Source: a virus. From it: 44,587 bases of DNA. Made by a program: the position numbers and the translations under genes. The stretch lies in the IMG/VR virus record IMGVR_UViG_3300030329_004103, positions 1-44,587 of that record. The stretch is one strand, 5' to 3'. Of this stretch, positions 1 to 44,587 are shown piece after piece (positions within the stretch are counted from its first letter, which is position 1; every line of letters starts with the position of its first letter). The notes under the pieces were generated by a model. That model was not told the origin of the DNA. It saw only the letters and a program-made list of their open reading frames with translations, and did no database searches.

Positions 1-522
1 CTCCGAGAGCAAAAGCAAGAATACCACGATCTTAGATCATCATTCGCAGCATACGATTTGTTTATGAGATGTATGCATCCAAACGGCATTGCCTACGATG
101 TTATCAAAAAGAAGATACCAGTAATCAATCAAGAGATTGCGAAGGTTCTCGCCAATATTGTTGAGTTTGAGATTTTCTTTGAAAGTTCTGGTAACAAGTT
201 TGACATTTTTATCAAGCACCCGCAATATGACGAGCGGCCGATTGAAATGGCGTCAGGCGCAGAGAAAACGATGGCTGCGATGGCTATTCGGTTGGCGCTT
301 CTATCTGTGTCTTCGCTACCCAAGGGTGACTTATTTATTCTAGATGAGCCGGGCACCGCACTAGACGAAGAAAATATGGAGGGTTTTATTCGAATCTTGG
401 AACTAATTAAAGTGTATTTTAAGAACGTTTTGCTTATCTCTCACCTTGATTCACTCAAAGACTGCGTTGATATGCAAATTGTTATAGACAAAAAACGCGG
501 ATACGCAAAGGTTAATCAGTAG
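1..522 (+). CDS. 46: gp46/SbcC-like recombination nuclease ATPase subunit (3' part)
   Basis: This is the C-terminal part of an SMC/Rad50-type ATPase; the frame is open to the left window edge, so the start is outside. Visible are an ABC signature (ASGAEKTMAAMA), a Walker B with D-loop (FILDEPGTALDEEN) and the switch histidine (LLISHLDS). This layout matches T4 gp46/SbcC, which pairs with the gp47 nuclease in end resection and recombination-dependent replication. The last codons (KKRGYAKVNQ) and the following ribosome-binding site recur as a non-coding copy at 973-1020, a mark of a local duplication. Membership of the SbcC/Rad50 family is secure; assignment as gp46 rests on the T4-like context. 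Confidence 0.9.
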   Translation, partial: LREQKQEYHDLRSSFAAYDLFMRCMHPNGIAYDVIKKKIPVINQEIAKVLANIVEFEIFFESSGNKFDIFIKHPQYDERPIEMASGAEKTMAAMAIRLALLSVSSLPKGDLFILDEPGTALDEENMEGFIRILELIKVYFKNVLLISHLDSLKDCVDMQIVIDKKRGYAKVNQ

Positions 523-586
523 GAGAAACAAAATGAAAATAACCAAAACGCAACTTAAACGAATTATCAAGGAAGAACTTGAGGCA
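488..586 (+). repeat. Direct repeat copy 1 (gp46 tail, RBS and N-terminal module)
   Basis: This segment covers the last codons of the gp46-like gene, its downstream AGGAG site and the first 18 codons of the next gene. It matches 973-1071 at a constant offset of 485 bases, with about six mismatches in the first 53 bases and further scattered ones after that. The two copies bracket the gene at 533-970. Confidence 0.85.
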
Positions 587-970
587 ACTTTGAACGAGCA
601 ATATGTGCCTAGTCGTATTGATCCTTCTTCAACGTCTTGGTTCAACGGACCTATTGCGCGCTTAAATAAAAAACAAATAAAAGATCTTCTTAAAGGGCCC
701 TGGGGAGGAGAGAAGGTGTCGACTTTAGCGCTAGCGCTGGCAGACTGGGATATCCATCCAGACCTGTCCGACAATCTCTGGCAGTCGGGTGTCGGCAAGC
801 ACCTGACCAGAGCGCAACAGTTTAAACTTGAAGATTGGTCCGTTGGCGAATTTGCACCAGGTGACAAAGAGGCCATCACCGCCGCCCGTAATAAGCTTGC
901 AGCCGCCGCCCTAGAAATGCTTGATTCAGGCGCACACCACCGCCAAGAGCCTGGAATGGGTCGATATTAA
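533..970 (+). CDS. Small protein with N-terminal capsid-targeting-like module
   Basis: The 145-residue product begins MKITKTQLKRIIKEELEATL and has L-N-E at residues 20-22, the site pattern (L/I-x-E) cut by T4-type prohead proteases. The rest (residues 23-145) is unlike anything I recognise: a Trp-containing mixed region, then an Ala-rich helix near the C-terminus. The start has AGGAG at 521-525. The gene lies between two ~99-bp direct repeats, so it looks like a mobile or duplicated cassette. Inference: a cargo protein packaged in the head with its first 22 residues removed. The function of the mature part is unknown. Confidence 0.75.
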   Translation: MKITKTQLKRIIKEELEATLNEQYVPSRIDPSSTSWFNGPIARLNKKQIKDLLKGPWGGEKVSTLALALADWDIHPDLSDNLWQSGVGKHLTRAQQFKLEDWSVGEFAPGDKEAITAARNKLAAAALEMLDSGAHHRQEPGMGRY

Positions 971-972
971 AA

Positions 973-1071
973 ACAAAAAACAAGGATACGCAAGGGTTAA
1001 TCAATAGGAGATTCAAAATGAAAATCACCAAGTCCCAACTTAAACAGATTATCAAGGAAGAGCTTGAAGCG
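973..1071 (+). repeat. Direct repeat copy 2 (gp46-tail remnant, RBS and N-terminal module)
   Basis: This is the second copy of the repeat at 488-586. Here the gp46-derived part (973-1005) is not translated, because the preceding gene has already stopped at 970. The copy keeps the vestigial gp46 3' end, the stop-plus-SD region (taggag) and the start of the next MKITK gene. Confidence 0.85.
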
Positions 1072-1242
1072 CTTCTCATAGAAGATGGCAAAGGCTGCGC
1101 TGACACTGATAAAGGCTGCATTCGCAAGAGAAAGTCTGGATGGGTGATTCTTAATAATAAAAAAGGTGGTGTCTGGAGAAAGTGCGATTCTCGTTCGCAC
1201 TGTGAGGACATCTTAGACGCATTTCACGCGTCAAAGGGTTAA
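1018..1242 (+). CDS. Small Cys-containing protein with N-terminal capsid-targeting-like module
   Basis: This 74-residue protein has the module MKITKSQLKQIIKEEL, ending L-I-E at residues 20-22. The predicted mature part is about 52 residues, basic, with four Cys (CADTDKGC and KCDSRSHC) and a Gly/Trp segment (GWVILNNKKGGVW), which could be a small metal-binding or disulfide-stabilised fold. I associate similar C-terminal domains with marine phage hypothetical proteins, but no function is known to me. The SD is taggag at 1005-1010. The next gene starts one base after its stop. Confidence 0.75.
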   Translation: MKITKSQLKQIIKEELEALLIEDGKGCADTDKGCIRKRKSGWVILNNKKGGVWRKCDSRSHCEDILDAFHASKG

Positions 1243-1243
1243 A

Positions 1244-1624
1244 ATGAAAATCACAAAATCCCAACTTAAACAGATTATCAAGGAAGAGCTTGAAAGTACA
1301 TTAAGCGAAGTTTATAACCTTCCCGGCTCTGTTTATGATTCTGAAGGAGAGCCTGAGATTGCATCTCCTTATAGAAAGAAACCAAAAAGAAGCTATGGAA
1401 GCGGAATCTCATCTGTCGACAAGCCGCGCCCTCCTCAAAGCGCAGAAGACAAAGCAATTAGTATGTATAAAGGGGTTTTACAGGGGTATTTGACAGACCC
1501 AAATACGGCAAGAAGACTTGGCCGGCCACCAACGTTGGAAGATGCCCTTAGAGCATTTATTTCTAATAGCCCTGAACTTATACAAAGAGCGGCTGATGAA
1601 CTTGAACAAGAAATGGAGCAATAA
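1244..1624 (+). CDS. Small protein with N-terminal capsid-targeting-like module
   Basis: This 126-residue protein starts with the same module, ending L-S-E at residues 20-22. It is followed by a Pro/Tyr/Ser-rich, probably disordered stretch to about residue 65, then a helical C-terminal domain ending in an acidic tail (ELEQEMEQ). The first 16 codons are nearly identical at the DNA level to those at 1018, although the mature parts are unrelated; this indicates exchange of a leader module. Its stop overlaps the start of the FtsZ-like gene by one base (TAATG), suggesting translational coupling. Unknown function; candidate packaged protein. Confidence 0.75.
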   Translation: MKITKSQLKQIIKEELESTLSEVYNLPGSVYDSEGEPEIASPYRKKPKRSYGSGISSVDKPRPPQSAEDKAISMYKGVLQGYLTDPNTARRLGRPPTLEDALRAFISNSPELIQRAADELEQEMEQ

Positions 1625-2763
1625 TGAGCAATAAAGAAAAAGATAATGAATTTGATTTTCTGCCCCCTGCAGAACCGCCACCCTCCTTTAATCAGGAGAA
1701 AGACCACTATCACGAAGAAGTCGCAGCAGCAGATTTCGGAATGGTTGAGGACTTTGGATTGCAGATGGAATACTCTGATGAAGATCTCCTCCCAGAAAAC
1801 ACTGCTCCTTCGTCTATTAACGTAGGCTTTGTTGGTGTCGGCGGTGGAGGTAATAAAATGGCCAATGCTTTTCTAGAACTTGGCTTCAACAAGACTCTGC
1901 TAGTGAATTCCACAGGCAAAGACATCCCAAAGAACGTGGAAGAAGATCACGTTGTTCTTATTCCTGATAGCGACGGCATCGGGAAGAACGTAGATTATGG
2001 TAAAGAGGTTTTCTCTACCAACGGCGCAATCGTAGAGGATGCATTGCGGATCAAACTTGGAAAGGTAGACTGGCTGTTTGTTTTAGCTGGTGGCGGCGGC
2101 GGAACTGGTAGTTCTGTGACTGCACTTCATCCGGTATTCGAACGCTATATGAAATCCGTTCAATCTTCTGGAAAAGTAGTGTATATTGTTTCCTGGCCCA
2201 CAGCACAAGAAAACCTTAACCCCACAATCGCTCGCAATGCGTTGACGCTGGCTAATGACGTAGCCAAGCATCCTCACATCATTCTTGATAACGAGCGCTC
2301 CACTCGCTTACTTCGCGGCAGAATTGGCATGCTTGGTATGTACCCTGTCGCCAACACACAATTTGCTAAGTCATTCGCCCAGGTGCTTAAACTCTCCACG
2401 GAGGATTCACCGATCCAATCTTTTGATAGTAAAGATCTGGAAACATGCTTGGGCAATGACGGGAGAGCTTTTCTCGGCTCGACCATGATAAAAGACCCAA
2501 ATACTGGAAAGCTTGGATCGGTGATCCTACACAACTGTATGAACAGATCAGCCTGCCCGCCACCTAAAGGAAAAGCCGCAGCCGGCTCCCTAATCTTGGT
2601 GGCATCTGAGGAAATGGTGGCAGATCCAAGAGTCAGCAAAAACATTGAGTCGGCAATCGCTTATGTCGGCGGTCGGTGCGAGACACTATTTTCTGGCGTT
2701 TACGTGCGCAAGAATGTGCCTGGATTGATTGCGATACTAAGTATGAATGGATTAGCAACATAA
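1624..2763 (+). CDS. FtsZ/tubulin-superfamily GTPase (phage tubulin-like)
   Basis: This 379-residue protein has an acidic, Pro-rich N-terminal extension (1-63) followed by a full FtsZ-like core. The first glycine loop is GVGGGGNK (71-78). The tubulin signature is AGGGGGTGSS (155-164). Next come NPTIARNALTLAN (199-211) and a DN-containing segment (DNERST, 222-227). The T7-loop region FDSKDLETCLGNDGRAFLGS (267-286) aligns with the FtsZ DFADVRTVM...ALMG segment and keeps two Asp. The second domain follows (320-379). The chain stops right after the last core strand, without the FtsZ linker and C-terminal peptide that bind FtsA/ZipA, so host divisome recruitment by that route is unlikely. It should bind GTP and polymerise. 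It is embedded among MKITK-module genes. Role (virion positioning, a cytoskeletal scaffold, or division interference) is open. Confidence 0.88.
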   Translation: MSNKEKDNEFDFLPPAEPPPSFNQEKDHYHEEVAAADFGMVEDFGLQMEYSDEDLLPENTAPSSINVGFVGVGGGGNKMANAFLELGFNKTLLVNSTGKDIPKNVEEDHVVLIPDSDGIGKNVDYGKEVFSTNGAIVEDALRIKLGKVDWLFVLAGGGGGTGSSVTALHPVFERYMKSVQSSGKVVYIVSWPTAQENLNPTIARNALTLANDVAKHPHIILDNERSTRLLRGRIGMLGMYPVANTQFAKSFAQVLKLSTEDSPIQSFDSKDLETCLGNDGRAFLGSTMIKDPNTGKLGSVILHNCMNRSACPPPKGKAAAGSLILVASEEMVADPRVSKNIESAIAYVGGRCETLFSGVYVRKNVPGLIAILSMNGLAT

Positions 2764-2774
2764 GGAATAATGAA

Positions 2775-2990
2775 ATGAAGATTACAAAGTCTGAACTCAA
2801 GCAGATTATTAAAGAAGAAGCAGATAGTGTTTTAGACGAAGTTTATGCTGAGCAATCCCCGGATGCGCGCTGGTGGTCTCAAGCATTCAATATGATTATC
2901 GAAGACGAGATTGGGTACGGAGAGCCTACTGATGAGCAAAGAGAAGCGATTCTTACAGGTTTAAAGATGGTGATGGAACAGTTAAAGTGA
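2775..2990 (+). CDS. Small protein with N-terminal capsid-targeting-like module
   Basis: A 71-residue protein. An upstream in-frame GTG exists inside the FtsZ-like gene, but the ATG at 2775, preceded by aaggaat, is chosen because it restores the conserved module MKITKSELKQIIKEEA...VLDE, with L-D-E at residues 20-22. The mature part (about 49 residues) is acidic and helical, with WW at residues 33-34 region and a C-terminal helix ending VMEQLK. Its stop overlaps the next GTG start (GTGA). Unknown function. Confidence 0.72.
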   Translation: MKITKSELKQIIKEEADSVLDEVYAEQSPDARWWSQAFNMIIEDEIGYGEPTDEQREAILTGLKMVMEQLK

Positions 2991-3379
2991 AAATTACAAA
3001 ATCCCAACTTAAGCAGATTATCAAAGAAGAGCTTGAAGAAGCGCTTGGCGAACGTGAAGTTTTAGTTCGTGGGTTTGGAAAGCTTACATTAAGTCAAATT
3101 GAAAGAAGATTGGTTGAGATGTTGCGTGAAGCTGGCGAAGGAGCTATGAAAGATCCTCCAGATTTCTATAATTTAAAAACTGGCATGATTCAAGCTTTTT
3201 ACGAAGCTTACAGGCTCCATAAAGATGAAGAAAGAATTAATGAAGTCTACTCTGAAAAACAAAGAAGATACATGTGCGCCATGAAAGACGCAGATGCTAA
3301 TGAGAGACCCGAAGGTCTTTCTCAGAAAGAGGCCGAAGAACAATGTAAGGGCCCTATGAAGAAAAAGAAAAAGGATTAA
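2987..3379 (+). CDS. Protein with N-terminal capsid-targeting-like module and Lys-rich C-terminus
   Basis: This 130-residue protein starts at GTG with MKITKSQLKQIIKEELEEAL and has L-G-E at residues 20-22. A helical middle follows, then a segment (YSEKQRRYMCAMKDAD... LSQKEAEEQCKG) with two Cys, and a terminal K-rich run (MKKKKKD). I associate the YSEKQRRYMCAM-type segment with recurrent small domains in marine phage proteins, but know no function. The basic tail could bind DNA, consistent with a packaged protein; that is inference. Confidence 0.72.
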   Translation: MKITKSQLKQIIKEELEEALGEREVLVRGFGKLTLSQIERRLVEMLREAGEGAMKDPPDFYNLKTGMIQAFYEAYRLHKDEERINEVYSEKQRRYMCAMKDADANERPEGLSQKEAEEQCKGPMKKKKKD

Positions 3380-3382
3380 ATA

Positions 3383-3574
3383 ATGAATTATGTACAAGGA
3401 AAATTAGATAGATTAGTAGAGAAGGCAATTTCTCGTAAGTTTATGGTCTGGTTGACGGCAACAGGCTTGTTGGCGTTTTCTGATCTGGCATCTGGCGATT
3501 GGGTAATGATCTCGGCCATCTACATTGGTGGTCAAGCTATTATCGATGGTATTGCTAGAATGAAAGGGGTTTGA
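3383..3574 (+). CDS. Small two-TM membrane protein, putative holin
   Basis: This 63-residue protein has two hydrophobic segments (about 20-37 and 41-58) and short charged ends; the second contains a YIGGQAIIDGIA-type sequence that I associate with phage holin-like proteins. It is directly followed by a spanin-like gene (TGATG overlap), which supports a lysis role at the inner membrane. No endolysin gene is next to it. Alternative: a small membrane protein of unknown function. Confidence 0.6.
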   Translation: MNYVQGKLDRLVEKAISRKFMVWLTATGLLAFSDLASGDWVMISAIYIGGQAIIDGIARMKGV

Positions 3575-3984
3575 TGGTCAAAATTGATTGGGCAAGTGTT
3601 TTAACATTCATAAAAAGAAACTGGAAAGAAATAACAATTATTGTTCTTTTACTTGCAGTTATTGGCAAAATGCGTTATGATTATAAACAACTTGAGAATA
3701 CCTATGAAGCTAGTCAACAATCTCTCCAAAACCAAATCGACGGCTTGCAAGAAATACACGCTGAAGAATTGCAAAGAAAAGAAAATGCATTACAAACTTA
3801 TCGCGATGCATTAGAATTATTGGAGAGACAATATGAGCAGGACAGAGGTAAGATTGAGGTTGTGGTTGAAGAACGAATTGTGGAAATTGAGACAACGATC
3901 GACAACCGAAAACAGTTCACAGAAAACAAAGAAGAACTCGCAGAACAAATAACAGACACATTCGGATTTCAGTATGTTCCTTAA
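3574..3984 (+). CDS. Membrane-anchored coiled-coil protein, putative inner-membrane spanin (Rz-like)
   Basis: The product is about 136 residues. It has one N-terminal transmembrane segment (ITIIVLLLAVIG, about residues 19-31), followed by a long charged, predicted coiled-coil periplasmic region. This is the architecture of i-spanins, which help disrupt the outer membrane at lysis. A TTG at 3571 is possible, but the ATG at 3574 is better placed after AAGGGG. The 3' end overlaps the next gene by 11 bases in another frame, and overlapping genes are typical of spanin pairs. Confidence 0.6.
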   Translation: MVKIDWASVLTFIKRNWKEITIIVLLLAVIGKMRYDYKQLENTYEASQQSLQNQIDGLQEIHAEELQRKENALQTYRDALELLERQYEQDRGKIEVVVEERIVEIETTIDNRKQFTENKEELAEQITDTFGFQYVP

Positions 3985-4387
3985 AGCACTATTATTTTCC
4001 ATGGTGGCTTATGCCGAGCCGCCACAGTTTACTATTGTCGGTCAAGATGAGCCAGCACCCTTTGAGGGTGTTTTGTTTAATAAGCGAGGCATTGCAGAGT
4101 TGCTTGTTATGCCGCTTGATTATCAAATGCAGTGTGATTTAGAAGTTGAATATCAAATAGATGTGCAGGCTACTGAGTTTCAACTTGAGCGTGAAAATTT
4201 TCAAATTCGCTTAGACGCACTCTCTAAAGAATACGATTTGCGTATAGAACAAAAAGACATCGAGATCGCCGCTTTACAAGAAGCAATGCTAAAGCAGTCG
4301 CCTAACAACAAATGGTGGTGGTTTGCCGGCGGAATTGTAGCAGGTGTTAGTGTTACATATGCTGCATATAGAGGTTTCAGTGAGTAA
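3974..4387 (+). CDS. Exported coiled-coil protein with C-terminal TM, lysis-cluster protein
   Basis: This 137-residue protein has a short signal-peptide-like N-terminus (MFLKALLFSMVAYA, probable cleavage after AYA) and a folded region around residues 20-50. A coiled coil covers about 55-105, and there is a C-terminal transmembrane helix after a WWW triplet (about 115-130). The start lies inside the upstream spanin-like gene. It sits where an outer-membrane spanin partner would be, but no lipobox Cys follows the signal, so a classic lipoprotein o-spanin is not supported. The topology suggests an envelope-spanning lysis or envelope protein. Function uncertain. Confidence 0.6.
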   Translation: MFLKALLFSMVAYAEPPQFTIVGQDEPAPFEGVLFNKRGIAELLVMPLDYQMQCDLEVEYQIDVQATEFQLERENFQIRLDALSKEYDLRIEQKDIEIAALQEAMLKQSPNNKWWWFAGGIVAGVSVTYAAYRGFSE

Positions 4388-4763
4388 GGATCCAAATAAA
4401 ATAGCCGCTATTGAAAAAGCAATTGCTGAGAAATACGGCAAAGAGACTATCCAGAATCCACGCGGAAACTGGGATGAGAATAAAGAAAAAGAGTATCTTG
4501 AGCAATCGCGCGAGTTTTATAAAAAAAAATATAAAAATGATGAATGGCAAGAAAAAATACAGGTTAATGGTATTAAGATCTCAAAAAAACTACTTAATAG
4601 AGAATCTCTAAGATGTTGTCCTGTTTGTGGCTTGCTGCCTCAAAGTTCTCGGGATGATGTTTGTTTTGTTAAATTTGATTGTTGCAATAAATGTTACATT
4701 CAATATGTTGAAGGAAGAGAAGATAGATGGCTAAAAGGATGGCGCCCAAATGAAACTAAATAA
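4380..4763 (+). CDS. Conserved phage protein with Cys-rich zinc-ribbon-like domain
   Basis: This 127-residue protein starts at GTG 4380, overlapping the upstream stop, because the sequence MSKDPNKIAAIEKAIAEKYG fits a typical N-terminus. The N-terminal half is helical and charged. The C-terminal part has C-C-x-x-C (CCPVCG, around residue 81) and a second pair in a DCCNKC motif, followed by YIQYVEGREDRWLKGWRP. The paired CxxC motifs suggest one zinc site. I associate this protein with marine T4-like phages as an uncharacterised conserved gene. It could be a nucleic-acid or polymerase-binding factor, which is inference. Confidence 0.7.
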   Translation: MSKDPNKIAAIEKAIAEKYGKETIQNPRGNWDENKEKEYLEQSREFYKKKYKNDEWQEKIQVNGIKISKKLLNRESLRCCPVCGLLPQSSRDDVCFVKFDCCNKCYIQYVEGREDRWLKGWRPNETK

Positions 4764-5061
4764 AGATAATCTTAAACAACTTATTTATGAGGCTTTGTTG
4801 GCTGAGATTGAGCAAGACGAAAAAATGACTACAGCGTCAGTGACAAAGCACGCCGTAGACCAAAAAAAAGCAATGGTACAAGGAGGCATTGATGACAAAG
4901 AGCGCTCTGCGATCGCAACAGTCTCCAGAAAGTTGGCTATGGCAGCTAAGGCCGGCAACCTTTTAAGCGGGAATCTTGCTATTCGTCTTCGTAATCTGAT
5001 AGATGAAATTGACAAAACTCTCAAAGATGTAAACACTACTCAACAAGGAGACAAGCAGTAA
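4750..5061 (+). CDS. Small protein with divergent N-terminal capsid-targeting-like module
   Basis: This 103-residue protein begins MKLNKDNLKQLIYEALLAEI, a clear variant of the MKITK module with the same hydrophobic spacing. L-A-E at residues 17-19 offers a prohead-protease-type site; residue 22 is Gln rather than Glu. The rest is helical, with a basic middle and an LRNLIDEIDKTLKD helix. It overlaps the upstream gene by 14 bases and the next start by one (TAATG). Unknown function; weaker candidate cargo protein. Confidence 0.65.
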   Translation: MKLNKDNLKQLIYEALLAEIEQDEKMTTASVTKHAVDQKKAMVQGGIDDKERSAIATVSRKLAMAAKAGNLLSGNLAIRLRNLIDEIDKTLKDVNTTQQGDKQ

Positions 5062-5597
5062 TGGCAACAGTATACGAAATAGTACAAGGGCTTTCACAGG
5101 CCGCCGCAAACGCTTATGATGGCGCCCTCGGTGAAGATTTAGAGCCTATAAAGGCCGGCCTCCGAAGAGAAGAAGGTAATGCGCTTATTGATCAGCGCGT
5201 GATGGATGGCTTTAATGTTAAGTTTTATGGAAACATGATGTGCTTAAGTTATCATTCCGAAATTAAACTCAAAGAGGTTTATGCTAGCGGTTTTGAGGGA
5301 GAAATGGAACAGCGCTTATCTGAAATCAAAGGCTGGTTAACTAAAGAATATAAACGAATCACTGGAAATTCAGTTGGGTTATCCGAAGTTGGCGAGATTG
5401 ATGTTAGAGTTGAAAACTCGTCCCGTGTTCGTTCATGGGTAACTGCAAAAATGCACTACAAAGTAGGCGGCCTTTCCGCAGATATGAATGATGATAACAG
5501 CGGCTCGTTACATGCGCCAGAAGCTAGTTGGAAAAGCTTTCTTGATCAGGGAGGATTTGGAACTCGTCCCGAAAACGACACAAGGAAGAAGGGTTAA
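5061..5597 (+). CDS. Conserved hypothetical protein upstream of terminase
   Basis: This 178-residue soluble protein has no motif I can name. The N-terminus (MATVYEIVQGLSQAAANAYDGA) is helical, and the central part alternates strands and helices. The C-terminus is Gly/Arg/Lys-rich and probably disordered. It lacks the MKITK module. It is translationally coupled on both sides (TAATG overlaps). Its position just before the packaging genes suggests a head or packaging accessory role, but nothing in the sequence proves it. A small terminase is expected in this area, yet I see no convincing gp16 features. Confidence 0.65.
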   Translation: MATVYEIVQGLSQAAANAYDGALGEDLEPIKAGLRREEGNALIDQRVMDGFNVKFYGNMMCLSYHSEIKLKEVYASGFEGEMEQRLSEIKGWLTKEYKRITGNSVGLSEVGEIDVRVENSSRVRSWVTAKMHYKVGGLSADMNDDNSGSLHAPEASWKSFLDQGGFGTRPENDTRKKG

Positions 5598-6076
5598 TGA
5601 AAATCACCCTTGAAAGATTGCGAGAGATTATTACTGAGGAAGTTATCAAAGAGGAGCTTGCTCCTGACATAGCTGCGCCAGCCATCGCCGCAATGCTTCA
5701 AGGATCTGAAGCTGAAGTTACTTCGGACATCTTTGGTGCTGTATTTGATCAGATGTACGGTGAGGGCGCTTTAGACGCTGAGGCAGAAAGAATGGCCAAT
5801 GCTGGAGAACCAGAAGAAGAAAGCTTCCCCACCGACTATCAGGCCGGCGGTGCTTATGGCGATCGCCCTAAAATAGGATTTAAAGAAGAGATCGCTCAAA
5901 TTGTTAGAGAAGCTTTTGAAGGCTTGGAACTATCTGACTCAGAACTTGAAAACATGTCTGATAGAGAGCTTATTGACGTAGCTCATCAAGATGGTGTCGA
6001 GGAATTTATAGTCTTAGATCTAGAAGGCGATTTAGCCAATCGCGATGAAGTTTTAGCGGCTCTGAAAGATGTATGA
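5597..6076 (+). CDS. Acidic protein with N-terminal capsid-targeting-like module
   Basis: This 159-residue, strongly acidic protein starts MKITLERLREIITEEVIKEE, a divergent copy of the module; I-K-E at 17-19 is a possible protease site. It continues with an Ala-rich segment, a disordered EPEEESF region, and a helical C-terminal domain with a second module-like helix (FKEEIAQIVREAFEGLEL). Its strong acidity resembles prohead core proteins. The stop overlaps the terminase start by four bases (ATGA). Unknown; candidate core or cargo protein. Confidence 0.65.
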   Translation: MKITLERLREIITEEVIKEELAPDIAAPAIAAMLQGSEAEVTSDIFGAVFDQMYGEGALDAEAERMANAGEPEEESFPTDYQAGGAYGDRPKIGFKEEIAQIVREAFEGLELSDSELENMSDRELIDVAHQDGVEEFIVLDLEGDLANRDEVLAALKDV

Positions 6077-7659
6077 GTTTCCAACTATCCAAACAAGAAA
6101 AAGTCAAAGAGATACTTAAGTGTGGAAAAGATCCCTCCTACTTCCTTAACAACTACGCAAGAATATCGCACCCATTACATGGACTTATTCTTTTTAACAC
6201 TTTCGACTTCCAAGACGACCTTCTCAAAGATTTTAATGATTACCGTTTTAACGTTATTCTAAAAGCTCGTCAGCTAGGTATCTCAACTATTACCGCTGGC
6301 TATATCGTGTGGATGATGCTATTCCATCGCGATAAAGCCATTCTTGTTATGGCAACCAAGTTTGCAACAGCAGGAAACTTGGTTAAGAAAGTTAAGAACA
6401 TTATGCGGAATGTTCCCGATTGGTTGAAGATTGCGCAGATCAGCGTTGACAACCGCACCTCGTTTGAGCTTTCTAATGGCTCTTCCATCAAGGCGGCTTC
6501 TACTTCTGGAGACGCAGGCCGTTCGGAAGCCCTGTCGCTTTTGGTGTTGGATGAGGCTGCGCATATTGAGGGGTTAGAAGAGTTGTGGACTGGATTGTAT
6601 CCGACGCTATCAACGGGTGGGCGCTGTATTGCGCTTTCTACGCCCAATGGTGTGGGTAACTGGTTTCATAAAACTTGCACCGACTCCGAAGCCGGCTCGA
6701 ACAACTTTAACTTAACTACTCTCATGTGGGATGTCCACCCCGATAGAGATCAAGAATGGTATAAGAAAGAAACTAAAAACATGTCTAAACGGCAAATTGC
6801 TCAAGAACTTGAGTGCAACTTCAACACATCTGGCGAAACTGTTATAGACCCTGAATGTATGGAGTGGATGCTGTCTACAGTTCGCGAACCAAAGTATAGG
6901 ACCGGCTTTGATAGGAACTTTTGGATTTTTGAAGAGTTTGATCCTTCGTGTAATTATCTGTTAGTGGCCGATGTCTCGCGCGGCGACGGAGCTGATTTTT
7001 CTACATTTCAAATCATAAAGCTTGAGACACTTGAAATTGTAGGAGAATACCAAGGAAAGCCAACACTAGACATGTACGCTAATATGCTAAACAGCGTAGG
7101 TAGAGAGTATGGCGGGTGTATGCTGGTAGTTGAAAATAATAATATTGGATATTCTGTTTTAACAAAACTCACTGATGATTATCAATATCCCAATGTGTAC
7201 CATTCAATTAAATCAACTCACGAATATATAGAACAACATCAAGCAGAAGTTAGAAACTCAGCAGTTCCAGGCTTCACTACCTCTATGAAGACCCGACCGC
7301 TCATTGTGGCCAAATTAGAGGAGTTTATTAGAAACAAACTAATTACCATATATTCTTCTCGGACAGTTAACGAGATGAAAACTTTTATTTGGAGGAATGG
7401 TAAGCCGCAAGCGATGAAAGGTTACAATGATGATTTGATTATGGCGCTCGCGATAGGGTGCTGGGTTAGAGACACCGCCCTGCAGGTCAACGCGCGAGAT
7501 TTAAACTATCAAAAAGCTTTCATTAACGCAATATATACAACCAAGACTACTATGAATACGCAGATTAAAGGACAAATAGGCTATAAAAAAGACGAAATAT
7601 TTGATAAAATGTCTGAAGCTGAAAAATTATATAGCCAATATAAATGGATCATAAAGTGA
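6073..7659 (+). CDS. 17: Large terminase subunit (gp17-like)
   Basis: A DNA-packaging motor ATPase and nuclease of 528 residues. The ATPase domain has a Walker A variant KARQLGIST (64-72), Walker B LLVLDEAA (156-163) and coupling motif ALSTPNG (187-193). The C-terminal RNase H-like nuclease has catalytic acids in LLVADVSRGDGADFS (Asp300), VVENNNIG (Glu354) and YNDDLIMALAIG (Asp453/454). The length and lack of an N-terminal extension fit marine T4-like gp17. It docks on the portal, encoded next, and cuts concatemers into headfuls. A separate small terminase is not recognisable nearby. Confidence 0.95.
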   Translation: MSFQLSKQEKVKEILKCGKDPSYFLNNYARISHPLHGLILFNTFDFQDDLLKDFNDYRFNVILKARQLGISTITAGYIVWMMLFHRDKAILVMATKFATAGNLVKKVKNIMRNVPDWLKIAQISVDNRTSFELSNGSSIKAASTSGDAGRSEALSLLVLDEAAHIEGLEELWTGLYPTLSTGGRCIALSTPNGVGNWFHKTCTDSEAGSNNFNLTTLMWDVHPDRDQEWYKKETKNMSKRQIAQELECNFNTSGETVIDPECMEWMLSTVREPKYRTGFDRNFWIFEEFDPSCNYLLVADVSRGDGADFSTFQIIKLETLEIVGEYQGKPTLDMYANMLNSVGREYGGCMLVVENNNIGYSVLTKLTDDYQYPNVYHSIKSTHEYIEQHQAEVRNSAVPGFTTSMKTRPLIVAKLEEFIRNKLITIYSSRTVNEMKTFIWRNGKPQAMKGYNDDLIMALAIGCWVRDTALQVNARDLNYQKAFINAIYTTKTTMNTQIKGQIGYKKDEIFDKMSEAEKLYSQYKWIIK

Positions 7660-7667
7660 GGAAATAA

Positions 7668-9692
7668 ATGGCAACAAAAAATCCAAAGCAAGGACGAAAT
7701 CCTGTAAATAGACAGTCGCAATTATTTCAAGCGCTTACAAGATTGTTTTCGGGCCCTATTGTTAACTATCGTTCTCAATCTGGCCGACGCATCAGAAGAC
7801 AACATCTTGATAAATTTTCTTCACGATTTAAATCTGCTTCAGGTCAGCAGTTTAAAAAGTCGATGTATAGCCCGCTGGACACGATAGCCACAAATGCTAT
7901 AGCAAATCAGCGCCGAACTGAGAGATACGTTGATTTTGATCAAATGGAATACATGCCTGAGATTGCATCAACTCTTGACATCTATGCTGATGAAATGACG
8001 ACCTACTCTTCTTTAAGGCCGATGCTCAATATTAATTGCGCAAATGAAGAAATAAAAGCCGTATTGTCAATCTTGTTCGATAATGTCTTAAACTTACAGT
8101 ACAATCTTTTTGGTTGGGCGCGCACTATGTGCAAGTATGGTGATTTCTTTTTATATCTAGACATCGACGATAAGTTTGGAGTGCAATCCACAATTGCGCT
8201 ACCATCTCCAGAAATAGAAAGATTAGAAGGAATGGATGCAACTAATCCAAACTACATTCAATACCAATGGAATAGCGCCGGAATGACGTTTGAAAATTGG
8301 CAGGTTGCTCATTTTCGTGTACTGGGCAATGATAAATATGCCCCATATGGAACATCTATTCTTGAGCCAGCTCGCCGCATTTGGCGGCAGCTAACACTTA
8401 TGGAAGATGCAATGATGGCTTATCGAGTTGTTCGCTCTTCTGAGCGCAGAGTATTTAAGATTGATGTCGGAGCGATCCCTCCTAATGACGTAGAGCAATA
8501 CATGCAAAAAATTGTAACTCAGCTAAAAAGACACTCTGTCGTTGATCCTACATCTGGTCGTGTTGATTTACGATACAATCCGATGTCTATTGAGGAAGAT
8601 TATTTTATTCCTGTGCGGGCAGGTTCTGCAACTGATATTGTGTCGCTTGCAGGTGCACAAAATATCACAGCTATTGATGATATCAAGTATCTGCGCGACA
8701 AGTTATTTGCCGCATTGAAAATTCCACAGGCTTATTTATCAATGGGCGAGGGTGCAGCCGAGGATAAGACAACTTTAGCGCAAAAAGATATTAGATTTGC
8801 AAGGACGATTCAACGGCTGCAAAGAGTTATCATAGCTGAGCTTGAAAAAATTAGCATTATTCATCTTTATACTCTTGGCTTTAGAGGTGACGATTTATTA
8901 GGCTTTAGTTTGTCCTTGAATAATCCTTCTAAGATAGCTGAGCTTCAAGAAATCGAACACTGGAAGGCTAAATTTGATATTGCAGGCGCCGCCACTGAAG
9001 GATACTTTTCTAGACGTTGGGTTACAGAGCATATCTTTGGAATGTCGGACGAAGAGTTTATTCGCAATCAGCGTGAAATGTACTATGATCGCAAGCATGA
9101 TGCCGCATTAACTGCAGTCGCTGAAGCTGCTGCAGCTGGCGAAGGCGGCGGCTTGGGCGGCGGCCTTGGTGGTGACCTAGGGGGCGATCTTGGCGATGAC
9201 CTAGGTGGCGATCTTGGCGACGACCTAGGTGGCGATCTTGGCGGTCCAGAAGAGATGCCAGCCGGTGACGCCGGCGCAGATACAGAAGCAGGCGGTGAAG
9301 ACGACTCGCCACTATTGGCAGTACCCCCAGGAAGCCGAAACTCTCCTAGAGTTACACCTAAATCTAAAGGAAAAGCATACACCCCAGTTAAAACAGATAA
9401 GCGCAAACAGGGCGCCCGAACTAGACACATGCAGAGCCAATGGGCAAAAGAAAAATCATCCAATACAATTAGAAACACTATTCCGGGAATGGCTGACATT
9501 GCTACTTTGGCATCGCCAGCAGCCGGAAGGGGTATTTATGAACAAAATGAATCTATTTACTCAATGAAAGAACAGATTGAAGAACAAAAAATCTTTCAAG
9601 TTAATAAAAACATAAGACAATTAATTGAAGAGCTGGATAAAAAGAAAGATATATCGACAGCGGAGAAAAAGAATGAAAACAAAGCACAATAA
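7668..9692 (+). CDS. 20: Portal protein (gp20-like)
   Basis: This 674-residue protein forms the dodecameric DNA gate and prohead initiator. The T4-type portal core includes EIASTLDIYADEMTTYSS, the APYGTSILEPARRIWRQL region, the crown/stem segment DDIKYLRDKLFAALKIPQAYL and an E-D-K-T-T-L motif. After about residue 490 there is an extended low-complexity Gly/Asp/Leu tract made of 24-bp DNA repeats, then a Pro/Lys linker and a helical tail. The tract is unlike the T4 C-terminus and may be a flexible insertion. The gene lies directly downstream of the terminase, as expected for packaging partners. Confidence 0.93.
   Translation: MATKNPKQGRNPVNRQSQLFQALTRLFSGPIVNYRSQSGRRIRRQHLDKFSSRFKSASGQQFKKSMYSPLDTIATNAIANQRRTERYVDFDQMEYMPEIASTLDIYADEMTTYSSLRPMLNINCANEEIKAVLSILFDNVLNLQYNLFGWARTMCKYGDFFLYLDIDDKFGVQSTIALPSPEIERLEGMDATNPNYIQYQWNSAGMTFENWQVAHFRVLGNDKYAPYGTSILEPARRIWRQLTLMEDAMMAYRVVRSSERRVFKIDVGAIPPNDVEQYMQKIVTQLKRHSVVDPTSGRVDLRYNPMSIEEDYFIPVRAGSATDIVSLAGAQNITAIDDIKYLRDKLFAALKIPQAYLSMGEGAAEDKTTLAQKDIRFARTIQRLQRVIIAELEKISIIHLYTLGFRGDDLLGFSLSLNNPSKIAELQEIEHWKAKFDIAGAATEGYFSRRWVTEHIFGMSDEEFIRNQREMYYDRKHDAALTAVAEAAAAGEGGGLGGGLGGDLGGDLGDDLGGDLGDDLGGDLGGPEEMPAGDAGADTEAGGEDDSPLLAVPPGSRNSPRVTPKSKGKAYTPVKTDKRKQGARTRHMQSQWAKEKSSNTIRNTIPGMADIATLASPAAGRGIYEQNESIYSMKEQIEEQKIFQVNKNIRQLIEELDKKKDISTAEKKNENKAQ
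9159..9245 (+). repeat. Tandem 24-bp repeat inside portal gene
   Basis: This stretch contains near-exact 24-bp units (9183-9206, 9207-9230 and a partial third, plus a degenerate unit upstream) encoding repeated GDLGDDLG-type residues. It stays in frame, lengthening an acidic, flexible Gly/Asp/Leu tract in the portal C-terminal region. Copy number could vary between related phages through slippage. Confidence 0.8.
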
Positions 9693-10506
9693 AAAAAGAA
9701 ACACAGCCTTTATTTATGAATCTCTCATTAGAGAAGCCACGGCCGCCATGATAAAAAATGATAACGTGCGAAAAAATAAAGCTGTTAATTTAATTAGAAA
9801 GCACTTTCACGACGATTCTGTTCTTTTACAGCATTTGAAATGCTATCAATCTTTATATGAAAATCAGGACATTAATAAAGAAACAGCAGAAAAGATTTTA
9901 AAAGAAGCTAAGATTGCGAGTCGAGTTTTAGATGCTCATGGGCTATTTGTTAAGCAATCTGATTTAATCAAAGATGTTAATAAAGATTTAAGTCCTGAGT
10001 TTTTCAACACTTTTGTTCCAAATTATAAAACACTGGCAAGTATATATCAGATATTTTCAAACAAATCTTCTCCTCGACAAATTGTAATGCTTGAAAAAAA
10101 GATTGTCGATGATATGATAATGGCTAAAGAGCCCGTTGCGTTGTTGGAAGATATTGATAATGTTGTTTATTCTACTTTTGTTGAGAAGTTTAATCAAAAA
10201 TATGACTCAACATTATTGCAAGAACAAAAACAATTATTAGGATGCTATATATCATCTTTTATTGACAATGGTTTAGATCTTAAAACATATTTAAACTCTG
10301 AAATCAGACGCCTTAAGGAAAGTCTCGCCGATTCTTTAAGCTCTGATGAAATTAAGCAAGACGAGAACATGGTTCGAAAGACCAACAAGATTATCGAAAA
10401 GTTAGAAAACTACAAAAGCCAGCAGATAGATGAACAATCATTGTTAACAATTTTAAAAATACAACAATTAGTTAAGGAGATCTCTGACGATGCCGATAAA
10501 GGTTAA
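9673..10506 (+). CDS. Conserved head-region protein, unknown function
   Basis: The product is 277 residues from the ATG at 9673, chosen because it gives MKTKHNKKRNTAFIYESLIREA with a nearby GGAG; an upstream in-frame start within the portal gene would add 16 very basic residues. It is mostly alpha-helical and Lys-rich, without recognisable motifs. It occupies the position between portal and protease where T4 has gp67/gp68 core genes, but it is much larger. It is probably a virion or prohead-assembly protein; that is inference from position only. Confidence 0.65.
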   Translation: MKTKHNKKRNTAFIYESLIREATAAMIKNDNVRKNKAVNLIRKHFHDDSVLLQHLKCYQSLYENQDINKETAEKILKEAKIASRVLDAHGLFVKQSDLIKDVNKDLSPEFFNTFVPNYKTLASIYQIFSNKSSPRQIVMLEKKIVDDMIMAKEPVALLEDIDNVVYSTFVEKFNQKYDSTLLQEQKQLLGCYISSFIDNGLDLKTYLNSEIRRLKESLADSLSSDEIKQDENMVRKTNKIIEKLENYKSQQIDEQSLLTILKIQQLVKEISDDADKG

Positions 10507-11029
10507 AATTGGCAAAGGTGCCAATCAGGCAACTGTACGCTTAGAGATGGATATCCGCAAAAGTGTAGCGGGAAATCTAATGATTTTTGATCACGGAGAT
10601 ATTGACATTGTTCTTTCGGCGAAAGAAAACAAAGTCATTGCTTTTCCTAAAGAGGTTATGAGCGAGATGGTGTACGGCGCCCAGAACCGATTATTTTCTT
10701 ATTTGCACAAAAGGGGCATTGTGATCCCAGAAAGCATACAAGGCGGCTCGTACTTTGGCTCATTTGAGGCAACGTTACAATCTCCATTTACTGAAAGTGT
10801 CAATGCAGCAAAAATGGCCTTAATAAATATAAATGAGTTTATTAATGAGGAGCGCCCATACTTTGAATCAACCGAGGCGATTGTGTCAATGACAGATGAC
10901 GAACTTACTCATCCTGATAAAACTGATTCTACTGAGCTTGGAGAAGTACCTCAGAAAGTTGATCAAGGCTCTATTCGCCCCGGGTATGTTCGCGATCCCT
11001 ATTCGCTAAACTATATGTATACAATATAG
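10490..11029 (+). CDS. Conserved head-region protein, unknown function
   Basis: This 179-residue protein overlaps the upstream gene by 17 bases. The N-terminal half looks beta-rich (IKVKIGKGANQATVRLEMDI, IDIVLSAKENKVIAFP) followed by helices. The C-terminus ends in an extended segment (GYVRDPYSLNYMYTI) typical of virion arm peptides. No named motif is visible. Its position between portal and prohead protease suggests a structural or assembly role. Confidence 0.65.
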   Translation: MPIKVKIGKGANQATVRLEMDIRKSVAGNLMIFDHGDIDIVLSAKENKVIAFPKEVMSEMVYGAQNRLFSYLHKRGIVIPESIQGGSYFGSFEATLQSPFTESVNAAKMALININEFINEERPYFESTEAIVSMTDDELTHPDKTDSTELGEVPQKVDQGSIRPGYVRDPYSLNYMYTI

Positions 11030-11039
11030 GAACAAAGTT

Positions 11040-11261
11040 ATGTCCGACATTAAATTGATATTTGAAAACTGGAACAAAGCAATGTTTGAAGTAGAAGAGC
11101 AGCCTCCACAAAACAAGTCTGTAATATTCGATGATGTTAATAAGGAGGCGACTAACATAGTAAAAAAAATACGCACAGCGTCTAAAAATGATGATAACCT
11201 GGCGAAAGAAGCAATAGAGTCGCTAATAGTCGCTCTGCAAATTAGTTTGAGGAATTTGTAA
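11040..11261 (+). CDS. Small head-region protein with possible targeting leader
   Basis: This 73-residue protein starts MSDIKLIFENWNKAMFEVEE. The leader resembles the short T4 capsid-targeting peptides (aromatic residues followed by hydrophobic-x-Glu), with M-F-E around residues 15-17, although the fit to L/I-x-E is imperfect. The C-terminal half is an amphipathic helix. Size and position, just upstream of the protease, suggest a core protein analogous to T4 gp67/gp68, without detectable sequence similarity. Confidence 0.6.
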   Translation: MSDIKLIFENWNKAMFEVEEQPPQNKSVIFDDVNKEATNIVKKIRTASKNDDNLAKEAIESLIVALQISLRNL

Positions 11262-11563
11262 TGGAGCTTTTAACGTTTATACTTTGCGCTTATGGGCTCA
11301 CGCAAATTCTTGTCTACGGCAAGATATTTTCGAAACTAAGACCTAAAAAGGGCAAGCTTGGAGAACTCGCCAACTGCGCGATGTGTATGGGTTTCCATGT
11401 AGGCTGGGCATTAATGCTACTTTCTCCGTTTACTGAACTATTTAGTTTTGATGTAACTGTGTTTAATTTCTTTCTTTTAGGGGGATTATCGTCAGGCACA
11501 TCATATATTTTAACTATGCTCTTCGGAGATGATGGAGTGAAACATGACCACAAGTTGGACTAG
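11261..11563 (+). CDS. Small integral membrane protein with CxxC motif (DUF1360-like appearance)
   Basis: This 100-residue protein has hydrophobic segments at about 4-20, 43-55 and 66-87. The sequence GELANCAMCMGFHVGWALM has the C-x-x-C-x-G-[FW]-x-x-G arrangement I associate with DUF1360-type membrane proteins found in phages. It starts on the upstream stop (TAATG). A membrane protein among prohead genes is odd, since T4 proheads do initiate on the inner membrane through gp40/gp20. A role in anchoring assembly is possible but speculative. Confidence 0.6.
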   Translation: MELLTFILCAYGLTQILVYGKIFSKLRPKKGKLGELANCAMCMGFHVGWALMLLSPFTELFSFDVTVFNFFLLGGLSSGTSYILTMLFGDDGVKHDHKLD

Positions 11564-11609
11564 CAAATGGATGCTGCAGCCCGTTCGTCGTTGCTGTAAA
11601 GGATCGTGA
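11544..11609 (+). CDS. Possible 21-residue micro-ORF upstream of prohead protease
   Basis: ATG at 11544 has GGAG at 11534-11537 (6-base spacing) and encodes MTTSWTSKWMLQPVRRCCKGS. It overlaps the end of the membrane-protein gene and stops three bases before the gp21 start. The product is basic with adjacent Cys. It could be a real micro-protein or a translational relay for gp21; small size makes chance hard to exclude. Confidence 0.35.
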   Translation: MTTSWTSKWMLQPVRRCCKGS

Positions 11610-11611
11610 CT

Positions 11612-12217
11612 ATGGGAAAGAAGTTATTAAGAGAATATTATGAACTCTGCGAAGGTGGAGTTTGTCAAGATCTTCTTACTGAAGCCGAGAAAAGATTTGT
11701 GGCTGAAGGTGGTATGATTTTGACAGGAAAGCTACAAGAAGCTGATGTGCAAAACGGCAATGGTAGAATTTATCCTCAACGTGTGTTGATGCGTGAGATG
11801 AAAAACTACCAGAAACTTGTTCAAGAGCGCAGAGCACTTGGTGAGCTTGACCACCCTGAAGATTCTGTAATTAATCTTAAGAATGCATCACACATGGTTA
11901 CAGATGTATGGTGGGACAATAAAAATGTCATGGGCAAAGTACAAGTTTTAAATACTCCTTCGGGAGGCATACTTAAGTCTCTTGTAGAATCTGGAGTTAA
12001 ACTTGGCATTTCTTCTCGGGGAATGGGATCTGTTACTGAATCTCAAGGCCGTACCATTGTTGAAGATGATTTTCAACTTATTTGTTTTGATTTTGTGTCT
12101 GAGCCTTCTACTCCTAATGCTTTTATGATGCAAGAGGCTAAAAATTTTAAGAACAATGTTTTTACCAAAGCCGATCGTATCAATAGATTATTGAACGAGG
12201 TTTTGGACGATGAGTGA
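11612..12217 (+). CDS. 21: Prohead maturation protease (gp21-like)
   Basis: A serine protease of the T4 gp21/herpes-assemblin type, 201 residues. Candidate catalytic positions are His81 in GELDHPED and the Ser in LGISSRGMGS (about 135). The N-terminus has L-L-T-E at 21-24, a plausible self-processing site. In T4 this enzyme cuts head proteins after (L/I)-x-E and digests the core. ATG 11612 is preferred to the in-frame GTG at 11606 because AAAGGA lies 8 bases upstream. The cleavage rule is central to interpreting the MKITK-module proteins in this window. Confidence 0.92.
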   Translation: MGKKLLREYYELCEGGVCQDLLTEAEKRFVAEGGMILTGKLQEADVQNGNGRIYPQRVLMREMKNYQKLVQERRALGELDHPEDSVINLKNASHMVTDVWWDNKNVMGKVQVLNTPSGGILKSLVESGVKLGISSRGMGSVTESQGRTIVEDDFQLICFDFVSEPSTPNAFMMQEAKNFKNNVFTKADRINRLLNEVLDDE

Positions 12218-13571
12218 CTGGAGCAGCTTCAAAGATGACAAAAAACTGGTTGACGCATGGCGTCGTTTTTTAACTGAAGAAGAGGAGAATATTTCTTCTA
12301 ACGATATCGTCGCTGAGGTAAATTGGGTCCAAGGCTTAAAAGGCGCAGGCAATGTGGTCAAAAAAATCGGTGGCGTTGCACTGGACATTGCAATTCTCCC
12401 AGTCCGTGCTGCATTCGCGATCGATCATATGAGCCCGCAAAGATTTGCTAGCGCCATAGGCCTACGAGACACCGTGAGTACTTCAACGCCAAGCGGATAT
12501 TCAAAGGGAGGCCGAGAAGCAGCTGAGCGCAACCGTCTTGTTAAAGCAGAAATGCGCGAAGCCGCAATAGAATATAAACGTCAACAGGCTTTGCAGAAAG
12601 AAATAGAAAAACAACAAAAAGATGCGCCGCCTGACCTACAAGCAATGTTTGAAGCAATCACCACAGAGCTAGGACAAGCTTCGCAAGAAATAAACAATAA
12701 CAGTATCTCAGAGTCGAATCGAAATTTATCAGATCGTCTTCGCTCAATGGTGGATCGCTACGAGGATGCCCAAAACCAGAGAGCAGCAAAAGGAGTTGAT
12801 GAGGCCAAGGTGGAGAAGATTGATGAACTACTTAAACAGAAACTTCAGGCACTTGTTGAAAAGATAGAAACACTTAACTTAGACGAAAACGCCAAAAAGA
12901 AAGCACTCGCAAAAGCCCAAAAATATATTAAAACTAATCGACTCATGATGTTGTCTCAAGTAAAGCACGCATCTTTACAAAAAGCAGCGTCGGATAAAAT
13001 TGCTCAGCATGATGCCGCTTCAAAAGAGCAAGAAGAGGCTGAAGAAAATGGCCAACAAGAGCCTGAAGAAAATGGCCAACAAGAGCCTGAACAAACTGAC
13101 CAACAAGAGCCTCAGACCCCGGCTGCTAGTTGGAGCGTCGATCCGAGAGACGATAAGCTTCGCGACATCTGGAAGCGGTATGCTGAACTCTATAGCCGCA
13201 CTGATGTGGCACAATATAAGGAAGGCGTAAAAGAATGGGTCGACTGGATTGGCAAGTTTCTTCCGCGAGACTTTGACAAGCTTGACGCTGGTGATAAGTT
13301 CAATAAGTTTAAAGAACTTCTCGATGACACACAAATGGATTTGAATAAACCTGAAACCGATGCATTTAAGGCCCTGCACAGGGCAATGGAACAACAAAGC
13401 GGCCATGGATACGATCAAGGCGAACTTAATGCTATTAAGCTTACGCAATTTTTAGATGCTATAAAGCCAGTCCAGCCAACAACAGACAGTAATGTACAGG
13501 AGCAAAAGTCCTTATCCTTAGAGCAACTAATTAAAGAAGAATTATTGAGAGTATTAAATGAAAAAAAATGA
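12210..13571 (+). CDS. Large internal/core-like head protein with putative targeting peptides at both ends
   Basis: This 453-residue protein starts with KKLVDAWRRFLTEEEE, resembling a T4-type capsid-targeting peptide with L-T-E at residues 21-23. It ends LEQLIKEELLRVLNEKK, which matches the MKITK-module helix (QIIKEELEALL) and carries L-N-E just before the terminal KK. Between them are a hydrophobic/basic segment (about 45-75), a long charged helical region, and an acidic Gln/Glu repeat (about 278-301). It overlaps gp21 by 8 bases and the next gene by 14. It looks like a prohead core or internal protein processed by gp21; exact role unknown. Confidence 0.7.
   Translation: MSDWSSFKDDKKLVDAWRRFLTEEEENISSNDIVAEVNWVQGLKGAGNVVKKIGGVALDIAILPVRAAFAIDHMSPQRFASAIGLRDTVSTSTPSGYSKGGREAAERNRLVKAEMREAAIEYKRQQALQKEIEKQQKDAPPDLQAMFEAITTELGQASQEINNNSISESNRNLSDRLRSMVDRYEDAQNQRAAKGVDEAKVEKIDELLKQKLQALVEKIETLNLDENAKKKALAKAQKYIKTNRLMMLSQVKHASLQKAASDKIAQHDAASKEQEEAEENGQQEPEENGQQEPEQTDQQEPQTPAASWSVDPRDDKLRDIWKRYAELYSRTDVAQYKEGVKEWVDWIGKFLPRDFDKLDAGDKFNKFKELLDDTQMDLNKPETDAFKALHRAMEQQSGHGYDQGELNAIKLTQFLDAIKPVQPTTDSNVQEQKSLSLEQLIKEELLRVLNEKK
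13041..13112 (+). repeat. Three tandem 24-bp repeats
   Basis: Two identical 24-bp units (13041-13064, 13065-13088) and one diverged unit (13089-13112) encode an acidic (E)ENGQQEP-type linker in the head protein. They are in frame and probably form a flexible spacer before the C-terminal domain. Confidence 0.9.
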
Positions 13572-13983
13572 TTTAAAAAAACTGATTAAGCCGCTTGTTA
13601 AGGAGTGTATCCATGAAGTTCTTTTAGAAGAAGGTCTTTTATCTAATGTTGTAGCTGAAGTAGCAAAAGGCATGCAAGGAAACCTTGTTGTTGAAACACA
13701 ACAAAAATCTAACGATTCTCTATTTACTGCAAGCCCTCCGCAAAAACAACAAGTGGCAGAAACTCGGAAGAAGATGCAAGAACACCGTCAAAAACTTATG
13801 AAATCAATTGGCTCTGACGCATATAATGGTGTCAATCTTTTTGAAGGCACTGAAGCTATTTCTAACCATGAAGCCGCCCCCACACGTGCCGGCGCTGTTG
13901 ATTTGGGAAATCCAAAAGATGCTGGTGTTGATATCTCAAGTCTTGTGGGCGGCGCTTCACAAATCTGGAAAGCAATGAAATAG
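13558..13983 (+). CDS. Head-region protein with module-like N-terminal helix
   Basis: This 141-residue protein begins MKKNDLKKLIKPLVKECIHE, similar in pattern to the MKITK module, with I-H-E at 18-20 and L-L-E at 22-24 as possible protease sites. The rest contains a Lys/Gln-rich helix (RKKMQEHRQKLMKSIG), an SDAYNGVNLFEGTEA segment and a C-terminal GVDISSLVGGASQIWKAMK motif that I have the impression recurs in marine phage proteins. It starts inside the upstream gene. Probable virion or core protein; function unknown. Confidence 0.65.
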   Translation: MKKNDLKKLIKPLVKECIHEVLLEEGLLSNVVAEVAKGMQGNLVVETQQKSNDSLFTASPPQKQQVAETRKKMQEHRQKLMKSIGSDAYNGVNLFEGTEAISNHEAAPTRAGAVDLGNPKDAGVDISSLVGGASQIWKAMK

Positions 13984-13990
13984 GAATAAG

Positions 13991-14236
13991 ATGAGTAAAA
14001 AAATAAATGTATCGGTAACGGCACGCGAATGTCGCAACAATAACGAGCGAATCATTAAGAAATTTATGAAGAAAGTCAAGAAAGAAAGAATCATAGAGCA
14101 AGTAAAAGATAGAAGAAGATATAAAAAACCATCTGTTGCCAAAAAAGAAAAGCGGGTTAGAGCTGAACGTACTCGACAGCGGGACAGGCTTAAGAGACAA
14201 AGAGCACAAGAAAGACGTAATAGAAAAAATAGATGA
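13991..14236 (+). CDS. Ribosomal protein bS21-like protein
   Basis: An 81-residue, very basic protein. Its pattern matches bS21 along its length: an initial strand (INVSVTAREC), a helix with N-E-R-I-I-K-K-F-x-K-K-x-K-K-E, then I-x-E-Q-V-x-x-R-R-R-Y-x-K-P-S, and an Arg/Lys helical tail. E. coli bS21 is 71 residues and sits on the 30S subunit near the 16S 3' end. Phage-encoded bS21 is documented in marine phages. It could replace host bS21 and bias initiation toward phage mRNAs. It lies inside the head gene cluster, so late expression is likely. Main alternative: a basic DNA-binding protein. Confidence 0.75.
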   Translation: MSKKINVSVTARECRNNNERIIKKFMKKVKKERIIEQVKDRRRYKKPSVAKKEKRVRAERTRQRDRLKRQRAQERRNRKNR

Positions 14237-14244
14237 CTATTTAT
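14236..14244 (+). promoter_or_regulatory. Late-promoter-like motif ACTATTTAT
   Basis: ACTATTTAT lies 38 bases upstream of the ATG at 14274, directly after the bS21-like gene. It is one of about ten sites of this pattern preceding late genes. There is no recognisable -35 element, as in T4 late promoters. It is the reverse complement of ATAAATAGT. Confidence 0.6.
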
Positions 14245-14273
14245 ATTTGTAAACAAATTTCGGAGGTTTTATA

Positions 14274-14699
14274 ATGGCAATTTCATGGAAAGCAGAGGTC
14301 GGAATCAACCATACGCCGGCTTATCAAGTTAGCGGGCGCCCTTTTGCCAGCGCCAGTGTCAACTATGACACAACAGCTCGCGTGGTTGATTTACCTTATG
14401 TTAGTCGCTGGTTTCAGGTTTTTAATCGTGGCGCATCAGATTTGCGAGTTGGCTTTTCTGCAGCCGGCGTCGTAGGCGCGAAAAGCACAGGGAAAGGAGA
14501 TAAGTATTACCTTACAGTACCTCCTAGTGGATCTGGCGGCTTTGGAAAATCTGATATTTACGAGATGAAAGTTTCTGATATCTGGCTTTATGGCGCCACC
14601 GCCGGCACGTGCGACGTGATTGCGGGCCTCACTACCATTCCCAGACAAAGAACTTCTGGCAGCTTAGGACCAAACTTCTCTGGCTCTGTGGGAGTGTAG
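14274..14699 (+). CDS. Putative virion surface or decoration protein
   Basis: This 141-residue protein is rich in Gly/Ser/Thr and predicted beta, without cysteine clusters or signals. Features include SWKAEVGINHTPAYQVSGRP and a single-domain beta-sandwich-like pattern ending SGSLGPNFSGSVGV. It has its own strong SD (GGAGG) and an upstream late motif, so it is probably abundant. It opens a run of four or five beta-rich genes between the core genes and gp22. Decoration protein or fibre base is plausible; no family assigned. Confidence 0.6.
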   Translation: MAISWKAEVGINHTPAYQVSGRPFASASVNYDTTARVVDLPYVSRWFQVFNRGASDLRVGFSAAGVVGAKSTGKGDKYYLTVPPSGSGGFGKSDIYEMKVSDIWLYGATAGTCDVIAGLTTIPRQRTSGSLGPNFSGSVGV

Positions 14700-14703
14700 T
14701 TAG

Positions 14704-15387
14704 ATGGCTAGGTTCGGCTGGGCATTTATCAACTGTTCTGGTTCTGCTTCTGATCAGACTCATGGGCCGGCATATTCTGTACAATATGTCACATCGTCTG
14801 CTGCCACAAGCACTACAGGATCAGCATATTTTAAATATTTTACAGGCAGTGCCACAGGTTTTGCTGTCTCTACGTTGGTTCTGTCGGGGAACATGATTAT
14901 AACCGGCGCCCTAAGCGCCAGCAGAATTCATTACGAAGATATCACCAACATTGATGCTACTGGCTCGACGTTTTTTGGCGATACTAATAATGACATGCAT
15001 GAGCGTACTGGAAGCCTTGTGGTGTCTCTTGCTAGCGGCCAGTATATTTTAAGCGCCTCGGTAACTAACAGACGCACTCACGTTAGGGGCTTCGGCGCTG
15101 GATACAGAAGAATTCTTGGTAGCGCCGCGCTAACTAATTACGATTATATTATAGGCTGCAGCGGTTCGGGGCATCAAGTATTATATTTGCCAACCGCTTC
15201 GGTTGTAGGAACCGGCTCCATGCTCATCATTAAAGATGAATACAGAGATCGAGGATCGACTTATGTTCAGATTTCGGCGGCTGTCGGCACAGGAAACAAA
15301 ATTGACGGCCGCGCTGACTATGCTCTTACGGGCACATTACCTGCTATTAACCTATATACAGATGGGGCGAACTGGTTCGTGTTCTAA
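14704..15387 (+). CDS. Putative fibre-like virion protein
   Basis: This 227-residue Gly/Ser/Thr-rich protein has no charged helices. The C-terminal ~100 residues form a domain (IIGCSGSGHQVLYLPTAS... MLIIKDEYRDRG... INLYTDGANWFVF) typical of phage fibre or surface proteins that end with a WxV/F strand. GGAG near 14689 precedes the ATG. It is probably a trimeric or appendage component, inferred from composition and end motif. Confidence 0.6.
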   Translation: MARFGWAFINCSGSASDQTHGPAYSVQYVTSSAATSTTGSAYFKYFTGSATGFAVSTLVLSGNMIITGALSASRIHYEDITNIDATGSTFFGDTNNDMHERTGSLVVSLASGQYILSASVTNRRTHVRGFGAGYRRILGSAALTNYDYIIGCSGSGHQVLYLPTASVVGTGSMLIIKDEYRDRGSTYVQISAAVGTGNKIDGRADYALTGTLPAINLYTDGANWFVF

Positions 15388-15405
15388 TATAGGGAGTGGT
15401 GAAAA

Positions 15406-16029
15406 ATGGCCTATAATGTTTTGTCAGGCACGGTCATTGCTGCTCAAGAGTATATACCGGGTAGCTTAGTAGTTGGCAATATCGTCTCTGGTAATCTAAG
15501 CACATCTGATGGCGCAGAGATTATCAACGTTCCTCGCGTTTCTAACGCTACAAACAACTCGATCATTACAAATGTTAATGGCGATGCAAACAATTTAACC
15601 TGCGAATCAAACTTAAAGTTTGACGGTACAACTTTAAACGTTACCGGCCATGTTACCGCAAGCCTTAGCATCTCGGCATCCATCTATTATGGCGATGGAA
15701 GCGGTTTAACTGGGATCAGCAGCTCCGGCGGCACTAGCAACCGCATCTCTGTTTATGGCATTGGAGATGCTGACGGCAATTTGAATGTAGGCTTTAACTA
15801 TGGAAGCGCTACGTTTACATCTGCTAGAACATGGACGACGCCCAATAGCGCATCTGTGGGAGATATAGTAAGAGTTAAGGCTCCCGCTGGTGTGAACGGA
15901 ACAAACACACTAACAGTTGAAGGCTTTGACGTGCATACGATTGATGGCTTGGCAAATATTAAAATAGAATCACCATACGGCGCCGTAGCGCTCTGTTATG
16001 TGTCTTCTGGATCTTATAGAATATTCTAG
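15406..16029 (+). CDS. Putative fibre-like virion protein (MAYNVL family member 1)
   Basis: This 207-residue beta-rich protein starts MAYNVLSGTV, the same opening as the gene at 17710. The middle has LKFDGTTLNVTGHVTASLSI and YYGDGSGLTGIS, motifs common in phage fibre shafts. The C-terminal domain (TFTSARTWTTPNSASVGDIVRVKAPAG... ALCYVSSGSYRIF) resembles the terminal domains of its neighbours. SD ggagtgg precedes it. Likely a surface appendage protein. Confidence 0.6.
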   Translation: MAYNVLSGTVIAAQEYIPGSLVVGNIVSGNLSTSDGAEIINVPRVSNATNNSIITNVNGDANNLTCESNLKFDGTTLNVTGHVTASLSISASIYYGDGSGLTGISSSGGTSNRISVYGIGDADGNLNVGFNYGSATFTSARTWTTPNSASVGDIVRVKAPAGVNGTNTLTVEGFDVHTIDGLANIKIESPYGAVALCYVSSGSYRIF

Positions 16030-16212
16030 TTTTGTACAGATTTGCCAAAACCTTCTAAATGTTATGTTCGGTGCCTAAAAAAACTTATTTGAGACTATAA
16101 GAAAAACTATTTATCAATGAGGGCGAGTTTTATCTTGTTCTCAAATTTGGATAAGTGTATCTATGCTTATCGTTTAAACCATAAAAAACTATTATTATGG
16201 AGGGTTTTATAA
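16030..16212 (+). other. Intergenic leader region
   Basis: This 183-base non-coding stretch, one of the longest in the window, separates two fibre-like genes. It holds an ACTATTTAT motif (16106-16114), a weaker ACTATTATT (16188-16196) and a GGAGGG ribosome-binding site just before the next ATG. I see no convincing intrinsic terminator or structured RNA. Confidence 0.6.
16106..16114 (+). promoter_or_regulatory. Late-promoter-like motif ACTATTTAT
   Basis: An exact ACTATTTAT lies 107 bases upstream of the ATG at 16213. The 5' leader would be unusually long compared with the other sites, so a second weaker site near 16188 may also act. Confidence 0.55.
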
Positions 16213-17604
16213 ATGGCTTATAAATTTCAAGTAGGGGGCGCTCGTATGAGTGGTTCCTTAATTCAAGAGGGTGGTCTTGACGTATACGATCACTCCGGTA
16301 ACTCCAAGGCTTCTATTAGTGTTGCTGGTGCTCTTGCTCTTTCTGCAGGCGTTACAGCTACTACTTTAAGTGGCTCTGGTGCTTTAACTGTCGCAGGAGC
16401 TGCGACTATTCAAGGTGACTTATTGCCTTTACAGGACAGCGCTAGCGATCTTGGTTCGTCTGCTAAGCAGTGGGCCGAGCTTCACGTTGATACTGGTTAT
16501 ATTGACGCACTTGGTGCCGCACTTGATTGTGACAACAATGCAATGACAAATGTCAACATTGATGGCGGTGCTATCGATGGGACACCCATCGGTGCAAATA
16601 GCCAAGCAGCTGCTGAGTTCACAACCCTTTCGGGTTCTGGTGCTGCCACATTGGCATCTACCTTAACAGTTCAGGGCAATGTTCTTCCTTTACAGGATGC
16701 AGGCGCTGACCTTGGTTCTTCTTCGAAAGAGTGGAAGGATCTTTACATCGACGGTGTTGCTTACATCGATTCGCTTCAGGCTGACCAGCTTGGTGCTGCA
16801 CTCGATGCTAATAGTCAGGCTATCACAAATGTCAACATTGACAGCGGCGCTATCGATGGTACAACCATTGGTGCTAGCTCGCAGTCTTCGGTACAAGCTA
16901 CCACTTTAAGTGGTTCTGGTGTCCTTCAGGTTGGTGGCGTTGCTACTTTCGCTACTAATGTGCTTCCTTTGGCTGATGGTGCTGCAGATCTTGGTTCTTC
17001 CGCTAAAGAGTGGAAGGATCTTTACATCGACGGCGTTGCTTACATCGATTCGCTTCAGGCTGATCAACTTGGTGCTGCTCTTGACGCAAACAACCAGGCT
17101 ATCACAAACGTTGACATCAACAGTGGTGCAATCGACGGTACAACCATTGGTGTTGCTTCCCCTGCAACCATTTCTGGTAGTGCTATTTCTTCCTCTGGTG
17201 TTTTTCAAGTTGGCGGCAATGCTCAGTTCAACTCAACTGTTATGCCAGCACGTAATGGTGCGCAAGACCTTGGTTCTTCTGTGAAGAAGTGGGACAAGAT
17301 CTACGTCAACACAATCGTTGGCGCTGACGTTGCTAAAGATGTTGAGAAAGTTGCAGCTGGTGGAACAATCTCCTCTGGAACTGATTTCGCTCTCATCACA
17401 TCTGCTAATGGTGGCACTGTAACTCTTCCTGGCGCTAGCGCAGGTAAGACCGTTACAGTCAAGCTTTCTGGTGGTGTTGGTAACCTCGTTCTCGCCGCTG
17501 CTGGTGGTGACACAGTTGAAGCCGCTGCTTCGATTCTCCTTGAATCGACTGGTTCTGCTGTTACGCTTGTTGCCTACGATGCTGTTGCATGGTTCGTTAC
17601 CTGA
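16213..17604 (+). CDS. Repetitive fibre-like virion protein
   Basis: This 463-residue Ala/Gly/Ser-rich protein is built from repeats of about 93 residues with the pattern TTLSGSG... PL.D...DLGSS.KEW..LYID... LGAALD... IDGTTIG. Two full units are strongly conserved even in DNA, preceded by a diverged unit and followed by a partial one. The C-terminal domain (VAAGGTISSGTDFALITS... AVAWFVT) ends like its neighbours. The repeated DLGSSxKxW signature is common in phage fibre proteins. Codon choice is biased (ctt, gct, ggt), as in the capsid gene, consistent with high expression. It is likely a long surface fibre. Confidence 0.65.
   Translation: MAYKFQVGGARMSGSLIQEGGLDVYDHSGNSKASISVAGALALSAGVTATTLSGSGALTVAGAATIQGDLLPLQDSASDLGSSAKQWAELHVDTGYIDALGAALDCDNNAMTNVNIDGGAIDGTPIGANSQAAAEFTTLSGSGAATLASTLTVQGNVLPLQDAGADLGSSSKEWKDLYIDGVAYIDSLQADQLGAALDANSQAITNVNIDSGAIDGTTIGASSQSSVQATTLSGSGVLQVGGVATFATNVLPLADGAADLGSSAKEWKDLYIDGVAYIDSLQADQLGAALDANNQAITNVDINSGAIDGTTIGVASPATISGSAISSSGVFQVGGNAQFNSTVMPARNGAQDLGSSVKKWDKIYVNTIVGADVAKDVEKVAAGGTISSGTDFALITSANGGTVTLPGASAGKTVTVKLSGGVGNLVLAAAGGDTVEAAASILLESTGSAVTLVAYDAVAWFVT
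16731..17288 (+). repeat. 279-bp direct repeat units in the fibre-like gene
   Basis: The segment starting gtggaaggatctttacatcg at 16731 recurs at 17010 with exactly 279 bases (93 codons) between them and very high identity over about 135 bases. The rest of each unit is more diverged. In-frame recombination could add or remove whole units. Confidence 0.8.
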
Positions 17605-17647
17605 ACCGAAGTTATACTTTGGTTTATCGCTAACGCTTTAAATCTTT

Positions 17648-17682
17648 GGATGTCTCCTTTACGGGAGGCATCCTTTTTTTTT
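17648..17682 (+). terminator. Intrinsic terminator after the repetitive fibre gene
   Basis: A 10-bp stem (17648-17657 with 17664-17673, one G-U pair), a 6-base loop and a run of nine T (17674-17682) lie between the fibre-like gene and the next late motif. A smaller hairpin without a T run precedes it around 17604-17622. Confidence 0.88.
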
Positions 17683-17685
17683 GTA

Positions 17686-17694
17686 ACTATTTAC
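17686..17694 (+). promoter_or_regulatory. Late-promoter-like motif ACTATTTAC
   Basis: The motif lies immediately after the terminator and 24 bases before the ATG at 17710. Its placement between a terminator and a gene start strongly suggests a transcription start element. Confidence 0.6.
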
Positions 17695-17709
17695 TGTGGA
17701 GATCAAAAA

Positions 17710-18852
17710 ATGGCATATAATGTTTTGAAAGGTAAAGTAGAAGGTTCTGTAGATCAACATGCAGACCAAGAGATTCGCGGTGTGAAAGTTTTCAAAAACA
17801 CTGTTAGCGCGAGCGTATTCTATGATACAGATGCGCGCGCACCATGTATCACTGAACACAGTCTACCAATTAAAAAGTTTCAAAAAGAATCTCCTGGCGG
17901 GATTGTTGTTTATAAAGGAAAGCAAGAGGCGGAAACACATCATGATTTTAGATATCAAGGTAAAACACTCTATGCGCCACATGTTTGTTCGGTGTTTGAA
18001 GGCGACGGAAGGCGCTTGAGTAATCTTCCGGTTGATCGCTTCGATGACAAAATTCCTTCGACTTCTTTGAAGTATGGATTGGGTCTTGAATCCATGAGAG
18101 ACACTCTTCAAGTGCACGCCGGGAGTGGCTTATTTGTAGACGACGAGGGCATTGGAATAGGGTTAGCGCCAAATAGTGGCCTTGCATTTAAAAATAAGCG
18201 TCTTTTGCTTGATGTTAAAGGGTGCGATAGTATTACAAAAAATGGTCAAAATTTAAGCGATGATGATGTGCTCTTTGTGCATGATGCTTCTTTGAATCAA
18301 ATGAGAACGTCAACGCTTGGTAACCTCTGTAATAAATACATCTCAGAAAAGTTGCCCTCCCCAACTGGGATTGTTGGAAGTTTGCAACTAAAAGGGAGAA
18401 ACGGCTTTGTTTCTTCAAATGGCCTAACATTTGATGAGAATCAAAAAACTTTAAATGTTGACGGCACCATAAAAAGCCACAAAATAAAAAATTCTCATGG
18501 CGTTGAACTTTTAGGACCACTAAAAGCGCATAGTCAAATTTGTGCAGGAATAAAACATGTACAAAGCGATCGCTACGAGGTTGAAGATGAAGATTATACT
18601 TTGTTATTAGATTCTGGTAAAAAAAATATGGAAGTTATTTTGCCTCCGCCCTCAAATAATAATGGTCGAATTTTAATATTGAAAAAGGTTAACGCAGATA
18701 AATATAAATTGAACTCTGGAGTTATTAAGGTAGTGTCTCTTGAAGGAACCATAGACATTTCGCAAGAAATTACCATCAAAATGAACTATTCACACAGAAT
18801 GCTCCAATCGGATGGAAAAAATTGGTGGATTATTGGAAGTAAAGGTTCTTAA
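17710..18852 (+). CDS. Fibre-like virion protein (MAYNVL family member 2)
   Basis: The product is 380 residues from ATG 17710. An upstream in-frame ATG at 17650 lies inside the terminator hairpin and is rejected. It opens MAYNVLKGKVEGS, like the gene at 15406, then has mixed beta segments and a C-terminal domain (DEDYTLLLDSGKKNMEVILPPPSNNNGRILILKKVN... NWWIIGS). That domain belongs to the type seen at the ends of phage fibre and appendage proteins. Likely structural and assembled on the virion surface; attachment site unknown. Confidence 0.65.
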   Translation: MAYNVLKGKVEGSVDQHADQEIRGVKVFKNTVSASVFYDTDARAPCITEHSLPIKKFQKESPGGIVVYKGKQEAETHHDFRYQGKTLYAPHVCSVFEGDGRRLSNLPVDRFDDKIPSTSLKYGLGLESMRDTLQVHAGSGLFVDDEGIGIGLAPNSGLAFKNKRLLLDVKGCDSITKNGQNLSDDDVLFVHDASLNQMRTSTLGNLCNKYISEKLPSPTGIVGSLQLKGRNGFVSSNGLTFDENQKTLNVDGTIKSHKIKNSHGVELLGPLKAHSQICAGIKHVQSDRYEVEDEDYTLLLDSGKKNMEVILPPPSNNNGRILILKKVNADKYKLNSGVIKVVSLEGTIDISQEITIKMNYSHRMLQSDGKNWWIIGSKGS

Positions 18853-18877
18853 ACCGTGGCATTTTGGTTTATAGAAT

Positions 18878-18886
18878 ACTATTTAT
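18878..18886 (+). promoter_or_regulatory. Late-promoter-like motif ACTATTTAT upstream of scaffold gene
   Basis: An exact ACTATTTAT lies 40 bases upstream of the gp22-like ATG at 18918, in a 65-base intergenic space. It probably drives the scaffold and perhaps the major capsid gene. Confidence 0.65.
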
Positions 18887-18917
18887 TTTGAATTATCATT
18901 TTTTTGGGAGTTAATTT

Positions 18918-20042
18918 ATGTCTACATTGCTTAAAGAAGCTATTATTGACGCAGCCGCACTAAAAGAGGCCGCCTTGAAAAACGCAGAAGCCTCTATTAT
19001 CGAAAAATATTCTACTGAAGTAAAAGAACATTTAAATCAGCTACTTGAGCAAGAAGAGGATCCCCTTGCTGGCGCTGATATTGGATTGGGCGATTTAGAT
19101 CAAGAAGCCGCCACTCCGCCGGCTGGTGAAGAGGCTACTCCCGAATCTACGGAAGACATTGTGGGCGATGATGTGCCTTTGGCCGCGCTAGACGATATTG
19201 ACGGCGCCGGAAACTCATCGGCAGGATCCCCTGTTGAGTTTAATCTTAATATTGACACGCTTCAAGAAGCAATCCGCGCTTTGTCCGATCAGCTTAATGA
19301 GGATATTGAGTATGATCTTACAGAAAACGAAATACAAGCTATTTTAGAAGATGACATGACAGTTGATGCCAGCGCAGGTGTTCAATCTGCTGATGAGTCC
19401 GAGGCTGAAGAGAAAGAATTTGAAGGCTCCGATGAAGGAGGTCTTGCCGAAGACGTTGAGCTTGATGAAGAAATTGATGCAGATACTCTACTCGACGCTG
19501 TAATGGAAAGATTAACTGTTGACATGGGTGCCACCCTTTCAGGTTGGGCCGGCCGCTCCTCTGAGAGCCAAAAGTGGGAGATGGAGAAAGAACTCGCTCA
19601 CCGCCGCAGCACTGACATGCAAGATGAATTAGACGTTTTAAGAAAAGCTCAAGAAGAGTTAGTTTTCGAAAATAAACAACTCAAAGAGCAAATCACACAA
19701 TACGAGCAGGCAACTCAAGGGCTCAAAGAAGGCTTACAAGATGTAAACCTTTCCAACGCTCGCTTGCTCTACACGAACCGTGTATTGAGAAATACCTCCT
19801 TAAATGAGCGACAAAAAGATAGAATTGTCGAAGCTATTTCACACGCCGGTTCAGTTACAGAAGCAAGAACTATTTTCGATACGCTTCAAAGCACAGTGGA
19901 GTCTACGCCTAAGCGCGGACCACAATCGCTGAGCGAGGCAATCACTCGTAATCGTTCTTCTGTAATTAGGGCTTCTCGCCATGAGAGGCCATCTTCAGAT
20001 CCTTTACAAGAAAGGATGAAGAGACTAGCTGGAATAAAATAA
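18918..20042 (+). CDS. 22: Prohead core scaffold protein (gp22-like)
   Basis: A 374-residue acidic scaffold protein located directly before the major capsid gene, as in T4. The N-terminus is helical with several hydrophobic-x-Glu sites (SIIEKY, LLEQEE). Residues about 50-185 are Asp/Glu-rich and low complexity. The C-terminal half is a long helix/coiled coil (ELDVLRKAQEELVFENKQLKEQ) followed by a basic tail ending MKRLAGIK. Many (L/I)-x-E sites fit degradation by gp21 during maturation. The assignment rests on order, size, composition and coiled coil rather than a unique motif. Confidence 0.82.
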   Translation: MSTLLKEAIIDAAALKEAALKNAEASIIEKYSTEVKEHLNQLLEQEEDPLAGADIGLGDLDQEAATPPAGEEATPESTEDIVGDDVPLAALDDIDGAGNSSAGSPVEFNLNIDTLQEAIRALSDQLNEDIEYDLTENEIQAILEDDMTVDASAGVQSADESEAEEKEFEGSDEGGLAEDVELDEEIDADTLLDAVMERLTVDMGATLSGWAGRSSESQKWEMEKELAHRRSTDMQDELDVLRKAQEELVFENKQLKEQITQYEQATQGLKEGLQDVNLSNARLLYTNRVLRNTSLNERQKDRIVEAISHAGSVTEARTIFDTLQSTVESTPKRGPQSLSEAITRNRSSVIRASRHERPSSDPLQERMKRLAGIK

Positions 20043-20056
20043 CATAAATCATTATA

Positions 20057-20068
20057 TAAGGAGGTGAT
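20057..20068 (+). promoter_or_regulatory. Extended Shine-Dalgarno of the major capsid gene
   Basis: TAAGGAGGTGAT is complementary to the 3' end of typical 16S rRNA over 12 bases and lies 6 bases before the ATG at 20075. It is the longest SD match I noticed in the window and fits the need for very high capsid synthesis. Confidence 0.85.
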
Positions 20069-20074
20069 TAAATT

Positions 20075-21886
20075 ATGTCTAGTATCGTTGAAAGATTGAC
20101 AGAAGGTATTGTCAATCGTGATATGCGCGCTGAAGGTCACGCACTTCTTGAGAAGTGGCAGCGTACAGGACTCTTAGAGGGTCTTGATAGTGATCGTAAG
20201 AAGGGCTCTATGGCTCGTCTTTTAGAAAATCAGGCTAAGGAGCTACTCCGCGAGAGCAGCACAATGCAGGCTGGTGATGTTGAGGGCTTTGCAGCCGTCG
20301 CATTCCCCATCGTTCGTCGTGTTTTCGCAGGCTTAATTGCTAACGACCTCGTTAGTGTTCAGCCCATGAGTCTTCCTAGCGGACTCATTTTCTTCCTCGA
20401 CTTTGTGTTCTCGCCAAACATTGGCGCTAGCGGCACAATGACAGATCGTCTTGGCAACAAGGCTGATAAGTCCATTTATGGTACAGATCAGGTTGGTAGC
20501 CAGGTGACAGGTGGTGTGGATCTCGTCGGATCCCTTAAGCAAGACCTCTCGGGCCCACGCACAGTTGGTGCTCGCGGTTATGCTTATGGTTCTCCCACAG
20601 GCTCCCTCACCCTGAAGTCGCACCTTTCTCGTTTGGGAGCTGCCACTCTTGCAGGAACAACCGAAGCTGAAAAGAAGAAGTATCTTCAGTATGACCCTGA
20701 CATTCTTGCTCTTTCGTCCTCGGATGATGCTGCAAGCTATGCTTGGGCTGTTATTGGAGTCCCAGGCAACCTCTTGACTGCTTCTAATGGAACTACTGCA
20801 GATTTTGACAACCTTGGTGCGTTCTCGCTCACTGGTTCTGTTGCTGCGCTTTTCACAGGTATTGGAAAGTCTGCAGTTCAGGTTCGTCGTCTTACCCAGC
20901 AGACTGGTGCTCTTGAGTCCAGTAACGTTCATATTCTTATGTTCGGCGCTTCGGGTTCGACAGGTATTATGCCCTCCGAGTTCATGCAGGTCTCTGCATT
21001 GACGACATCTTTGGGTCTTGAGTTCCCCATCCGTGATAACATCACAACTTCCAACGCAGTTGGTTCCGTTGTCGGTGCGATCGACTGGGGTCTTGAAAAT
21101 GAAGAGCAGATCCCTGAGATCGATATCAAGGTGGATAGCATTGCTGTCACCGCTCAGACCAAGAAGCTCAAGGCTAAGTGGACTCCTGAGTTAGGACAAG
21201 ATCTTAACGCATACCACAACCTTGATGCAGAGGTTGAGCTTACAAGCATCCTCTCTGAGCAGATTGCTCTTGAGATTGACCGCGAGATCCTTGCTGACCT
21301 CGTGAATGGTGCTAAGGCCGCCACTTACTACTGGAGCCGTTCCCCTGGTTTATTCTTAAACCGTGAGACTGGCGTTGAGATCGGTGCTGCTTCTGCTGCT
21401 CCCGACTTCACTGGAACTGTAAGTGAGTGGTATGAGACACTCATTGAGACAATCAATGATGTTTCTGCTCAAATCCACAGAAAGACTCTTCGTGGTGGCG
21501 CTAACTTCATCGTCTGCGGGCCTGAAGTTGCAAACATCCTTGAGTTCACTGCTGGATTCCGCGCAAGTGTTACTGCTGATGATGAAACCGGCTCTGTCGG
21601 CGCAGTCAAGGTCGGTAGCCTTTCCAAGAAGTTTGACGTTATCGTGGATCCCTACTTCCTTCGTAACGTTCTCCTGATTGGTCGTCGTGGTAGCAGCTTC
21701 CTTGAGAGCGGTTATGTGTACGCACCTTATGTGCCACTGCAGACCACACCTACGATCTTCGGACCAGAAGACTTCGTACCCCGTAAGGGAGTCATGACGC
21801 GTTATGCCAAGAAGATGGTGCGTCCTGATATGTACGGTCTTGTTGTTGTCCGCGGACTTGTTGGTGAAGCAGGCGCAACTAGCTAA
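20075..21886 (+). CDS. 23: Major capsid protein (gp23-like)
   Basis: This 603-residue HK97-fold capsid protein includes the T4-type segment AFPIVRRVFAGLIANDLVSVQPMSLPSG (residues about 75-102), the ELTSILSEQIALEIDREIL helix and the C-terminal YAPYVPLQTTPTIFGPEDFVPRKGVMTRYAKKMVRPDMYG. The N-terminal ~60 residues carry several L-x-E sites. L-R-E at 58-60 lies where T4 gp23 loses its ~65-residue propeptide, so it is a likely gp21 cut. Codon usage is strongly biased (cgt, ctt, gtt, atc), indicating high expression. No separate gp24-like vertex paralog is present in the window. Confidence 0.96.
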   Translation: MSSIVERLTEGIVNRDMRAEGHALLEKWQRTGLLEGLDSDRKKGSMARLLENQAKELLRESSTMQAGDVEGFAAVAFPIVRRVFAGLIANDLVSVQPMSLPSGLIFFLDFVFSPNIGASGTMTDRLGNKADKSIYGTDQVGSQVTGGVDLVGSLKQDLSGPRTVGARGYAYGSPTGSLTLKSHLSRLGAATLAGTTEAEKKKYLQYDPDILALSSSDDAASYAWAVIGVPGNLLTASNGTTADFDNLGAFSLTGSVAALFTGIGKSAVQVRRLTQQTGALESSNVHILMFGASGSTGIMPSEFMQVSALTTSLGLEFPIRDNITTSNAVGSVVGAIDWGLENEEQIPEIDIKVDSIAVTAQTKKLKAKWTPELGQDLNAYHNLDAEVELTSILSEQIALEIDREILADLVNGAKAATYYWSRSPGLFLNRETGVEIGAASAAPDFTGTVSEWYETLIETINDVSAQIHRKTLRGGANFIVCGPEVANILEFTAGFRASVTADDETGSVGAVKVGSLSKKFDVIVDPYFLRNVLLIGRRGSSFLESGYVYAPYVPLQTTPTIFGPEDFVPRKGVMTRYAKKMVRPDMYGLVVVRGLVGEAGATS

Positions 21887-21908
21887 AACCTAGTAGCAAT
21901 ATAAATGT

Positions 21909-21935
21909 AAAGCCTCCGTCTTTGACGGGGGCTTT
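21909..21935 (+). terminator. Intrinsic terminator after major capsid gene
   Basis: A 12-bp stem (21909-21920 with 21924-21935, one G-U pair) with a TTT loop follows the capsid stop. The T tract is short and interrupted (tttcgttt), so efficiency may be partial. Confidence 0.8.
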
Positions 21936-21948
21936 CGTTTGTTTGAAA

Positions 21949-21957
21949 ACTACTTAT
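21949..21957 (+). promoter_or_regulatory. Late-promoter-like motif ACTACTTAT
   Basis: The motif follows the capsid terminator and lies 72 bases upstream of the ATG at 22021. The C at position 5 is a variant also seen at 23041. Confidence 0.5.
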
Positions 21958-22020
21958 TGCGGAGGGAGAAATCCTTTCGTTAATTGACCTAATTAATATT
22001 CATATAAGGAGAAATATATT

Positions 22021-22467
22021 ATGGGAACAAAAAGAGTAGGTTGGGCTCGCATCCAGAGCCTGATTAACGAAAATGCAAATACGCTACAACAGAGACGATA
22101 TGTCACTCAGACAATTAGCGCTACTACGACATTGACCGCTGCAGATGCCGGCCAAGAGATTTATGTCAACGGCGCTACTGCTATCGATATCACGCTGCCC
22201 GCATCGGATGATGCTGGAATGTGGTTTAGGTTCGTTCTTTCGGACAACACCGCTGATGTCGATATCATCCAGGGTGACGCCGCTTCTGATTTCGTGGGGA
22301 GCGTTATGGCCTTGAGCAACAAAGACACTGCTACTGCTTCTGATACCAAGGTTAGCTTCAAGGCTTCCACGGCTTTAGCCGGCGATTGGATTGAGGTTGT
22401 GAGCAATGGTGACGATTGGATGATTAGAGGGCAAACTGCTGTTAATAGCGGTATTGTTTTTAGCTAA
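22021..22467 (+). CDS. Putative capsid decoration or surface protein
   Basis: This 148-residue protein opens MGTKRVGWARIQSLINENAN, then has a beta-rich domain (TLTAADAGQEIYVNGATAIDITLPASDDAGMWFRFVL... GDDWMIRG). This domain resembles the C-terminal domains of the fibre-like genes upstream. It follows the major capsid gene with its own leader, late motif and terminator, a layout typical of abundant outer capsid or decoration proteins. The assignment is by context; no Hoc/Soc similarity is visible. Confidence 0.6.
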   Translation: MGTKRVGWARIQSLINENANTLQQRRYVTQTISATTTLTAADAGQEIYVNGATAIDITLPASDDAGMWFRFVLSDNTADVDIIQGDAASDFVGSVMALSNKDTATASDTKVSFKASTALAGDWIEVVSNGDDWMIRGQTAVNSGIVFS

Positions 22468-22488
22468 ATCTTAAGAATTATTTTAAAG

Positions 22489-22518
22489 CCCCTCATTCTT
22501 CGGAATGGGGGGTTTTTT
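22489..22518 (+). terminator. Intrinsic terminator with UUCG tetraloop
   Basis: A 10-bp stem (22489-22498 with 22503-22512, one G-U pair) is closed by a C(TTCG)G loop, one of the most stable RNA tetraloops, and followed by six T. It ends the decoration-like transcript. Confidence 0.9.
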
Positions 22519-22578
22519 AAAAATGACGATTTATCAAATTTTTTCCCCGGCAAATTTTTGAGATTTTCGCTTTTTTGT

Positions 22579-22587
22579 ACTAATTAC
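22579..22587 (+). promoter_or_regulatory. Late-promoter-like motif ACTAATTAC
   Basis: The motif lies 30 bases upstream of the ATG at 22609. A related ACGATTTAT at 22526-22534 lies closer to the preceding terminator. Either could start the transcript. Confidence 0.45.
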
Positions 22588-22608
22588 TACACAAAATAGG
22601 AGTTTTTT

Positions 22609-22983
22609 ATGGGCAAGAAACGAAGATTGCTTCATAGCAAAAAGTTTGCTAGAAAGCACGACAACCATCCCCGCATGAAAATGCTAAATAACAGCGCGGA
22701 GATTACCGGCACCTCTATTGAAGAGTCAATTGTTGAGACTGCGCCAGTCTTAAAGGAAACAAGCGCTACACCTATCAAGATAGAGGTCAAAGATCCTGTA
22801 ATTGAAGAAAGGCCCCCGGTGCCTAAGCCAAAAATACGTCAAACTACAAACAAAAAGAAAACTACGCAAAAAGTTGCGGCCAACGCGGCGCCTAAAAATA
22901 CAACTAAGAAAACAACTACTAAAAAGACAACTACGCCGCGAAAAAGATCCACAAGAAGCAAAACAAAGACTGCAACTACATAA
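22609..22983 (+). CDS. Basic Lys/Thr-rich protein, possible nucleoid-associated or packaged protein
   Basis: This 124-residue protein has a short conserved-looking basic N-terminus (MGKKRRLLHSKKFARKHDNHPRMKML), an acidic/Pro middle (about 30-70) and a C-terminal tail of repeated K/T motifs (TTKKTTTKKTTTPRKRSTRS). The tail resembles bacterial and eukaryotic H1-type DNA-binding tails. It might condense DNA or sit at the capsid interior. It has its own motif and SD (taggag). Function is inferred from composition only. Confidence 0.6.
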   Translation: MGKKRRLLHSKKFARKHDNHPRMKMLNNSAEITGTSIEESIVETAPVLKETSATPIKIEVKDPVIEERPPVPKPKIRQTTNKKKTTQKVAANAAPKNTTKKTTTKKTTTPRKRSTRSKTKTATT

Positions 22984-23040
22984 AATACGCTTATCTTTAT
23001 AGCTTGGTCCGTGATCCATCGGAGTTTTGTTTTAGATTTT

Positions 23041-23049
23041 ACTACTTAT
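23041..23049 (+). promoter_or_regulatory. Late-promoter-like motif ACTACTTAT upstream of neck genes
   Basis: ACTACTTAT lies 29 bases before the ATG at 23070. It would drive the gp13/gp14/gp15-like group. Confidence 0.55.
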
Positions 23050-23069
23050 ACTAGTAGGAGAATCTTTTA

Positions 23070-24362
23070 ATGCCAACAGATTTGTCGCCGCGCTCTGAAA
23101 CGAGCGCTATCGTATTACCATCAACCGGAAGCTATAGTTTAGTTGCTGCAACATTGCCATTCGGCATGTATACAGGCTCTGCTGAGTTTTTAAGCGGAGC
23201 TGTGTCGCAAGTTGCGTATACATATAAAAAATTAGGCGGTGATGTGGTTGACATTGAGTTAACGCCATCTAATGTTTATGCTGCATATGAAGAAGCTGTT
23301 TTAGAATATTCTTATATAATTAATCTCCACCAAGGCAAAAATGTATTATCAACATATCTTGGAGAACAGACTGGCACTTTCGACCACCGTGGCAATTTGT
23401 TGGCAGGCGCCCTTTCTTCTAGTTTGAGCGGTGCTAGCGTTTCTACTAAATATCCTCGTTTTTCGCTTGGGTATTCTCGACGCGTTGGGGAAGGAGGAAG
23501 TACCGCTGGCGGATATGGAGGGACTACCCCAATATATTCTGGCAGCTTTAAAGTTGTCCAAGACAAGCAAGATTATGATCTGCAAAGTATTGTTTCAGCG
23601 GCATCAGCCACTGGCACCGATGATGGCGGGGGCGCTGTTTCTTATTCTGGAAAAGTTGGCGACAAGCGCATCATAGTGACAAAAGTTTATTATGTGAGCC
23701 CTAGAGCCATGTGGCGTTTTTACGGCTATTATGGCGGCTTTGGCGTGGTCGGCAACATGTCAACATATGGTATGTACGCTGATGATTCTACGTTCGAGGT
23801 TATCCCAACATGGCAAAATAAAATGCAAGCAATTATGTATGAGGATTCAATTTATACAAGGACATCTCACTACTCTTATGATTTGAAAAACAACATGTTG
23901 CGGCTTTATCCTACGCCTAGTTATTGGGGGTTGTCTGATGGAGATCGTTTTTGGTTTGATTTTTATGTTGATCTTAATCCATGGGAAGAAGATGATAACT
24001 ATAAGACCGGAGTAAACGGAATAAACAACATCAACACAGTTCCGTTTGATAATATCCCATATGAAAACATTAACTCAATGGGCAAGCAATGGATTAGAAA
24101 ATATGCTTTGGCTTTATCGAAAGAAATGCTTGGACAAATTCGAGGCAAGTTTACTACAATGCCTATTCCTGGCGAGAGCGTTACTTTAAATCACTCAGAG
24201 TTGCTAAGCCAGGCTAAAGAAGAGCAAACACAGCTCCGAGAGAAACTTAGAGAAATGCTGAAGGAGATGGAATACACAGCTCTGGCCAAGTCCGATCAAG
24301 AGCTTACGGATGCAGCTGCGAATGTACTAAAGATTACGCCGTTGCCAATATTTGTGGGGTAA
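23070..24362 (+). CDS. 13: Neck protein (gp13-like)
   Basis: A 430-residue protein with a beta-rich middle containing Gly/Tyr-rich segments (FYGYYGGFGVVGNMSTYGMYAD). It ends in a helical region (NSMGKQWIRKYALALSKEMLGQIRGKF... ESVTLNHSELLSQAKEEQTQLREKLREML...) and closes ITPLPIFVG. It is the first of three genes whose order matches T4 13-14-15 before the sheath gene. In T4, gp13 and gp14 form the neck that seals the filled head. Larger than T4 gp13 (about 310 residues). The assignment depends on synteny plus a remembered similarity of the C-terminal region to marine homologs. Confidence 0.68.
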   Translation: MPTDLSPRSETSAIVLPSTGSYSLVAATLPFGMYTGSAEFLSGAVSQVAYTYKKLGGDVVDIELTPSNVYAAYEEAVLEYSYIINLHQGKNVLSTYLGEQTGTFDHRGNLLAGALSSSLSGASVSTKYPRFSLGYSRRVGEGGSTAGGYGGTTPIYSGSFKVVQDKQDYDLQSIVSAASATGTDDGGGAVSYSGKVGDKRIIVTKVYYVSPRAMWRFYGYYGGFGVVGNMSTYGMYADDSTFEVIPTWQNKMQAIMYEDSIYTRTSHYSYDLKNNMLRLYPTPSYWGLSDGDRFWFDFYVDLNPWEEDDNYKTGVNGINNINTVPFDNIPYENINSMGKQWIRKYALALSKEMLGQIRGKFTTMPIPGESVTLNHSELLSQAKEEQTQLREKLREMLKEMEYTALAKSDQELTDAAANVLKITPLPIFVG

Positions 24363-24367
24363 TATAA

Positions 24368-24856
24368 ATGTCGAATGAATGGAAAAGGCCTGATAATCCT
24401 CCCCCTCCCTTGTTTTTAGGCAAGAAAGAGCGCGATCTTGTAAAGCAGGTAAATGACGAATTAATCGAAAAAGTCATTGGTCAACAAATTTTATATTATC
24501 CTATCGACATGGCTAATACCGATTTTCATGAACTATACGGAGAGGCTATAGAAAAGACGTACCTTCCACCAGTGCGCGTATATGCTCTAGTAGAATTCAC
24601 CGAGTACTCTACAAGTTATTTAGAAAACATGGGTGTTGACAAGTCTTGGGAGATCGCAGTCCATTTCCATAGAAGAAGATTAACTGAGGATCAAGATCTG
24701 TTTGTTAGAGAAGGTGATTTTGTTTTGTACGGAGATTTTTATTACGAGATAGTTAAATTATCAGAGCCTCGTAAATTATTCGGCCAAGTGGATCACAGTT
24801 TCGAGATCTCTGCTACATGTAAGCGCGCGCGCAAGGGACTTTTTGATGCTACCTGA
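24368..24856 (+). CDS. 14: Neck/head-closure protein (gp14-like)
   Basis: This 162-residue protein includes YYPIDMANTDFHELYGEAIEK, LPPVRVYALVEF and REGDFVLYGDFYYEIVKLSEPRKLFGQVDHSFEI. The last is a beta-barrel-like segment I associate with head-completion or neck proteins of T4-like phages. It follows the gp13-like gene and overlaps the gp15-like gene by 11 bases, matching T4 order. It should bind the gp13-like ring at the head-tail joint. Confidence 0.68.
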   Translation: MSNEWKRPDNPPPPLFLGKKERDLVKQVNDELIEKVIGQQILYYPIDMANTDFHELYGEAIEKTYLPPVRVYALVEFTEYSTSYLENMGVDKSWEIAVHFHRRRLTEDQDLFVREGDFVLYGDFYYEIVKLSEPRKLFGQVDHSFEISATCKRARKGLFDAT

Positions 24857-25718
24857 TGATTTTAGTTTTGCTCAGCTTGAGCCTGGAAACGAATATACTT
24901 TAAGAGAAATTGGAATGCTAAGTTCTACTTTGGAGGATATTGATACCGCCTTAGTGAGTTGGATTAAGATGTTGCATTTGAGCACGGCTACAAATGAAGG
25001 ATATAAGCAAGTGAATGTTTTGTGGCAAGCTCCCGAAAGAGCTTTCCAGGTTAAACACAATCAGTTGTTGCGTGACGATGGCGGCGCTTTAAAACTTCCT
25101 CTCATAAGCGTTGAGAGAACTTCTGTGAACAAGGATCCGCAAAGAAAAGGCGGCTATCAAGCACACACATATTCAGATAAGCACAATGGGCGATCGGGAC
25201 GCTTGGTGATCGCCCGCCGAATCGTGCCGCAAAAAACTCAAAACTTTGCTATTGCGTCTGGTGCCCGTTCAACGCTAAAAAGTGTGAAAAGACAACTTTA
25301 CTATCCTCGCAATAATCATAAAGTTGTAGTCCAAAGCTTGTCCATACCTATTCCAGTGTACGTTAATGTTGAGTATAAGATTTCATTAAAAAGCGAATAC
25401 CAACAACAAATGAATGACATGATGCAGCCGTTTTTGACGCGCACTGGGCAGATCAACTCATTTGTTATGCGCAAAAATGGCCATCTTTACGAAGCATTTA
25501 TAGATGGATCTTTTGGCTCTAATAACAATGTTGCGAATCTTGCTGAAGACTCTCGCCTATTCTCTACCGATGTAACAATAAGAGTACTCGGATATTTGAT
25601 TGGAGAAGGAAATAGCGATGATCGCCCGATAGTTAGAGTTGAGGAAAATGCTGTCGAATATCTATTCCCCTCAGAATCTGATCAGCCAACCGGCAACCCT
25701 ACGCTTTTTAATGATTGA
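24846..25718 (+). CDS. 15: Tail terminator/sheath stabiliser (gp15-like)
   Basis: The product is 290 residues from the ATG at 24846, seven bases after AAGGGA; an in-frame TTG at 24843 is less likely. The central part reads KVVVQSLSIPIPVYVNVEYKI and LKSEYQQQMNDMMQPFLTRTGQ, the type of segment seen in T4-like gp15, which caps the tail tube and sheath and joins the neck. T4 gp15 is about 272 residues. Its position between gp14-like and sheath genes agrees. The C-terminus is acidic and probably disordered. Confidence 0.72.
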   Translation: MLPDDFSFAQLEPGNEYTLREIGMLSSTLEDIDTALVSWIKMLHLSTATNEGYKQVNVLWQAPERAFQVKHNQLLRDDGGALKLPLISVERTSVNKDPQRKGGYQAHTYSDKHNGRSGRLVIARRIVPQKTQNFAIASGARSTLKSVKRQLYYPRNNHKVVVQSLSIPIPVYVNVEYKISLKSEYQQQMNDMMQPFLTRTGQINSFVMRKNGHLYEAFIDGSFGSNNNVANLAEDSRLFSTDVTIRVLGYLIGEGNSDDRPIVRVEENAVEYLFPSESDQPTGNPTLFND

Positions 25719-25778
25719 GTTCCTGATGTGAAAGTTGCAATTTATTAAGACTTAGCGAAGCCTTTTGAGATTAAAAAT

Positions 25779-25787
25779 ACTATTTAA
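25779..25787 (+). promoter_or_regulatory. Late-promoter-like motif ACTATTTAA upstream of sheath gene
   Basis: ACTATTTAA lies 59 bases before the sheath ATG at 25838, inside a 119-base intergenic region. The gene has an AGAGGA-type SD. Confidence 0.55.
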
Positions 25788-25837
25788 AGTATGATTGCAC
25801 TATGAATTAGGGCCATATTTAAAGAGGAAAAAAAGGT

Positions 25838-28837
25838 ATGTCAGTAAAAAACTTTAAGTTTGTATCTCCTGGAGTCTTTATCAACGAAATTGATAACTCC
25901 TTTATCCCTGCATCGGCAGACGCGATTGGGCCTAACGTGATAGGTCGTTCGCCTCGCGGTCTAGCGTTACAACCCACAGCGGTTGATTCTTATTCAGAAT
26001 TCGTTGAAGTTTATGGTGGCACTGTAGCTGGTTTCGGTGGCGGCGATATTTATCGCGATGGAAACTTCCAATCTCCCATGTACGGTACTTATGCTGCGCG
26101 CGCATTTCTTAGATCGAATGTTGGCCCGGTAACTTATACTCGTCTTTTGGGCGCCCAGCACACAGATGCAACTTCAACAGGATATTGCGGCTGGGCTACA
26201 AATGCTAATGGAAGCGCAACGCACGCTAGCAATGGTGGTGCTTATGGGCTGTTTATCTTTGCTTCTCAATCTTCAGGCCAGACCTTGCTTGGCGGCACAC
26301 TAGCGGCTATTTGGTACCTTGATAACTCTTCTTCGATTTATCTTTCTGGTACAGCTTATGGTCAAAGCTCCACAGCATCCACTGATGGCGACAAGGGAAA
26401 AGGCGCCGAAGGTCTTGGTCGAGTGATTGGTACCGATTCAAATGGTCTTTGGACTGTTAAGCTTACGGGCTCTGGAGGCAGTATCGAGAAGTTTAGCTTC
26501 AACTTCGATGTTGCTAGCGAGAACTTCATTCGTAAAGTTTTTAACACTAATCCACAAATTGGAAACTTAGGAGCTACAAACTTCTATCCAGCTGCTAGCA
26601 GAACTACGTATTGGCTTGGGGAAACATTTGAACAAGCAGTGCGCACTGGGTATGGAGATGCCATTACAGGCTCATCTGTTAATCAAACGAGCACAACATT
26701 GCTAGGTGTCATGCAGGCTCTTAACTTAAGCGGCACTGTTGGAACAGGTCCGCATTACATGAAAAATCCAACTGGAGGACAATATGTTGAAGCTAAGGCG
26801 GGCTGGTTTGTAGGTCAGGACCTGGGAACCGCTACGAATATAGAGTACAACGCATTGCCCAAACTGTTCCGTCTTGTTGGCCGCGGCCATGGTGAGTGGC
26901 TCCATAAGCATGCTAAAGTTTCAATCGCGAATCTTCGCGCCTCTACATCGCCAAATAGCGCATACGGTACTTTTTCGGTGATTATCCGCGCAATTAACGA
27001 CACCGACAGCAATGTGGTTGTGTTAGAGAGATTCGATAACCTCACCTTAGATCCTACTTCGCCAGATTTTATCGCAAGACGAATCGGAGATATGTACTAT
27101 GAGTGGTCTGACACAACTCGTCGACTTACACAATATGGAGATTACCAAAATCAATCTAAATATGTATACGTTGATATGGATGCGTCTATCGAAGACGGCG
27201 CCAAGGGCACTGAGACCTTGCTGCCATTTGGATACTTCGGCCCCCCACGGTTCAGCCCTGCCACAAACTTCAGCGGTACCGTAGGTAAAGGAAACAAGTG
27301 CTCCGATACATTTATTAGTCCAGGATCAGCTACAGCGCGATTTGGATACCTCACCGGAAGTAATGCACAGCTAGGCCCAGGCCCCTCCGACATGTGTCGC
27401 GTTGGCCTGTTTGGAACTGGCTCCAGCGCGAAGCGTGGCCACGGACTTACTGGTTCGATGCACTTCCCGCGCGTTCGTTTGCGTCACTCGGCCTCCGATG
27501 GCGGCTTGAGCGACTATACAAATGCTTACTTTGGAATGTCGACAACTGAAACTGGAGGATCGACAGTGGCAGACCGCAGTATCGGCGATTATCACAGAAT
27601 GCTTTATAATGGCATGCCAGATGATCCTTCTGGAGGAGGCACAACCGGTGTTGAGCCTTATTCATATATCTTCACATTGGATGACATTGTGTATAATGCC
27701 GGAGATAAAGGCTATTACTATGGCTCTGGCTCCCGCGCCTCTTCGGGAACACCTTCCTATACAGCTGATGGATCAAATACTTACAAGACTCTTCTAGACG
27801 CTGGATATACTCAGTTTACTGCTCCGTTCTGGGGTGGATTTGATGCTGTGGACATAACTAAGCCTGATCCTTTCTACAACAAGGGTATGAGTGAGGGAAC
27901 CTCAACAGAGCTTAACAACTATGTTTACAACACATACAAGCGCGCGATTGACACGGTTGCCGATCCAGAGTTTATGAACATGAACATGATGACGGCCCCT
28001 GGTCTTACTTTAGATTCTTTAACAACCCACATTGTTAGAGTTTGCGAAGAACGGGGAGATGCATTGGCTCTTATTGACTTGCCGAATGTATATATCCCTG
28101 CGCATGAACAGTACTATGCTTCGAAGGCATCCCGCCGCGCTACAACGCCGGAAGCCGCCAGCACAGCGCTGAAAGATCGGCAGATTGAATCGAGCTATGG
28201 GGCCACATTCTATCCTTGGGTCCAGACGCGCGACGAGTCGACAAGCCAGCTTGTTTGGACTCCGCCTTCTGTTGCAGCCTTGGGTGTTTTAGCTAGCTCC
28301 CAGGCCGCCACGGATGTTTGGTTTGCTCCAGCAGGATTTAATCGCGGTGGTCTCTCTAACGGAGCGGCAGGAATTCCAGTTACAAACGTAACCGAAAGAC
28401 TTACCTCCAAACAGAGAGATACACTTTATGAAAACAACATCAATCCAATAGCTTCCTTCCCTTCCACCGGAATTGTGTTGTTCGGCCAAAAGACACTTCA
28501 AACGCGCCCTAGCGCACTCGACCGAATCAACGTCCGCAGGTTGGTTATTTATCTGAAGAAGCAAATCTCTATTCTTGCCACGCAAGTGCTTTTTGAGCAG
28601 AATGTAGAGGCTACCTGGAATCGATTTAAGGCTTTAGTTGAGCCATTGCTAGCAGACACACTCATTGGATTTGGTATCAGTGATTATCGTCTTGTTTTAG
28701 ATGAAGACACCACCACTCCAGATCTTATCGACCAAAACGTTCTTTATGCAAAGATAATGATTAAGCCAGCGCGTGCGATAGAATTTATTGCTATTGACTT
28801 TGTGGTCATGAATACTGGAGCGTCTTTTGACGATTAA
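25838..28837 (+). CDS. 18: Contractile tail sheath protein (gp18-like)
   Basis: A 999-residue protein. The N-terminus (KFVSPGVFINEIDNSFIPASADAIGPNVIGRSPRG) and C-terminus (RPSALDRINVRRLVIYLKKQI... ATWNRFKALVEPLL... ARAIEFIAIDFVVMNTGASF) are classic phage sheath domains. The sheath wraps the tube and contracts to drive it through the envelope. It is longer than T4 gp18 (659 residues); the extra length is Gly/Ser-rich insertions in the middle (about 120-620), likely decorating the outer surface. The tube gene follows, as expected. Confidence 0.95.
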   Translation: MSVKNFKFVSPGVFINEIDNSFIPASADAIGPNVIGRSPRGLALQPTAVDSYSEFVEVYGGTVAGFGGGDIYRDGNFQSPMYGTYAARAFLRSNVGPVTYTRLLGAQHTDATSTGYCGWATNANGSATHASNGGAYGLFIFASQSSGQTLLGGTLAAIWYLDNSSSIYLSGTAYGQSSTASTDGDKGKGAEGLGRVIGTDSNGLWTVKLTGSGGSIEKFSFNFDVASENFIRKVFNTNPQIGNLGATNFYPAASRTTYWLGETFEQAVRTGYGDAITGSSVNQTSTTLLGVMQALNLSGTVGTGPHYMKNPTGGQYVEAKAGWFVGQDLGTATNIEYNALPKLFRLVGRGHGEWLHKHAKVSIANLRASTSPNSAYGTFSVIIRAINDTDSNVVVLERFDNLTLDPTSPDFIARRIGDMYYEWSDTTRRLTQYGDYQNQSKYVYVDMDASIEDGAKGTETLLPFGYFGPPRFSPATNFSGTVGKGNKCSDTFISPGSATARFGYLTGSNAQLGPGPSDMCRVGLFGTGSSAKRGHGLTGSMHFPRVRLRHSASDGGLSDYTNAYFGMSTTETGGSTVADRSIGDYHRMLYNGMPDDPSGGGTTGVEPYSYIFTLDDIVYNAGDKGYYYGSGSRASSGTPSYTADGSNTYKTLLDAGYTQFTAPFWGGFDAVDITKPDPFYNKGMSEGTSTELNNYVYNTYKRAIDTVADPEFMNMNMMTAPGLTLDSLTTHIVRVCEERGDALALIDLPNVYIPAHEQYYASKASRRATTPEAASTALKDRQIESSYGATFYPWVQTRDESTSQLVWTPPSVAALGVLASSQAATDVWFAPAGFNRGGLSNGAAGIPVTNVTERLTSKQRDTLYENNINPIASFPSTGIVLFGQKTLQTRPSALDRINVRRLVIYLKKQISILATQVLFEQNVEATWNRFKALVEPLLADTLIGFGISDYRLVLDEDTTTPDLIDQNVLYAKIMIKPARAIEFIAIDFVVMNTGASFDD

Positions 28838-28861
28838 TATAAGTCAGAAATGATTTAATAG

Positions 28862-28870
28862 CCTATTTAA
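28862..28870 (+). promoter_or_regulatory. Late-promoter-like motif CCTATTTAA upstream of tube gene
   Basis: CCTATTTAA lies 33 bases before the tube ATG at 28895. The first base differs from the consensus. Confidence 0.45.
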
Positions 28871-28894
28871 TATAGATTTAAGGAGAAACATATA

Positions 28895-29482
28895 ATGGCT
28901 TTTTGGACAGCAGAACCTAAAGACGCAGCAGGAACGGGCGTCGGAGAACCCAAAAGAAAGTTTAGATTTAGAGTACAGATCACTGGCTTGTCCGGTAACT
29001 CTCAGGTTTGGTGGGCAAAAACTGTCACAAAGCCTTCATTTCAAGTAGCAGCTGCCGAGCACAAGTATCTTAATCATACTTTTTACTATCCTGGCTCTGT
29101 CACATGGCAAGATGTTACCTTAACGTTGGTCGATCCTGGCGATTCTGAGGCAGGAGATCAGGCAATGAGTATCGCCCAGTTCCTTGAAAAAGGAGGGTAC
29201 GTCATCCCCACTGCAGCCAATAGGTGGAACACCTTAACTAAAGCAAAAATGGTCGGTGCCATACAGTCAATGCTTATTGAGCAGTTAAATGCTGCCGGCA
29301 CTGCTGTCGAATCTTGGACTCTTCATAATGCATTTATAACAGACGCAAAATTTGGAGATCTTGAGTACGGTTCAGATGAACTTACAGAACTTTCTGTTAC
29401 ATTGAAGTATGACTGGGCTTCTTGCGTAACCAAAGCTCCCGACAAAGATAGCAACTCTAAGGTTTTTCAAACAACAGCATAG
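28895..29482 (+). CDS. 19: Tail tube protein (gp19-like)
   Basis: A 195-residue protein with the T4-type tube signature: RFRVQITGLSGNSQVWWAKTVTKPSF (about 24-50), VTWQDVTLTLVDPG and ELTELSVTLKYDWASC near the C-terminus. It forms stacked hexameric rings inside the sheath. The length is close to T4 gp19 (163 residues), with a short extension. It follows the sheath gene with its own SD (AAGGAG). Confidence 0.93.
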   Translation: MAFWTAEPKDAAGTGVGEPKRKFRFRVQITGLSGNSQVWWAKTVTKPSFQVAAAEHKYLNHTFYYPGSVTWQDVTLTLVDPGDSEAGDQAMSIAQFLEKGGYVIPTAANRWNTLTKAKMVGAIQSMLIEQLNAAGTAVESWTLHNAFITDAKFGDLEYGSDELTELSVTLKYDWASCVTKAPDKDSNSKVFQTTA

Positions 29483-29523
29483 TAACATAAAATACAATAT
29501 CATATAACAAAGAGAGGTGTATA

Positions 29524-30387
29524 TTGTCAAGAAATAAAGATCGTTTAGGTTCTGATGCAAGGGCCGCGGCGACACACTCCCCTCCTCCGCAATCCATGGG
29601 TAATTCAGAGGGAGGAGGCTTTTCTTTTGTGGTTCCAACAGATTTTGTTGAGCTTCCTTCGAAAGGTAAGTATTACCCCGAAAACCATCCCTTGTTTAAT
29701 CAAGAAACTATTGAGATTAAACAGATGACAGCTAAAGAGGAAGATATGTTAACTTCCCGCGCGCTTTTGAAAAAAGGCATTGCTCTTGATCGTGTTATGA
29801 GCAGTCTAATAGTCAATAAGTCTATAAACCCGCAGTCTTTGCTTGTGGGCGATCGTAATGCAATTATGGTTGCAATGAGAATTTCGGCATATGGAAACGA
29901 ATACAACACTAAAGTTACATGCCCTGCGTGTTCCGAAACTCAAGACTATAATTTTGATTTATTTGATCTTGAAGATCAAGAGATGGGTGATTTAGATTCA
30001 CTTTCTGTCGTGGATTTGGGCGACGGCCTTTTTCAAACTGTATTGCCAAAAACTCAATGCACGGTTGTTTTTCGTCTTTTAACCGGACATCAAGAAAAGA
30101 TATTAGTTGATAATGCCGAGACCGCGAGAAAAAGAAAGAAGTCTGAAAACTCCGTAAGCAATCAACTAAAACTTATCACAGTATCTGTCAATGGTGATGA
30201 TAATCCTGCTACCATCAACTATTTTGCTGTCAATGTTCCATCTTTAGATGCAGCTCATTTAAGATCGGCGTTTAAAAGCGTAACGCCCAATGTTGATATG
30301 ACACAGCATTTTGAATGCAATAGTTGCGGCCACGAACAGGAAATGGAGGTTCCGCTTACGTCGGACTTTTTTTGGCCTAACCGGTGA
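29524..30387 (+). CDS. Tail assembly chaperone / baseplate hub assembly protein (gp26-like)
   Basis: This 287-residue protein starts at TTG after GAGAGG. The core, VELPSKGKYYP... IEIKQMTAKEEDMLTSRALLKKG... NPQSLLVGDRNAIMVAMRI, is the segment I associate with T4-like gp26 proteins. A split zinc ribbon is visible: CPAC near residue 135 and CNSCGH near 268. It lies between tail tube and tape measure, where tail assembly chaperones are encoded in many tailed phages. The gene ends with a run of seven T (30367-30373) from which a shift would fuse it to the next gene. Chaperone versus hub component is unresolved. Confidence 0.65.
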   Translation: MSRNKDRLGSDARAAATHSPPPQSMGNSEGGGFSFVVPTDFVELPSKGKYYPENHPLFNQETIEIKQMTAKEEDMLTSRALLKKGIALDRVMSSLIVNKSINPQSLLVGDRNAIMVAMRISAYGNEYNTKVTCPACSETQDYNFDLFDLEDQEMGDLDSLSVVDLGDGLFQTVLPKTQCTVVFRLLTGHQEKILVDNAETARKRKKSENSVSNQLKLITVSVNGDDNPATINYFAVNVPSLDAAHLRSAFKSVTPNVDMTQHFECNSCGHEQEMEVPLTSDFFWPNR

Positions 30388-30391
30388 ATAT

Positions 30392-30619
30392 ATGGAGAAC
30401 GTCTATGAGCAGTTCTTCTTTTTAAAATATTCAGGTGGTTGGTCATTTAGCGAAGCTTACAACTTGCCCATTGGTTTGCGCAAGTGGTTTGTCGGGCGGC
30501 TTTTAAAGCAGCTGGAGGCTGAAAAAGAAGCAATGCAAAGAGCATCGCGAGGTGAGTCGGGCGGCAGTTGGCAAACTTTAACCCCACATAACCAGCCTGG
30601 TCCACCATCTAAAATTTAA
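30392..30619 (+). CDS. Small helical protein paired with the gp26-like gene (gp51/chaperone-like)
   Basis: The product is 75 residues from the ATG at 30392 (MENVYEQFFFLKYSGGWSFSEAYNLPIGLRKWFVGRLLKQLEAEKE...). The frame is open well upstream, overlapping the gp26-like gene's 3' end, and the SD (GGTGA) is weak. The WSFSEAYNLPIGLRKWFVxRL pattern resembles the C-terminal halves of tail chaperone pairs or T4 gp51, which catalyses hub assembly. It may also be expressed as a frameshift extension of the upstream protein. Confidence 0.6.
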   Translation: MENVYEQFFFLKYSGGWSFSEAYNLPIGLRKWFVGRLLKQLEAEKEAMQRASRGESGGSWQTLTPHNQPGPPSKI

Positions 30620-30623
30620 TAAT

Positions 30624-30658
30624 AAAATGGCAGCTTTTCGAAGCCTGCCATTTTTTTT
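30624..30658 (+). terminator. Intrinsic terminator before tape measure gene
   Basis: A long stem (30624-30636 with 30641-30654, one bulged C), a TTCG loop and eight T (30651-30658, the first four of which lie in the stem). It separates the chaperone pair from the tape-measure unit. Confidence 0.88.
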
Positions 30659-30663
30659 ATAAA

Positions 30664-30672
30664 ACTAATTAC
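30664..30672 (+). promoter_or_regulatory. Late-promoter-like motif ACTAATTAC upstream of tape measure
   Basis: ACTAATTAC lies directly after a terminator and 29 bases before the ATG at 30693. The same variant occurs at 22579. Confidence 0.5.
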
Positions 30673-30692
30673 ATCATACGAGAGGTGTCTCT

Positions 30693-33524
30693 ATGGATGA
30701 TACAACAAAAGTACAAGAACTAAATCGACTGCAACAACAGTCTCTTACTGACCACGCAAAACTTGTAGAGTTGCAGGCCGAACTGGCTCGCCTAGGTGTT
30801 GATCGTCTAAAAACTTTAAAAGACCATGTAAGTGTCTCTAACGAGCTTAAAGCAATCCTCACTCTCCACATTCAACAGCAAGAAACACTAAACGCTTCTT
30901 TAGCCGATCGGCTTCAATTAGCCAGAGATTACCATGAGGCATTGGTAGAGTCTAACATAGCCGGTTACCAGGGCCAACTAACACAAGAGGCGAGTTTAGA
31001 GGTCAGCAGGCTTTTGGTGGAACAAGCACAAGAAAAACTAAAAAACGAAAGAGCGGCCGGCACCGTCACCTCCGAGCGATTGAAAGAGCTAATCGATGAG
31101 GTAAAAGCAGCAGAGGATAAGTACCAAAACGAAAAACGTCTTGTAAAAGAAAGAAAAGAATCCCTGAATCAGATTAAAAAATCTGTTCCTCTTGTTCTAT
31201 CTATGGCTACCGCTGCCTCGGATATGCTTCATGATTTTAAAACGGGCAATGGCGATATGGCGATAAAACTTATGGGCGAAGCCGCCGAAACTCTTCGCGA
31301 AAGTTTTAAAAAAATCGCAAGCCAAGTTACAGGCGGATTTGAATTTAGCTTGAAAGGTTTGCTCGATAGAATGCTTGAGCTTGGGCTTGAGCTTGATAAT
31401 ATACAGCAAGAATTTCGACGCACCACCATGCTTAATGAGTCGTTTGCGCAAAGTTTAGAAGACACGGCAGCATCCACCGCAAAAACCGGCGTGAGCATGA
31501 AAGAGATGTCTGAAGCGCACATGTCTCTTATCAATAACGTATCTGATTTTACTCTATCATCTAAAAAACAAAGAGACAGTCTTGCTGAAACAGCAGCTGT
31601 AATGTCTAAACTTGGCGTTGCCACGGAAGATTTTGCACAAGGCGTCCAAGCATCGATAAAGTTTTTTGGGCAGAGCATGGACCAAGCTGAAGCTACTCAA
31701 CGTGAACTATTAGCAGTTGCTCAAGAGCTGCAAGTGATACCTGGCGAGCTTTCGGCACAGTTCAGCAAAATGTCAGGCTCGTTGGCCAAATTAGGAGATC
31801 AAGGAGTTGGAGCATTTAAAGAACTAGCTCGCATCTCGAAGATCACAGGCATGGAGATGGAAAAAATACTTCAGATTACTGACAAGTTTGATACGTTTGA
31901 GGGTGCGGCTGAACAGGTTGGAAAGATTAACGCCGCATTAGGTGGCAATTTTGTCAATGCCATGGATTTGATGATGGACACTGATCCTGCGTCTAGATTT
32001 CAAAAAATGCGTGATGCAATAACAGGCGCAGGACTTTCTTTTGATACCATGTCTTATTATCAAAGAAAGTTTTTCGCAGAATCATTAGGGTTATCTGATG
32101 TAGGAGATTTGGCCTTAATGTTGTCAGGAAACATGAACATGATGCAAGGAGCCACTCAAAAAAGTGCCGCCGAATATGAAAAAATGGCAGAAGAAGCTCA
32201 AGCCATGCAAACAGTCCAAGAGCAGTTTAATTCTACAATAGCAGCTTTCTTTATGGAAAACAAAGACGCGATTATGGACTTTATGCAAATGGTAAGAGAT
32301 TTGTTCCAAACATTCTTGGATAACATAGACAATATTACAAAATTTGTAAAATTATTTGTTGGCCTTAAGGTTGCAATGTTCACTCTAAGTGTTTTGCTGC
32401 CTATAATTAAAGGGGGGCTCATCCTCTATTCTGCGATCACCGGTAGCGCTGTCATACCTGCAACCGTAGCGAATACGATTGCGCAAAAGGGCCTCGCTGC
32501 TGGTTTTACTGCATCTGGGGTGGCCGGAAAACGGGCAATTGGTACATTAGTTGGTTTCGCGATTGTACTCGCCATAGTCGCTGCAGCAATGATGATTGCG
32601 TCTCCTTCAAAGCTTGTAATAGCTTTGTTTGGGTTTGCGGCTGCCGTGTTTTTGATTGGTCGCATGAGCGAAACTTCGGCAGTTCAAATTCAAGCGTTAG
32701 CTATACCATTATTGCAGATTGGCTTAGCCATTGGTATTGCAGCTGCCGGCATAGGTCTTATGGCATTGGGCTTTTCGTTGCTTAGCGTAGATCAAATGTT
32801 AGGAGTCGGAATGGCCATACTGTTAATTGCTCATGCGCTCTATACTCTTATACCTGCCTTGGCCGGCGCCGGAACGATATCTGCAACGGTTTCGGGCCCA
32901 CTAATAGCGTTGGGTGCTGCATTTTTATTAATAGGAGCTGGTGTGGGCATTGCGGCCGCCGGGATAGGCTACATGGCTGAAGGATTTTCACTATTGTTTA
33001 ACGCAATCGATATGCAAAAACTTACAGTTTTTAATGCCTTTATGACAACCTTAGCTTCTATGACAGGTGTTTATGCCATCGTAGCTATAGGAATGAAAGC
33101 GTTAGGGGTCGGGATCACCTCTTTCGGAGCTGGATTAAACTTTGTTGACGGAGAAAAGCTTAAATCGATAGCGGATTTTGCAATGGGCCTAGCCGGCTTG
33201 CAAACAGGCGCCTTGGCAGAATTGGCATTTATGCTTGAAAAAGTAGCAGAAGCAATGGAAGGAATTCCAGAGTCTAAAGCTGTGGCGCTTACTGCAACAA
33301 TGCAAGCAGCATCTATAGCAGCAGAAGCCGCAGAGTCTTTGGCTGGTAATCGCGGTGGCGGCGGAGGTAAAGGTGGTGGCGGCAAAGGCGGCTCCGGCCA
33401 GAGATCGCGACCTTTTGAAGTTAAATTTATTTTAGACGGAGAAGTGTTTGAGCGTAAAGTGATTCGAATCTTCGAAATGGAAGATGGCAAGTTCCACGCA
33501 GAAGCCGGCCGCAACGAGAGGTAA
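30693..33524 (+). CDS. Tape measure protein
   Basis: This 943-residue protein has long coiled-coil regions (about 1-180 and 200-500). A hydrophobic block follows at about 550-790, with several membrane-helix-like segments (IALFGFAAAVFLIG, IGLAIGIAAAGIGLMALGFSLL). A Gly/Lys-rich linker (GGGGKGGGGKGGSG) precedes the short C-terminal domain. This architecture and the position after the tube/chaperone genes identify the tape measure, which sets tail length and helps DNA cross the inner membrane. At roughly 1.5 angstrom per residue the tail would be about 140 nm, a rule-of-thumb estimate. Functional counterpart of T4 gp29 but longer. Confidence 0.88.
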   Translation: MDDTTKVQELNRLQQQSLTDHAKLVELQAELARLGVDRLKTLKDHVSVSNELKAILTLHIQQQETLNASLADRLQLARDYHEALVESNIAGYQGQLTQEASLEVSRLLVEQAQEKLKNERAAGTVTSERLKELIDEVKAAEDKYQNEKRLVKERKESLNQIKKSVPLVLSMATAASDMLHDFKTGNGDMAIKLMGEAAETLRESFKKIASQVTGGFEFSLKGLLDRMLELGLELDNIQQEFRRTTMLNESFAQSLEDTAASTAKTGVSMKEMSEAHMSLINNVSDFTLSSKKQRDSLAETAAVMSKLGVATEDFAQGVQASIKFFGQSMDQAEATQRELLAVAQELQVIPGELSAQFSKMSGSLAKLGDQGVGAFKELARISKITGMEMEKILQITDKFDTFEGAAEQVGKINAALGGNFVNAMDLMMDTDPASRFQKMRDAITGAGLSFDTMSYYQRKFFAESLGLSDVGDLALMLSGNMNMMQGATQKSAAEYEKMAEEAQAMQTVQEQFNSTIAAFFMENKDAIMDFMQMVRDLFQTFLDNIDNITKFVKLFVGLKVAMFTLSVLLPIIKGGLILYSAITGSAVIPATVANTIAQKGLAAGFTASGVAGKRAIGTLVGFAIVLAIVAAAMMIASPSKLVIALFGFAAAVFLIGRMSETSAVQIQALAIPLLQIGLAIGIAAAGIGLMALGFSLLSVDQMLGVGMAILLIAHALYTLIPALAGAGTISATVSGPLIALGAAFLLIGAGVGIAAAGIGYMAEGFSLLFNAIDMQKLTVFNAFMTTLASMTGVYAIVAIGMKALGVGITSFGAGLNFVDGEKLKSIADFAMGLAGLQTGALAELAFMLEKVAEAMEGIPESKAVALTATMQAASIAAEAAESLAGNRGGGGGKGGGGKGGSGQRSRPFEVKFILDGEVFERKVIRIFEMEDGKFHAEAGRNER

Positions 33525-33529
33525 CCAAA

Positions 33530-34726
33530 ATGGCATTTAAACGTTCTAACTTTCATATACACAAGTGGGCTCAAAGTCCTATATCGCGCAAAAGTCAAAC
33601 CGGTACCAACACCCTTAAGCGCAACAGCAAGATGTTTAGAGGGACCGACGCCCTTGCCAATAAAGGCCAAGTCATTTATTTCCATAGGCCGAATCCGCTG
33701 GTTGATAATGAAGTGACAAATCCTAACAAGCTGGCATTATTAGGAGAGGCGCCGGATATATATTTTAAAGCATTTATAACTGCTTATAACGAATCATTTT
33801 CTTCTGAGTGGTCTGAAGAAACAGTGATAGGTCGCGCCGATGGACTTCACATGTTTAAGGCCACAAGTCGTGCGGTGTCTTTGGGTTTTCAAGCACCAGC
33901 AGCAACCCAGAGCGAAGCTTTTGAAAATTTGCTATCATTGCAATCATTAATAAGAATGCTGTACCCCTCTTATACAGATGGGCATAACGCACTTTCGATT
34001 TCGCAATCTCCTTTAGTGCGAGTAAAAATCATGAACATGCTAATAGATAGTTCAGGTCGTGATGAAACAAGCGAGAACGTTCTGTATGGAGGAAGCTCAA
34101 CGTCTCGCGGCGTTTTGGTAGCAGTTAAGAATATTACCGTAGGATATAATCTTGAGAACGATACAGGAGTTATTGAGATTACTGAAAATTCATTAAATCA
34201 GATGTTAAAAGACGGGGGCGGACCCCGTGTGCGCGGCGATGGAGAAGAGCGCACTGGTTCCATAACCGGAGGCACTAAAAAAATACTCCCAAAATTATTA
34301 GACATCAATATGGAGCTTGATATCATTCACGAGTCTTTTCTCGGCTGGACTCATACTGGGATATACGATGAAGAAGGGGACGACACCTACGGTCCCATAT
34401 TTGCCAACGGTACTATAGGGGCCGATGGAGAGCCAATGAACAAGCGTTTTGATATGGAATTCTCAACGTATGATGGACCAAATACAACTACAAAACATAA
34501 CATTAACTTTCCATATGGTTTAGGTGATGGGACGAATAGTGAAGACAGCTTTGCTTCAACCACTGTCACAGAGCCGACTAGCTTGTCATCATCTCCGACT
34601 GATCCAGATTTTGTGGGCCCACCTCAAGCATCAAATTTGGGAACATCTGAAGATGCAGATGAGGCAAATCTAACTGCCTCTTGGTCTGAGTTTGGGATTA
34701 GTGTAGATAAAGGAGGAATAGCGTAA
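33530..34726 (+). CDS. Baseplate/tail-tip protein, paralog A
   Basis: A 398-residue protein sharing with its downstream neighbour the blocks FITAYNESFSSEWSEETVIGRADG, SLQSLIRMLYPSY, SQSPLVRVKIMNML and LPKLLDINMELDIIHESFLGW. The N-terminus is basic (MAFKRSNFHIHKWAQSP) and the C-terminus is acidic and disordered. The position after the tape measure suggests a baseplate hub or tube-cap role (compare T4 gp48/gp54), but I cannot show homology. The pair is probably an old tandem duplication. Confidence 0.65.
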   Translation: MAFKRSNFHIHKWAQSPISRKSQTGTNTLKRNSKMFRGTDALANKGQVIYFHRPNPLVDNEVTNPNKLALLGEAPDIYFKAFITAYNESFSSEWSEETVIGRADGLHMFKATSRAVSLGFQAPAATQSEAFENLLSLQSLIRMLYPSYTDGHNALSISQSPLVRVKIMNMLIDSSGRDETSENVLYGGSSTSRGVLVAVKNITVGYNLENDTGVIEITENSLNQMLKDGGGPRVRGDGEERTGSITGGTKKILPKLLDINMELDIIHESFLGWTHTGIYDEEGDDTYGPIFANGTIGADGEPMNKRFDMEFSTYDGPNTTTKHNINFPYGLGDGTNSEDSFASTTVTEPTSLSSSPTDPDFVGPPQASNLGTSEDADEANLTASWSEFGISVDKGGIA

Positions 34727-34727
34727 A

Positions 34728-35873
34728 ATGTATATTGATGCGCCAGCGAAAAGCTTTAATGATGGTCTTGGTATTTCTTTTTATCATGTTTTAAGTCGAA
34801 AATCAGTTGGATTTCCTGCATTTATTACAGCATTTAATGAAACCTTTAACTGCGACTGGAACACACAAAGTATATATGGCCGCGCCGATCCAGTTCACAC
34901 CTACAAAAATACAAAAAGAGCGATTACAATTGGGTTTAAGATGCCAGCTGCATCTGCTAACGGCGCATATGGTAATCTTAAATCATTGCAGCGTTTTCTT
35001 CAATTTCTGTATCCTGGATATGAAAAGGTAGAAGATAGAATCAACAATATAAGCGCTGATAACTTACCTGTCCATATTCGCGAAAGAGCTTATCAGCAAG
35101 CTGGGCTCGATCCGCATGAAAGAAATATTCTTCACGACGGCGCCGATCGGCTTTTGCATCTAAAATATAAAATGAAAAATTCTTCTGTCTATACAATTGC
35201 TCAGTCGCCTTTGGTGCGATTAAAGGTAATGAATCTAACACAAGACCGCTCCCAATATAATGGTGAAACTTTTTCCTCTTTTTTTGCTAACGCCGGCGTA
35301 TGGGATCCATCGCGAGGCCTCCTAGGTTACATAAAAAATGTGTCAATTTCGCACAATCTTGAAACTGATGTTGGGGTTGTAGAAGGCGCCGGATCCGGCT
35401 TTACTGAGCCGCATATACTTCCTAAATTAATTGATGTCACGGTAGATTTTGTAGCAATTCATGAGCACCACTTAGGATGGAATCCTATTTCGTCACAAAG
35501 AGCAGCAAAGATCCGCTCCACAAACGAAGAAAAATATGCAGATACAACATCTGGGCCCGGCGCAGATCTGGAATATGCCACTGAAGGTGAAGAAGAATAT
35601 GTTTTTCATTCCCCTTATGGGCTAAAACGCGGCCGTTATGAAGCTGCCTGGAGTGGCGTTCGCGATTATTCGCTTGGAGATAATCCATGGATTAGGGATG
35701 GTGATTATCCCACACTAGAGCATGCAATCGCAGATGATATACACAATCGCAGTTTATTGCCGGATATAAATAACAGCACATATAGTTATGGCCCAGAGCC
35801 AGGGTCTGCAGCAGCCGACGCGCAGCGCGCCCAAGCTGCCGCAAATGCAGCTTCGGTTAAAAAAGGTAAATGA
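34728..35873 (+). CDS. Baseplate/tail-tip protein, paralog B
   Basis: This 381-residue paralog of the preceding gene has matching blocks FITAFNETFNCDWNTQSIYGRAD, SLQRFLQFLYPGY, AQSPLVRLKVMNL and LPKLIDVTVDFVAIHEHHLGW. It has a different middle insertion (about 110-165) and an Ala-rich C-terminus ending KKGK. It starts one base after the upstream stop. Two related proteins in tandem fit stacked rings at the tube-baseplate junction; this is inference. Confidence 0.65.
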   Translation: MYIDAPAKSFNDGLGISFYHVLSRKSVGFPAFITAFNETFNCDWNTQSIYGRADPVHTYKNTKRAITIGFKMPAASANGAYGNLKSLQRFLQFLYPGYEKVEDRINNISADNLPVHIRERAYQQAGLDPHERNILHDGADRLLHLKYKMKNSSVYTIAQSPLVRLKVMNLTQDRSQYNGETFSSFFANAGVWDPSRGLLGYIKNVSISHNLETDVGVVEGAGSGFTEPHILPKLIDVTVDFVAIHEHHLGWNPISSQRAAKIRSTNEEKYADTTSGPGADLEYATEGEEEYVFHSPYGLKRGRYEAAWSGVRDYSLGDNPWIRDGDYPTLEHAIADDIHNRSLLPDINNSTYSYGPEPGSAAADAQRAQAAANAASVKKGK

Positions 35874-35908
35874 TAATATGATTATAAACAGCGAGAGGAG
35901 AGAATAAA

Positions 35909-36247
35909 ATGCCGACCTATAACAGTCGAACTATCATTATTAATGATGATGAATTTTATCGATTTTTAAGAGACAAAAGGGGTGTCAAAAAAATTGTTCA
36001 ATACGACATAACTCCTCTTTATAATCCTTCAGCGCAAGTTCGCCGTGGCCTGCCATCTACAAATCATATTTGGAGATATGGAGATAGATATTATAAACTC
36101 GCACAACAATATTATAAAGATCCGCGTTATTGGTGGGTGATCGCTTGGTACAACGCACGTCCGACAGAAGCAGACGTTAAACCAGGAGACGTTCTTTATA
36201 TTCCACTAGATCTAGACGGCACTTTAAAAGCACTAGGAGCTTATTGA
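35909..36247 (+). CDS. 53: LysM-like baseplate wedge protein (gp53-like)
   Basis: A 112-residue protein whose C-terminal part (HIWRYGDRYYKLAQQYYKDPRYWWVIAWYNARP... VKPGDVLYIPLD) is a LysM-type domain, as in T4 gp53, and in tail proteins that bind the hub or peptidoglycan. The N-terminal ~50 residues are extended. It stands between the baseplate paralog pair and the giant baseplate gene. T4 gp53 is longer (196 residues), so this may be a reduced version or a different small LysM tail protein. Confidence 0.7.
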   Translation: MPTYNSRTIIINDDEFYRFLRDKRGVKKIVQYDITPLYNPSAQVRRGLPSTNHIWRYGDRYYKLAQQYYKDPRYWWVIAWYNARPTEADVKPGDVLYIPLDLDGTLKALGAY

Positions 36248-36248
36248 T

Positions 36249-39200
36249 ATGAGCGGTAATACCTCGACTGGAAAATATACACCAAGCACAGCAACGTTCG
36301 GCGCCGGCCGCCGGGTGAGCCGCTCTAACAGGCTTCATCGCTGGACTGATGGATGGACAGGGACTGCCATTGATTTCATGGACTATGGAGATAAAAACAT
36401 CTTAGATGATTATAGCTGGGCCGGCTGGCAGGTCGAATTTCTTTTTGAGCTAGAGGGCGAGGATCTAGAAGATGTCGAAGAAGCCATGGAGGATTTTGAA
36501 AATGATTTAGGCACTGCCTGGTCAAACGCAGCAGAAAAAGCAATCACCTGTGGTCACAGGTATATGGTCTCGTATTATACGATTAAAGCTGCGTTTGATC
36601 AATTTTGTACAGATAGAGTGGTTTTTCCTAAAGGAGATCCGCGCGCTGTAGCAAATGCAACCTCCACCGCTCGTAGAGAGATAGTCGCTGGAGAGCCTAC
36701 AGCAATGATATATTTTGCAGTCAACTCTGACGCTGATTTGATAACCGAAGATGATGCGTACTACAAGGGCCCCGGCTATTGGCAGAGCAAAACTGCGATT
36801 AAGAACGAAGTCAAGGGTTTCGTCGTCGATGATTACAGTGTTGGCTTAGAAAATATTGACACTGTAGATTACGAAACTGACTGGATTTTATATAATATAG
36901 CCCGAGGTCTTGCAATAGATTGGAAGCCGAAGATGGTTGGGCTAGATCAAGATAATATTGAAGGGATTGCTAACGGAAACGGCGAATCCCTTAATAGGGC
37001 CATGAGCGCGTACCCTCTGTTATTGGGTCCCGCTGCGTCGGAAAAAGGCTACCCCGATCCATCAGGAATTTCCTACCACCGCGGCCGCGTTGCCGCTTCT
37101 TACAGTCTCAATTGGGGAACCGAAGTGAACGACAGAGCTTATAAGAAAGAGGGCGGCATTCCTGCTCCGAATACAGTGCATGATCCGTCTTTAAGTGAAG
37201 CTAAAAGAAATGATCTGAGGTCTGCCAGCGGCGTGGGCCAGCAAATAATCGGCGAACTCGCGAGGGGTCTTCGCGAAGGAAGCAGCGGAGATCAATTCGC
37301 GGCACCTGGGTATCCTCGTTTTGGCTTTTCAAGTATGGTAGAAATGAATCGAAGCTACGCCAAATCTGGCTACTTTCAAAACCACGGCCAACTTGCCAAC
37401 AAGCGCTACAATTTAAAAAATTTACCGGGTGAATTGAGGCGAATCGCTGACTTGAACGCACAAGCCAACAAGAACAATATCGCACAGCCATTGAGAGTAT
37501 TAGCCAAACGAATAGATGATTTTCAAAAAATTATGTATGACGCTGTAGAATGCCTTGACAAAGCGGCCGCACAAATTTATGATGCTTATAAAGATTTTGA
37601 AGATGAACTTGATGATATTAAAGATGACGAAAAAGATGAATGGCTTACATCAGAAGTGCTATTAGATGTTGTTGATCAAGTTGAGGAACAGTCAAGAAAT
37701 GTCGCAGGGGGCGGTCAGGGGGGCCACATTATGGAGGCCCGCGCACAAGAAGAAAATCGTGCTCGTATTTTCTTTCGTGAACAGTGCTTTCTCCTAGGTT
37801 TTATAAGGCAGTTTTCTTTAGGCAGAAAAGACGCTATTAGTATGATTGATGCATCTAATCATATGCTAGGCAACAAAGGAGGTTCGGTAGCGAATGATTA
37901 TAGATATGGCGGCAAAAGAATGCCATATTTCGGCATTGCCGAAGGAAACAGCGAGAGCGATCCGTTTGCCATCGATCTCGCTGATACCCGCAGATCTGAT
38001 TATTCAAACTATGTTGGCAATGCATGTATCCAAGTAGACGGCGATCCTTATGGATTTCTAAACAAACTTGCAATGCACAAATCCCAAATAGATTATATGA
38101 ATATTGATAATTTTCGTTTATCATATTTGCAACCAAAAATACGACTGTTTAAAGTTATTTATAATCAAGAAGGCGACGAAAACGAAGTAGAAGTTAAGTT
38201 CGATACTCATTTTTCTAAAACTGATTTACAGAGATTTATGGACGGCCGCCAAAGAAGCGCTGGTGTAGGTGTAAAAAGCTTTGAGTTTACATACGATGGA
38301 AGCAACCCATTCGCAGCTAAAAAAAGTATCAAAGCTAAACTAAAAATATTTGCAAACACATTCGATGACCTGATGTTGTGTAGGGGTGCCGGAAAATGTG
38401 AAAATATGGAGGATGACGACTTTGTTAATAGCTATCGTTACGTGGATCTTGCATTAAAAACTTTTTCAAAACCAGCTCGATCAAATTGGATGGCGATGAA
38501 TACAGATAGTTGCGAACCTGGTATTATAGATTTTGATTTTCGAGATAATGTAGAGATGCAAAAATTAAATTTCAGACTAAAAGCCCATATAGGGATCGAA
38601 CTACCAGAAGACAACAATTTCTACAATAATCTTAAAAATGACGAAGTTTTAAGCCTTAAAGATGCTCTTAATGCATCTTGTGTTACGTTAAACTTAACCC
38701 CGACAGTCCATACTTTTGATTTAGATGATATGGGTCGAGTCGTGATGGAAATAAACTATCTAGCGTATATCGAAGATTTTTATGATAGTCCTGTATTCAA
38801 TATCTTTAGCGATCCTCAAGTTTCACTTCAAAGATTTGTGCGGAATGCTGAGATTGAAATAGCTGAAAAGACATGTGAGAGCGACGAGCTTGAAGATCTT
38901 CGCGAAGACCAAGCTAACGTCGCAGCTCAAGAGTTTAGCTACTTGTTGACCACTTTGATTACGCGCTTAATTGATACTAATAAAATAAAATATTACTCAA
39001 CGTCATACAGCAATATTAGCAGATTTACTGAGCGAGGCCCGTTTGCAGACATTGAGATTACTCGCACGCGGTCAAGTTTCCGCGATATGCTAGGTCAAGA
39101 TGGGGACATTAAGAGCACTGAACAGTTTGAAAGACAGTTGGTGAGAAACATGGATTCAGCGTTAGACATTTTTGTTGAAAATAGTGGCGGTTCGGCACAA

Positions 39201-40640
39201 ACAGAAGAAGCAGAACAAAAGATCGCGCTAGCTCTTAATTCAAATTACGAGACTGTAATACCTTTTTTCTATTTAGCAGATTTGGTTGATTCGGTGCTGG
39301 AGGGTATACAAAATGAGCTTGATAATTTGCCCGATTTGATTGATGAGTATTTAGCAACAGGGAATGATTTAAAATATGGATGCCTTCTTCGAAATAAAAA
39401 AGAAGAATATCTTCGCTGTAGAGAAAGTTTTAAAAAAATACGTATACTGCTTGGTCCCGCTGAGTTTGTTGGCGCCAAGAAAGGCCCTAACGGGCAAGAT
39501 TCTGTCTTCGTTAATTTGGGGGACATTCCCATTTCTACAAAATATTTTGTTGAATGGATGACCTCAAAATTTTTAAAGAAAAATGAAATCGTATATTCGT
39601 TAAGTCAGTTTATGAATGATGTAATAAATAACTTAGTCAACCAATTCTTAAATGGTACTAAGTGCCCCATTAGAGGGTCAAAGCAAAAAGTGCGCCTAAA
39701 TCAAGCCGCTATAACTGGAGAGTCAATTCCTCTGGGTTCTGATGGGCATGAAAACGATATGCATAAAGAGGCCGGCGGTCATAGTGCGCTATTCTCGGGC
39801 CATGGAAACGCTTCTTGTCCCCCGTTTAAGGTGCCTAATATGATGAGCAACTATATTTACTCAGGATTCGACCCATATCATGCACCTCGCGATTTATTCA
39901 CAACTTATTTTGAATATACGGCGTATAGCCGCCTTAATGTGACAACGTGGCCATCAGAGATACCTATCTTGTGTCCATCTGGTTTAAGCCCAACCTCTGC
40001 GCGAACCACTATTGGGAGTTCAGAGGAAATAAATTATATGATTTATTTTGTTGGCCAAGTGATGCCAACAAGCATGATGCAAGGCATTAAGTCTCTTGAT
40101 GAAGAGATGGGAGTTTATCATTATATGCTTGGTAGAGATCGAGGTCTTGTAAAGAATATCAAACTTCAAAAAACAGCGACACCTGGTTTAGCTGAAGTTC
40201 GATTTGAGCAGGAAGGATATAATGGATTGGAACAGCTGCGTGTAGTCTACGACGCCGAGATCGAATCCTTCGCGAATGTTAATACTTTTCCAGGTACATA
40301 TATTTTCATAGAGCCTGCAGGCTTTTCGCCTAGCGCTAAACAAAACCAGATAGATCTGACGCGTTATGGTATTGGGGGATATTACATGATTATAAGATCT
40401 CATCATTTGTTTGCAGAAGGTAAGCTAGACACTAGAATTGAAGCTAAATGGGTTAACCAACTAGAGGCAGAGCAAGATGTTGCTTTCCGTAATGAGTCTG
40501 ATGAGCACAAGGACGCTTCTAAGTGTCAATCGTCTTTGTATCGGTATCAAGAATCTATAGTCGGCTCAGCAGACATAGGATATTTAGAGCCTCCAAATAT
40601 GCTGCATGAATTATTGCCTGGTATTTTTGAAAAGAAATAG
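36249..40640 (+). CDS. Giant baseplate-associated virion protein (1463 residues)
   Basis: This is the largest protein in the window. The N-terminal region is acidic (LEGEDLEDVEEAMEDFENDLG), and about 395-500 is helical and charged. Later regions mix strands and helices, and the C-terminal ~150 residues look like a folded beta domain (IESFANVNTFPGTYIFIEPAGFS... RYGIGGYYMIIRSHHLFAEGKLDTRIEAKW). That last segment has the feel of a hub or phage late-control (gpD/gp27-like) fold, which is only an impression. No lysozyme or peptidase motif is seen. The position suggests it combines several T4 baseplate functions. Confidence 0.6.
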   Translation: MSGNTSTGKYTPSTATFGAGRRVSRSNRLHRWTDGWTGTAIDFMDYGDKNILDDYSWAGWQVEFLFELEGEDLEDVEEAMEDFENDLGTAWSNAAEKAITCGHRYMVSYYTIKAAFDQFCTDRVVFPKGDPRAVANATSTARREIVAGEPTAMIYFAVNSDADLITEDDAYYKGPGYWQSKTAIKNEVKGFVVDDYSVGLENIDTVDYETDWILYNIARGLAIDWKPKMVGLDQDNIEGIANGNGESLNRAMSAYPLLLGPAASEKGYPDPSGISYHRGRVAASYSLNWGTEVNDRAYKKEGGIPAPNTVHDPSLSEAKRNDLRSASGVGQQIIGELARGLREGSSGDQFAAPGYPRFGFSSMVEMNRSYAKSGYFQNHGQLANKRYNLKNLPGELRRIADLNAQANKNNIAQPLRVLAKRIDDFQKIMYDAVECLDKAAAQIYDAYKDFEDELDDIKDDEKDEWLTSEVLLDVVDQVEEQSRNVAGGGQGGHIMEARAQEENRARIFFREQCFLLGFIRQFSLGRKDAISMIDASNHMLGNKGGSVANDYRYGGKRMPYFGIAEGNSESDPFAIDLADTRRSDYSNYVGNACIQVDGDPYGFLNKLAMHKSQIDYMNIDNFRLSYLQPKIRLFKVIYNQEGDENEVEVKFDTHFSKTDLQRFMDGRQRSAGVGVKSFEFTYDGSNPFAAKKSIKAKLKIFANTFDDLMLCRGAGKCENMEDDDFVNSYRYVDLALKTFSKPARSNWMAMNTDSCEPGIIDFDFRDNVEMQKLNFRLKAHIGIELPEDNNFYNNLKNDEVLSLKDALNASCVTLNLTPTVHTFDLDDMGRVVMEINYLAYIEDFYDSPVFNIFSDPQVSLQRFVRNAEIEIAEKTCESDELEDLREDQANVAAQEFSYLLTTLITRLIDTNKIKYYSTSYSNISRFTERGPFADIEITRTRSSFRDMLGQDGDIKSTEQFERQLVRNMDSALDIFVENSGGSAQTEEAEQKIALALNSNYETVIPFFYLADLVDSVLEGIQNELDNLPDLIDEYLATGNDLKYGCLLRNKKEEYLRCRESFKKIRILLGPAEFVGAKKGPNGQDSVFVNLGDIPISTKYFVEWMTSKFLKKNEIVYSLSQFMNDVINNLVNQFLNGTKCPIRGSKQKVRLNQAAITGESIPLGSDGHENDMHKEAGGHSALFSGHGNASCPPFKVPNMMSNYIYSGFDPYHAPRDLFTTYFEYTAYSRLNVTTWPSEIPILCPSGLSPTSARTTIGSSEEINYMIYFVGQVMPTSMMQGIKSLDEEMGVYHYMLGRDRGLVKNIKLQKTATPGLAEVRFEQEGYNGLEQLRVVYDAEIESFANVNTFPGTYIFIEPAGFSPSAKQNQIDLTRYGIGGYYMIIRSHHLFAEGKLDTRIEAKWVNQLEAEQDVAFRNESDEHKDASKCQSSLYRYQESIVGSADIGYLEPPNMLHELLPGIFEKK

Positions 40641-40671
40641 AAATTTAATATGAAATCCGAGGAGTAGAATA

Positions 40672-42036
40672 ATGGCATTAGAAGAAATAGTTGAAGGCGG
40701 CGCCGCAAAGTCGAATTCAGAAGGAAGCAGAGCTTTGTTTTACAAAAGGCTGGCACTTAAAGCGCACATTTTAAGACAAAATAAAGCCCTTGGTGTGAAA
40801 AATATTATAGATTTTAATACTGGAGAAAAACTTTTTTACGGACGCATGAATTATGAATCAATGTCGATATCCTTGAGAAGAAACGCTAACTTAAAGTCGA
40901 TAGCTGCATCGAACAATACAGTTCAGCCGGCAATGGTTTTGCCTTTTGTTGCTGACTTGTTTAATGAAATGGTGCTAGTTTTTAAAAAAGCTTTGGCTCA
41001 AAATCAAATTTCTTCAAATACTCCTTATCTGTCTAACCTAAGGGCTTATAGAGGCTTTCAGTCGCCTCGCGAAGCACATGCTAAATACAAGGCTTTATTT
41101 TTAAGCAAAATAGGTAAAAAAATTCGCAGCCTGAATCCTACTTTTTCTACTCTAGATGAATTTGTGCCTGTTTTTATGAATCATTATGGGGCCACTTTGG
41201 GAACCACCCCATTAACGTATTCAAGCTTTATTAAAAGTCGTTTTAATACTATCTTATCTTCAGGTCTTGCAATCGAAGTAGCTGATTTAGATTATTTTAA
41301 TGATGATAAGAAAATAGCAGAGTTTGTGGAATCTGATAACTGGTCGTTTTTTGTACAGGTATGCAATAACCATGGATTTATGATAGATGCACATGCTCCA
41401 TTTCGCATCGTTGCTGATTTAAATTCAAGTATAATGTTGGAGCGCGCAGGATTTTATGGATACGCTGGCGTCAAGGGGCTTTTTCAAAGAGAGTATAAAT
41501 TAGCTATAATTTTATCTATTCGAGATATGATTTCTGATTTGTTAGAGATATATAAGCACGCGACCTCTGGCACGCCTGTTGTTGAAACTGTAATGTGTGG
41601 TGATCAAATAGTTAATCGGCCGATTGTTACTAAATCGTACACACTTAGAGAAGCTTATTCTGCATTCACCATTGAAGGTCTTATCATGACCTATTGTTTT
41701 ATTAAATTAGCTGAAGTGAGGCCAACAATGGAGGACACAAAAAAACAAAAGCTTTTAAGAGATATTAGGGATTTATATGCTGCGTATCGTTCTTTGACAG
41801 TGCCTCTTATTTATTTTGAAGAATTAATATCAAAAACATTTGACAGCATAGGATCATTCAGTTATTATAAGAAAACTGCGCCCGCAAAACTGCAAGCACT
41901 GTTCGATAGTGGCAAAATAGATGCTATTGAAATGGAAACTGCAGTTGAGCAACGCTCTACAGGAAACTTTTTAGGAACATCTTACATGTCTACTGACGGC
42001 GGGGGAAGTTCTGGCACCGGAGGAGGTGGTTATTGA
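40672..42036 (+). CDS. Baseplate-region virion protein, unknown
   Basis: This 454-residue, mainly helical protein ends in a Gly-rich tail (GGGSSGTGGGGY). It has several aromatic-rich segments (YKRLALKAHILRQNKAL, IKSRFNTILSSGLAIEVADLDYF) but no motif I can name. It has a good SD (GAGGAG) and follows the giant baseplate gene. The 3' end overlaps the polymerase gene start, and the codons for its Gly tail supply that gene's ribosome-binding site. Probably structural. Confidence 0.6.
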   Translation: MALEEIVEGGAAKSNSEGSRALFYKRLALKAHILRQNKALGVKNIIDFNTGEKLFYGRMNYESMSISLRRNANLKSIAASNNTVQPAMVLPFVADLFNEMVLVFKKALAQNQISSNTPYLSNLRAYRGFQSPREAHAKYKALFLSKIGKKIRSLNPTFSTLDEFVPVFMNHYGATLGTTPLTYSSFIKSRFNTILSSGLAIEVADLDYFNDDKKIAEFVESDNWSFFVQVCNNHGFMIDAHAPFRIVADLNSSIMLERAGFYGYAGVKGLFQREYKLAIILSIRDMISDLLEIYKHATSGTPVVETVMCGDQIVNRPIVTKSYTLREAYSAFTIEGLIMTYCFIKLAEVRPTMEDTKKQKLLRDIRDLYAAYRSLTVPLIYFEELISKTFDSIGSFSYYKKTAPAKLQALFDSGKIDAIEMETAVEQRSTGNFLGTSYMSTDGGGSSGTGGGGY

Positions 42037-43208
42037 TATTCCAAGCACTTGACGATAAGTCAGAATGTATCGGAATTTACGCAGACGGCAAGCTATCGTT
42101 TGAAGATTTTCCAGAAAATTTAACAAAAACGTGGCGCTATAGTGGCTCTATTACAAATCCATCGGTGGAGTATGCCTGGATACGTGCTGGAGGCCGCAAT
42201 ATTGCCGATTGCTGTCCAGAAGATTTATGCAATGAACTTCAAGCTACGATAAGAAAAATGAAGGCTTATTTGAAGTCTTTCAAAATTGCCAAAGTTAACA
42301 TGGCAGATCATTGTGTGTTTGATTTGATCCCTCACGATTTTCTTGTGCAGTTCTGCGAGATTAAAAACAAGATTACTGAACACGTATTTGAGACTTATGA
42401 GAAACCAGATAACTATGAACACTTAGACGCGGTATACAAGCTGCTGCATAAGATCCGCTACCAGCGCCTTAATCTAAATAGCGAAGATTGCAAGCATTTG
42501 TTTTATTCTTCCATGAATCGTCAAAAGATTCAAGAACTGATGAAAAACTATAGACGCATTGATTATAACATGTTTGGCACAATCACAGGGCGCCTTACAA
42601 CGCATCCAGAATCTTTTCCCATTTTGAACATTAAAAAGGATTTGCGCCGAATAATCAAGCCTCACAACGACTTGATGATGAGTCTTGATTATAACGGCGC
42701 AGAGATTCGCACATTGTTGGATTTATGTGGTCAACAACAGCCAGAATATGATATTCACGAATGGAATATACAAAATGTAATCAATGATCTTGAGATGACG
42801 CGCACTGAAGCAAAACTGTATTTTTTCGCTTGGCTGTATAATCCTGAATCAAATGACATTGAGTCTGAACATTATGATCGCGAAAAGGTGCTTGACAAAC
42901 ATTACAAAGACGGCTATATTCATACTCCGTATGGGCGCAAAATTAAAGTAGAGCAGAGGAAGGCGTTAAACTATTTAATCCAAAGCACGACTGCTGATAG
43001 GGTATTGGAAAAGGCCGTTTTAATAGACAAGATGCTTGAAGGTAAAAAATCATTTATTTCACACATCATACATGATGAGATAGTTATCGACTATAGTGAC
43101 GAAGATCGAGATATGGTAGTTGGTATCCGTGATGTTTTTGAAGATGGCTACTTGTCTAACTTAAGAGCAGGAAAAGATTATTTTAATCTAAATGAGTTAA
43201 AGTTATGA
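42033..43208 (+). CDS. Reduced family A DNA polymerase
   Basis: A 391-residue protein with the polymerase core of the Pol I family. TGRLTTHPESFPILNI (185-200) corresponds to TGRLSS...PNLQNIP. Motif A is MSLDYNGAEIR (Asp219). The O-helix is TRTEAKLYFFAWLYNP (256-271, Arg257 and Lys261). Next comes TPYGRKIKVEQRKALNYLIQSTTAD (298-322). Motif C is IIHDEIVID (His347-Asp348-Glu349). All key catalytic residues appear present. There is no 3'-5' exonuclease domain, and the N-terminal ~170 residues are short. The start is TTG overlapping the upstream stop (TTGA), with GGAGGAGGTGG just before. T4-type phages normally use a family B polymerase, so this enzyme in a structural-gene tail is unusual. Confidence 0.85.
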   Translation: MIFQALDDKSECIGIYADGKLSFEDFPENLTKTWRYSGSITNPSVEYAWIRAGGRNIADCCPEDLCNELQATIRKMKAYLKSFKIAKVNMADHCVFDLIPHDFLVQFCEIKNKITEHVFETYEKPDNYEHLDAVYKLLHKIRYQRLNLNSEDCKHLFYSSMNRQKIQELMKNYRRIDYNMFGTITGRLTTHPESFPILNIKKDLRRIIKPHNDLMMSLDYNGAEIRTLLDLCGQQQPEYDIHEWNIQNVINDLEMTRTEAKLYFFAWLYNPESNDIESEHYDREKVLDKHYKDGYIHTPYGRKIKVEQRKALNYLIQSTTADRVLEKAVLIDKMLEGKKSFISHIIHDEIVIDYSDEDRDMVVGIRDVFEDGYLSNLRAGKDYFNLNELKL

Positions 43209-44044
43209 TTTCTATTGTTGGTTTAGGTACCGCCGCTTCACGCATCGCCGAGATGTTTAAATCTACTAAAAATTACAATGTCTATGTTTTGAATAATGAA
43301 GTAGCGCGCAGCTCTAAGTACAAATATAAACTAAAACAATATGAACAACCTGAGCAGTATGAGAAAAACATTCCAAATCTAAAAAAGTTTTTTGATAGCC
43401 TAGATGACATAGTTCAAGTTTTTATTGTTGGCTCTTCTTATAGTTCGAACTATTCTTTAGGTGTCTTAGAGCAGATTAAAGCCAAAGAAGTGCATGTTTT
43501 TTACATCAAGCCAGATGCAGAATTAATGACAGGCGTACCAAAAGTTCTTGATAAAATTGTATTTAGCGTCTTGCAACAATATTCACGTTCTGGGCTTTTG
43601 TCGTCGTTTACGGTGCTGTCAAACATACACATTGAGCAGACTATTGGCGAGATTCCTATAAAAACTTACTACGACAAGATCAATGAATCTATCTTCTCCA
43701 CTGTTCACTACATCAATTATTTTAATCATGCAGAGCCTGAAATTGGCATGACAGCTAAACCCCTGGATATCAACAGAATCCGTACATACGGAATTTTGAA
43801 CCCAATATCTCTTGAAGAAAAATGGTTTTATGAGCTTGACATGTCTCGGGATGTGTGTTATTATTTATGTATCAATAAGGACAGAATTGAAAATGAAGGA
43901 GGGTTGCATAAAAAAATCGTTGATGCGCTCAAGGAAAAGCCTAAAAACGCATTTCGACGTATTTCTTACGCAATCTATGAAACAGAATACCAAGATTTTG
44001 GGCTTTGCGTTGCCCACACTAACGCAATACAACAATACACTTGA
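43205..44044 (+). CDS. Degenerate FtsZ/tubulin-like protein
   Basis: This 279-residue protein starts with a Rossmann-type glycine loop, MISIVGLGTAASRIAEMF. At the place of the tubulin signature it has VFIVGSSYSSNYSLG (72-86) instead of GGGTGSG. A helix INESIFSTVHYINYF leads to KPLDINRIRTYGI (185-197), which aligns with the FtsZ T7 loop NLDFADVRTVM but lacks the second acidic residue. The rest matches the size of the FtsZ second domain. It therefore looks like an FtsZ-fold protein with altered nucleotide-binding and catalytic loops. Start overlaps the polymerase stop (ATGA). Possible partner or regulator of the GTPase at 1624; this is inference. Confidence 0.6.
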   Translation: MISIVGLGTAASRIAEMFKSTKNYNVYVLNNEVARSSKYKYKLKQYEQPEQYEKNIPNLKKFFDSLDDIVQVFIVGSSYSSNYSLGVLEQIKAKEVHVFYIKPDAELMTGVPKVLDKIVFSVLQQYSRSGLLSSFTVLSNIHIEQTIGEIPIKTYYDKINESIFSTVHYINYFNHAEPEIGMTAKPLDINRIRTYGILNPISLEEKWFYELDMSRDVCYYLCINKDRIENEGGLHKKIVDALKEKPKNAFRRISYAIYETEYQDFGLCVAHTNAIQQYT

Positions 44045-44069
44045 CAAGCTACGTTGAGTGTGCCACAAT
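44041..44069 (+). promoter_or_regulatory. Sigma-70-type promoter for gp32-like gene
   Basis: A perfect -35 TTGACA (44041-44046), a 17-base spacer and a -10 of CACAAT (44064-44069, 4 of 6 matches) lie 52 bases upstream of the ATG at 44121. It starts within the stop of the previous gene. It would let the host polymerase transcribe gp32 independently of the late region. Confidence 0.65.
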
Positions 44070-44120
44070 AGAAATCAAGGAAAGCTTGATTTACTTTACC
44101 CAACAACAAGGAGAAACAAA

Positions 44121-44587
44121 ATGGGAATCAATATGGAACTGATGCGACAAAAGCTCGCATCCCTTCGCGGCGAAGGAACAAAAGATAGCACTTCGGTTTG
44201 GTTCAAGCCAGATGAAGGTGACACTGACATTCGGATCGTGCCGACAGCAGATGGCGATCCGCTAAAGGAAATGTTCTTCCACTATAACGTGGGCGAGCAT
44301 CGCGGAGGTATCCTCTGTCCAAAGCGCAACTTTGGCGAGCACTGCCCCGTATGTGAATTTGCTTCTTCGCTATGGCGCGAGGGAGTTGACAACAACGATG
44401 AGGAGAGCAAGAAGCTTGCAAAGTCACTCTTTGTGCGCACTCGCTATTTCTCGCCCGTTGTTATCCGCGGCCGTGAAGACGAGGGAATTAAGGTCTACGG
44501 CTACGGAAAGCAGGCTTATGAGCTGCTCTTGGGATACATCTTGGATCCCGAGTATGGTGACATCACTGATGTGAAGGAGGGCACGGA
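44121..44587 (+). CDS. 32: gp32-like single-stranded DNA-binding protein (5' part)
   Basis: The first 155 residues run off the right edge. The sequence MGINMELMRQKLASLRGEG, VWFKPDEGDTDIRIVPTADGDP and a zinc motif region (CPKRNFGEHCPVCEFASSLW) match the N-terminal and core domains of T4-like gp32; T4 gp32 coordinates zinc with one His and three Cys. It coats ssDNA at replication and recombination intermediates. SD is AAGGAG at 44108-44113. Codon usage is biased, as for abundant proteins. It has its own sigma-70-like promoter. Confidence 0.9.
   Translation, partial: MGINMELMRQKLASLRGEGTKDSTSVWFKPDEGDTDIRIVPTADGDPLKEMFFHYNVGEHRGGILCPKRNFGEHCPVCEFASSLWREGVDNNDEESKKLAKSLFVRTRYFSPVVIRGREDEGIKVYGYGKQAYELLLGYILDPEYGDITDVKEGT

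Follow-up and report, generated by a model that had tools for sequence, protein, structure and literature searches.

Leader modules and their cargo in the window

The window analysed here comprises 44,587 nucleotides, positions 1 to 44,587 of virus record IMGVR_UViG_3300030329_004103. Five of its genes encode proteins that share a near-identical N-terminus of 16 residues followed by L-x-E at residues 20–22, and that differ from each other downstream of this leader; in both respects the starts and sequences match what the original prediction had claimed. Across the five leaders 14 of the 22 columns are invariant, including L20 and E22. The leader modules, the cargo that follows them and two further genes with divergent leaders are located as follows.

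533..598, + strand: leader module of gene 533-970, MKITKTQLKRIIKEELEATLNE
599..970, + strand: 123-aa cargo of gene 533, without homologues in the fetched loci
1018..1083, + strand: leader module of gene 1018-1242, MKITKSQLKQIIKEELEALLIE
1084..1242, + strand: cargo of gene 1018, 52 aa, with Cys; homologous domain in locus L012
1244..1309, + strand: leader module of gene 1244-1624, MKITKSQLKQIIKEELESTLSE
1310..1624, + strand: cargo of gene 1244; 2 loci have a homologous stretch
2775..2840, + strand: leader module of gene 2775-2990, MKITKSELKQIIKEEADSVLDE
2841..2990, + strand: cargo of gene 2775, without homologues in the fetched loci
2987..3052, + strand: leader module of gene 2987-3379, GTG start, MKITKSQLKQIIKEELEEALGE
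3053..3379, + strand: cargo of gene 2987, a REVLVRGFG... domain and then a C-terminal SEKQRRYMCAMKDA domain
4750..5061, + strand: divergent leader protein, MKLNKDNLKQLIYEALLAE; homologues in 8 loci, several with canonical leaders
5597..6076, + strand: composite leader protein consisting of leader, conserved region, second IIKEEL-type module and hypervariable C-terminal part

The divergent leaders that had been proposed to start the genes at 4750, 5597 and 13558 are real, and none of the three has L-x-E at residues 20–22; the closest [LI]-x-E is L-A-E at residues 17–19 (4750), I-K-E at 17–19 (5597) and L-L-E at 22–24 (13558). The core of the leader itself contains an I-x-E (I12-K13-E14), present in 98% of leaders and missed by the original prediction, and consequently L-x-E alone is weak evidence. 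The second module of the 5597 protein lies at approximately residues 92–105, and a low-confidence AlphaFold2 model of this protein (mean pLDDT 64, pTM 0.27) has an N-terminal helix at residues 5–18.

The five window cargoes have homologues in 0–27 loci, compared with 108–150 loci for the genes interleaved among them, and searches of the window cargo against Pfam and PHROGs assigned a function to none. In L012 a longer leader protein has the homologue of the 1018 cargo at its C-terminal end, and in locus L237 the REVLVRGFG... domain starts at the same position of the module, which is internal there.

Head genes of the window

The window also carries a block of head genes, which includes the gp21-like protease of the original prediction.

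11606..12217, + strand: gp21-type prohead protease (Peptidase_S77; PF03420, E 2.6e-32; phrog_207, E 8e-56), the proposed leader-processing enzyme
13503..13571, + strand: helix copy at the C-terminus of ORF 12210-13571, adjoining the protease; SLEQLIKEELLRVLNEKK, ending QKSLSLEQLIKEELLRVLNEKK-stop
13558..13983, + strand: conserved protein in the head gene block with a leader-like N-terminal helix, MKKNDLKKLIKPLVKECIHEVLLE
18918..20042, + strand: scaffold-like protein, by its position ahead of the major capsid gene
20075..21886, + strand: gp23-type major capsid protein

The module is not strictly N-terminal, since the leader helix also forms the C-terminus of ORF 12210-13571, where just two residues follow the LNE; this copy, too, had escaped the original prediction. 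A hypothetical cut at this site would take off only those two residues, which counts against cleavage. The 13558-type protein is present in 89 loci, the window counted, and its AlphaFold2 model, also of low confidence (mean pLDDT 62, pTM 0.25), has an N-terminal helix at residues 3–41. The scaffold-like protein ends in LQE-RMKRLAGIK, a second type of tag with L-x-E before it, and in the capsid protein an invariant LLRE and the variable residue after it align with the FLTE-A site of T4 gp23.

The leader family across viruses

Leaders were found in 492 distinct proteins, forming 338 cargo clusters, with 3–13 copies per long contig; the carriers are uncultured relatives of T4, mostly marine. A single profile fits the 322 non-redundant leader proteins from the loci fetched first, and chance is therefore excluded. 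The information content is 2–5 bits at residues 1–5 and 7–16, about 0.9 bits at residues 20 and 22, and at most 0.2 bits from residue 23 on, i.e., conservation drops off sharply past residue 22. When leaders were masked to locate domain boundaries, the starts were scattered over residues 15–24, a soft rather than a sharp boundary, and many of the seemingly leaderless targets had weak leaders; for these reasons the masking result was given no weight as support. The core peptide KQIIKEEL had no match in the literature searched.

The leader genes turn over rapidly and their cargo is hypervariable, with domains as varied as GNAT, pentapeptide repeats, L,D-transpeptidase, DnaJ, LRR and kinase-like AAA. 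The cargo is acidic in 69% of cases, in contrast to the internal proteins of the T4 family, which are described as basic (PMC9026906); this difference counts against a capsid-targeting reading.

The [LI]-x-E signal at the end of the leader

An [LI]-x-E with E at residues 19–25 is present in 217 of 440 non-redundant leaders, compared with 120 expected from column-permuted sets (z 14.6). The position of the motif floats in register: among leaders that lack it at residues 20–22, it occurs elsewhere in 125, compared with 75 expected (z 9.4). Spacings of 1, 3 and 4 between [LI] and E show no excess under the same column permutation (z −1.6, 0.4 and −1.2). V-x-x-E, A-x-x-x-E and K-E pairs score z 4–6 in this test, and because column permutation also keeps shared ancestry, part of the L-x-E signal is attributable to descent. 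Within residues 18–25 of 320 leaders, 60% have [LI]-x-E and 77% have [LIMV]-x-E, leaving about 23% without the latter near the leader end. Leaders of the EEL-SDYLSNIYKWC kind have no cleavage motif, their cargo beginning at residue 17.

Co-occurrence with head genes

A profile search for the module, with co-occurrence of a T4-type protease, had been suggested as a check. The count was made on 43 contigs chosen by their leader, excluding four that had been fetched by their protease (L110, L120, L128 and L148). A gp20-type portal was found in 32 of these contigs and a gp21-type protease in 30 of the 32, which is every one of the 30 contigs with an interior portal; the remaining two end beside the portal. 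The base rate for comparison is 2,531 records with a match to the window protease among 50,697 phage records. The other 11 contigs were considered as possible cases of leaders in virus types lacking gp21, but portal, protease, capsid and terminase were all unfound in them (the capsid search matched nowhere and is thus a weak negative), and for this reason they are uninformative and not counter-examples.

Of 86 leader placements among the matches listed, 60 are no more than 15 kb away from the portal, compared with 23% expected (circular-shift p 0.0001), and in some contigs (G007, G015) leader clusters are distant from the head genes. A cellular origin of the leader was rejected, since it matched only two of 84,980 prokaryote species genomes and both assemblies also contain phage portal and protease genes. 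In one of them the leader adjoins genes for terminase, portal, protease and capsid; in the other a single contig holds both portal and protease. A tblastn search of cultured phages with leader queries gave no match; the queries were insensitive and also missed the leader of Flavobacterium phage immuto described below.

Internal and C-terminal copies

Leaders are N-terminal in the large majority of cases; among matches of at least 10 bits, 15 distinct copies that lack a start codon lie internally or at a C-terminus. Given such positions, which include the C-terminus of a protein encoded beside the protease, the module resembles a docking helix more than a purely removable leader. The leader helix ends ORFs just before the 13558-type gene in the window and in L090, L088/L089 and L036, and relatives at the same ORF end have an RWxxLAGI-type tail with L-x-E before it. 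In immuto the LAGI tag is C-terminal on the scaffold and N-terminal on two small proteins. From these two arrangements we tentatively suggest that the helix might be a portable prohead-docking tag usable at either end of a protein. Cargo proteins would then bear a copy of a tail that head-core proteins use, and the lineage might load by it an unusually large and continually reshuffled set of injected effectors.

Interpretation and alternative explanations

Judging from the sequences, we consider it likely that a T4-related, mostly marine lineage uses the module as a capsid-targeting sequence, with docking, gp21-type cleavage in most carriers, and ejection of the cargo with the DNA. The first ~16 residues would fold into an amphipathic helix by which the protein docks into the prohead core while the head is being assembled. 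In most carriers, though not in all, the gp21-type protease of the same head module would then cut after the [LI]-x-E with which the helix ends, releasing within the maturing head a cargo that would be carried in the virion and ejected together with the DNA. The cargo itself would be a fast-changing set of accessory proteins of small size that probably serve as early effectors or in anti-defence. Capsid targeting had been the original proposal, and it agrees with the boundary at residue 22, the [LI]-x-E excess, the protease co-occurrence, the clustering near the portal, the restriction to viruses and the hypervariable cargo. The proposal is limited by the roughly one quarter of leaders without [LIMV]-x-E near their end and by the internal and C-terminal copies, for which a purely cleaved leader does not account.

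Those same observations, together with the copy beside the protease that ends two residues past LNE, are what would be expected if the helix bound a head-assembly partner and stayed on the protein, L-x-E being a mere helix end and the cargo residing unprocessed in the head or another part of the virion. We regard this as unlikely, because conservation ends at residue 22 and the L-x-E excess is confined to a spacing of 2 and is kept when the register shifts, which helix geometry alone does not give. A helix with a role outside the head, such as dimerisation, binding of a host protein or membrane, or recruitment to the replication or lysis machinery, would accord with the diversity of cargo domains and with the leader clusters of G007 and G015; it is rendered improbable by the strict co-occurrence of the leader with the gp21-type head module, by the clustering near the portal and by the presence of this helix on the product of a gene neighbouring the protease.

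The conserved element could also be the 5' coding DNA itself, which might enhance translation or be a hotspot of recombination, the peptide then being a by-product. The window copies are indeed near-identical in DNA (93% between the 1244 and 2987 copies across 57 bp), and leader codon bias is A-rich, with ACA, TCA and AGA over-used. From locus to locus, however, conserved residues are encoded by widely differing codons (ATC/ATT 0.47/0.46 at I12; GAG/GAA 0.48/0.45 at E15), which indicates that the peptide is what is conserved, and the internal and C-terminal copies are no 5' ends; we consider such a role very improbable. The least probable explanation is the originally mentioned docking to a phage FtsZ-like filament. 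It is suggested by an FtsZ-like gene (1624-2763) that sits between the window leader genes and is present in 52 fetched loci, but 13 of 26 long leader contigs yielded no relative of it; five of these 13 (G007, G013, G014, G017 and the 162-kb G025) have portal, protease and 5–12 leader genes.

Proteins injected by phages share no sequence, and their genes are consequently hard to recognise. If the capsid-targeting interpretation is true, the tag, found on hundreds of unrelated proteins that mostly have no assigned function, permits a profile search for injected proteins across uncultured T4-like viruses and yields a candidate list of early effectors and anti-defence proteins.

Comparison with known systems

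The T4 protease gp21 cleaves after L/I-X-E, and the capsid-targeting sequences of T4 are N-terminal propeptides of 10–19 residues (PMC9026906). Like those of IPI-III and Alt, the leader is a short, phage-specific and mostly N-terminal segment on unrelated hypervariable cargo, and many of its copies have the L/I-x-E consensus of a gp21-type protease, such as the window virus encodes. It differs in being longer (~22 residues), in its sequence, and in occurring also at internal and C-terminal positions; the leader profile had no match above 6 bits in the fetched T4 head region, outside which the IP genes lie. Carriers number up to 12–13 per leader contig, compared with three IPs and Alt in T4, and unlike the T4 internal proteins the putatively packaged cargo is mostly acidic. 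The prohead proteases of giant phages (phiKZ gp175, SPN3US gp245) are described as related to gp21 and as stripping propeptides from many packaged ejection proteins, a likeness by description.

By portal and protease, Flavobacterium phage immuto (MW353176) is among the closest cultured relatives of the leader viruses, and it provides the one weak leader relative noticed in cultured phages. One small protein, encoded at 113144-113902 and the only clear leader in this phage, starts MKKSQLRQIIKEALD (23.5 bits), similar to the window leader, and the L-x-E site of the capsid protein aligns as VSE in immuto. Unlike in the window, two immuto small proteins start MKKQILSEQF(R/K)RMQ(K/F)LAGIITE, which resembles the C-terminus of the immuto scaffold. 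Overall, the leader tag appears to be a new version of the T4 capsid-targeting sequence and, if this is true, would provide a second model, beside T4, of how a phage head selects its protein cargo.

Results

Leaders in the window and the virus that carries them

The five leaders, N-terminal helical tags of about 22 residues, lie where they were predicted, at the start of genes 533, 1018, 1244, 2775 and 2987 (named by start position), and all five have L-x-E at residues 20–22. Two of these copies are nearly the same at the DNA level (93% identity over 57 bp). The divergent leaders proposed for genes 4750, 5597 and 13558 are real and contain L/I-x-E, but at other positions, and a further copy, overlooked earlier, forms the C-terminal end of ORF 12210–13571. 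Profile matches bore out the predicted gp21-type prohead protease; together with a gp20-type portal and a gp23-type capsid protein, it places the window in a distant T4-like virus, which also encodes a family A DNA polymerase. Other features of the window are the following:

1624–2763, divergent protein of the tubulin/FtsZ type (Pfam tubulin match at E 4e-7, narrowly missing the cut-off), present in 52 loci of the comparison set
3251–3379, small Cys-containing domain SEKQRRYMCAMKDA... (this copy without a Pfam match), recurring behind leaders or C-terminally in leader proteins and belonging to the largest of the single-linkage clusters of cargo, with 67 proteins
3383–4387, between leader genes, possible lysis genes conserved in >100 loci, one for a small conserved membrane-like protein and one for a candidate Rz-like spanin (phrog_1152, E 5e-4)
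5597–6076, composite leader protein (leader, conserved region, second IIKEEL-type module, hypervariable C-terminal part), homologues in 41 loci
13991–14236, downstream of the protease, gene resembling that for ribosomal protein S21 (PF01165, E 2e-4, short of the cut-off); in Microcystis phage Mel-JY01 this neighbourhood includes a gene annotated as RpsU

Spread of the leader and its cargo

A degenerate search places the leader at no fewer than 183 IMG/VR loci, and 26 of 26 long contigs tested carry 3–13 copies each. The DNA of the comparison loci encodes 492 unique leader proteins (median 116 aa), whose cargo, the part beyond the leader, falls into 338 clusters. Most cargo has no family match; recognised domains are GNAT acetyltransferase, pentapeptide repeats, L,D-transpeptidase, DnaJ, leucine-rich repeats, a polynucleotide-kinase-like AAA domain, an RNase T-type exonuclease and DUF6321. 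Within the comparison set, cargo of the five window genes has homologues in 0, 1, 2, 0 and 27 loci, and the genes interleaved with them in 108–150 loci.

A survey of 84,980 bacterial and archaeal species genomes turned up leaders at just two loci. One (L272) has terminase, portal, protease and capsid genes, and the assembly of the other (L273) has protease and portal together on one contig. L273 itself, Halobacteriovorax MAG contig PBIO01000025.1, contains the densest array seen, with ~20 module matches in ~11 kb (about 6400–17400), which may hint at the host, though misbinning is possible.

Association with the head genes

Of the 86 leader-gene placements among the matches listed, 60 are no more than 15 kb from the portal, where 23% would be expected (circular-shift p 0.0001). 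The original prediction had proposed examining co-occurrence with a T4-type protease. Of the 43 contigs chosen by leader alone, 32 encode a gp20-type portal, and on 30 of those 32 it is accompanied by the gp21-type protease; by comparison, matches to this protease occur in 2,531 of 50,697 cultured-phage records. On contigs G010 and G012 the portal sits at the contig end, so that the protease position is not covered; the remaining 11 contigs gave no match to portal, protease, capsid or terminase and have no bearing on the link.

The L-x-E signal

Residues 1–16 are strongly conserved in an amphipathic pattern (L8, I11, I12, L16), and information content drops to ~0.9 bits for L20 and E22 and does not exceed 0.2 bits from residue 23 on. 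Since nearly every leader has I12-K13-E14 in its core, a bare L/I-x-E is not informative, and the discriminating test is coupling, i.e., [LI] two residues ahead of an E anywhere at 19–25, compared with column-permuted sets. Coupled [LI]-x-E is present in 217 of the 440 non-redundant leaders, where permuted sets give 120 (z 14.6), with no excess at spacings 1, 3 and 4; other consensus residue pairs also reach z 4–6. The 303 leaders without [LI]-x-E at 20–22 regain it elsewhere in 125 cases (75 expected, z 9.4). Part of the excess may reflect descent because column permutation ignores ancestry. Asn and Ser are enriched in the middle of the site, Gly and Gln after the glutamate. In ~23% of leaders the region near the leader end contains no [LIMV]-x-E.

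Internal and C-terminal copies

Fifteen distinct module copies scoring ≥10 bits have no start codon and are either internal or C-terminal in their proteins. In locus L237 an internal module is followed by a domain (REVLVRGFG...) whose start, counted along the module, matches that in window gene 2987. Directly before the 13558-type gene, a conserved head-block gene, several proteins end in the leader helix, their terminal NEKK being partly constrained because the last codons overlap the next gene; relatives end in an RWxxLAGI-type tail after L-x-E.

This second tag, (R/K)(W/M)xx(L/I)AGI, forms the C-terminal end of a scaffold-like protein (window 18918–20042 and relatives) and of other head-region ORFs; 51 ORFs end in it, compared with 3 in a scrambled control, and in 30 of the 51 an L-x-E-type site lies no more than 10 residues upstream of the tag. 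In the cultured Flavobacterium phage immuto (MW353176, near 25503 and 111664) it is C-terminal on the scaffold and N-terminal on two small proteins. These placements at either end suggest, without proving, that leader helix and LAGI tag are both prohead docking elements and that cargo bears a copy of a core-protein tail.

Discussion

The best-supported reading of these sequences is that the leader probably works like the capsid-targeting sequence of T4 internal proteins, as a candidate member of that class. A helix that docks and stays uncleaved is rather unlikely. A helix acting outside the head is improbable, a nucleic-acid feature highly so, and docking to the FtsZ-like protein the least probable of all.

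The capsid-targeting reading has its model in T4, where gp21 cleaves after L/I-X-E and takes 10–19-residue propeptides off internal proteins (PMC9026906). The capsid protein of the present lineage keeps L-R-E without exception, ahead of a variable residue, at a position aligned with the T4 FLTE-A site. The cargo differs in charge, being mostly acidic, whereas internal proteins of T4 relatives are described as basic (PMC9026906).

Follow-up and report, generated by a model that had tools for sequence, protein, structure and literature searches.

The locus at the left end of this viral DNA raises the question of which kind of tubulin a T4-like phage might encode, and what such a protein would do there. 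Roles are known for two phage tubulins, PhuZ of nucleus-forming jumbo phages and TubZ of plasmid prophages. The window (the whole stretch of 44,587 nucleotides, IMG/VR record IMGVR_UViG_3300030329_004103) contains, exactly as the preliminary description had it, an open reading frame on the plus strand at positions 1624-2763, which runs from ATG to TAA and encodes 379 aa. Its product (A1) was assigned by sequence and structure searches as a putative tubulin/FtsZ-superfamily GTPase.

The motifs expected of such a protein are all present in A1: the T1 glycine loop GVGGGGN (residues 71-77, positions 1834-1854), the T4 tubulin signature loop GGGGGTGSS (residues 156-164, positions 2089-2115), which carries the GGGTG[ST] signature, and the T7 loop SFDSKD (residues 266-271, positions 2419-2436; all on the plus strand), with the acids D268 and D271. 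The two glycine loops and the aspartates D268 and D271, together with N223, Y240 and N244, are unchanged in 76/76 full-length relatives. The glycine loops and the two Asp of the T7-like segment had already been noticed in the window sequence. The set of relatives comprised 76 of 81 A1 proteins (those of 370 aa or longer), taken from the best 80 of 162; the lowest pairwise identity among them was 84%, and no relative kept (best 80 per scan) fell below 83% identity with its query. The T7 loop of Escherichia coli FtsZ could be aligned with that of A1, which places D268 and D271 opposite D209 and D212 of FtsZ.

Both ends of the protein are distinctive. The N-terminal extension (residues 1-64, positions 1624-1815, plus strand) is acidic, as had been stated, with a net charge of -14 and a pI of 4.05 in the window; across all 76 relatives it is conserved, 60-70 aa long and negatively charged (net -14 to -20). 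When the window was compared with the related genome G002, residues 9-64 were 95% identical, versus 94% for residues 65-379, so from residue 9 onwards the extension matches the core in conservation. At the other end, only 3-5 residues follow G376 in 76/76 relatives. A1 therefore has no FtsZ-type C-terminal peptide, a point on which the preliminary description was correct. The C-terminal tails of tubulins are acidic, and by analogy with them the extension of A1 may be a docking tail that has been shifted to the opposite end of the protein.

A phmmer search of the PDB returned FtsZ chains with the best E-value (1.3e-9) and the archaeal CetZ 3zid with an E-value of 2.2e-9. The CetZ alignment spans residues 91-375 of A1, so both tubulin domains are touched. 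The Pfam profile PF00091 matched A1 of the window just below its 33-bit cut-off (31 bits, E 3.7e-7) and matched above the cut-off in all six long A1 relatives, with one match per contig. When A1 was compared with the FtsZ proteins of E. coli and archaea, CetZ-like proteins, gp138 of phage G, plasmid tubulin-like proteins and PhuZ, it could be aligned from T1 to the last strand.

The AlphaFold model of A1, for which the input was 19 near-identical sequences, was poor (mean pLDDT 47.6; best part residues 70-190). This low-confidence model still matched the tubulin superfamily first: CetZ 3zid was the top match in a Foldseek search of the PDB (9.7e-11) and in VIA (Z 15.7, 162 residues, rmsd 2.5), and the next structural matches were CetZ1/2, TubZ and tubulins. 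A non-tubulin Rossmann fold, which would have spoken against the original assignment, was therefore not what the prediction pointed to. The VIA matches mostly cover residues 64-302, so that structure alone leaves other folds possible for the C-terminal third; this part is hardly probed by the model, and the CetZ sequence alignment is the better evidence there. The CetZ alignment, Foldseek and VIA (the latter two with the model of pLDDT 47.6) indicate a two-domain tubulin fold. Judged by its sequence, A1 belongs to the tubulin/FtsZ superfamily and has retained intact GTP-site motifs; the term FtsZ/tubulin-like was thus well chosen at the level of the superfamily, as supported by the PDB phmmer search, PF00091 and the structure matches.

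The comparison with FtsZ, TubZ and PhuZ confirmed the tubulin superfamily and spoke against FtsZ itself. A1 scored 43.6 bits with the NCBIfam equivalog model TIGR00065 (cut-off 295.2), and the tree placed six FtsZ rows in a clade without A1 (100/100). The stem of the A1 clade (support 96/100) measures about 2 changes per site, and the branching of this clade relative to the CetZ-like and the phage-G/plasmid proteins has no firm order. Two CetZ-like rows join FtsZ at 88/93, with long branches; there are only two such rows because the archaeal loci L418-L420, L364 and L391, whose proteins were missed by the ORF pattern, were left out. PhuZ forms a long, separate branch. In these alignments, A1 looks like a separate deep lineage outside FtsZ.

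An A1 relative is encoded in 162 of 165 pattern-matched viral-contig stretches (best 80 kept), which, together with the purifying selection described below, excludes a chance ORF. The contigs carrying A1 reach 195,690 bases, and A1 is carried by a widespread group of T4-like phages of about 195 kb, which we take to be marine from the published nature of the nearest relatives and from IMG/VR sample numbers. Among 50,697 phage records, the sole protein match of A1 was gp138 of Bacillus phage G (24% identity over half the length, E 4e-3; two records of the phage). Three weak matches (best 3.3e-7) came from 80 genomes sampled within a single archaeal phylum, and a scan of 84,980 species genomes gave 192 pattern matches, with no close A1 relative among them.

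The A1 gene is single-copy and syntenic, in the order recombination gene, A1, lysis genes, terminase. Upstream lies the C-terminal part of an SbcC/gp46-like recombination ATPase (58-522, plus strand, cut by the window start; phrog_77, 2.5e-21), which was found in 49/49 loci with room (3 kb upstream). Downstream are three small lysis-like genes (3383-4387, plus strand; function assigned by eye), namely a holin-like gene for a 63-aa membrane protein (3383-3574) and a spanin-like pair of overlapping coiled-coil/membrane proteins (3571-3984 and 3974-4387), and then the terminase large subunit (6073-7659, plus strand; phrog_2, 2.4e-50). In the 69 loci with room for 4.5 kb downstream, a holin- or Rz-like homologue was present in 68 and the large terminase in 64. 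Of the T4-type head and lysis neighbourhood originally proposed, the head part was corroborated by PHROGs matches in the neighbourhood (terminase, portal, prohead protease, major head protein and tail sheath); the lysis part is a label given from gene position and reading of the sequence, and Pfam returned no informative match for the three lysis-like proteins. The T4 late-promoter octamer occurs three times in the window, versus 2.74 expected. By terminase and capsid, the nearest named relatives are the immuto phages of Flavobacterium, Microcystis phage Mel-JY01 and the metagenomic LR756508; PF00091 was found in 0/3 of them. The cultured relatives nearest by terminase (about 45% identity) infect Flavobacterium and Microcystis.

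The ranking of conservation was obtained from one genome pair (the window versus G002). In this pair A1 has the highest identity among the window proteins with a match in G002 (93%), followed by the gp46-like fragment (92%), the terminase (85%), the portal (74%) and the capsid protein (69%). At the same time, 49% of the 174 fourfold-degenerate sites of A1 differ, which excludes recent transfer as the cause of the high identity. This silent divergence is at the low end of the genes measured (it equals that of the capsid gene, 48%; eight other genes gave 61-80%). Since about half of the fourfold sites have changed and the protein is 93% identical, A1 is under strong purifying selection; it has been held by selection and not recently copied. 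Being the most conserved protein of this pair, ahead of terminase and capsid, A1 is probably essential to the phage.

Some further features of this region and of the relatives deserve mention. Seven small ORFs flanking A1 (at 533, 1018, 1244, 2775, 2987, 4750 and 5597, plus strand) have an N-terminal leader of the type MKITKSQLKQIIKEEL, which occurs in four more ORFs of G002 and is repeated at the DNA level as well; another leader, MKLLxENWxxFL, is common to three G002 ORFs. Both end in (I/L/V)xE, which is the shape of T4 prohead-protease sites, and they may therefore be capsid-targeting peptides of internal head proteins, by analogy with T4. A related segment, MKITREQLKEKIRIIVKRVLNE, is located at the C-terminus, not the N-terminus, of a 428-aa protein of Microcystis phage Mel-JY01 (L409:3406-4689). 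G002 also contains a predicted tmRNA gene (L179:5525-5864) with the tag ANNNNYFEQRLAA, which could help to find the host; seven tRNA genes were detected besides the tmRNA in the ten stretches scanned. Positions 60191-76216 of G002 (L178) hold about 20 ORFs, which by eye resemble nucleotide-sugar, epimerase and glycosyltransferase genes.

The window encodes a second candidate tubulin, which the preliminary description had missed. A 280-aa ORF of G002, with a GxG start reminiscent of A1, led to its orthologue in the window at positions 43205-44044 (plus strand, 279 aa; A2), which AlphaFold, Foldseek and VIA identify as a predicted tubulin-fold protein without the tubulin signature. By sequence this protein is practically invisible: no recognisable relative was found in PHROGs or NCBIfam, tblastn against the 50,697 phage records was negative at E 1, no tubulin appeared among the PDB matches of its profile up to E 10, and PF00091 matched 1 of 74 members at an E-value of only 0.1. 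Comparison of the A1 and A2 profiles gave no significant match (30 columns, 9.8% probability). The A2 set consisted of 144 proteins after length and ambiguity filters, in 75 clusters; 74 members, down to 45% identity, were aligned, L202 being left out for an ambiguous residue.

The AlphaFold model of A2 was confident (pLDDT 88.4, pTM 0.88). All 50 matches listed by Foldseek against the PDB were FtsZ, CetZ or TubZ (best 4.3e-12; TM about 0.6-0.7 on the query), and VIA placed CetZ 3zid first (Z 21.6, 260 of 279 residues aligned, rmsd 3.5), before TubZ, FtsZ and tubulins. The model contains a 24-residue helix (152-175), which in our reading corresponds to H7, followed by a beta domain; A2 is thus predicted to have the full two-domain tubulin fold. 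Its weak Pfam matches are to several Rossmann families. An ordinary Rossmann enzyme was nevertheless rejected, as the Foldseek and VIA lists are of the tubulin type and viral epimerases rank far lower. The A2 profile also gave a weak match in Bacillus phage G (193686-193925, L274; E 0.0087, residues 13-91), within a 441-aa open frame distinct from the FtsZ-like gp138, which could be either chance or another cryptic tubulin.

The active site of A2 appears to be altered. Instead of GGGTG[ST], A2 has the loop GSSxSSNY (residues 76-83, positions 43430-43453, plus strand), which is equated with T4 because it follows the fourth strand of the model; among the 74 aligned members, G76 is kept in 74, S77 in 71, S80 in 67, N82 in 73 and Y83 in 68. 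Also kept are G8 (74/74), N140 (71/74), Y155 (74/74) and N160 (74/74), which by our reading of the model stand where tubulins hold the nucleotide. The model has no helix between residues 176 and 191, so that H8 is missing, and acids are found there in part of the family only (E177 in 49/74, E179 in 46/74), which does not amount to an H8/T7 catalytic acid. A2 may therefore be a nucleotide-binding, non-hydrolysing tubulin with one altered filament face.

The genomic place of A2 is fixed. Immediately ahead of it is a gene for the C-terminal portion of a DNA polymerase of family A (42033-43208, plus strand; PF00476 1.7e-11, phrog_17 3.2e-17), whose stop overlaps the A2 start as ATGA. This polymerase part lies upstream of A2 in 141/141 loci with room, with the ATGA overlap in 120 of them, and an SSB gene lies downstream in 131/131 loci with room; the right edge of the window falls before the SSB-type gene can be read whole. 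The polymerase itself seems to be split, its C-terminal part forming a gene of its own (391-452 aa) in the window and, as judged from matches or by eye, also in immuto, Mel-JY01 and LR756508 (L402, L403, L410:2920-4278). In the A2 slot of these named relatives there are two small ORFs (immuto) or other ORFs (Mel-JY01 and LR756508), and A2 was found in 0/3 of them by its profile, with the slot ORFs judged by eye.

A1 and A2 are both encoded in 9 of 12 long viral contigs. The other three (G004, G016 and G017) end before the expected place of A2, about 40 kb beyond A1 by arithmetic on contig positions; in the window the distance is about 41 kb. Among the shorter A2 contigs, four (22-47 kb) lack A1 and one carries a partial A1 at its end, as expected of fragments. 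Both are thus core genes of the clade. As A1 or A2 served to retrieve the sets, which belong to a single clade, this co-occurrence does not prove joint function.

The motifs, conservation and synteny of A1, its co-occurrence with A2 and the genomic place of A2 may be accommodated in a joint model, to which we would give nearly an even chance: GTP-driven filaments of A1, with A2 as a replisome-linked cap or adaptor, would organise the phage DNA. GTP hydrolysis, filament formation, contact between A1 and A2 and the role on DNA are all postulated here. A1, as a tubulin-superfamily GTPase, would polymerise head to tail. In tubulin and FtsZ the T7 acid acts only between subunits; likewise, GTP would be held by T1 and T4 of one A1 molecule, and D268/D271 of the T7 loop of the next subunit would close the site and lead to hydrolysis. 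The conserved acidic extension would serve as a docking tail. A2 would be a pared-down tubulin-fold protein that is produced alongside the DNA polymerase. An altered phosphate loop and the lack of H8/T7 are suited to binding on one side, so A2 could cap or nucleate the A1 filament, or anchor it to the replication complex. Jointly, the two proteins might place or spread phage DNA during replication, or deliver it to the procapsids.

In favour of the joint model are the membership of A1 in the tubulin superfamily by sequence and structure search, with GTP-site and T7 residues invariant in 76/76 relatives; its rank as the most conserved protein of the window versus G002, under purifying selection; the location of A1 next to the recombination ATPase (49/49) and of A2 between DNA polymerase and SSB; the full tubulin fold of A2 in a confident model; and the presence of both in 9/12 long contigs. 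Against it stand the poor model of A1 (pLDDT 47.6), the lack of a significant match between the A1 and A2 profiles, and the location of the two genes about 41 kb apart in separate operons, co-occurrence in one clade being no proof of interaction. The position of A1 beside lysis and head genes would equally fit a late role outside replication, and the much slower change of A1 than of A2 (93% versus 61% identity between the window and G002) argues against tight co-evolution. A two-tubulin system, in which A1 forms filaments and the signature-less A2, translated with the DNA polymerase, caps them or couples them to the fork, is put forward tentatively, as a possible but doubtful arrangement.

The main rival explanations are that A1 and A2 act apart and that A1 interferes with host division. 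According to the former, which seems unlikely, A1 would form a cytoskeletal filament for positioning of DNA or capsids, and A2 would belong to the split DNA polymerase complex, as a subunit that is structural or senses nucleotides and has no more than its fold in common with tubulins. The fixed place of A2 between polymerase and SSB, with the ATGA overlap in 120/141 loci, would agree well with such a subunit, and the distance of about 41 kb and the different evolutionary rates are also in line with separate roles. However, neither A1 nor A2 was found in the nearest named relatives (0/3 each), and both are core genes here; a joint arrival is therefore possible.

Alternatively, A1 might target the host by imitating FtsZ, either entering the Z-ring as a copolymer or poisoning it and so blocking division during infection, A2 being a separate matter; this we find rather unlikely. 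Phage proteins acting on FtsZ are known, and the high conservation of A1, tail included, would fit a slowly changing host partner. FtsZ chains were indeed the best PDB sequence matches of A1, but the identity is only about 20%, and A1 represents a deep lineage of its own, without the FtsZ C-terminal peptide. Moreover, an inhibitor needs no self-contained GTPase motifs, and the known inhibitors among the papers listed are small and non-homologous.

A TubZ-type partition motor, for a phage maintained like a plasmid or as a pseudolysogen, is very improbable. Its attraction lies in gp138, the sole match of A1 in a named phage, which itself matches the plasmid protein RepX/TubZ best in the PDB, and in shared motif shapes (GxGKN, DNE and SFD/NFD). 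Yet A1 is located in the lytic late region, no TubR-like or partition neighbour was recognised among the neighbours scanned in the window, and no iteron array was found near A1 within the window (which covers the part upstream of A1 as far as base 1). It is hardly credible that A1 is a non-polymerising GTP-binding protein, e.g. an assembly or packaging switch, as its place next to late and head genes might suggest, given that the invariant T7 acids are useful only in trans between subunits and that the conservation of the whole chain fits repeated self-contact.

The joint model of A1 filaments linked by A2 to replication thus remains the reading that we prefer, and its implications are considerable. 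What looks like a separate tubulin lineage supplies the most conserved protein (in one genome pair) of a common uncultured T4-like phage, presumably of the ocean, and these viruses may build an internal skeleton of their own during infection. The predicted fold of A2, which is invisible at the sequence level, shows how cryptic tubulins can hide in viral genomes. In the open-licence PMC literature we recognised no paper on the A1 family or on two tubulin-fold proteins in one phage, and we know of no earlier phage with two such proteins in its genome. If true, the two-tubulin system would mirror, in viruses, the division of labour between alpha-, beta- and gamma-tubulin, in an abundant, presumably marine T4-like group without a recognised phage nucleus.

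Among the known systems, bacterial and archaeal FtsZ resembles A1 in its tubulin fold, T1/T4 loops and T7 aspartates; it differs in having a C-terminal peptide, where A1 has the acidic N-terminal extension instead, and A1 falls far below the TIGR00065 threshold and outside the fully supported FtsZ clade. CetZ 3zid, from Methanothrix (Methanosaeta) thermophila, headed the structural matches of A1 as well as those of A2. It shares with A1 the GGTGSS loop and an alignment that reaches the C-terminal domain, but the identity is only about 20% and the tree does not join A1 to the CetZ-like rows. TubZ, gp138 of phage G and the Bacillaceae plasmid proteins have T3, S6 and T7 segments similar to those of A1, whereas gp138 and the plasmid tubulin-like proteins have C-terminal extensions that A1 lacks, and gp138 is 24% identical over half the length. 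The C-terminal tail of TubZ is reportedly needed for its filament contacts, according to one study. FtsZ-like proteins of uncultured phages are already present in databases: the best viral structural match of A2 was A0A6J5RW92, annotated as an FtsZ cell division GTPase of an uncultured Caudovirales phage (E 4.3e-12, TMq 0.74), which differs from A2 in its length of 452 aa and has 14% sequence identity.

Tubulin-like proteins of phages, including two distinct types from jumbo phages, are described in PMC7824862, and a review (PMC13282480) states that PhuZ centres the phage nucleus and carries capsids. Single-sequence phmmer searches with PhuZ and ChmA of phiKZ against the G002 ORFs gave no match at E 10, a search that a distant homologue could escape. 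The diversity of PhuZ and chimallin is reportedly the subject of Sun et al. 2025 (PMC12625630), where an earlier notice may exist. PhuZ depends on its C-terminal tail for filament contacts, unlike A1, which has no such residues beyond the last strand. Like A1, the PhuZ of phiKZ-type jumbo phages is a tubulin encoded by a lytic phage; among the known systems it is likely to be the nearest functional analogue of A1.

Follow-up and report, generated by a model that had tools for sequence, protein, structure and literature searches.

A predicted tubulin-fold protein with changed T4 and T7 loops encoded in the replication operon of uncultured T4-like phages

Proteins of the tubulin/FtsZ fold combine a nucleotide domain, a central helix H7 and a C-terminal domain, with a T4 loop of signature GGGTG[ST]G and a T7 loop whose acidic pair acts on the GTP of the neighbouring subunit. 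Most tubulin-fold proteins that possess a complete C-terminal domain form polymers. The T7 loop is not always intact: beta-tubulin has Asp251 and Lys254, the first acid being kept and Lys254 standing in place of the catalytic acid. The two members of a tubulin pair are closely related paralogues and co-evolve; the TubZ partition system is composed of TubZ, TubR and tubS. According to passages of PMC3232192, eukaryotic tubulin carries an activating T7 loop on one subunit only, whereas BtubA and BtubB both keep it. For PhuZ of the nucleus-forming jumbo phages, passages of PMC7950403 describe a conserved catalytic T7 loop, mutations in which abolish GTPase activity and lead to non-dynamic filaments. 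The passages on FtsZl in PMC2875224 contain nothing on phages or catalysis.

The window analysed here is an entire IMG/VR viral record of 44,587 bases and represents a fragment of a T4-like phage genome, with genes for terminase, portal, head protease, major head protein, tail sheath and tail tube across its middle. The five longest related records measure 189.7-195.7 kb. The genes considered below, named by their start positions, are the following:

1624..2763, + strand: FtsZ-like GTPase of 379 aa, the proposed partner, with intact T1 GVGGGGN, T4 GGGTG and T7 FDSKD.
40672..42036, + strand: 454-aa protein 5' of the polymerase, overlapping it by 4 bases here; matched only phrog_20190 (unknown function), E 0.11.
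42033..43208, + strand: PolA-type DNA polymerase of 391 aa (Pfam DNA_pol_A, E 1.7e-11; phrog_17, E 3.2e-17).
43205..44044, + strand: tubulin/FtsZ-fold protein of 279 aa in which the T4 and T7 loops are changed (ORF from ATG, alignments, AlphaFold2 and structural matches).
44058..44587, + strand: gp32-like ssDNA-binding protein, truncated where the contig stops (Pfam gp32, E 1.2e-10; phrog_1192, E 3.3e-20).

The initial annotation had described 43205 as a degenerate FtsZ-like protein at the other end of a gene block from 1624; its place is in fact the end of a fragmentary contig. The motifs named there are all found in the reading frame, namely GLGTAAS (residues 6-12), GSSYSSN (76-82) and PLDINRIRT (186-194). 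Searching IMG/VR for relatives of the protein yielded 21 loci with the single sequence, 368 with a profile and at least 592 with a second profile; they align over the full length, with identity to the window down to 46%. With so many full-length relatives, the frame is not a chance ORF, and a pseudogene is ruled out by 124 distinct intact proteins. These were obtained from 162 proteins that entered the alignment. Left out before counting were L262 (ambiguous residue), L010, L016, L018, L020, L021, L255, L257, L258 and L263 (partial, ambiguous or duplicate) and loci on contigs already represented. Within a T4-like phage lineage with genomes of about 190-196 kb, the gene belongs to the core set.

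Sequence libraries gave little indication of the family. The Pfam Tubulin profile (PF00091) did not match the 43205 protein at E up to 10; in nine related records it matched one place each, inside the 1624-type gene wherever gene coordinates exist. Pfam and PHROGs searches with the protein returned sub-threshold matches only. Of these, a Rossmann dehydrogenase or CoA-binding domain (weak Pfam matches, E 0.05-0.14) was rejected, as the structural matches span both tubulin domains, and Uteroglobin (Pfam E 0.0022, below the cut-off) was regarded as a short helical chance match. The protein's profile found nothing credible among PDB sequences, and its local hhalign comparison reached a probability of 0.7% with FtsZ alone and 2.3% with FtsZ plus phage sequences. 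A pattern-based search of cellular genome contigs, suited to close relatives only, found no relative of the 43205 or the 1624 protein, and cultured phages contained no 43205 relative at E up to 1. The capsids of phages Mel-JY01 and immuto are among the closest to those of this lineage in the phage collection; neither phage matched the 43205-type or the 1624-type profile, and their SSB neighbourhoods hold no 43205-type gene by annotation.

The predicted structure was far more informative. An AlphaFold2 model, calculated from a 26-sequence alignment of relatives 46-80% identical to the window and without FtsZ, reached a pLDDT of 89.2 and a pTM of 0.89. The best 50 Foldseek matches listed from the PDB were all FtsZ, TubZ or CetZ (best E 2.6e-12, TM 0.70). 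VIA-align, which is a second look at Foldseek's own list, aligned the model with CetZ (Z 23.3, rmsd 3.2, 257 residues), TubZ (Z 22.3, rmsd 3.1, 272 residues), FtsZ (Z 21.6, rmsd 3.6, 268 residues) and tubulin (Z 20.8, rmsd 3.4, 261 residues). Since these alignments span residues 1 to about 279, both tubulin domains are matched, and the predicted model shows the complete arrangement of nucleotide domain, central helix (residues 152-174, H7) and C-terminal domain. The structure prediction and comparison with FtsZ that had been proposed for this gene thus bear out its FtsZ-like assignment, and there is strong support, at the level of a model, for a divergent protein of the tubulin/FtsZ fold. The model has no helix H8, a strand beginning directly after R191, and contains no helix or strand beyond the last strand (residues 273-279).

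The positions at which this protein can be compared with the nucleotide site and catalytic loop of its relatives are given here, with counts for the 124 proteins:

43220..43240, + strand: T1-like loop, residues 6-12, GLGTAAS; G6 in 123/124, G8 in 124/124.
43430..43450, + strand: T4 position, residues 76-82, GSSYSSN replacing GGGTGTG; G76 in 124/124.
43622..43624, + strand: Asn140, candidate guanine contact (compare N165 of E. coli FtsZ), after strand 6; Asn in 121/124.
43670..43684, + strand: residues 156-160, candidate guanine stacking and contact (compare F182 and N186 of E. coli FtsZ); Tyr/Phe156 and Asn160 each in 124/124.
43727..43777, + strand: T7 region, residues 175-191, with no invariant acidic residue; D/E188 in 114/124, R/K191 in 124/124.

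At the T4 position, which DSSP of the model places between strand 69-75 and helix 79-89, the signature GGGTG[ST]G is absent. G76 is the sole invariant glycine and is followed by S77 (121/124) and S80 (112/124) in a G-S-S-x-S-S-N-like loop. In contrast to these changes, N140 (His in the remaining 3/124), Y/F156 and N160, which we take to be equivalents of the guanine-contacting positions of FtsZ, are kept. Residues 156 and 160 lie in the long helix H7, and the Asn-aromatic-Asn spacing equals that of Asn165, Phe182 and Asn186 in E. coli FtsZ within one residue. A triplet of the same type is found in the 1624 protein (Asn223, Tyr240, Asn244) and in gp138 of phage G (Asn160, Tyr176, Asn180). As the candidate base-contact positions are retained, the protein probably still binds a guanine nucleotide. 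This should be regarded as likely only, because the contact role is carried over from FtsZ and the register is taken from spacing together with an hhalign match below significance (the 2.3% above). The retained positions also make "altered" a better description than the "degenerate" of the initial annotation, which had been right that the loops changed. Elsewhere, T2 and T3 rank with the most variable stretches of the protein, T4, T5 and the C-terminal strands are conserved, and in the basic H10-S9 region K243, K245 and N248 are each found in 124/124.

The T7 region lies between H7 and the next strand. Its acidic residues vary (E177 in 78/124, E179 in 63/124), and residue 191 is Arg in 103 and Lys in 21 of the relatives. 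Aligning PLDINRIRT with NLDFADVRT, as proposed earlier, R/K191 would replace the second catalytic Asp of FtsZ and the first would be kept. The motif itself fits this register; spacing and secondary structure do not, since 28 residues separate N160 and D188 (E. coli FtsZ, 23; the 1624 and phage G proteins, 24) and the model lacks H8. The register is thus weakened, and the exact role of R/K191 depends on it, while the missing invariant T7 acid does not. With the T4 glycines replaced and no invariant T7 acid among 124 relatives, the claim of altered nucleotide and catalytic loops stands. Judging from the sequences, the T7 loop of the protein has most likely lost the ability to promote GTP hydrolysis, although a weaker T7 function is possible because position 188 is acidic in 114/124.

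Compared with FtsZ, TubZ and CetZ, the 43205 protein shares the full-length two-domain fold, the GxG in T1 and the Asn-aromatic-Asn spacing (that of E. coli FtsZ). Identity in the structural alignments is 8-14%. The protein is shorter than these three, has no credible profile match to them, and lacks GGGTG[ST]G, a T7 acid pair, H8 in its model and any helix or strand after the last strand. Like PhuZ, it is a phage-encoded tubulin fold (BFVD match to PhuZ of Noxifer, E 5.8e-7, TM 0.57). It differs from PhuZ at the T7 loop and in the setting of its gene, the PolA-gp32 operon of a phage that is T4-like and has terminase, portal and capsid of T4 type. Lacking both T4 signature and T7 acid pair, it is classed here as a tubulin-fold protein and not as FtsZ, TubZ or PhuZ. 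One could consider that it nonetheless is a second phage cytoskeleton, independent of 1624, which polymerises by itself and has an altered way of hydrolysing GTP. The whole two-domain fold, the kept candidate guanine-contact positions and the acidic residues at 188 (114/124) and 179 (63/124) fit such a role. We consider it decidedly unlikely, given that the canonical T4 glycines are gone, that T2 and T3 are among the most variable regions and that no acid in 175-191 is invariant.

The genomic surroundings point to replication. The polymerase stop and the start of the 43205-type gene share 4 bases (ATGA) in 120/124 relatives; for the remaining 4/124 the overlap test gave no result, apparently for too little upstream sequence. 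At a control junction, upstream of the polymerase, a 4-base overlap is found in 53/72. Such overlaps are therefore typical of these genomes, yet the polymerase-43205 junction is unusually constant, and the 43205 protein is probably translated together with the polymerase. The polymerase is intact, with motif A in 84/86 and HDE in 86/86 sequences scanned. A gp32-like start, which relatives suggest to be at 44121 in the window, follows the 43205-type gene in 96/124 and was not found or was off the locus in 28. Upstream, the 454-aa protein matched nothing in Pfam or the PDB. Further on in the operon, relative G001 encodes a UvsX-like protein, an endonuclease, an exonuclease, a DnaB-like protein, a ribonucleotide reductase and, in addition to the PolA-type enzyme, a large DNA polymerase. 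The 43205 gene thus belongs to the phage replication operon, with PolA and gp32 as its neighbours; a TubZ partition system would be marked by a neighbouring TubR and centromere repeats. It was also noted that a relative carries a large second DNA polymerase besides the 391-aa PolA-type enzyme (L292:5381-8848, - strand; phrog_405, 1156 aa).

Divergence was compared over 11 genomes (55 pairs, 2000 permutations). The identity of the 43205 protein follows that of the PolA-type polymerase (r 0.63, 0/2000 permutations as high) and, less closely, that of gp32 (r 0.37, 57/2000). It should be noted that the correlation with PolA may reflect linkage only, as adjacent genes share ancestry and PolA and gp32 correlate as well (r 0.61).

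Our preferred reading as a whole, which we hold tentatively and at somewhat less than an even chance, is that of a hydrolysis-impaired, guanine-binding tubulin-fold protein acting as a static scaffold or accessory of phage replication. The protein would be co-translated with the PolA-type polymerase from the replication operon and would keep its guanine nucleotide without T7-driven hydrolysis. It would not be a dynamic filament motor; with its nucleotide bound, it would have a static role as scaffold or accessory subunit, organising or anchoring the polymerase or the replication site. The link to replication is supported by the PolA and gp32 neighbours, the constant overlap and the divergence that tracks PolA, and the static role by the precedent of the PhuZ T7 mutants in the passages of PMC7950403.

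The operon, the overlap and the correlated divergence with PolA would also suit a monomer that senses nucleotides or serves the polymerase as an accessory subunit, in which the tubulin fold serves as a nucleotide-binding domain only and never polymerises; conserved T4, T5 and C-terminal strands next to variable T2 and T3 are also consistent with it. We can name no precedent for a monomeric, never-polymerising tubulin-fold accessory of a polymerase, and the full C-terminal domain is mostly a mark of polymerising proteins, so that this possibility appears rather unlikely.

The initial annotation had gone further and paired the protein with 1624 in a two-component filament. The description of 1624 itself as intact is correct, as T1, T4 and T7 are complete and its relation to FtsZ is detectable by sequence. 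It matches Pfam Tubulin at E 3.7e-7, but with 31 bits against a cut-off of 33, and a PDB profile search identifies it as an FtsZ relative (E 2.7e-9; hhalign probability 97.7%). Its T7 residues D268 and D271 are aligned by hhalign to both Asp of NVDFADV in E. coli. Its structure model is poor (pLDDT 55.6) and served fold matching only. The 1624-type proteins and gp138 of phage G share with 43205 the tubulin superfamily and the Asn-Tyr-Asn spacing, and 1624 differs from 43205 in its intact loops, its sequence-detectable relation to FtsZ and its far slower evolution. With 89.5% (G004) and 95.0% (G001), its identity is the highest among the longer proteins of the window; for comparison, the terminase shows 77% and 86% and gp32 81% and 91% in the same two relatives. 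A close paralogy of 43205 and 1624 found no support (hhalign probability 0.9%). It was also observed that 1624 is better conserved than the capsid in these two relatives and that about 60 residues at its N-terminus form a conserved acidic tail (pI 4.1).

The survey of correlated presence proposed earlier gave a mixed answer. A 43205-type gene is found in 7/13 records identified through 1624, and a 1624-type gene in 4/7 records identified through 43205. All 9 records without the second gene end before its expected place, their sequence extending no more than 35.4 kb downstream of 1624 or 20.5 kb upstream of the 43205-type gene. Co-occurrence is thus complete in contigs of sufficient length, and there is no demonstrable absence of either gene in this lineage. 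In all records with both genes, as in the window, the 43205-type gene is downstream of 1624 on the same strand, at a distance of 38.8-45.0 kb (11 with both starts measurable; G002 and G003 were measured across the record ends, and in G015 1624 is cut by the contig end). As a side observation, the 1624-type gene of record G003 (194,231 bases; L202, L204) spans both record ends (193199-194230 and 3-92), and this genome therefore looks circular or circularly permuted, with about 194 kb. The survey covers a single lineage, in which each of the two is simply a core gene, so that co-occurrence says little about pairing. Outside it, Bacillus phage G has a 1624-type protein (gp138, E 4.6e-16) without a convincing relative of 43205 in the profile search, in which one 51-residue piece (E 0.0047, 14.5 bits) was taken as a chance match.

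Other data speak against the pairing. The two genes lie in different modules and operons, their identities do not correlate (r 0.06, 702/2000 permutations as high), and the 43205 protein has a mean identity of 58% in the same 11 genomes, compared with 91% for 1624. As 1624 varies so little, the lack of correlation is not a strong argument against pairing. With eukaryotic tubulin the pair would have in common that only one subunit carries an activating T7 loop. Unlike alpha/beta-tubulin and BtubA/B, however, 43205 and 1624 do not align significantly and do not co-vary, and thus do not behave as a co-evolving paralogous pair.

In such a two-component filament, 1624 would polymerise and hydrolyse GTP, and 43205 would cap, anchor or stabilise it, placing a bottom face with Arg/Lys for the catalytic acid, comparable to Lys254 of beta-tubulin, on the exposed GTP of the last 1624 subunit, whose hydrolysis it would not trigger. 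The presence of both genes in all long-enough records, the conserved basic H10-S9 region and the [D/E]-x-x-[R/K] pattern at 188-191, which resembles beta-tubulin, agree with this arrangement. Since divergence is uncorrelated, the operons are separate, phage G has 1624 alone and the T7 spacing and missing H8 leave the placement of the Arg uncertain, we consider the arrangement unlikely, and the earlier proposal, derived from co-occurrence, finds no further support. A contact of 43205 with the 1624 filament is possible, co-occurrence being the one line of positive evidence. Very unlikely, in our estimate, is a split tubulin cycle, in which a hydrolysis-competent 1624 filament would carry on its GTP end, through the Arg/Lys, a hydrolysis-dead 43205 protein produced together with the polymerase. 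If true, phage replication sites would be tied to a phage filament, to our knowledge the first case of a phage cytoskeleton connected to a phage replisome.

What is known is the fold family; what appears to be new is that a phage encodes a member with an altered T7 loop in the operon of PolA and gp32. We know of no tubulin relative in such a replication operon. Our literature search, covering open-access papers only, found no report of a phage tubulin-fold protein with a changed T7 loop in this setting. Widespread uncultured T4-like phages thus have a core gene for a tubulin-fold protein that every sequence library used had missed, and they carry two genes of the tubulin superfamily, 43205 and the highly conserved 1624. 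If the link to replication holds, the tubulin fold would be used here outside filament dynamics, and this raises the question whether a T7-dead tubulin relative can be the static partner of a polymerase or cap another filament.

Several minor observations were made along the way. Four short genes around 1624 (window positions 1018, 1244, 2775 and 2987) share a near-identical start, [M/V]KITKS[Q/E]LKQIIKEE, and a weaker copy may open the gene at 533-970. By a strict pattern, this leader is found within 4 kb of 1624 in 11/19 relatives examined; we take it to resemble a capsid-targeting or protease-cleaved leader, and alternatively it resembles a shared docking peptide. A Marinomonas plasmid encodes an FtsZ-like protein annotated as hypothetical (L305:61-1023), with 34% identity to E. 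coli FtsZ. Near the tail genes, the adjoining proteins at window positions 33530-34726 and 34728-35873 match one and the same stretch in both G004 and G001 and therefore look like tandem paralogues.
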